Source of the DNA: a virus
IMG/VR virus record: IMGVR_UViG_3300044998_000815
Span: 1-21,682 of that record
Reading direction: 5' to 3' (one strand)
Length of the DNA stretch: 21,682 bases
Below, one piece after another: positions 1 through 21,682 of this stretch (position 1 is its first letter; each line of letters opens with the position of its first letter). The position numbers and the translations under genes were made by a program. The notes under the pieces are model-generated. The model saw nothing but the letters and a program-made list of their open reading frames with translations. It had not been told where the DNA came from and did no database searches.

Positions 1-1202
1 CGCTGCCCGGTGACGTGTTCCTGCTCAATTGGCCGCGTTTGGGTATCGACCAGATGGTGGTGCGCGTCACCGGCATCGACACCGGCCCCTTGGGTGCGGC
101 CGAGTGGCGCATCGACGCGATGGAAGATGTATTCGGGATGAGCGATACGGTGCTGTCGCCCCCGCCACCGCACGTCGAGGAACCGACCCTCTCACCGTTG
201 CCACCCGCCTTGGTGCTGGCGGTCGAGGTGCCGTATTGGGAACTGGCCCGACGCTTGTCGCGCGCAGATCTGGCCTATCTGGCCGATACCGACACCTATC
301 TCGGCGCGCTGGCGGCCGCAGGCGGGACCGGGCAACTGAACTGGCAACTGGCTACCGGCGCGTCGGGCGGAGACCTCACTGCCGTGGGGGGCGAAGACTA
401 CGCGCCACTCGTGACGGTCGATACAGCCTTGCCTGCCAGTGAGGCCGATGCCATCGGCGTGCCGGTCACGGCCATCAGCCAGCCGGAGAGACTGGCCGTA
501 GGCGACTACGCCTATCTGGTCGATGCCGGTAGCGCACTCCGGGAGGCGGTGGAGGTGCTGGCGTTTGATCCGATGGTAGGCACCATTGATCTCGCCCGCG
601 GCGTGCTCGACACCACCCCACAGGCCCACCCGGCGGGGACACGGCTGATCGGCGTCGGTGAATGGCTGGCATCCGAAGGTACCGAGCGCGCCCCGGGCGA
701 GTCGGTGTTTGTGGGCGCGATCCCTCGCACGTCGACCGATCAGGGCAACCCTGTGCTGGCCGCCAACGGCCAGCCGATGGTGCTGGCCGGGCGACAGGCC
801 CGCCCGTATCCACCGGGGCGCGTCCGCCTCAACAGGGCGGCAGACCCGGCCGTCGTGGCAGGCGATCTCACCATCACCTGGGCGCACCGCGACCGCACGC
901 AGCAGACCGCCTATCTGGTGCACCAGGACGAGGGCAACATCGGCCCGGAGCCGGGCACCACCTACACCGTGCGGGTGCGGGATGCAGGCGGCACCGTGGT
1001 GCGCACGATCAGCGGCCTGGCCGGCACCAGCTGGACCTGGGATGTGGCCACGGCGGCCAGCGATGCCAGCGCGGCGGGCGGCCAGGTCACCATCGAACTA
1101 TGGGCCTCGCGCGGCGGGCTGGACAGCTGGCAACCGCAAACTCGCACGGTCGAACGTGCAGGCTACGGCCTGCGCTGGGGACAGTATTGGGGCGGCGTGT
1201 GA
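1..1202 (+). CDS. Phage tail-tip / host-attachment protein, C-terminal part (5' end outside window)
   Basis: The reading frame is open from base 3 with no stop before it, so the gene begins left of the window; about 400 residues are visible. The first visible residues (LPGDVFLLNWPRLGID, followed by an MVVRV strand) look like the end of the putative phage tail protein family related to lambda J and gene-transfer-agent host-specificity proteins, which forms the distal tail hub. After a Pro-rich linker (PPPPHVEEP) comes a beta-rich region ending in fibronectin-like strands (DLTITWAHRD, TYTVRVRDAG, VTIELWASR) and a Trp/Gly-rich C-terminus. Such C-termini commonly contact the host surface. Its TGA shares one base with the next ATG (TGATG), so translation is probably coupled. 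The family call rests on pattern recall; a tail/baseplate role is well supported by the neighbours. Confidence 0.75.
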   Translation, partial: LPGDVFLLNWPRLGIDQMVVRVTGIDTGPLGAAEWRIDAMEDVFGMSDTVLSPPPPHVEEPTLSPLPPALVLAVEVPYWELARRLSRADLAYLADTDTYLGALAAAGGTGQLNWQLATGASGGDLTAVGGEDYAPLVTVDTALPASEADAIGVPVTAISQPERLAVGDYAYLVDAGSALREAVEVLAFDPMVGTIDLARGVLDTTPQAHPAGTRLIGVGEWLASEGTERAPGESVFVGAIPRTSTDQGNPVLAANGQPMVLAGRQARPYPPGRVRLNRAADPAVVAGDLTITWAHRDRTQQTAYLVHQDEGNIGPEPGTTYTVRVRDAGGTVVRTISGLAGTSWTWDVATAASDASAAGGQVTIELWASRGGLDSWQPQTRTVERAGYGLRWGQYWGGV

Positions 1203-1798
1203 TGGAGCCGCGCATCGATGTTCATCTGCTCACCCTGAACGAGCCTGCTGAATGGCGTGAGGCCTGCATCGCGAGCCTCGAAGGCGCATCGATCCAGTTG
1301 CACGTTCTGCCCGGCATTCCCGGTCGCATCGGTGAGGCACGCGCCGCTGGCTATGCGCAGGGCACCTTGCCCCTGGTGTCCTTCGTCGATCCCGACGACT
1401 TGTACGAAGCCAGCGCCTTCATGCAACTGGCCGATGCGCTGGATGCCTGCCCGCAGGCGGTGATGGCCTACACCGACGAGGCGCTGATGGACGAGTCTGG
1501 CCGGGACATCGCGGTGCGGCGTCTGGCCTACAGCCGCTGGCAGCACGCCAACAGCGCCAGCCACGTGCACGGCCTGATCGTGATGCGACGCTCCGCCGTC
1601 GAGGCCGTGCTCGAGGAAACGACCGACCTCCACAACTTCGCCGACTGGCTGCTGACCCTGCTGGTGGCCAAGCGCGGCGGTGTGCTGTACCTGCCCATCG
1701 TTGGACGTCACTGGCGGCAGCATCCGCAACAAAGCCACCGCACCGGCGACCCGGAAGCCCTCCGGCGCATCCGGCAAGCCGCCCCCCTTTGGAGATAA
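1202..1798 (+). CDS. GT-A-like (family 2 type) glycosyltransferase in the tail operon
   Basis: The protein has 198 residues. The N-terminus (IDVHLLTLNEPAEWREACIASL) resembles the first Rossmann strand and helix of family 2 glycosyltransferases. A DPDD motif at residues 63-66, preceded by hydrophobic LVSFV, is a good DxD metal and nucleotide-sugar site. A later TDEA and a C-terminal RHWRQH element fit GT2 folds. It is shorter than most GT2 enzymes (230-350 residues), so it may be a minimal catalytic domain. The ATG overlaps the stop of the tail gene by one base and the DUF2793 gene follows after two bases, so it is expressed with late structural genes. This suggests it modifies a virion part or host surface glycan rather than DNA, but the substrate is inference. 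Confidence 0.65.
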   Translation: MEPRIDVHLLTLNEPAEWREACIASLEGASIQLHVLPGIPGRIGEARAAGYAQGTLPLVSFVDPDDLYEASAFMQLADALDACPQAVMAYTDEALMDESGRDIAVRRLAYSRWQHANSASHVHGLIVMRRSAVEAVLEETTDLHNFADWLLTLLVAKRGGVLYLPIVGRHWRQHPQQSHRTGDPEALRRIRQAAPLWR

Positions 1799-1800
1799 GC

Positions 1801-2151
1801 ATGTCATCGACCGACCCGAACCTGGGACTCAACTACGGCTGGACGCTCGGCGAAAGCGGCTGGGACAGCGGCATGGACGCCAACCTCAAGCGCCTCGGCG
1901 CGGTGGTCGGCCTGTCCGTGAAAGACCGCGACCTGACCACGCCACCGGCCAGCCCCGCCAACGGTGACCGCTACATCGTGCCTGCCGCCGCCACCGGCAT
2001 GTGGGCAGGCAAGACCAACCAGATCGCGGTACGCATCGATGGCACGTGGGAGTTTCACCCGCCCAAGGTGGGCTGGCTTTGCTACATCGAGGACGAGGCC
2101 AAGCTCTCGGCCTACAAGTCCACCGGCTGGAGCGCAGGCCTCGCCATCTGA
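1801..2151 (+). CDS. DUF2793 family phage protein
   Basis: The protein has 116 residues. Its pattern, a conserved SVKDRDLTTPPASPANGDRYIV block followed by GMWAGKTNQIAVRIDGTWEF and a GW core, matches my memory of DUF2793, a small beta-rich domain found in tail-fibre or tail-associated proteins of phages and gene-transfer agents. ATG at 1801 is chosen over an upstream in-frame TTG at 1789 because GGAG at 1791-1794 sits six bases before it. It is the last gene before a hairpin that separates the tail genes from the lysis cassette. A role in the tail or in host recognition is inferred from position; no catalytic motif is visible. Confidence 0.7.
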   Translation: MSSTDPNLGLNYGWTLGESGWDSGMDANLKRLGAVVGLSVKDRDLTTPPASPANGDRYIVPAAATGMWAGKTNQIAVRIDGTWEFHPPKVGWLCYIEDEAKLSAYKSTGWSAGLAI

Positions 2152-2174
2152 TCTTCACCCGCCCGCAACCCGCG

Positions 2175-2205
2175 AACCCGCCCACGAGGCGGGTTTGTCG
2201 TTTTT
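2175..2205 (+). terminator. Hairpin with downstream T-run between tail and lysis genes
   Basis: Perfect 8-bp arms AACCCGCC (2175-2182) and GGCGGGTT (2188-2195) flank the loop CACGA. The right arm runs into TGTCG and then TTTTT (2201-2205). The T-run is interrupted, so termination may be partial. It would reduce read-through from tail genes into the lysis cassette or stabilise the upstream mRNA end. Confidence 0.65.
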
Positions 2206-2215
2206 GGAGACCGCA

Positions 2216-2518
2216 ATGACTGACGAACACCAACCCGCCGCCCTCGTGGAGAACATGCTCCTGCTGCGACGCGAGGACTTCGACGAACTGCTCGACCGCG
2301 CCGCTGAACGCGGAGCCGAGCGTTGCCTTGCCCATCTCGGGCTGGAGAACGGCAGTGCCGCGAAGGACATCCGCGAACTGCGCGATCTGCTGGAAGCCTG
2401 GCGCGATGCTCGCCGCACCGCGTGGCAGACCGCGGTCAAGGTCATCACCACCGGCATCCTGGCGGCGCTGCTGGTGGGGGCCGCCATCAAGTTGAAACTG
2501 ATGGGAGGCCCGCAATGA
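2216..2518 (+). CDS. DUF6127-like small membrane protein of the lysis cassette
   Basis: The protein has 100 residues. The N-terminal part is charged and helical (LLLRREDFDELLDRAAERGAERCLAHLGL). A second amphipathic helix follows (IRELRDLLEAWRDARRTAW), then one hydrophobic segment at residues 74-94 (VKVITTGILAALLVGAAIKL) and a short polar tail. This matches DUF6127 proteins next to phage holins as I remember them. ATG 2216 has GGAG at 2206-2209 with good spacing. The stop overlaps the next start as ATGA (2515-2518), so it is coupled to the holin. With one predicted membrane segment it could be a second holin or antiholin; that role is inference. Confidence 0.65.
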   Translation: MTDEHQPAALVENMLLLRREDFDELLDRAAERGAERCLAHLGLENGSAAKDIRELRDLLEAWRDARRTAWQTAVKVITTGILAALLVGAAIKLKLMGGPQ

Positions 2519-2988
2519 TCGAGACACTGCTTGGTGGCCTCCTCGGTGGGGCCTTCCGTCTGGCACCGGAGATCCTGAAGTGGCTGGACCGCAAGGGCGA
2601 GCGCAGTCACGAACTGGCGATGCAGGACAAGGCGCTGGAGTTCGAGAAGCTGCGTGGCGCGCAGCGAATGTCGGAAATCGGCGCGGGTGCCGATGCCGCG
2701 TGGAACGTTGGGGCCATCGAGACCTTGCGAGAGGCCGTCGCGGCGCAGGGGCAGCGTTCTGGCGTGCGCTGGGCCGATGCCCTCTCCAGCAGCGTTCGTC
2801 CCGTCATCACCTACTGGTTCATGGCGCTGTACTGCGCGGCCAAGACTGCAGCATTCGCAGCAGCTATGACTGCTGGCGCTGGCTGGGGCACGGCCATCCT
2901 GCACGCCTGGACGGAGGCCGATCAGGCGCTGTGGGCCGGGGTGCTGAACTTCTGGTTCCTGAATCGAACTCTGGAAAAGGCGCGATGA
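2515..2988 (+). CDS. Holin of the 3-TM (gene-transfer-agent holin-like) type
   Basis: The protein has 157 residues. It has an N-terminal Gly-rich amphipathic stretch (LLGGLLGGAFRLAPEILKWL), a long charged helix (residues 25-75), then membrane-like segments at about 97-118 (VITYWFMALYCAAKTAAFAAAM) and 138-150 (ALWAGVLNFWFLN). The SSVRPVITYWF motif is typical of the Holin_3TMs family. Holins open the inner membrane at the end of the lytic cycle so that the endolysin, which here has no signal peptide, can reach the cell wall. The gene sits between the DUF6127-like gene and HNH gene with ATGA overlaps at both ends. The family assignment is from memory; the role is strengthened by the endolysin two genes downstream. 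Confidence 0.75.
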   Translation: MIETLLGGLLGGAFRLAPEILKWLDRKGERSHELAMQDKALEFEKLRGAQRMSEIGAGADAAWNVGAIETLREAVAAQGQRSGVRWADALSSSVRPVITYWFMALYCAAKTAAFAAAMTAGAGWGTAILHAWTEADQALWAGVLNFWFLNRTLEKAR

Positions 2989-3470
2989 GCTCTGTGATGG
3001 CACGCACCGGCAGACCCGAGACACCGATTCGCTTGCGTTTCTTGTCGAAATTCGAATTCGCCCCGGATACCGGCTGCTGGGTGTGGACGGCGGCACGGCA
3101 TCCACAAGGCTACGGGCTCATCAAGCGCAAGGATGGCGCGCAGCTGCGTGCGCATCGCCTGGCTTACGAGCTGGCGTATGGGCCGATTCCGCAAGGCTTG
3201 CAGGTCTGCCATCGCTGCGACAACCCTCGGTGTGTTCGCCCGAGCCACATGTTCCTCGGCACCGCCGAGGACAACGCTGCAGATATGGTCGCCAAAGGAC
3301 GATCTGCGCGTCTCGCTGGCGAACGAAATGGCGCTGCCCGACTGTCCCGGCGGGACGTCGAGACAATCCGCGCTTCATGTGCCACCTACCGTTCGCTTGC
3401 CCAGCGGTTCAATGTGTCCCCTTCGGCGATCGGATTCATCAAGCGGAGGGAGCGATGGAAACACCTCTGA
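2985..3470 (+). CDS. HNH endonuclease with C-terminal helix-turn-helix
   Basis: The protein has 161 residues. It begins with a GCWVWTAARHPQGYGLIKRKDG-type domain, then AHRLAYE (H57), then a treble-clef nuclease core CHRCDNPRCVRPSH (C75, H76, C78, N80, C83, H88). This is the HNH_3-like signature of phage-borne free-standing homing endonucleases. The C-terminus (LSRRDVETIRASCATYRSLAQRFNVSPSAIGFIKRR, about 120-156) is a helix-turn-helix of the kind fused to such enzymes. It overlaps the holin stop (ATGA) and the endolysin start (16 bases), so it is tightly built into the lysis cassette. Selfish homing activity is the family default; packaging-type HNH function is less likely because terminase genes are not adjacent. 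Confidence 0.85.
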   Translation: MSSVMARTGRPETPIRLRFLSKFEFAPDTGCWVWTAARHPQGYGLIKRKDGAQLRAHRLAYELAYGPIPQGLQVCHRCDNPRCVRPSHMFLGTAEDNAADMVAKGRSARLAGERNGAARLSRRDVETIRASCATYRSLAQRFNVSPSAIGFIKRRERWKHL

Positions 3471-3934
3471 TTCGAGTTCCGCCGCAGGCAATCGAGTTGG
3501 CCAAGCGCTTCGAGGGCTTCCATCGTTTGCCGAAAAACGATCCTGGCCGGGCACATCCCTACGTCTGCCCGGCCGGCTACTGGACCATCGGCTTCGGCCA
3601 CCTGTGCGATCCGCAACACCCGCCGATCACGGAAGTCGAAGCCGAGGTCTATCTGCAGCGTGACCTTCAGGTAGCACTGTCAGCAACGCTGCGCTACTGC
3701 CCGGTGTTGGCCACCGAACCCGAGGGGCGGCTCGCCGCCATCGTGGACTTCACGTTCAACCTCGGCGCGGGGCGGCTGCAGACGTCGACGTTGCGTCGTC
3801 GGGTCAACCAGCGGGACTGGTCAGGCGCCGCCACCGAACTGCGCAGATGGATCTACGGCGGGGGCAGGGTGCTCTCGGGCTTGGTCGCACGCCGCGACAC
3901 CGAGGCAGCCCTGCTTCTGTTGCTGCGATCCTGA
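3455..3934 (+). CDS. Endolysin, GH24 lysozyme (muramidase)
   Basis: The protein has 159 residues. It cleaves the MurNAc-GlcNAc bond of peptidoglycan for host lysis. KRFEGFH supplies the catalytic Glu (E20). CPAGYWTIGFGH supplies C38 and T44, matching the E / D-or-C / T triad of T4/P22-type lysozymes with the Cys variant in place of Asp. The gap between E20 and C38 is longer than in T4 lysozyme. VDFTFNLGAG and RRWIYGGGRVLSGLVARRDTE are the standard later GH24 motifs. No signal peptide or SAR segment is visible, so export should need the holin. The start lies inside the HNH gene, overlapping by 16 bases, with GGAGG just upstream. It is the last recognisable late gene; no Rz/Rz1 follows. Confidence 0.9.
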   Translation: METPLIRVPPQAIELAKRFEGFHRLPKNDPGRAHPYVCPAGYWTIGFGHLCDPQHPPITEVEAEVYLQRDLQVALSATLRYCPVLATEPEGRLAAIVDFTFNLGAGRLQTSTLRRRVNQRDWSGAATELRRWIYGGGRVLSGLVARRDTEAALLLLLRS

Positions 3935-4051
3935 CAACGTGGTGATCTGAGTTGGCTGCATCAACAGGCTAAGCGGCGTACGCGCGCACTACGCCAGGCG
4001 CACAAGAGCGTACTGCGAGTCCTCGTCCTATCCATCTGCTGGTCGGCGAAA

Positions 4052-4057
4052 TACAAT
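4052..4057 (+). promoter_or_regulatory. Possible -10 box for the restriction gene
   Basis: TACAAT matches the sigma-70 -10 consensus at five of six positions and lies 66 bp before the start of the restriction gene, in a locally AT-rich patch. No matching -35 box is found 16-18 bp upstream, so the call is weak. If used, the transcript leader would contain the hairpin at 4081-4102. Confidence 0.25.
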
Positions 4058-4080
4058 TATGTTCGCAAGCCACCGCTTCC

Positions 4081-4102
4081 GCTTGACTCGGGTGAGTCAA
4101 GC
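4081..4102. promoter_or_regulatory. Perfect 9-bp inverted repeat upstream of the restriction gene
   Basis: Arms GCTTGACTC (4081-4089) and GAGTCAAGC (4094-4102) are perfectly complementary around GGGT. It lies 15 bp before the restriction-enzyme start. It could be an operator for a controller protein, a leader hairpin limiting translation, or a terminator of upstream phage transcription; a poly-T run does not follow, which weakens the last option. Confidence 0.5.
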
Positions 4103-4123
4103 TATTTCAAAAAAGGCATGAAT

Positions 4124-5116
4124 ATGCAGCCCAGGACAGATCTTATAAAGCTAACAAACAATAAGGCGCAAATCGAAAAGCTGCTCTTTGAATTGGTCCT
4201 GAATCCACGCCTTAAGGCAATCGAGTGGTCAAGGATAACCAAGCAAACTCCCAACATTAAGATCGGCTATCCTGGGCAGCATCTGGCATCTCTTGTGACA
4301 GGAATGGAAGGGGAGCGGACTGGAGCTCGTGGAAATGACTTGACTGATGGATCTGAGGTTAAGTCTTGTTCAAGGATTGATCAGCTTGACAAGTGCAACT
4401 CTTGCGGTGCTGGTGTAGCGCGCTTGGAAGAGGAATGCGCCGAGTGTGGATCGAAAGACATCAAGAGAAACAACGATTCCAAATGGCTATTTACCATCCG
4501 AACCGAAAGCGATCTTACAACACTTCTGAGGCGGGTTGGTCGAGTTGTTTTGGTTCTGGGCGACTATCCAGAGTTTGACGCTGGAAACTTTGAAACTCTG
4601 CGGTTTCAGGCCTTTGAGATTTGGCCCCAGCACATTCGCAATCGCCGCTTCGCGGAGATTATGACGAACTATTACAACAAGATCTATTTGGAGCACAAGA
4701 AGAAGGACCCCAACAAGACTCCTGCGCCCAAGAATTTCTGGCCGGATCAGTATCAGTTCTATCTTTGCAATCCGATTAGAACCTTTCTCTGCGAAGTGAA
4801 GACGGCCAATACCGATCCAAAACTTGAGATCCTAGAGTATGTGGAGCCGGCGGCCAGCAGAGAGAATCTTCCATCGTTGCCCATGCCAAAGGATGTGCTT
4901 AAGAAGGAGGAGCTGGTGACGCTTGAATCGGCGCCAATAGATGAGCTCCGCGCCTCACTTCCTCCAGGCGTTGTGGCGCACGCAACTGCCAGCCCTAAAG
5001 AACTGATTTCGCAGATGACGCACATCAGCGAAGCGCTTCGCAATCGCCTAGATCTTCGCGACACCGACAAGATTTCAGTATCTAAGTCAGAGTACAAGCG
5101 AAAGAATAAAGCATAG
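4124..5116 (+). CDS. Type II restriction endonuclease, MamI-like
   Basis: The protein has about 330 residues. The region GARGNDLTDGSEVKSCSRIDQLD holds a PD-(D/E)XK-like active site (D74/D77 ... E80-V-K82, counted from the upstream ATG at 4118). It is followed by a four-cysteine zinc ribbon (C93-x2-C96 and C107-x2-C110), an arrangement I associate with the MamI restriction enzyme family (MamI cuts GATNNNNATC). The specificity here is not proven. ATG 4124 has AGG seven bases upstream, whereas ATG 4118 is too close to it, so 4124 is preferred. The C-terminal third is charged and ends in Lys-rich KSEYKRKNKA. Base composition is clearly AT-richer than the phage genes, a sign of transfer. Its methyltransferase partner is convergent at 5480-7393. 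Confidence 0.7.
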   Translation: MQPRTDLIKLTNNKAQIEKLLFELVLNPRLKAIEWSRITKQTPNIKIGYPGQHLASLVTGMEGERTGARGNDLTDGSEVKSCSRIDQLDKCNSCGAGVARLEEECAECGSKDIKRNNDSKWLFTIRTESDLTTLLRRVGRVVLVLGDYPEFDAGNFETLRFQAFEIWPQHIRNRRFAEIMTNYYNKIYLEHKKKDPNKTPAPKNFWPDQYQFYLCNPIRTFLCEVKTANTDPKLEILEYVEPAASRENLPSLPMPKDVLKKEELVTLESAPIDELRASLPPGVVAHATASPKELISQMTHISEALRNRLDLRDTDKISVSKSEYKRKNKA

Positions 5117-5156
5117 CGCAGCGTTCCGACTAAACTATTTTACGGCTGGTGCCTGA

Positions 5157-5453
5157 ATGAGCGAAGGCGGTACCCCGGGGGGCAGCGAGTATCTGGAGGT
5201 GAGAGGGCGTCTATGCGCAGCCTTGGCCCGCGATCTTGCTGACAGCATACTTTCCGACTCGCGTGGAGCTGCACGCCTAGCCGAACTACTTAACGAAGGA
5301 GTCGAAGGCTTCTCAGCCTCGTCCGACTTGGAATTGCTTGAAGCCATCTTTGAGGCGGGGCTCGAGGGCCAAAATTCCGATGACGTTGAGAAGTTAATTG
5401 GATTCATGGCCGATCAAAGTCAAGACGACCAGTCCGCCTACCGTCCGTACTGA
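5157..5453 (+). CDS. Small acidic protein of unknown role inside the restriction-modification locus
   Basis: The predicted protein has 98 residues. It is rich in Glu, Asp, Leu and Ala and probably all-helical (RLCAALARDLADSILSDSRGAARLAELLNEGVEGF; LELLEAIFEAGLEGQNSDDVEKLIGFMADQ). I do not recognise a family. It starts 40 bp after the restriction gene and ends 26 bp before the 3' end of the convergent methyltransferase gene. ATG 5157 has no strong Shine-Dalgarno sequence. An acidic partner could modulate or inhibit the nuclease, or be a subunit; this is speculation. Codon use resembles the restriction gene rather than the phage, which supports its reality. Confidence 0.5.
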   Translation: MSEGGTPGGSEYLEVRGRLCAALARDLADSILSDSRGAARLAELLNEGVEGFSASSDLELLEAIFEAGLEGQNSDDVEKLIGFMADQSQDDQSAYRPY

Positions 5454-5479
5454 AGCGCTGACCCTACACCGCGCACCAA

Positions 5480-7393
5480 TTAAGCAATTTCGAGCGCGGC
5501 GAGCTTTGATTCCAGGTTCCATTGGAGTTGGCTTGACTCGCGTGCGAGCCTGGCCTCTTCCTTCAGGATCGCGGCGATTTCCTCTGCTTGTGAATTGGCC
5601 TCCAGTAGCCGATGGGGCACCTTAAGCATCGCCACATCCTTCGGGTGAAGGTGCGCAGTTTGGCCCCTTACCATGCCCTGAAGTTGGGCCATGACTGCAG
5701 GACTGCGCAGGAAGGCCAATAGGATGAATGGATCAATTCGATCAGGCTTGGCGCGAATGAGCATCACCTCACCGACGAACGAAGCGGCGCCGCCAACAAA
5801 TTCCGGAATCTCAGTAATGATATCCACCTTCTTGGCGATGTATACCGGACTATGAGCGGAGGACGTCATCAATATGTCGCCAATTTGAAGCAGGAGATTT
5901 GACTTTTTCCGCTTTTCGCGCTCACTCAGCGGGATAAAGTTTCGGTCTCGCGCCGCCCACTCTATCCCTTTTCCGGACAGGTTTCCGACCTTCACCAAGA
6001 AGAGTCCTTCATCGGAATATGCGCTCCGCCCTGGTGTTCTGCCCGTCGTTATAACTTCGGTCAACTCTCCAAGCGGAATGCCCTCAGTCTCCACCTCCTT
6101 GTCGGAGGCAAGAAGCGATGGCAAGAGTGAAAATGAATCCTGCTTCTTGTGATCACCCAACCATCGGCAATTGGTCCCACCGTCTCCGCCGCTTACCAAT
6201 TGGCGAACTTCGGCAGCAATGCGTGCGAGCTGACCCCCGGGTTTGGGTCGGCCAGTCGAGTCATATCCGCAATTGGTGACCTCAGCCAACCACATCCGGT
6301 TGGGCTCGCTTGCTTCGGTAGCTTGCTTGTACTTCCTGGCAAAAAGTACAACCGTGTTTGTCTGTGTTCCGGTTGCATAGAAAGTTTCGGGAGGTAGGGT
6401 CATCAGCCCCTCCACGTATCCTTGCGTGCCAAAGTAGCGGCGCGGCAAATCAACGCGCTCGCTGTGGTTGGTGACAACACTTCGCGGAAGCACGATTGCC
6501 AGTCTTCCGCCGGGTTTCAGGAGCCGGAAGCACTGTTCTATGAAAATGATCTCACTCTGCTGCCTCGGATATGGCCGACCATCGGCACCGATGCAACTCG
6601 TAAATGCTGCTGCATCTTGCTTTTCAGGGTCGATGTAGACCCCAAATGGCGGATTGGTGAAAATGCAGTCGAACGAGTTGAACCAGTCTGCAGTTTCATG
6701 ATTGCCAATATCGAATAGTGAGTCCTGGAGGAGTCCGTTGAATGTCAACCAAGGTACGTGCCCGAGGTTTAGGTCTGCAAGGGCAAGCATTCTGGGGTTC
6801 TTATCGATACCCCAAACTCTCGGACTTTGCCGGCTGTTTTGTCCCCACAATCGAGCCACTTCGAGCAGAAAAGTGCCAGACCCACACGCCGGGTCAAGAA
6901 CTCTCTGGTCTGGTGTTGGAGCAACGATTTCAACAGATGCACGGACAATTTCGTCCGGTGTCAAGTAAATGCCGAGGCCTTTCCGAATTTCTGGCGGCAC
7001 GAACTCCCTCAGCGCTGCGCTTCTCACATCCAGGCCAATGTCCGTGATGCTTACCTCTGCGAAGATCGAAGCAACGCTTGCGAGGCACTCATCGCTCAGC
7101 TTGAGCTTTGCATCAGGCCAGACCTGCCTGATCGCGGGAGGGGCGTCTTTGACGTACGCCTTGAAGCTACCGCGGATCTGCTTCGCGACAGTTGCAGCTG
7201 GCAGTGTGAAGCGGCCCTTTGGATCGATACTTGCCACCAGGTCAGGCTGCTGCGAGGCGGAGCCCTCGTCGTTCTCCTTGAAGAACAGGAACTTGAGCAG
7301 TTCGTCGAACGACTCCTGGGGCTGGAGGCCGTCGATGTTGCGCATCATGTTGTGCGCCTCGCGGTAGATCGAAGCAAGCGCCTTGAAGTCCAT
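5480..7393 (-). CDS. N6-adenine DNA methyltransferase with one fused HsdS-like recognition domain
   Basis: The protein has 637 residues. A helical HsdM-like N-terminal part (1-140) is followed by an adenine methylase core: GIYLTPDEIV leads into motif I DPACGSGTFLLEVA (167-180), and motif IV NPPFG is at 247-251. LLKPGGRLAIVLP and the TGTQTNTVVLFARK element complete an N6_Mtase domain. From about 435 (IPLGELTEVITTGRTPG, LFLVKVGNLSGKGI) to the end is a single target-recognition domain plus a helical tail, as in HsdS half-subunits. It methylates adenine to protect host DNA from the convergent restriction enzyme. A single recognition domain suggests a homodimer reading a symmetric split site, consistent with a GATNNNNATC-type target. 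Start ATG 7393; only a weak GGAAA precedes it. Confidence 0.85.
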   Translation of the reverse strand: MDFKALASIYREAHNMMRNIDGLQPQESFDELLKFLFFKENDEGSASQQPDLVASIDPKGRFTLPAATVAKQIRGSFKAYVKDAPPAIRQVWPDAKLKLSDECLASVASIFAEVSITDIGLDVRSAALREFVPPEIRKGLGIYLTPDEIVRASVEIVAPTPDQRVLDPACGSGTFLLEVARLWGQNSRQSPRVWGIDKNPRMLALADLNLGHVPWLTFNGLLQDSLFDIGNHETADWFNSFDCIFTNPPFGVYIDPEKQDAAAFTSCIGADGRPYPRQQSEIIFIEQCFRLLKPGGRLAIVLPRSVVTNHSERVDLPRRYFGTQGYVEGLMTLPPETFYATGTQTNTVVLFARKYKQATEASEPNRMWLAEVTNCGYDSTGRPKPGGQLARIAAEVRQLVSGGDGGTNCRWLGDHKKQDSFSLLPSLLASDKEVETEGIPLGELTEVITTGRTPGRSAYSDEGLFLVKVGNLSGKGIEWAARDRNFIPLSEREKRKKSNLLLQIGDILMTSSAHSPVYIAKKVDIITEIPEFVGGAASFVGEVMLIRAKPDRIDPFILLAFLRSPAVMAQLQGMVRGQTAHLHPKDVAMLKVPHRLLEANSQAEEIAAILKEEARLARESSQLQWNLESKLAALEIA

Positions 7394-7587
7394 AGAACGA
7401 TTTCCAATGCTGCGTTAGAATTATTTCCATTGTGCCATCTACGGTGCACTCTGGCAACGCCGGTCAGTGAACACACTTGCGGATGCGCACAGGTTTTCGA
7501 CCCAAGACCTGGCCCTGGCTGCCGCTCGCCTGCCATTGCTGACGAGCGGCTCACCATCACCTCTCCGGCCAGGAAGGAGCTTATGCA

Positions 7588-7932
7588 GTGACAAATGAAA
7601 CACAACGCCCAGCGGCGAAAGTGCAAGTGACCTTTCGCATTGACGACGCGCTACATACCCTGGCGGCGGAGTTGGCTGCCGCACATGGTGGGCTAAGCGC
7701 AGTAATTCGTTCTGGCTTTGACGACTATGTCTCAGGAAGGCGCGGATTTGAGCCGGAGAAATTTCAATTTGATTCCGGATCGTCTCAGACCAAGGAGAAA
7801 CGTGTCAGCATGAAATTGGACGAGCAGCTGTACGCTGAGGTGCAGCGAAAGGCTGGGAGGTTTGGGGGAGTCAGCGGCTTGGTGCGAGCGATACTCAAGA
7901 AGCACTGCGCGTCAGCTCGGACCAACCCCTGA
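7588..7932 (+). CDS. Tandem ribbon-helix-helix DNA-binding protein
   Basis: The predicted protein has 114 residues. Two units have the beta-strand, helix, helix pattern of Arc/CopG-type domains: residues 11-48 (KVQVTFRIDDALHTLAAELAAAHGGLSAVIRSGFDDYV) and 71-107 (KRVSMKLDEQLYAEVQRKAGRFGGVSGLVRAILKKHC), joined by a polar linker. A single chain carrying both halves of what is normally a dimer is uncommon. GTG 7588 is the start because AAGGAG at 7574-7579 is well placed and the nearby ATG at 7583 reads into a stop. It is divergent from the methyltransferase (194 bp apart) and 78 bp upstream of the McrB-like gene, so it could regulate either neighbour. The DNA-binding call is good; the regulon is inferred. 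Confidence 0.7.
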   Translation: MTNETQRPAAKVQVTFRIDDALHTLAAELAAAHGGLSAVIRSGFDDYVSGRRGFEPEKFQFDSGSSQTKEKRVSMKLDEQLYAEVQRKAGRFGGVSGLVRAILKKHCASARTNP

Positions 7933-7944
7933 AGACAGACTGAC

Positions 7945-7973
7945 AGAGGCCCCCTTCAGGGATCGCAGCCTCT
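7945..7973 (+). promoter_or_regulatory. Weak hairpin between the RHH gene and the McrB-like gene
   Basis: Arms AGAGGC (7945-7950) and GCCTCT (7968-7973) flank a loop that contains an inner CCC/GGG pairing, followed by only three T. It could be a weak attenuator. No consensus promoter is obvious in the 78-bp gap, although TTGAGT at 7981-7986 is a possible -35. Confidence 0.3.
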
Positions 7974-8010
7974 TTGGTCGTTGAGTTCGTGAGCGATAGA
8001 AAGAATAGAG

Positions 8011-9801
8011 ATGGCGCGCCAAACAGAACACGACACCAGCAAGATCTACCCGGTGGCGGAGGCTTTCCGCGATAACTGCCTCCTGCGTGACGGCTCCCTG
8101 CTGTTCGAAGGTTCTTCCGTTTGGCGCCCAGACGTCCTGGACCGCCTGCACGAGGCATTCGTCGCTACCCCCGACGAGGGCGACCGGTCCTTCCTCGCCA
8201 AGTTCAAGGACCAGATTGGCAAGGCTGGGCCGGAGGTGATCCGCCTGGCTGCGGAGATCCTGTGCGTCTACTTCCTGTTCCCGTCCAACGTGGGTGGCGC
8301 GCGCAAGCGGCAGGTCGTAAACGAGGTTCTCGGCTGGGCCGGCGATAGCTTGCCTGAGTCCCACCTCGTGTCCGGTGCGTTCTCGAACGGCATCGGCAGC
8401 GGCGGTCAGGGCTACAACACCCGCCGACCGTTCGAGATTGCGTTCCTGATCGATCTCGTCATCGCATGGAAGAAGTTGCCTCCAGACCAGCAGGTAGTGG
8501 TCGCGGCGGACCCCTGGCTCTTTCAGGGGTTCGTTGACAGCATCGAGGATGCGGAGTCCAAGCAGCTGCGGCACATGCTGCTGTACCTGCTGTTTCCGGA
8601 TCACTTCGAGCGAATCGCGAGCACCAGCCACAAGAGAAGAATCATCAAGGCGTTCTCCGGGCTGCTCAGCAATGAGCCGGAGGACGAGGACCGCGCGATC
8701 CTGGCCATCAGGGGCGAGCTCGAGAAGCTGTTGCCGAATCAGCAACTTGACTTCTACTGGTCGCCGCTCCGTGAGGCGTGGTACGACGACAGCGAGGGCG
8801 CATCTGAGGGGGCGCCGCTGGAGGTCATCCAGCACAAGAAGCAGATCGTTCTGTTCGGGCCTCCAGGCACCGGCAAGACATTCCGCGCCAAGAGGTTGGC
8901 GGAGCGCGTCATTCGATCCGCCGCCTTGAGCCAGATGGGGCCGGCTCGGTACTTCCAGTCTCAGTCCGTCATTGATACGGCCATCCAGGACAACGTCCAC
9001 CGATTGCAGCTGCACCCGGCGTACAGCTACGAGGACTTCATCCGGGCGCTTCACATCTCCAAGAGCGGGGGTACCGAGTACCGTGCAGGCTACCTGCCCC
9101 GACTCATCGAGGACATCGAGAAGCAGCCTCGCACGGAGCGTCTGCCGCACGTCCTGATCCTCGACGAGATGAACCGGACCGACTTGAGCCGGATGCTGGG
9201 CGAGTGCTTCTCGCTGCTGGAGGACCGGAACCAGACCATTGAACTTCCAGCCCGCGACGGTGATGGGGCTGCGATGAAGCTACGCATCCCGGACGATCTG
9301 TTCGTGATCGGCACCATGAATCTGATCGACCAGTCCATCGAGCAGATCGACTTCGCGCTTCGCCGCCGCTTCCTGTGGCTGCTGTGCCCGTTCGACGCCG
9401 AGGCTCTTGTTGATGCCGCCGAGGCTAAGTGGAGGGATCTGAAGTCGGGGCTGGACTGGGAGCGCATTGAACCGGACTTCCGCAAGCTCGCCGCAGCAGC
9501 GGCAGCGTTGAACAAGGAGATCCACGACAGCCCGCTGCTTGGCGCCCAGTACGAAATCGGGCACACCTATCTGCTCGACGTGGTCGTGTTCTTGCGCAAC
9601 TTCCTCGGTGCTCGGCCCACACGCAAACAAAACTACCTTTGGAACAAGAAGGGTGAAGCGCTGGAGCCCGTCGTGCAGGTGTGGAACCTATCCGTTCGCC
9701 CATTACTGGAGCAGTACCTCGCTGGACTGGACGCAACCGCGCGTAATGTCGAGCTCGAGCGGCTGTCCAAGGTTCTTCTCAAGCCATCGGTGGCCGAGTG
9801 A
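8011..9801 (+). CDS. McrB-like AAA+ NTPase of a two-gene McrBC restriction system
   Basis: The protein has 596 residues. The N-terminal 270 residues (FEGSSVWRPDVLDRLHEAFV, FPDHFERIASTSHKRRIIKAF) form a target-sensing or adaptor module I do not recognise as an EVE or classic McrB domain. The AAA+ core starts at Walker A GPPGTGKT (283-290). HPAYSYEDFIRALH is the typical McrB segment, DEMNRTDLSRMLGE (385 onwards) is Walker B, and IGTMNLIDQSIEQIDFALRRRF (433 onwards) is the sensor and arginine-finger region. In E. coli McrB this loop carries MNTADRS, linked to GTP use; here it reads MNLIDQS. McrB hexamers drive McrC nuclease to cut modified or foreign DNA. The stop overlaps the McrC GTG start. 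ATG 8011 has only a weak purine-rich ribosome site. Confidence 0.85.
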   Translation: MARQTEHDTSKIYPVAEAFRDNCLLRDGSLLFEGSSVWRPDVLDRLHEAFVATPDEGDRSFLAKFKDQIGKAGPEVIRLAAEILCVYFLFPSNVGGARKRQVVNEVLGWAGDSLPESHLVSGAFSNGIGSGGQGYNTRRPFEIAFLIDLVIAWKKLPPDQQVVVAADPWLFQGFVDSIEDAESKQLRHMLLYLLFPDHFERIASTSHKRRIIKAFSGLLSNEPEDEDRAILAIRGELEKLLPNQQLDFYWSPLREAWYDDSEGASEGAPLEVIQHKKQIVLFGPPGTGKTFRAKRLAERVIRSAALSQMGPARYFQSQSVIDTAIQDNVHRLQLHPAYSYEDFIRALHISKSGGTEYRAGYLPRLIEDIEKQPRTERLPHVLILDEMNRTDLSRMLGECFSLLEDRNQTIELPARDGDGAAMKLRIPDDLFVIGTMNLIDQSIEQIDFALRRRFLWLLCPFDAEALVDAAEAKWRDLKSGLDWERIEPDFRKLAAAAAALNKEIHDSPLLGAQYEIGHTYLLDVVVFLRNFLGARPTRKQNYLWNKKGEALEPVVQVWNLSVRPLLEQYLAGLDATARNVELERLSKVLLKPSVAE

Positions 9802-11123
9802 AACTTTTAGCCCGTGACTGCTCGCCGCTTGTTCCGCAACCGACGACAGCCGAAGTCAACTGGCTGCGTAGGCTGGCAATCAATGTGCGAGCCTCGGACC
9901 TTGTCGTTCCCATCTCAGGCGAGAGGAATGAGGAAGAACCCATCGTCTACTGTGCTTGGGACGGCACGTGGTGGGCTGGTCGGTACGTCGGCTCGATTTC
10001 CTTCGAGGGGCACAGCCTGACCATTGAGCCACGTTTTGGTCTGGCCGCACTTCGGAATTGGCTTTTTGAAGCAACGTCGGTCGTGCTGACCGACGCGCCC
10101 GGAAAACTACGGGAGGACGAATCGTTCATTGCCCAACTTCTCGCGTCCGTTTGGGCACATGGCTTCGTCGAGGCGGCTCGGCATGGGCTGCCTGCGCTTC
10201 GCCGTGAAGTGGCGACGAGAGGCGCGACGGTTAGGGGGCGGCTTGATGTCCCTGCATCACTGCGCTTGATCGCCACAGGTGGTGGACAGGTCGTGTCTAT
10301 CCGTTCGGAGCGGTCGTTGGATCACGCGGCATCCGATGCCATCGTCGCCGCCTACGAGGTTCTGCGACGGTGGCTTGGGGTGCCGGACGAAAAGTGGCTG
10401 CCTGTGCGTGCCAAGGAGCTCCTTCCCCATCTGATGGCTGTCACCGGTGCGCGACCACGCGTGCCAACGAAGGCCGAACTGGACCGGATTCGCTACACGC
10501 CGATCACGGCGGGCTTTGCCCCTATCGCTGAGCTTTCGCGGCAGATCGCCAACCGCAGAGGCCTAGCTGCGGACATCGATACCAGTGGTGAGACAAAGGG
10601 CGTCCTGCTTGACGTTGCGGAGCTGTGGGAGATGTACGTGCTCAGCGTACTGCGGAAGGCGTCCGCGCCGCTGACCGTAACTCACGGCACCCGAGACAAG
10701 TCTGCCACCAAGAAACTACTCCAAAGCGATATCTCAGGCCAGGGGCTGGGCACATTGATACCTGACGCCATCCTGCTCTCAGGCTCCATCATCAGGGGAG
10801 TGGTTGATGCCAAGTACAAGTCCCTTCATCCGTCTGCCAGCTCACCAAATGGGCCGCAGCGCGACGACCTGTACCAGATGGCCGCCTACCTGGGACGCTT
10901 TCAAGCGCCCGTCGGAATTGAGACCTGGGGCCTCTTGGCGTATCCCTTCGACCCATCAAAACCTGATACCCCCCATGCCGAGCAGAACAGCCCATGGAGC
11001 CTTGATGGCGTAAAAAAAATCAGCTTCGCCACGCTGCCCCATGATCCCGTCGATGCAGTGGCCAAGTTGCGCTCCTTAGTCGCCCAAGTTGCCACGCCGC
11101 CCTCTTGGGTAGAACGAGCTTGA
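9798..11123 (+). CDS. McrC-family nuclease subunit
   Basis: The protein has 441 residues. The N-terminal beta-rich part (IVYCAWDGTWWAGRYVGSISFEGHSLTIEPRFG) is typical of McrC, the subunit that docks on the McrB ring. The middle (RGATVRGRLDVPASLRLIATGG, RSERSLDHAASDAIVAAYEVL) is the conserved McrC core. The C-terminal nuclease has a PD-(D/E)XK motif: LIPDAILL (D323) followed by GVVDAKYK (D337-A-K339), then RDDLYQMAAYL. All expected catalytic residues are present, so it should be active. It starts with GTG overlapping the McrB stop by four bases (GTGA), so the two subunits are translationally coupled. The pair alone makes a complete McrBC-like type IV restriction system. Confidence 0.88.
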   Translation: MKLLARDCSPLVPQPTTAEVNWLRRLAINVRASDLVVPISGERNEEEPIVYCAWDGTWWAGRYVGSISFEGHSLTIEPRFGLAALRNWLFEATSVVLTDAPGKLREDESFIAQLLASVWAHGFVEAARHGLPALRREVATRGATVRGRLDVPASLRLIATGGGQVVSIRSERSLDHAASDAIVAAYEVLRRWLGVPDEKWLPVRAKELLPHLMAVTGARPRVPTKAELDRIRYTPITAGFAPIAELSRQIANRRGLAADIDTSGETKGVLLDVAELWEMYVLSVLRKASAPLTVTHGTRDKSATKKLLQSDISGQGLGTLIPDAILLSGSIIRGVVDAKYKSLHPSASSPNGPQRDDLYQMAAYLGRFQAPVGIETWGLLAYPFDPSKPDTPHAEQNSPWSLDGVKKISFATLPHDPVDAVAKLRSLVAQVATPPSWVERA

Positions 11124-11223
11124 AGTTCCGGTTGTCATGGGTTTGCTCTATGCCCACGCGCATTTGGCCAAGTCGTCGAATCGACGGACTCAGGAGCCAT
11201 GCGTTACTATCCGGTTCTGAAAG

Positions 11224-11256
11224 CGGACGCGGGTTCGGTTCCGTGTTCCACCACCA
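11224..11256 (+). repeat. tmRNA/tRNA 3'-end-like remnant, possible attachment-site scar
   Basis: CGGACGCGGGTTCG (11224-11237) matches the usual run into the T-arm of bacterial tmRNA as I remember it, and TTCCACCACCA (11246-11256) resembles the acceptor end plus CCA. The 3' half of the T-stem does not pair (GCGGG against CCGTG) and no 5' acceptor half is found upstream, so it is not a functional RNA. It is followed eight bases later by a terminator, as real ssrA genes are. It could be a decayed integration target or coincidence. Confidence 0.3.
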
Positions 11257-11263
11257 CTTACCC

Positions 11264-11294
11264 AAAACCCAACCCTTATCGGTTGGGTTTTTTT
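11264..11294 (+). terminator. Intrinsic terminator downstream of McrC
   Basis: An 11-bp perfect stem, AAAACCCAACC (11264-11274) with GGTTGGGTTTT (11281-11291), and a six-base loop CTTATC run into seven consecutive T (11288-11294). This is a textbook rho-independent terminator on the plus strand, ending McrBC transcription before the convergent operon. On the minus strand the T-run is short, so it is less effective there. Confidence 0.85.
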
Positions 11295-11513
11295 ATGCCC
11301 GGAATGCCAGTGTTGGCGCGGTTTCCGGCCTTGCTGCGACGGACGCCGCCGCCCCGGATGACCCGGTTTCGGGCGGTTTTCCGTTCTCTGTCCCCGCCCA
11401 TTCTCTGTTTCTGCGAAGGAGGACTTCGCACCCACCCCAGAGCTGGCGCGGGTTTCCGGCGGCTTGTTCGTCAGGCAAACCACCTGCACGCTGGCGACCC
11501 GACCCCGAACGGG

Positions 11514-13631
11514 CTACCCGTTCACGATAGGCCGGACCTCCCAGGTGATTGCCATGCCGGGCCGGTAGACCACCTCGTTGCCGTACTTGATGCTGGCCTT
11601 CAGGTGTTCTGCCAAGGGCTTGTCGTACTTTTCGATCTGCCTGATGGCGCGGTCGACGGCGTTGCGGAAGGCGTCACGGACGTTCTTGCGCTTGTCTCCG
11701 ACCCTGCGCTGTCGCCCGCCGAGGCCCTTGCCGCCCTCGATGTACTTGACCAGGGCCGCCATCTCCTTCTCGATTTCCTCAATGCGGGCGTGGTCATCAC
11801 GTTCACGCGCTTCTTCCATTTCCTCGAACAGTTCCCTCGCTTGCTGCTTGCACTCGTTCAGCGCACGCCTGTCCGCGACGTCTCCGGCGTCCCCCAAGGG
11901 GATACCCTGAGTCACTTGGTAGCCATCTTCAATATCCTCCGGAGCGATGCCGCTGCCGGCAGGCTGTTCAATTGTGTTGACGGCATTTCCGACAGCGATC
12001 TCATAGACCGACATCTCTCGATCCGGAAACGCCAGCAGGAGGTTGATGTACTCCGCGCCCTTGTCGACGTTGAGCAGGCAGATGGTGTTGCGGCCCTGAA
12101 ATCGCGTCTCCCAGACCGCACCGCGTTTGCGAAAGAAGTTCTCCGGCTGCTTCTCCAACGAAATCACCGCCGGTACCGAGTTCACCGAAGCGGACTCGTA
12201 GACCGTTCGCAGCAGACAGTCGCCGGGCAATGAGCGCTCCCGGATCTGGGTGAAGTAACGCCGCCCGAGCTCGTCGAGCGCTCCCGTCACCTCGTCGGCG
12301 TGCCGCTTGTAGAGATCGAATACCCGCTGCGCAGCCTGACCGGCGCTGCTGTAGTTCAGGTACTTGAGTACGCGACCGACGTCGGGGTAGCTGCTGATGA
12401 ACTGTGTCACGTCCGTCAGGTTCTTCACCTGGTTGGCTCGCTCCAGGTAGGCGGCGGCCATGATCTTGTCCTCGCCTTTGTCCCGGCTCTGGGTGAAGAC
12501 GTCGACCTTGTAGTGCTCCACCGGGTCGTGCTGATCGGCCTTGGCGGCGAGAATGGCGAAGCGCCGGTCGATGCACTGCGAGCAGCCGCCGCAATGGGTG
12601 TGCTGATTCGTCATCTCCCAAGTGTGCGTGCAGGTCATCGAGTGCTTGATCAAGTCGTGGCAGCCCGCGTCGGTGATGATCTTGACGACGTCGGCCTTGG
12701 TTTTCCAGATGTAGGGGTTCTCGACGGTGAAAGGCTCGCCTGCCACCAATGAAAGCAGGTCTTGGAAGCCTTTCATCACTCTCGGGTGCGTTGTCCTTGT
12801 GGCACGGCCACCGACCACCTGAGCGCACACAGGAAGGTTCAGGCTGATGACGCCGTTCTCGTAAAAGCGGACGCTCTTGAGATTGAGCATCCGAGCAATC
12901 GTCGCGCCGATGGAGACGTACAGGAACGACCGGCTGCGCTGGGTGTACTCATGGTTCAGCTCCTTGGCTTTGTGCACGCGGACGCTGATGCGATGCGGCA
13001 CGTTGTCGCCAGCCTTCTCGGCCAGCATCTGCTCAAGGGTGCGGTGACGCTTGTTGAGCTTGGAAGTGGACTTGTGGGTGACCAGGAGCACGCGTCGCTT
13101 CTGGTTCACGACCTCGTCGATGGCGCCTGCCAGCGAGTCCAGTCCGCCTGAAAACATCACCACCTGCTCCGGCTTTCCGTACACCTGCTGGGTGTCGTCA
13201 AACTGGAGGTATTGCTGGAATGGGTGCTCCTGGTCGAGCTTGACGAAATCGAAGCGGTATTGGTCGTCGGACAGGAATCCGAGCGTCGAGCACAACGTGT
13301 CCTGCACCTGCGCGCTGCTCCAGAAGTCCGGATCGCGCACCGGCACGACGAAATGCAGATCGCGCCGCCAGCCATCGCCAAAGGTATCGACATCGTCCGC
13401 GCCGCGCCGGATGACCTGGTCGGCGCTGTAGACGTAGGTGGCGATCTCCAGCAGATCGTGGAACCGCGACGGCACGCTACTGAACAGCTTGCTGTGGACG
13501 TCCTCGATGCGCAGGGTGATGTTGCCGTGCCCCGGCCTGCCCGAGAGTCGGAGCCGCAGATCGCGCGCAGGATCTTCGCTGATGCCTTGGGCGGACACGT
13601 TGCCGCAGAGAACGTATCGCTTATCTTGCAT
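11514..13631 (-). CDS. QueC-like PP-loop ATP-dependent enzyme with C-terminal regulatory-type domain (defence candidate)
   Basis: The protein has 705 residues. The N-terminal 150 residues form an extra beta-rich domain. The PP-loop of the QueC / 7-cyano-7-deazaguanine synthase fold follows: VVMFSGGLDSLAGA (SGGLDS 161-166). A QueC-type zinc site uses C334, C347, C350 and C353 (CGGCSQCIDRR). From about 440 a helical linker leads to a winged-helix-like stretch (VWETRFQGRNTICLLNVDKGAEYINLLLAFPDREMSVYEI, 506-545) and a coiled coil. GLGGR (636-640) and a Tyr/Pro/Trp end (Y689, P691, W697) follow; this C-terminal module recalls regulatory ATPases and cyclases. True QueC is about 230 residues and works with QueD, QueE and FolE, none of which is here. 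Together with its partner this points to a Qat- or type IV CBASS-like defence use. It overlaps the upstream gene by 11 bases. Confidence 0.75.
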   Translation of the reverse strand: MQDKRYVLCGNVSAQGISEDPARDLRLRLSGRPGHGNITLRIEDVHSKLFSSVPSRFHDLLEIATYVYSADQVIRRGADDVDTFGDGWRRDLHFVVPVRDPDFWSSAQVQDTLCSTLGFLSDDQYRFDFVKLDQEHPFQQYLQFDDTQQVYGKPEQVVMFSGGLDSLAGAIDEVVNQKRRVLLVTHKSTSKLNKRHRTLEQMLAEKAGDNVPHRISVRVHKAKELNHEYTQRSRSFLYVSIGATIARMLNLKSVRFYENGVISLNLPVCAQVVGGRATRTTHPRVMKGFQDLLSLVAGEPFTVENPYIWKTKADVVKIITDAGCHDLIKHSMTCTHTWEMTNQHTHCGGCSQCIDRRFAILAAKADQHDPVEHYKVDVFTQSRDKGEDKIMAAAYLERANQVKNLTDVTQFISSYPDVGRVLKYLNYSSAGQAAQRVFDLYKRHADEVTGALDELGRRYFTQIRERSLPGDCLLRTVYESASVNSVPAVISLEKQPENFFRKRGAVWETRFQGRNTICLLNVDKGAEYINLLLAFPDREMSVYEIAVGNAVNTIEQPAGSGIAPEDIEDGYQVTQGIPLGDAGDVADRRALNECKQQARELFEEMEEARERDDHARIEEIEKEMAALVKYIEGGKGLGGRQRRVGDKRKNVRDAFRNAVDRAIRQIEKYDKPLAEHLKASIKYGNEVVYRPGMAITWEVRPIVNG

Positions 13632-14409
13632 CGCTACTCGCTCCCATCTTCAACTCGTCCCTCATCTTCTTCAGCGCGTAGCCCGCGAATCCGTCCGACG
13701 ATTTTCTGGAGATGTCGCCGCCCTCGTGAAAGCGGTGCTTGGAAAACCACTCGCTCGAAAACTGCTCGACGATGAGCGAGGCTTCCCGGGTATGGATTTG
13801 CAGTGCGGCATTGAATTCGGCGGCCTGATTCATCGTGGCAAAACGCATCCCCTCGCCGAGCTGGGTGTTGACGACCTTGCTCAGGAAATACTGGAGACCC
13901 TCGTTGGCCAGCCGAGCGAAAAAGTGCCGTGAAAACTCGCCGAACTCCCGAGGCTTGCCCAAGTCGGCCAAGGCCGCACGCATCGTGTCCGGGTCGGAAG
14001 AGAACAGCGAATGCAGCTTGGGGGCGAGCACATCGTTGACGGCACCGACGATGGCCCGGTTGGCGAGCATGCCGAGATCGGAGCGCTTGCCGTTGCCTTC
14101 TACGCGCCGATCCAGCGCCTCGGTGATTGCCGTGGTCACATCGGTGAGCGAGGGATCGGCGGGGAGATGGATGCCCGCCGCGGCGAGATGCAAGAGGATG
14201 TCGGGCTTCTTGGCGGCAATCGCCATCTGCGTCATCAGCCAGACGGCCTCGGTGTAGCCGACATCCTTCATGACGAAGGAGAAAGCCTTTTCCGCCGCCG
14301 CGATGGTGGCTTGGGCGATCTGAGACACGTTGGCGCCGGCGGCGATCAGGCCGACGACCTCCTTCCACTCCTTCGTCCTTGGCAGAACCCCGAGCCGAAC
14401 ATGCCCCAT
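13621..14409 (-). CDS. Unrecognised 262-residue partner of the QueC-like protein, N-terminus Met-Gly
   Basis: I do not recognise a family with certainty. The N-terminus reads MGHVRLGVLPRTKEWKEVVGLI, a distinctive Gly-start with a short basic strand. It is followed by ANVSQIAQATIAAAEKAFSFV and a mostly helical body with no catalytic motif, signal peptide or clear membrane segment. It lies 33 bp after the regulator gene and overlaps the QueC-like start by 11 bases, so the two proteins are made together. In the Qat system a protein of similar size (QatB) precedes the QueC-like QatC; position and N-terminal Gly are the only similarities I can claim. Recent reports that QueC-like defence enzymes attach a deazaguanine to a partner's N-terminal Gly make this protein a possible substrate. 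That is inference. Start ATG 14409 has a GGGGG-rich ribosome site. Confidence 0.75.
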   Translation of the reverse strand: MGHVRLGVLPRTKEWKEVVGLIAAGANVSQIAQATIAAAEKAFSFVMKDVGYTEAVWLMTQMAIAAKKPDILLHLAAAGIHLPADPSLTDVTTAITEALDRRVEGNGKRSDLGMLANRAIVGAVNDVLAPKLHSLFSSDPDTMRAALADLGKPREFGEFSRHFFARLANEGLQYFLSKVVNTQLGEGMRFATMNQAAEFNAALQIHTREASLIVEQFSSEWFSKHRFHEGGDISRKSSDGFAGYALKKMRDELKMGASSDAR

Positions 14410-14442
14410 CCTGTTTCCCCCGTAGAGATCAGTGCATCGCCG

Positions 14443-14676
14443 TCAATCGTCGCGCTTGATCACGACGATGCTGCGTGCCTTCTTTGCTTCCTTCCTCACA
14501 TACCCCTTGCGCACCAACTGTGTGATCTGTTCATGAGCGCTGGCGTGGCTGATCCCCAGCGCCTCGGCCAGCTCCTTGACGGTGGGCGGCAGGCCTGTGC
14601 TGTCGAGGATCTGACAGATCGCCCTCAACGTCCTGGCCTGCGGCTCCGTAATCCCCTCGGTCTTTCGCTTGCTCAT
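14443..14676 (-). CDS. LexA-type winged-helix mini-regulator, probable autorepressor
   Basis: The protein has 77 residues. ITEPQARTLRAICQILDSTGLPPTVKELAEALGISHASAHEQITQLVRKGYVRKEAKKARSI follows the LexA DNA-binding domain closely: helix 1, the GxPPTVKEL turn, recognition helix SHASAHEQI and wing KGYVR. The S24 protease half of LexA is absent, so it cannot be inactivated by RecA-driven self-cleavage. ATG 14676 is preferred over an upstream TTG at 14703, because AGGAG (minus strand, 14684-14688) lies seven bases before it and 14703 is inside the -10 box. It is the first gene of the operon with the 262-residue and QueC-like proteins. The palindromic promoter just upstream is its likely target, giving negative feedback on the defence operon. 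Confidence 0.85.
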   Translation of the reverse strand: MSKRKTEGITEPQARTLRAICQILDSTGLPPTVKELAEALGISHASAHEQITQLVRKGYVRKEAKKARSIVVIKRDD

Positions 14677-14701
14677 GGCTTTGCTCCTGGCCGACGCGTG
14701 C

Positions 14702-14730
14702 AATATATGACCTGATGAATATCAGGTCAA
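14702..14730 (-). promoter_or_regulatory. Sigma-70 promoter of the QueC-like operon
   Basis: On the minus strand TTGACC (14725-14730) and TATATT (14702-14707) are separated by exactly 17 bp. Both are close to the -35 and -10 consensus. Transcription would start near 14695, giving a leader of about 20 bases with AGGAG before ATG 14676. It is the best promoter match I found in the window. Confidence 0.85.
14708..14729. promoter_or_regulatory. Palindromic operator filling the promoter spacer
   Basis: Perfect 9-bp arms TGACCTGAT (14708-14716) and ATCAGGTCA (14721-14729) flank GAAT. The palindrome covers the whole -35/-10 spacer and most of the -35 box. A dimeric winged-helix protein bound here would block RNA polymerase. 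The adjacent LexA-type regulator is the obvious binder. It is not a standard SOS box (CTGT-N8-ACAG). Confidence 0.8.
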
Positions 14731-14877
14731 TGGAGGCGACCCGGCGCGAAATCTCTCCGAACCGGCTGCTGACCGAAGGTGCGTCGCCCCCCCGCTCATG
14801 CCGGTTGAAACGGGATACTCCGACCGCCGCTCGGGCATATTCTTCGTGACGGTCTGATGATTTCACTGGGTACCGAT

Positions 14878-15066
14878 ATGACCGTCGAACAAACACTCCC
14901 CGAATTGATGTCGCCCTGCGCCCGGGCGCGCGAGGCCGCAGCCATCCTTGCGGCCGCCATTGCCCGCCTGCATGCCACCCGCCCCTGCGACAGCGAGATT
15001 TCTCTTGGCTTCCCGGCAGCCGAGCGCGTTCATACAAACCCCTCTACAGAAGGAGTTTGCCAATGA
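14878..15066 (+). CDS. Small protein upstream of DUF2924, unknown role
   Basis: The predicted protein has 62 residues from ATG 14878 (an in-frame ATG at 14857 would add seven). It contains a helical stretch (CARAREAAAILAAAIARLHA) and a C-terminal LGFPAAERVHTNPS motif. It is supported by its stop overlapping the DUF2924 start as ATGA (15063-15066), the same coupling seen at the next two gene junctions. It has no recognisable domain and no clear promoter; an inverted repeat AACCGGC/GCCGGTT (14760-14806) lies upstream. It is probably the first gene of the recombinase operon. Confidence 0.5.
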   Translation: MTVEQTLPELMSPCARAREAAAILAAAIARLHATRPCDSEISLGFPAAERVHTNPSTEGVCQ

Positions 15067-15518
15067 ATGCATCGACAACCGGCCCGTCCCTGGCGGCGCA
15101 GATCGCCAATCTGCCCAAACTGCCCATGAGCGAGTTGTGGGCGCTTTGGGACAAGTATTTCCCGCGCCGCCCGCCGCACCACAACCGGAACTATGTCGAA
15201 GGTCGGCTCGCCTACAAGATCCAGGAGGAAGCGCTGGGCACCAAGCTCGAGGTGCAGACGCAGATGGCGCGCATCGGCGAAGCGCAATCGAAGATCAAGA
15301 CGCAGCGCGGCGTCGAAGTCCAGGTGGTGCCGGGCACCGTGCTGGTGCGCGAATTCGACAACCGCGAGCACCGCGTGACCGCGCAGGCCGACGGCAGCTT
15401 CGAATATGAAGGCCGCCGCTTCAAAAGCCTGTCTGGTGTCGCGCGCCACATCACCGGTACCCAATGGTCGGGACCGCTGTTCTTTGGCATCACCAAGACC
15501 AAGCGGGGTGGGAAATGA
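15063..15518 (+). CDS. DUF2924 family protein
   Basis: The protein has 151 residues. LPKLPMSELWALWDKYFPRRPPHHNRNYVEGRLAYKIQEEALG is the DUF2924 N-terminal signature. The C-terminal half has VEVQVVPGTVLVREFDNREHRVTAQADGSFEYEGRRFKSLSGVARHITGTQWSGPLFFGI, a small RAMA-like beta domain. The family is nearly always next to a serine recombinase in Proteobacteria, as here, but its biochemical role is not known to me; DNA binding or help in recombination is a reasonable guess. ATG 15063 has AGGAG at 15051-15055 with a seven-base gap. Both ends overlap neighbours as ATGA. Confidence 0.85.
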   Translation: MNASTTGPSLAAQIANLPKLPMSELWALWDKYFPRRPPHHNRNYVEGRLAYKIQEEALGTKLEVQTQMARIGEAQSKIKTQRGVEVQVVPGTVLVREFDNREHRVTAQADGSFEYEGRRFKSLSGVARHITGTQWSGPLFFGITKTKRGGK

Positions 15519-16882
15519 AAGCGGTGGTCACCAAGAAACGCTGCGCCGTCTACACCCGCGTGTCCACGGATGAGCGCCTCGACCAGTCCTTCAACTCGCT
15601 CGACGCCCAGCGCGAGGCGGGCCAGGCCTACATCGTGAGCCAGCGCGCCGAGGGCTGGCTGCCGGTGGGCGACGACTACGACGACGGCGGCTACTCGGGC
15701 GGAAACATGGAACGCCCGGCCTTGAAGCGCCTGCTGGCCGACATCGTCGCCGACCAGATCGACATCGTGGTGGTCTACAAGATCGACCGCCTGACCCGCA
15801 GCCTGACCGACTTCGCCAAGCTGGTGGAGGTGTTCGAGCGCCACAAGGTGTCGTTCGTGTCGGTCACCCAGCAATTCAACACCACGACCTCGATGGGACG
15901 GCTGATGCTCAACATCCTGCTGTCCTTCGCCCAGTTCGAGCGCGAGGTCACGGGCGAGCGCATCCGCGACAAGATCGCCGCCAGCAAGCGCAAGGGCTTG
16001 TGGATGGGCGGCTACACGCCGCTGGGCTACGAGATCAAGGACCGCAAGCTCGTCATCGAGGAAAAGGACGCCGAGATCATCCGGCGGATCTTCACGCGCT
16101 TCACCGAGCTGCGCTCGATCACCGACGTCGTCCGCGAACTCGCCCTCGAAGGCCTGACCACCAAGCCCAACCGTCTCAAGGACGGCCGCGTGCGCAACGG
16201 CACGCCGATGGACAAGAAGTACATCTCCAAGCTGCTGCGCAATCCGATCTACGTCGGCGAGATCCGCCACAAGGGAACGGTGTTTGCCGGGCAGCACGAG
16301 CCGATCATCACCCGCCAACTGTGGGATCGGGTGCAGGGCATCCTGGCCGAGGATGCCTACGAGCGGATGGGCAAGACCCAAACCCGCCACAAGACCGATG
16401 CCTTGCTGCGCGGGCTGATGTACGGCCCCGACGGCGGCAAGTACCACATCACTTACAGCAAGAAGCCCTCGGGCAAGAAGTACCGCTACTACATCCCCAA
16501 GGCCGACAGCCGCTACGGCTACCGCAGCAGCGCCACCGGCATGATCCCGGCCGACCAGATCGAGGAAGTGGTGGTGAACCTGCTGATCGGCGCGCTGCAG
16601 TCGCCCGAGAGCATTCAGGGAGTCTGGAACACCGTGCGCAGCCAGTACCCGGAGATCGACGAACCGACCACCGTGCTGGCCATGCGCCGTCTCGGCGAGG
16701 TCTGGAAACAACTGTTCCCCGCCGAGCAAGTGCGTCTGGTCAATCTGCTGATCGAGCGTGTCCAGCTCCTCTCCGACGGCGTCGACATCGTCTGGCGCGA
16801 GTCCGGCTGGCGGGAGCTGGCCGGGGAACTGCGTCCTGACAGCATCGGCGGCGAGATGCTGGAGCTGGAGGCACTGTCATGA
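15515..16882 (+). CDS. Large serine recombinase (site-specific integrase)
   Basis: The protein has 455 residues. The resolvase catalytic domain (about 9-155) contains CAVYTRVSTDERLDQSFNSLDAQREA with the nucleophile S17, the GGYSGGNMERPALKRLL block, and YKIDRLTRSLTDF and REVTGERIRDKIAASKRKG with the conserved arginines. The recombinase domain (about 165-270) follows, with MGGYTPLGYEIKD and NPIYVGEIRHKGTVF. The next region (LLRGLMYGPDGGKYHITYSKK) aligns with the zinc-ribbon part but lacks its usual cysteines. The protein is a little short for the class. It cuts and joins att sites to insert or excise the element. It is coupled to DUF2924 before it and an HTH gene after it by ATGA overlaps. Confidence 0.92.
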   Translation: MKAVVTKKRCAVYTRVSTDERLDQSFNSLDAQREAGQAYIVSQRAEGWLPVGDDYDDGGYSGGNMERPALKRLLADIVADQIDIVVVYKIDRLTRSLTDFAKLVEVFERHKVSFVSVTQQFNTTTSMGRLMLNILLSFAQFEREVTGERIRDKIAASKRKGLWMGGYTPLGYEIKDRKLVIEEKDAEIIRRIFTRFTELRSITDVVRELALEGLTTKPNRLKDGRVRNGTPMDKKYISKLLRNPIYVGEIRHKGTVFAGQHEPIITRQLWDRVQGILAEDAYERMGKTQTRHKTDALLRGLMYGPDGGKYHITYSKKPSGKKYRYYIPKADSRYGYRSSATGMIPADQIEEVVVNLLIGALQSPESIQGVWNTVRSQYPEIDEPTTVLAMRRLGEVWKQLFPAEQVRLVNLLIERVQLLSDGVDIVWRESGWRELAGELRPDSIGGEMLELEALS

Positions 16883-17355
16883 ACCGCTCATCCAAGAAGC
16901 TGATCAGCGATGGCAAACCCCACGAGCGCCGCCACCCGCTGGAGGGAGGCGGGGTGCGCATCACCACCTTCGTTCCCTTCCATTTCAAGAAACGGGGCGT
17001 CAAGAAGGTGATCGTCGCACCGGAGGGCGTCAGCCAGCCGGTCGCCGTCACCGCGACGCCGGTGCTCACTCCCGAACAGGATCGCCCGCTGCTCAAGGCA
17101 CTGGGGCGCGGTATCTACTGGCAGCAACTGATCGACAACGGGACGGTGACCAGCGGCACCGAGATCGCCGAGCGCGAAGGCATCCACCGCTCCACGGTGA
17201 ACGACCTGCTGCGGCTGGCGCTTCTCGCCCCCGACATCGTCCAGGCCGCCTACGAAGGACGGCTGCCCCGGGCGGTGTCGCTGGAGGCCATCCTGCGGGC
17301 CAAAGTGCCCTTGGACTGGAATGAGCAACGTCGTTTGATCGCCTCCCTCGGGTAG
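16879..17355 (+). CDS. Helix-turn-helix protein coupled to the recombinase
   Basis: The predicted protein has 158 residues. The N-terminal half is basic (KPHERRHPLEGGGVRITTFVPFHFKKRGVKKVIVAP). The C-terminal half has an HTH: SGTEIAEREGIHRSTVNDLLRLALLAPDIVQAAYEGRLP (about 107-146). It follows the recombinase with an ATGA overlap, a pairing I have seen often in proteobacterial elements. A cofactor of the recombinase, such as a directionality factor, or a regulator of the operon is plausible but unproven. A region dense in palindromes starts 28 bp after its stop and could be its target. Confidence 0.75.
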   Translation: MNRSSKKLISDGKPHERRHPLEGGGVRITTFVPFHFKKRGVKKVIVAPEGVSQPVAVTATPVLTPEQDRPLLKALGRGIYWQQLIDNGTVTSGTEIAEREGIHRSTVNDLLRLALLAPDIVQAAYEGRLPRAVSLEAILRAKVPLDWNEQRRLIASLG

Positions 17356-17382
17356 CGGAGGGGCCGCGCAAAAAATTTTTCC

Positions 17383-17420
17383 GCTACGCCAAAAGTAGCT
17401 GTTGCTACGCCGGATGTAGC
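17383..17420. promoter_or_regulatory. Two tandem inverted repeats, 21-bp period
   Basis: GCTAC-GCCAAAA-GTAGC (17383-17399) and GCTAC-GCCGGAT-GTAGC (17404-17420) have identical 5-bp arms, identical first three spacer bases and seven-base spacers. Their starts are 21 bp apart, two helical turns, so both copies face the same side of the DNA. This is the layout of cooperative operator sites. They lie 96 bp before the HTH gene at 17516. Confidence 0.6.
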
Positions 17421-17473
17421 GCCTTCCCCGATGAAGGCGTGAACCGGCGTCAACGGCCAGTACAGGACTGGCC
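17421..17473. promoter_or_regulatory. Two further palindromes in the early regulatory region
   Basis: GCCTTC/GAAGGC (17421-17438, six-base loop) directly follows the tandem repeats, and GGCCAGT/ACTGGCC (17455-17473, five-base loop ACAGG) comes 16 bp later. Neither has a T-run, so operator or leader-structure functions are more likely than termination. No consensus promoter is evident in the same 160 bp. Confidence 0.5.
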
Positions 17474-17515
17474 ACCGGTCGCGCCCCCATCCCTGAACGG
17501 GAAAGGAGCACGGCA

Positions 17516-17827
17516 ATGGCCTATGAATTGGCACTGTCAGGCGGCGTCGGTGGCACACCGGACCGCAAATCCGGCGTCGGCTTCAGTTCGACGCCAACTT
17601 CTGAATCCACGGCGCTGTCCGAGCGGCGCTTCCTCTCCGAGGCCGAACTCGCCCAACGCTGGGGCATGTCCCCCAAGACACTGACGCGCTGGCGCGGCCT
17701 CGGCCGGGGCCCGGTCTTCAACAAGTTCTCGAAGAAGGTGGCCTATCCCCTCGATGGCAAGAACGGCGTGCTCGATTACGAGAAGCGCCACGTCTATGCC
17801 TCGACGTCCGAACGTGTGCAGGCGTGA
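17516..17827 (+). CDS. HTH DNA-binding protein (excisionase/MerR-like fold)
   Basis: The protein has 103 residues. After a flexible N-terminus of about 35 residues comes ERRFLSEAELAQRWGMSPKTLTRWRGLGRGPVFNKFSKKVAYPLDGKNGVLDYEKRHVY. This has the helix-turn-helix (LSEAELAQRWGMSPKTLTRWR) and wing (F...KKVAYPLD) typical of the small excisionase-like HTH_17 group. AAGGAG at 17503-17508 lies seven bases before ATG 17516. It is the first gene of the early operon and follows a region of operator-like palindromes, so it is a candidate early regulator or recombination directionality factor. Confidence 0.75.
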   Translation: MAYELALSGGVGGTPDRKSGVGFSSTPTSESTALSERRFLSEAELAQRWGMSPKTLTRWRGLGRGPVFNKFSKKVAYPLDGKNGVLDYEKRHVYASTSERVQA

Positions 17828-17837
17828 GGAGATGACC

Positions 17838-18317
17838 ATGAACGAACTCACCATCTTCCCCGCCGACATCGCCGCGATGTCCGTCAGCCAACTGGCCGCA
17901 CTGCCGCCCGCGCAGAAAGCCGAGATCGACAAGAACCTCGATGCGGCCATCGACTGGCTGAAGAAGGCGCGCAACAAGTTCGATGCCGCGCTGGAGCAGT
18001 GTTACGGCGAGCAGGCCCGCGCCGCGCTGCGTGAATCCGGCCGCGATTTCGGCACCGCTCACATCAGCGATGGCCCGCTGCACATCAAGTTCGAGCTGCC
18101 CAAGAAGGTCAGCTGGAACCAGCAGCAACTGGCCGAAATCGCCGAGCGTATCGTGGCTTCGGGCGAGAAGGTCGAGGGCTACCTCGACATCAAGCTGTCC
18201 GTCTCCGAATCCCGCTTCACGAACTGGCCGCCTGCCTTGCAGCAGCAGTTCGCCGCCGCTCGCACCGTGGATTCCGGCAAGCCGTCGTTCCGGCTGGCCC
18301 TGGTCTCGGAGGACTGA
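17838..18317 (+). CDS. Conserved-looking phage early protein, unknown role
   Basis: The predicted protein has 159 residues. It has a helical N-terminal half (IAAMSVSQLAALPPAQKAEIDKNLDAAIDWLKKARNKFDAALEQCYGEQARAAL) and a beta-like C-terminal half (PLHIKFELPKKVSWNQQQLAEIAERIVASGEKVEGYLDIKLSVSESRF). I do not recognise the family. ATG 17838 is preferred to ATG 17832 because AGGAG at 17827-17831 is six bases away from it. It sits between two regulators or antirepressors and ahead of recombination genes, three bases from the next start. An accessory role in phage replication or recombination is possible, but no motif shows it. Confidence 0.75.
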   Translation: MNELTIFPADIAAMSVSQLAALPPAQKAEIDKNLDAAIDWLKKARNKFDAALEQCYGEQARAALRESGRDFGTAHISDGPLHIKFELPKKVSWNQQQLAEIAERIVASGEKVEGYLDIKLSVSESRFTNWPPALQQQFAAARTVDSGKPSFRLALVSED

Positions 18318-18320
18318 ACC

Positions 18321-19079
18321 ATGAACACCCAACTGATCCCATTCGCCTTCGAAGGCTTGCCCATCCGTGTGACCACGGATGCACAGGGCGATCCCTGGTT
18401 TGTCGCGGCCGATGTGTGTGCCGCGCTCCATCTGCCCGATACCCACAAGGCCGTCGCCCGCCTGGACGATGACGAAAAGGGGCGGAATTCAATTCCGACC
18501 CCTGGCGGCGAGCAGGACATGACCATCGTCAACGAGCCGGGCTTGTACAGCCTCGTGCTGGGCAGCCGCAAGCCAGAGGCCAAGCGCTTCAAGCGCTGGG
18601 TCACGCACGAGGTCTTGCCGGCGATCCGCAAGACGGGCAGCTACGCCGTTCCCGGCGCAGTGGCGGCCTTGCCTGCTCCGACGCACGACCGCGTGTCGGC
18701 GATCCTGCTGATCGGCGAGGCCGTGGCGAAAGTGCCGGGGGTCAAGCCGGGCATCGCGGCGGCGGCAACGCTGACCTGCATCCAGGAGAACACCGGCATC
18801 AGCACCGAGGTGCTGCGCCGCGCGCTGCCGTCGGCCAACGCGCCGGTCTGCGCGCTCAACGCGACCCAGCTCGGCAAGTTGCTGAACCGCTCGGCCAAGG
18901 CCACGAACCAGTTGCTGGCGTCCAGCGGATTCCAGTTCCGCAACGACCGCGACGAATGGGAACTGACCAAGGCCGGTGAAGCCTGGGCCGAGGCCATGCC
19001 GTACTCGCGCAACGGGCACAGCGGCTACCAGATCCTGTGGAATCCAGCGGTCGCCGAGCAGTTGAAGGAGGTGGCGTGA
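18321..19079 (+). CDS. Phage antirepressor with BRO-N domain
   Basis: The protein has 252 residues. The BRO-N domain (about 5-105) is clear: PFAFEGLPIRVTTDAQGDPWFVAADVCAALHLPDTHKAVARLDDDEKG, then VNEPGLYSLVLGSRKPEAKRFKRWVTHEVLPAIRKTGSY. The C-terminal part (LNATQLGKLLNRSAKATNQLLASSGFQFRNDRDEWELTKAGEAWAE, about 172-225) resembles antirepressor C-terminal domains that bind DNA or partner repressors. Such proteins help prophage induction by opposing the repressor, though many BRO-N proteins have unknown targets. The stop overlaps the next ATG (TGATG at 19077-19081). Confidence 0.85.
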   Translation: MNTQLIPFAFEGLPIRVTTDAQGDPWFVAADVCAALHLPDTHKAVARLDDDEKGRNSIPTPGGEQDMTIVNEPGLYSLVLGSRKPEAKRFKRWVTHEVLPAIRKTGSYAVPGAVAALPAPTHDRVSAILLIGEAVAKVPGVKPGIAAAATLTCIQENTGISTEVLRRALPSANAPVCALNATQLGKLLNRSAKATNQLLASSGFQFRNDRDEWELTKAGEAWAEAMPYSRNGHSGYQILWNPAVAEQLKEVA

Positions 19080-19939
19080 TGGCACTTCCCATCGTCACCG
19101 CCGACCAGCGACTGGCCGAGAAGCGCGGCGTCAAGGGCGTGCTGATCGGCAAGGCCGGCATCGGCAAGACCTCGCAACTGTGGACGCTCGATGTCGCGTC
19201 CACCCTGTTCTTCGATCTGGAGGCCGGCGATCTGGCCGTCGAGGGCTGGGCCGGCGACACGATCCGGCCGCGCACCTGGGCCGAGTGCCGCGACTTCGCC
19301 GTGTTCATCGGCGGACCGAACCCGGCGCTGCGCGACGACCAGCCGTACAGCCAGGCGCATTTTGAGGCCGTCTGCGCCCGCTACGGTGATCCGACCCAGC
19401 TCGCCAAGTACCAGACCCTGTTCGTCGATTCGATCACGGTCGCCGGCCGGCTTTGTCTGCAGTGGTGCAAGGGCCAGCCGCAGGCCTACTCGGAGAAAAC
19501 CGGCAAGCCGGACAGCCGGGGCGCTTACGGCCTGATGGGTCAGGAGATGATCGCCTGGCTCACCCACCTGCAGCACACGCGCGGCATGAACGTGTGGTTC
19601 GTCGGCATCCTCGAGGAGAAGCTCGACGACTACAACCGCCGCATCCAGCAGTTGCAGATCGACGGCGCCAAGACCGGCCTCGAACTGCCCGGCATCGTCG
19701 ACGAGGTGATCACGCTCGCCGAACTGAAGGCCGACGACGGCTCGAGCTACCGCGCCTTCGTCTGCCACACGCTGAACGCGTGGGGTTTCCCCGCCAAGGA
19801 CCGCTCCGGCCGCCTCGACGCGATCGAGGAGCCGCACCTCGGCCGCCTGATGCAGAAGATTGCCGGCCCCGCCCGCCCCGCGCCCGAGCGGCTCGACTTC
19901 ACGCGCCCGGCCGCCGCCCCTCAAACCACCGAATGCTGA
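19079..19939 (+). CDS. RecA/Sak4-like phage ATPase (AAA_24 type)
   Basis: The protein has 286 residues. GVLIGKAGIGKTSQLWTL carries Walker A (GKAGIGKT, 24-31). LFFDLEAGDLAVEGW follows, and YQTLFVDSITVAGRL is a Walker B-like strand. NVWFVGILEEKLDD and GIVDEVITLAEL continue a RecA-type core. Phage proteins of this build (AAA_24 / Sak4) act in single-strand annealing or recombination. The SSB-like, SSB-tip and PD-(D/E)XK genes downstream support a recombination module. AAGGAGG at 19064-19070 is a strong ribosome site. The C-terminal tail is Pro/Ala-rich. Confidence 0.8.
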   Translation: MALPIVTADQRLAEKRGVKGVLIGKAGIGKTSQLWTLDVASTLFFDLEAGDLAVEGWAGDTIRPRTWAECRDFAVFIGGPNPALRDDQPYSQAHFEAVCARYGDPTQLAKYQTLFVDSITVAGRLCLQWCKGQPQAYSEKTGKPDSRGAYGLMGQEMIAWLTHLQHTRGMNVWFVGILEEKLDDYNRRIQQLQIDGAKTGLELPGIVDEVITLAELKADDGSSYRAFVCHTLNAWGFPAKDRSGRLDAIEEPHLGRLMQKIAGPARPAPERLDFTRPAAAPQTTEC

Positions 19940-19952
19940 GCAGGAGTAAACC

Positions 19953-20561
19953 ATGACCACCTGGAACGATTTCAACGACGCCGAACAGCAGCACGACTTC
20001 GACCTCATCCCCAAGGGCACCGTCGCCCGCTTGCGCATGACCATCAAGCCGGGCGGCTACGACGACCCAAGCCAAGGCTGGACCGGAGGTTACGCCACCC
20101 AGAGCTTCGACACCGGCTCGGTCTATCTCGCCTGCGAGTTCGTCGTGCTGGAGGGCGAGTACGCGAAACGCAAACTGTGGAGCAACGTCGGCCTCTACAG
20201 CCCCAAGGGGCCGACCTGGGGTCAGATGGGCCGCAGCTTCGTCCGCGCTGCGCTCAATTCGGCGCGCAACGTCCACCCGCAGGACATGAGCCCGCAGGCG
20301 GCGGCCGCCCGTCGCATCCAGGGTCTCCACGAGCTCGACGGCCTCGAATTCGTCGGCCGCATCGATGTGGAGAAGGACGCCAAGGGCGAGCTGCGCAATG
20401 TGGTCAAGCTCGCGGTCGAGCCGGGCACGCCCGAGTACGCGCAGGCGATGGGGCAAGCGAGCCGGCCGCCCCAGCCAACAGCGGGCACGGCCGCACGTCC
20501 CGCGCCTGCGGCCCAGCACCGCGCCGCGCCCGTCACCGGCAAGCCCGCCTGGGCGCAGTAA
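19953..20561 (+). CDS. DUF669-like / SSB-like phage protein
   Basis: The predicted protein has 202 residues. It begins TTWNDFNDAEQQHDFDLIPKGTVARLRMTIKPGGYDD, with beta strands such as VYLACEFVVLEGEYAKRKLWSNVGLYS and the repeated pattern of phage DUF669/SSB-like proteins that bind single-stranded DNA. A low-complexity Ala/Pro-rich tail (about 163-202) resembles SSB linkers, but it ends in GKPAWAQ and has no acidic tip. That tip is instead on the next gene's product (20579-21016). It follows the ATPase by 13 bp with AGGAG before the ATG. A DNA-binding role is inferred from position and pattern. Confidence 0.65.
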   Translation: MTTWNDFNDAEQQHDFDLIPKGTVARLRMTIKPGGYDDPSQGWTGGYATQSFDTGSVYLACEFVVLEGEYAKRKLWSNVGLYSPKGPTWGQMGRSFVRAALNSARNVHPQDMSPQAAAARRIQGLHELDGLEFVGRIDVEKDAKGELRNVVKLAVEPGTPEYAQAMGQASRPPQPTAGTAARPAPAAQHRAAPVTGKPAWAQ

Positions 20562-20578
20562 GGGAGGAGACGACGTGG

Positions 20579-21016
20579 ATGAAGTGCTGGATCTGCAAGC
20601 GACAGGCGCGCGGGTACGGCTTCACGGACGGCCGCTACGAGGCGGCCGATCCGCGACGCTATCCGATGGACTGGGTGTTTTGCTCGCGCCGTTGCCAGGA
20701 CGCGTTCGCCGCGATGTACGGCAACTGGCGGGACGGCCGCAAGGGAGGGCTGGCGATGAGCGTGTCTGACATTGAACAGGGCGCGCGGCGCGCCTGCCTC
20801 AAGGCCTTCGGCGCGGCGGCCGGCCACATCGGTTTCGACAAGCCCTTGGGCGCCTACTCGGAAGCCGAGGCGCTCGCCGTGATCGACGCCATCGTCACCC
20901 GCTACAGCGAGGCGATGGTCGAGCACCACGAGGCGAGCAAGTACCCGCCGGTGCGCGGCCTCGAGAACCCGGTGAGCGATCCGCTCGCCGATTTTGACGA
21001 CGACATTCCATTTTAG
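20579..21016 (+). CDS. Zinc-finger phage protein (DUF6511-like) with SSB-type C-terminal tip
   Basis: The predicted protein has 145 residues. The N-terminal zinc-binding module has CWIC (C3, C6) and CSRRC (C35, C39) around GYGFTDGRYEAADPRRYPMDWVF, as I remember for DUF6511. A helical middle follows (SDIEQGARRACLKAFGAAAGHIGF; ALAVIDAIVTRYSEAMVEHHEAS). The last residues are PLADFDDDIPF, identical in the final eight to the tip of E. coli SSB (DFDDDIPF), which recruits RecQ, PriA, exonuclease I and others. There is no OB fold. It may recruit host repair proteins to the phage recombination complex; this is inference. The ribosome site GGAGGAG is at 20563-20569. Confidence 0.7.
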   Translation: MKCWICKRQARGYGFTDGRYEAADPRRYPMDWVFCSRRCQDAFAAMYGNWRDGRKGGLAMSVSDIEQGARRACLKAFGAAAGHIGFDKPLGAYSEAEALAVIDAIVTRYSEAMVEHHEASKYPPVRGLENPVSDPLADFDDDIPF

Positions 21017-21027
21017 CGAGGGATGCG

Positions 21028-21682
21028 ATGCTGGATTTCAATTCAAGTTCGTCCCTCTCCGGGCGGCTTACCGCGCTGGTCGATCTGGGCATGCAGCGGA
21101 CACGCGCCACGCAACCCAGACGCGCCTACCTGGGCGCCTCGCGTCTCGGCGCCAGTTGCGAGCGCGCGCTGCAATACGAGTACGCCGACGCGCCGGTCGA
21201 CACGGGTCGCGAGATCGGCGGCCGGATGCTGCGCATCTTCGAACGCGGCCACGTCATCGAGGACTGCATGGCGGGCTGGTTGCTGGAGGCGGGTTTCGAA
21301 CTTCGCACACGCCGGGACGACGGCGAGCAGTTCGGCTTCGCGGCGGCGGACGGCCGCCTGCAGGGCCACATCGACGGCGTCATCGTCGGTGGCCCGGAGG
21401 GCTTCGCCTATCCCGCGCTGTGGGAGTGCAAAGCCTTGAGCCACAAGTCCTGGAACGACCTGGAGAAAAAGGGCTTGGCCACGTCCAAGCCCATCTATGC
21501 CGCGCAAGTGGCGCTCTACCAAGCCTATCTCGAATTGCACGAGCACCCGGCGCTGTTCACTGCAGTGAACGCCGACACGATGGAGATCTACGCCGAACTC
21601 GTGCCCTTTGACGCAGCGCTCGCTCAGCGCAAGTCGGATCGGGCGGTGAAGGTCATCACGGCGACCGAAGCCGGCGAGCTGC
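21028..21682 (+). CDS. PD-(D/E)XK nuclease (RecB/Cas4-like), cut by the right edge
   Basis: The frame from ATG 21028 is open to the last base, so the gene continues outside; about 218 residues are visible. It starts MLDFNSSSSLSGRLTALVDLG. Then SRLGASCERALQYEYADAPVD carries the Cys seen in Cas4/AddB-like iron-sulfur nucleases, though only one Cys shows here. The active site is visible as GHIDGVIVGG (D), LWECKAL (E-x-K) and AAQVALYQAYLELH (the QxxxY motif). This is the standard exonuclease core of phage recombination systems, pairing with the ATPase and SSB-like proteins upstream. ATG 21028 follows GAGGG at 21018-21022. Confidence 0.8.
   Translation, partial: MLDFNSSSSLSGRLTALVDLGMQRTRATQPRRAYLGASRLGASCERALQYEYADAPVDTGREIGGRMLRIFERGHVIEDCMAGWLLEAGFELRTRRDDGEQFGFAAADGRLQGHIDGVIVGGPEGFAYPALWECKALSHKSWNDLEKKGLATSKPIYAAQVALYQAYLELHEHPALFTAVNADTMEIYAELVPFDAALAQRKSDRAVKVITATEAGEL

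What the first reader, a model, noticed from the sequence alone, without database searches (positions are those of the whole stretch)
11514..14676. Regulated three-gene QueC-like operon as a candidate defence or modification system
A LexA-like mini-regulator, a Met-Gly protein of unknown family and a 705-residue QueC-like enzyme form one minus-strand operon next to McrBC and a restriction system. QueD, QueE, FolE and TGT genes are absent, so this is not queuosine synthesis. Qat and type IV CBASS use QueC-like proteins, but their ATPase, TatD or nucleotidyltransferase partners are missing here. This looks like a minimal relative of such systems.
Basis: partly seen in the sequence, partly recalled or inferred. 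Interest (0 to 1): 0.85.

Follow-up and report, generated by a model that had tools for sequence, protein, structure and literature searches.

The report
QatBC-like pair with swappable effector tail
The window holds a widespread two-gene cassette, probably antiviral, in which a QueC-like enzyme related to the phage-defence enzyme QatC is paired with a small protein starting Met-Gly-His and carries an interchangeable tail (nuclease, TIR, protease or DNA-binding-like), which may be the missing output step of QatC-type immunity.

Summary
In detail: three minus-strand genes encode a 77-aa LexA-type wHTH protein, a 262-aa Met-Gly protein and a 705-aa QueC-like protein. The last is QatC-like (PADLOC QatC 5e-60; PDB QatC 3e-32), with QatC's Thr278/Thr280 pocket rather than the Tyr/Asp of QueC and Cap9. 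With the Met-Gly protein as bait, 60 loci were found in about a dozen phyla; in 59 the next gene is this QueC-like protein, and the 60th is cut by its contig end. The loci carry no qatA, qatD, queD, queE, folE or tgt. The partner keeps MGHxRxGxLPxTxxW at its N-terminus at 21% overall identity, as expected of a substrate tail. After a QatC-length part, the enzymes carry C-terminal modules swapped at least eight times: PD-(D/E)xK nuclease, TIR, trypsin-like protease, HTH-like domains and, in the window, the C-terminal domain of AAA/STAND-TPR proteins. I read it as a two-gene relative of the QatBC core with its output module fused on. Defence, modification and gating are inferred, not shown. The regulator, with a conserved palindromic operator, belongs only to a branch carried by a serine-recombinase element. 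McrBC and the restriction system are not conserved neighbours.

The parts
11514..13631 (-). QueC-like (QatC-like) protein, 705 aa; aa 1-~452 match the QatC architecture (N-terminal extension, QueC core with SGGLDS 161-166, Thr278/Thr280 in TRTTHP, zinc motif, C-terminal helix with LYKRHADEV)
   Evidence: PADLOC QatC 5e-60; NCBIfam QatC 228.6 bits, cut-off 280; PDB QatC 9vlk/9zee
11514..12176 (-). C-terminal module of the QueC-like protein (about aa 486-705): same domain as at the C-termini of ~1,100-1,240-aa AAA_16/STAND-TPR proteins; the part exchanged for nuclease, TIR, protease or HTH-like domains in relatives
13621..14409 (-). Met-Gly-His partner protein, 262 aa, all-alpha (10 helices), disordered first ~10 residues with the conserved MGHxRxGxLPxTxxW; proposed modification substrate, possible remote QatB homologue
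14443..14676 (-). 77-aa LexA-type winged-helix protein, probable autorepressor of the operon; only in the mobile-element branch
14708..14729 (.). perfect palindrome TGACCTGAT-N4-ATCAGGTCA, predicted operator overlapping the operon promoter; conserved in about two dozen loci including Thermodesulfobacteriota
   Evidence: sequence
14702..14730 (-). predicted sigma-70 promoter: TTGACC - 17 nt - TATATT, overlapping the palindrome
   Evidence: sequence
11265..11513 (-). conserved ~220-nt noncoding stretch after the stop codon, ending in an intrinsic terminator (AACCCAACC...GGTTGGGTTTT)
   Evidence: no Rfam family at gathering threshold
15057..15518 (+). DUF2924 protein, divergent from the operon; conserved neighbour of the regulator-bearing branch
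15464..16882 (+). large serine recombinase of the same element

Best explanation
This is a two-gene system that works like the QatB-QatC core of Qat immunity, with its output module fused to the enzyme. Inferred mechanism: Met aminopeptidase exposes the N-terminal Gly of the MGH protein; the flexible MGHxRxGxLPxTxxW tail enters the QueC-like active site; the enzyme, using ATP, conjugates a carboxylate-bearing small molecule (7-carboxy-7-deazaguanine or, more likely given Thr278/Thr280, another acid) to the Gly amine; the modified or unmodified state of the complex gates the C-terminal module. In most relatives outside the window's branch that module is a PD-(D/E)xK nuclease, elsewhere TIR, protease or DNA-binding-like, and in the window a domain from STAND/TPR signalling ATPases. 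The likely purpose is anti-phage or anti-mobile-element defence by abortive or DNA-targeting action. In the window branch the operon is carried by a serine-recombinase element and is probably kept low by an autorepressor acting on a palindromic operator. Shown computationally: the pairing, the conserved tail, the QatC-like active site, the module swaps, purifying selection. Inferred: the chemistry, the gating, the defence role, the repressor.
For: Pairing: 59 of 60 loci found with the Met-Gly family alone as bait have the QueC-like gene immediately downstream, usually overlapping by 4 or 11 bp; the exception ends at a contig edge. Seven further intact pairs came from phylum samples. QatC-like enzyme. 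Its group is separated from qatABCD QatC with 92/98 support. SGGxDS in 56/57 and the [TS]R[TS]THP motif in 53/57 full-length members. Tail: in 21 relatives that do not match the N-terminal search pattern, M1 G2 H3 R5 W15 are invariant; 5 of 13 columns that are at least 95% conserved fall in the first 15 of 261 (P=3e-4). The tail is modelled as disordered (pLDDT 36) before ten helices, which resembles the description of QatB with its essential Gly2 and conserved Pro16 and Trp18 (PMC13279940). Swapped modules: TIR_2 1e-16 (L108), Trypsin_2 1.1e-14 (L104), DpnII-MboI REase PF18742 8e-11 (L046) and 3e-9 (L086); at least 8 changes on the core tree. Window module equals the C-terminus of AAA_16/TPR proteins. 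No qatA or qatD; no queD/E, folE, tgt. [quoted passage not shown] Precedent: QatBC alone protects against phage lambda (PMC13279940).
Against: No phage or biochemical data for any member. NCBIfam's QatC cut-off is not reached (228.6 against 280 bits). Homology of the MGH protein to QatB is only suggestive (hhalign probability 42%, E 2.6e-4; above all 30 block-shuffles, but with a larger alignment only 33.9 against a shuffle maximum of 31.7), and Foldseek finds no match at E<=0.001. Defence-gene neighbours are only moderately frequent. The window's own C-terminal module has no known activity, and its model is poor (pLDDT 59). The G2R case (L186) is a single locus.
Confidence: 0.6

Rival explanations
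1. Same pair, but the main output is gene regulation or a stress response: the QueC-like protein modifies the MGH protein to control a DNA-binding C-terminal domain (the window module and several others look wHTH/HTH-like), so the cassette is a signalling switch rather than a defence effector.
For: Window-type module is shared with AAA_16/STAND-TPR signalling proteins; a weak Trans_reg_C match in L075 (2.3e-4); HTH-like C-termini in L147 and others by eye, with only weak Pfam hits.
Against: The commonest module outside the window's branch is a nuclease, and TIR and trypsin-like domains replace it: an effector repertoire typical of defence. Patchy distribution (about 1% of sampled genomes) and carriage on mobile elements.
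Confidence: 0.2
2. Maintenance or addiction module: the fused effector is a toxin held in check by the MGH protein, and the cassette stabilises the mobile element that carries it.
For: Tight gene overlap, autorepressor-like regulator with palindromic operator, carriage beside a serine recombinase, toxic-type domains.
Against: Members in other phyla lack the regulator and the recombinase; the strict MGH tail and conserved catalytic site are not explained by simple toxin inhibition.
Confidence: 0.1
3. An enzyme pair for small-molecule or tRNA/DNA base modification related to preQ0 chemistry, with the MGH protein as a subunit rather than a substrate.
For: QueC core fold (PF06508 2.3e-9).
Against: TIGR00364 30.8 against a cut-off of 150.3; Tyr/Asp pocket replaced by Thr; no queuosine genes alongside; QatC does not complement queC (PMC13329287); fused nuclease/TIR/protease modules.
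Confidence: 0.07
4. An ordinary qatABCD system that has lost qatA and qatD in this element.
For: QatC-like enzyme; only 34% of QatC-cluster genes have qatA nearby (PMC13329287).
Against: Separate clade from qatABCD QatC (92/98 and 94/89); different substrate motif (MGH..LP....W, not MGTS); fused C-terminal modules; no qatA or qatD at any of 60 loci.
Confidence: 0.03

Closest known systems
QatB-QatC core of qatABCD (PMC13279940; PDB QatC chains 9zee/9zef, 9vlk/9vll)
   Same: QatC-length enzyme with N-terminal extension, SGGxDS, Thr278/Thr280, QatB-binding loop region and C-terminal helices; partner gene just upstream, overlapping, about 260 aa, all-alpha with an N-terminal Met-Gly tail containing a conserved Pro and Trp
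   Different: No QatA or QatD; partner tail is MGHxRxGxLPxTxxW, short (about 12 aa), not MGTS with a 30-90-aa linker; extra C-terminal module fused to the enzyme; separate clade; partner homology to QatB not established
Type IV CBASS Cap9 / CD-NTase (deazaguanylation, PMC11996544)
   Same: QueC-family enzyme paired with a protein whose N-terminal Gly (after Met) is the acceptor
   Different: Partner is not a nucleotidyltransferase; Tyr/Asp nucleobase pocket absent; no Cap10; enzyme nearly four times longer
Canonical QueC (preQ0 synthase)
   Same: Rossmann-type ATP-pyrophosphatase core and zinc site
   Different: Far below the family cut-off, substrate pocket changed, no pathway genes alongside
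DpnII/MboI-type PD-(D/E)xK nucleases, TIR, Trypsin_2 effectors of defence systems
   Same: These domains form the C-termini of the relatives
   Different: Here fused to a QueC-like enzyme; in the window another domain takes their place

Membership tests
Qat (qatABCD) | QatC-type QueC-like enzyme | tested here: inconclusive
   PADLOC QatC 5e-60 and PDB QatC 3e-32, but NCBIfam equivalog cut-off not reached (228.6 vs 280 bits) and separate clade
Qat (qatABCD) | QatA KAP-family ATPase gene in the operon | tested here: not met
   QatA profile finds nothing at E<=10 in ORFs of 60 loci
Qat (qatABCD) | QatD TatD nuclease gene in the operon | tested here: not met
   QatD profile finds nothing at E<=10
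Qat (qatABCD) | QatB homologue with MGTS N-terminus and long disordered tail | tested here: inconclusive
   Tail is MGH.R.G.LP.T..W, so MGTS is not met; remote similarity hhalign prob 42%, E 2.6e-4; no Foldseek match at E<=0.001
Qat (qatABCD) | Protection against phage | not testable with these tools
   no wet assay possible
Type IV CBASS | CD-NTase partner | tested here: not met
   partner has no Pfam family at E<=0.1 and is modelled as all-alpha
Type IV CBASS | Cap9 active site with Tyr/Asp nucleobase recognition | tested here: not met
   Thr278/Thr280 (TRTTHP) in alignment with QatC structures
Type IV CBASS | Cap10 (TGT-family) gene | tested here: not met
   no E. coli TGT homologue by tblastn (E<=0.01) in window or 60 loci; a very divergent Cap10 could be missed by this one query
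Canonical QueC / queuosine pathway | TIGR00364 above cut-off, queD/queE neighbours | tested here: not met
   30.8 vs 150.3 bits; no queD, queE, folE, tgt, queA homologues
LexA repressor | wHTH domain plus S24 self-cleaving peptidase | tested here: not met
   77 aa holding only the wHTH (PF01726 4.9e-14; TIGR00498 48 vs 111 bits)

The most novel reading that the evidence does not exclude
A new defence-system family in which a QueC-like enzyme modifies the N-terminal glycine of a small sentinel protein and thereby gates an interchangeable effector fused to the enzyme itself (nuclease, TIR, protease or DNA-binding module), using a substrate that need not be the queuosine-pathway intermediate: 4 of 24 carrier genomes lack both QueD and canonical QueC, although completeness of those genomes is unknown and one of them has a broken copy of the system.
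Probability: 0.45. Interest if true: 0.86.

Novelty: new variant of a known kind. Interest (0 to 1): 0.72.

Why it matters
How QatBC stops phages is an open question: its reaction could not be reconstituted, and no effector is known (PMC13279940). This family keeps the same kind of pair but fuses recognisable effectors to the enzyme, so that the output becomes testable, for example with nuclease-dead, TIR-dead or protease-dead mutants. It also offers a natural test of the substrate, because some carriers appear to lack queuosine synthesis. It suggests that N-terminal glycine modification by QueC-like enzymes is a general, modular immune switch.

Tried and rejected
Foldseek of the Met-Gly protein against PDB and BFVD gave no match at E<=0.001; the QatBC entries may postdate that PDB copy (up to 2026-04-08). 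AlphaFold of the C-terminal module was poor (pLDDT 59, pTM 0.39) and its Foldseek run uninformative. Profile search of PDB sequences with the Met-Gly alignment gave only weak, implausible hits. The conserved 3' noncoding stretch showed no convincing covariation apart from its terminator and no Rfam hit at gathering threshold (chance-level hits), so I do not claim a structured RNA. Link to McrBC or the MamI-type restriction system: rejected, not conserved near other copies. SOS control: rejected for lack of the LexA peptidase domain. Pfam hits DUF1090/DUF7260 in the tail: below cut-off, treated as chance (coiled coil). Literature searches for QueC or QatC with TIR, effector or fusion terms found no description of this family in the held library; subscription papers and most preprints are not held there, so novelty is provisional.
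Full report
WHAT IS THERE. The 705-aa protein (11514-13631, minus) overlaps the 262-aa Met-Gly protein (13621-14409) by 11 bp. A 77-aa LexA-type winged-helix protein (ATG at 14676, stop at 14443) lies upstream. The window is a 21,682-b IMG/VR record. On the other side of the promoter, and divergent from it, are a DUF2924 protein and a large serine recombinase (15057-16882), followed by phage-type genes including a BRO-N/anti-repressor.

THE ENZYME. Profile searches place the 705-aa protein nearest QatC: PADLOC QatC 5e-60, NCBIfam QatC 1.2e-67 (228.6 bits, below its cut-off of 280), and PDB QatC chains 9vlk and 9zee at 3e-32 and 2.5e-26. Canonical QueC is far off (TIGR00364 30.8 bits, cut-off 150.3). 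The alignment to 9zee puts Thr278 and Thr280 of the TRTTHP motif on the two threonines that Gao et al. (PMC13279940) found essential in QatC; QueC and Cap9 have Tyr/Asp there. The QatB-binding loop region (265-282) aligns without gaps. QatC proteins end at about 446-466 aa; here the comparable C-terminal helix (LYKRHADEV) lies near aa 440-452 and a further ~250 aa follow (position of the helix read by eye). In relatives, SGGxDS is present in 56 of 57 full-length proteins, the zinc motif in 57 and the [TS]R[TS]THP motif in 53.

THE PARTNER IS A FAMILY, AND IT IS ALWAYS WITH THE ENZYME. A tblastn search of plasmids gave a pair in Leptospira noguchii whose Met-Gly protein is only 21-23% identical but begins MGHERLGILPKTRSW, against MGHVRLGVLPRTKEW in the window. 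With that alignment as bait, and no use of the QueC-like sequence, a scan of 84,980 genomes returned 60 loci in Pseudomonadota, Thermodesulfobacteriota, Verrucomicrobiota, Bacillota, Bacteroidota, Ignavibacteriota, Planctomycetota, Chloroflexota, Armatimonadota, Actinomycetota, Parcubacteria, KSB1 and Bipolaricaulota. In 59 the next gene downstream is the QueC-like protein; the 60th (L109) runs off its contig about 160 bases into the Met-Gly gene. Phylum samples put the frequency at about 1% and added seven new intact pairs; one further pair has a frameshifted enzyme (L149) and one is wholly decayed (L158). Profiles of QatA and QatD find nothing around the 60 loci, and E. coli QueD, QueE, FolE, TGT and QueA find nothing in 741 kb.

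THE TAIL. One of the two scan patterns was itself N-terminal, so I restricted the test to 21 relatives that do not match it: M1, G2, H3, R5 and W15 are still invariant, and 5 of the 13 columns that are at least 95% conserved fall in the first 15 of 261 (P=3e-4). The AlphaFold model has a disordered first ~10 residues (pLDDT 36) and ten helices (mean pLDDT 82). QatB is described as ten helices with a disordered tail carrying MGTS, a conserved Pro16 and Trp18, and an essential Gly2 (PMC13279940). Homology to QatB is suggestive only: hhalign gives probability 42%, E 2.6e-4 over 196 columns, above all 30 block-shuffled controls (maximum 26.5 against 35.8); with a larger alignment the margin shrinks (33.9 against a maximum of 31.7 in 60). 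One natural variant is telling but single: in L186 the catalytic core of the enzyme is deleted, the partner is otherwise open and conserved, and Gly2 has become Arg.

THE SWAPPED MODULE. The C-terminal part after the QatC-length region differs between relatives. Nineteen end in a PD-(D/E)xK nuclease (PF18742 DpnII-MboI, 8e-11 in Leptospira and 3e-9 in L086; 8e-6, just below its cut-off, in L084), one in a TIR domain (TIR_2 1e-16, L108), one in a trypsin-like protease (Trypsin_2 1.1e-14, His/Asp/Ser motifs present, L104). L148 ends in another nuclease-like stretch (EPD...ELKNK, by eye; no Pfam hit), and several end in short domains that look like HTH but have only weak Pfam support. The window type is shared by most Pseudomonadota, Thermodesulfobacteriota and Verrucomicrobiota members. 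It matches, at E down to 8e-32, the last ~200 aa of ~1,100-1,240-aa proteins in Actinomycetota and Chloroflexota that carry AAA_16 or STAND ATPase and TPR domains. On a tree of the cores, the modules need at least 8 changes in 52 proteins; the protease sits inside a Bacillota clade of nucleases. The enzymes of this system form one group (92/98) apart from qatABCD QatC (94/89). dN/dS is 0.05-0.20 for regulator, partner and core and 0.13-0.28 for the module.

REGULATOR AND CARRIER. The 77-aa regulator, DUF2924, recombinase and ParB-like genes accompany the pair in the Pseudomonadota and Thermodesulfobacteriota branch only, in nearly every locus whose contig reaches far enough; they are absent in the other phyla. 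A perfect palindrome, TGACCTGAT-N4-ATCAGGTCA (14708-14729), overlaps a TTGACC -35 and fills the 17-nt spacer before a TATATT -10, and is kept in about two dozen loci, which suggests autorepression. McrBC and the MamI-type system of the window are not found near other copies.

HOW IT PROBABLY WORKS. By analogy with Cap9, where the enzyme joins 7-carboxy-7-deazaguanine to the N-terminal Gly of its partner, and with QatBC, where both genes alone suffice against lambda (PMC13279940, PMC13329287), I propose that the enzyme modifies Gly2 of the MGH protein and that this state gates the fused module. Shown: pairing, motif conservation, module swapping, selection. Inferred: modification, gating, defence. 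The substrate may not be CDG: the pocket is of the Thr type, and four of 24 carrier genomes lack detectable QueD and canonical QueC (G013, G653, G1236, G1496). Their completeness is not known, and G653's enzyme gene is broken.

VERDICT. It is not a member of qatABCD or type IV CBASS, since defining features were tested and not met, but it works like the QatBC core. It is best called a new variant: a two-gene QatBC-like system with a fused, exchangeable output module. I found no description of it in the held literature.

Noticed in passing
window 11265-11513 (minus strand); L052, L054, L055, L062-L064, L067, L037, L038, L043 after the QueC-like stop: About 220 nt of conserved noncoding DNA (79% mean column identity in 12 loci, with invariant CGAAC, GCAGAAACAGAGAA and CGTCC.TCGCA blocks) ending in an intrinsic terminator; no Rfam hit at gathering threshold and no clear covariation; replaced by other genes in L056, L059, L061, L074, L079. 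It could be a recombination or attachment site, or an sRNA.
   Followed up: partly
window 4118-5116 (+) and 5480-7393 (-): A MamI-type REase (PF09567 3e-41) with a type II N6-methyltransferase (PADLOC 2.6e-182) that has a type I specificity-like C-terminal part.
   Followed up: no
L047 (Bradyrhizobium japonicum USDA 123 plasmid) 1055-6808: Another QueC-like operon: a long protein that looks (by eye) like a caspase-like CHAT protease with repeats, then an MGSG... Gly-rich Met-Gly protein, a QatC-like protein and an ASCH-domain protein; a further QueC-linked arrangement without qatA or qatD.
   Followed up: no
L049 (Methylocystis sp. MJC1 plasmid) 4294-7417: A 190-aa protein beginning MSDGPHRSLPMRKAWKDL next to a QueC-like protein and an XRE regulator; the tail resembles MGH.R.G.LP....W, but with Ser in place of Gly2.
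   Followed up: no
L126, L127, L128, L141, L142, L157, L158: Truncated or frameshifted remnants of the Met-Gly gene, showing frequent decay of the cassette.
   Followed up: partly
L186 6001-6774: Met-Gly protein intact except Gly2 to Arg; the downstream QueC-like gene has lost its catalytic core by deletion.
   Followed up: yes
C-termini of ORFs in L175-L184 (Actinomycetota/Chloroflexota): An apparently unnamed ~200-aa domain at the C-terminus of AAA_16/STAND-TPR proteins (WxxxF..KGxxYLxxLL.xPxRExxxxDL ... GLGGRxR ... RAIxxxL..HL...IRTGxxCxYxPD), with no Pfam family of its own found here; possibly a wHTH.
   Followed up: partly
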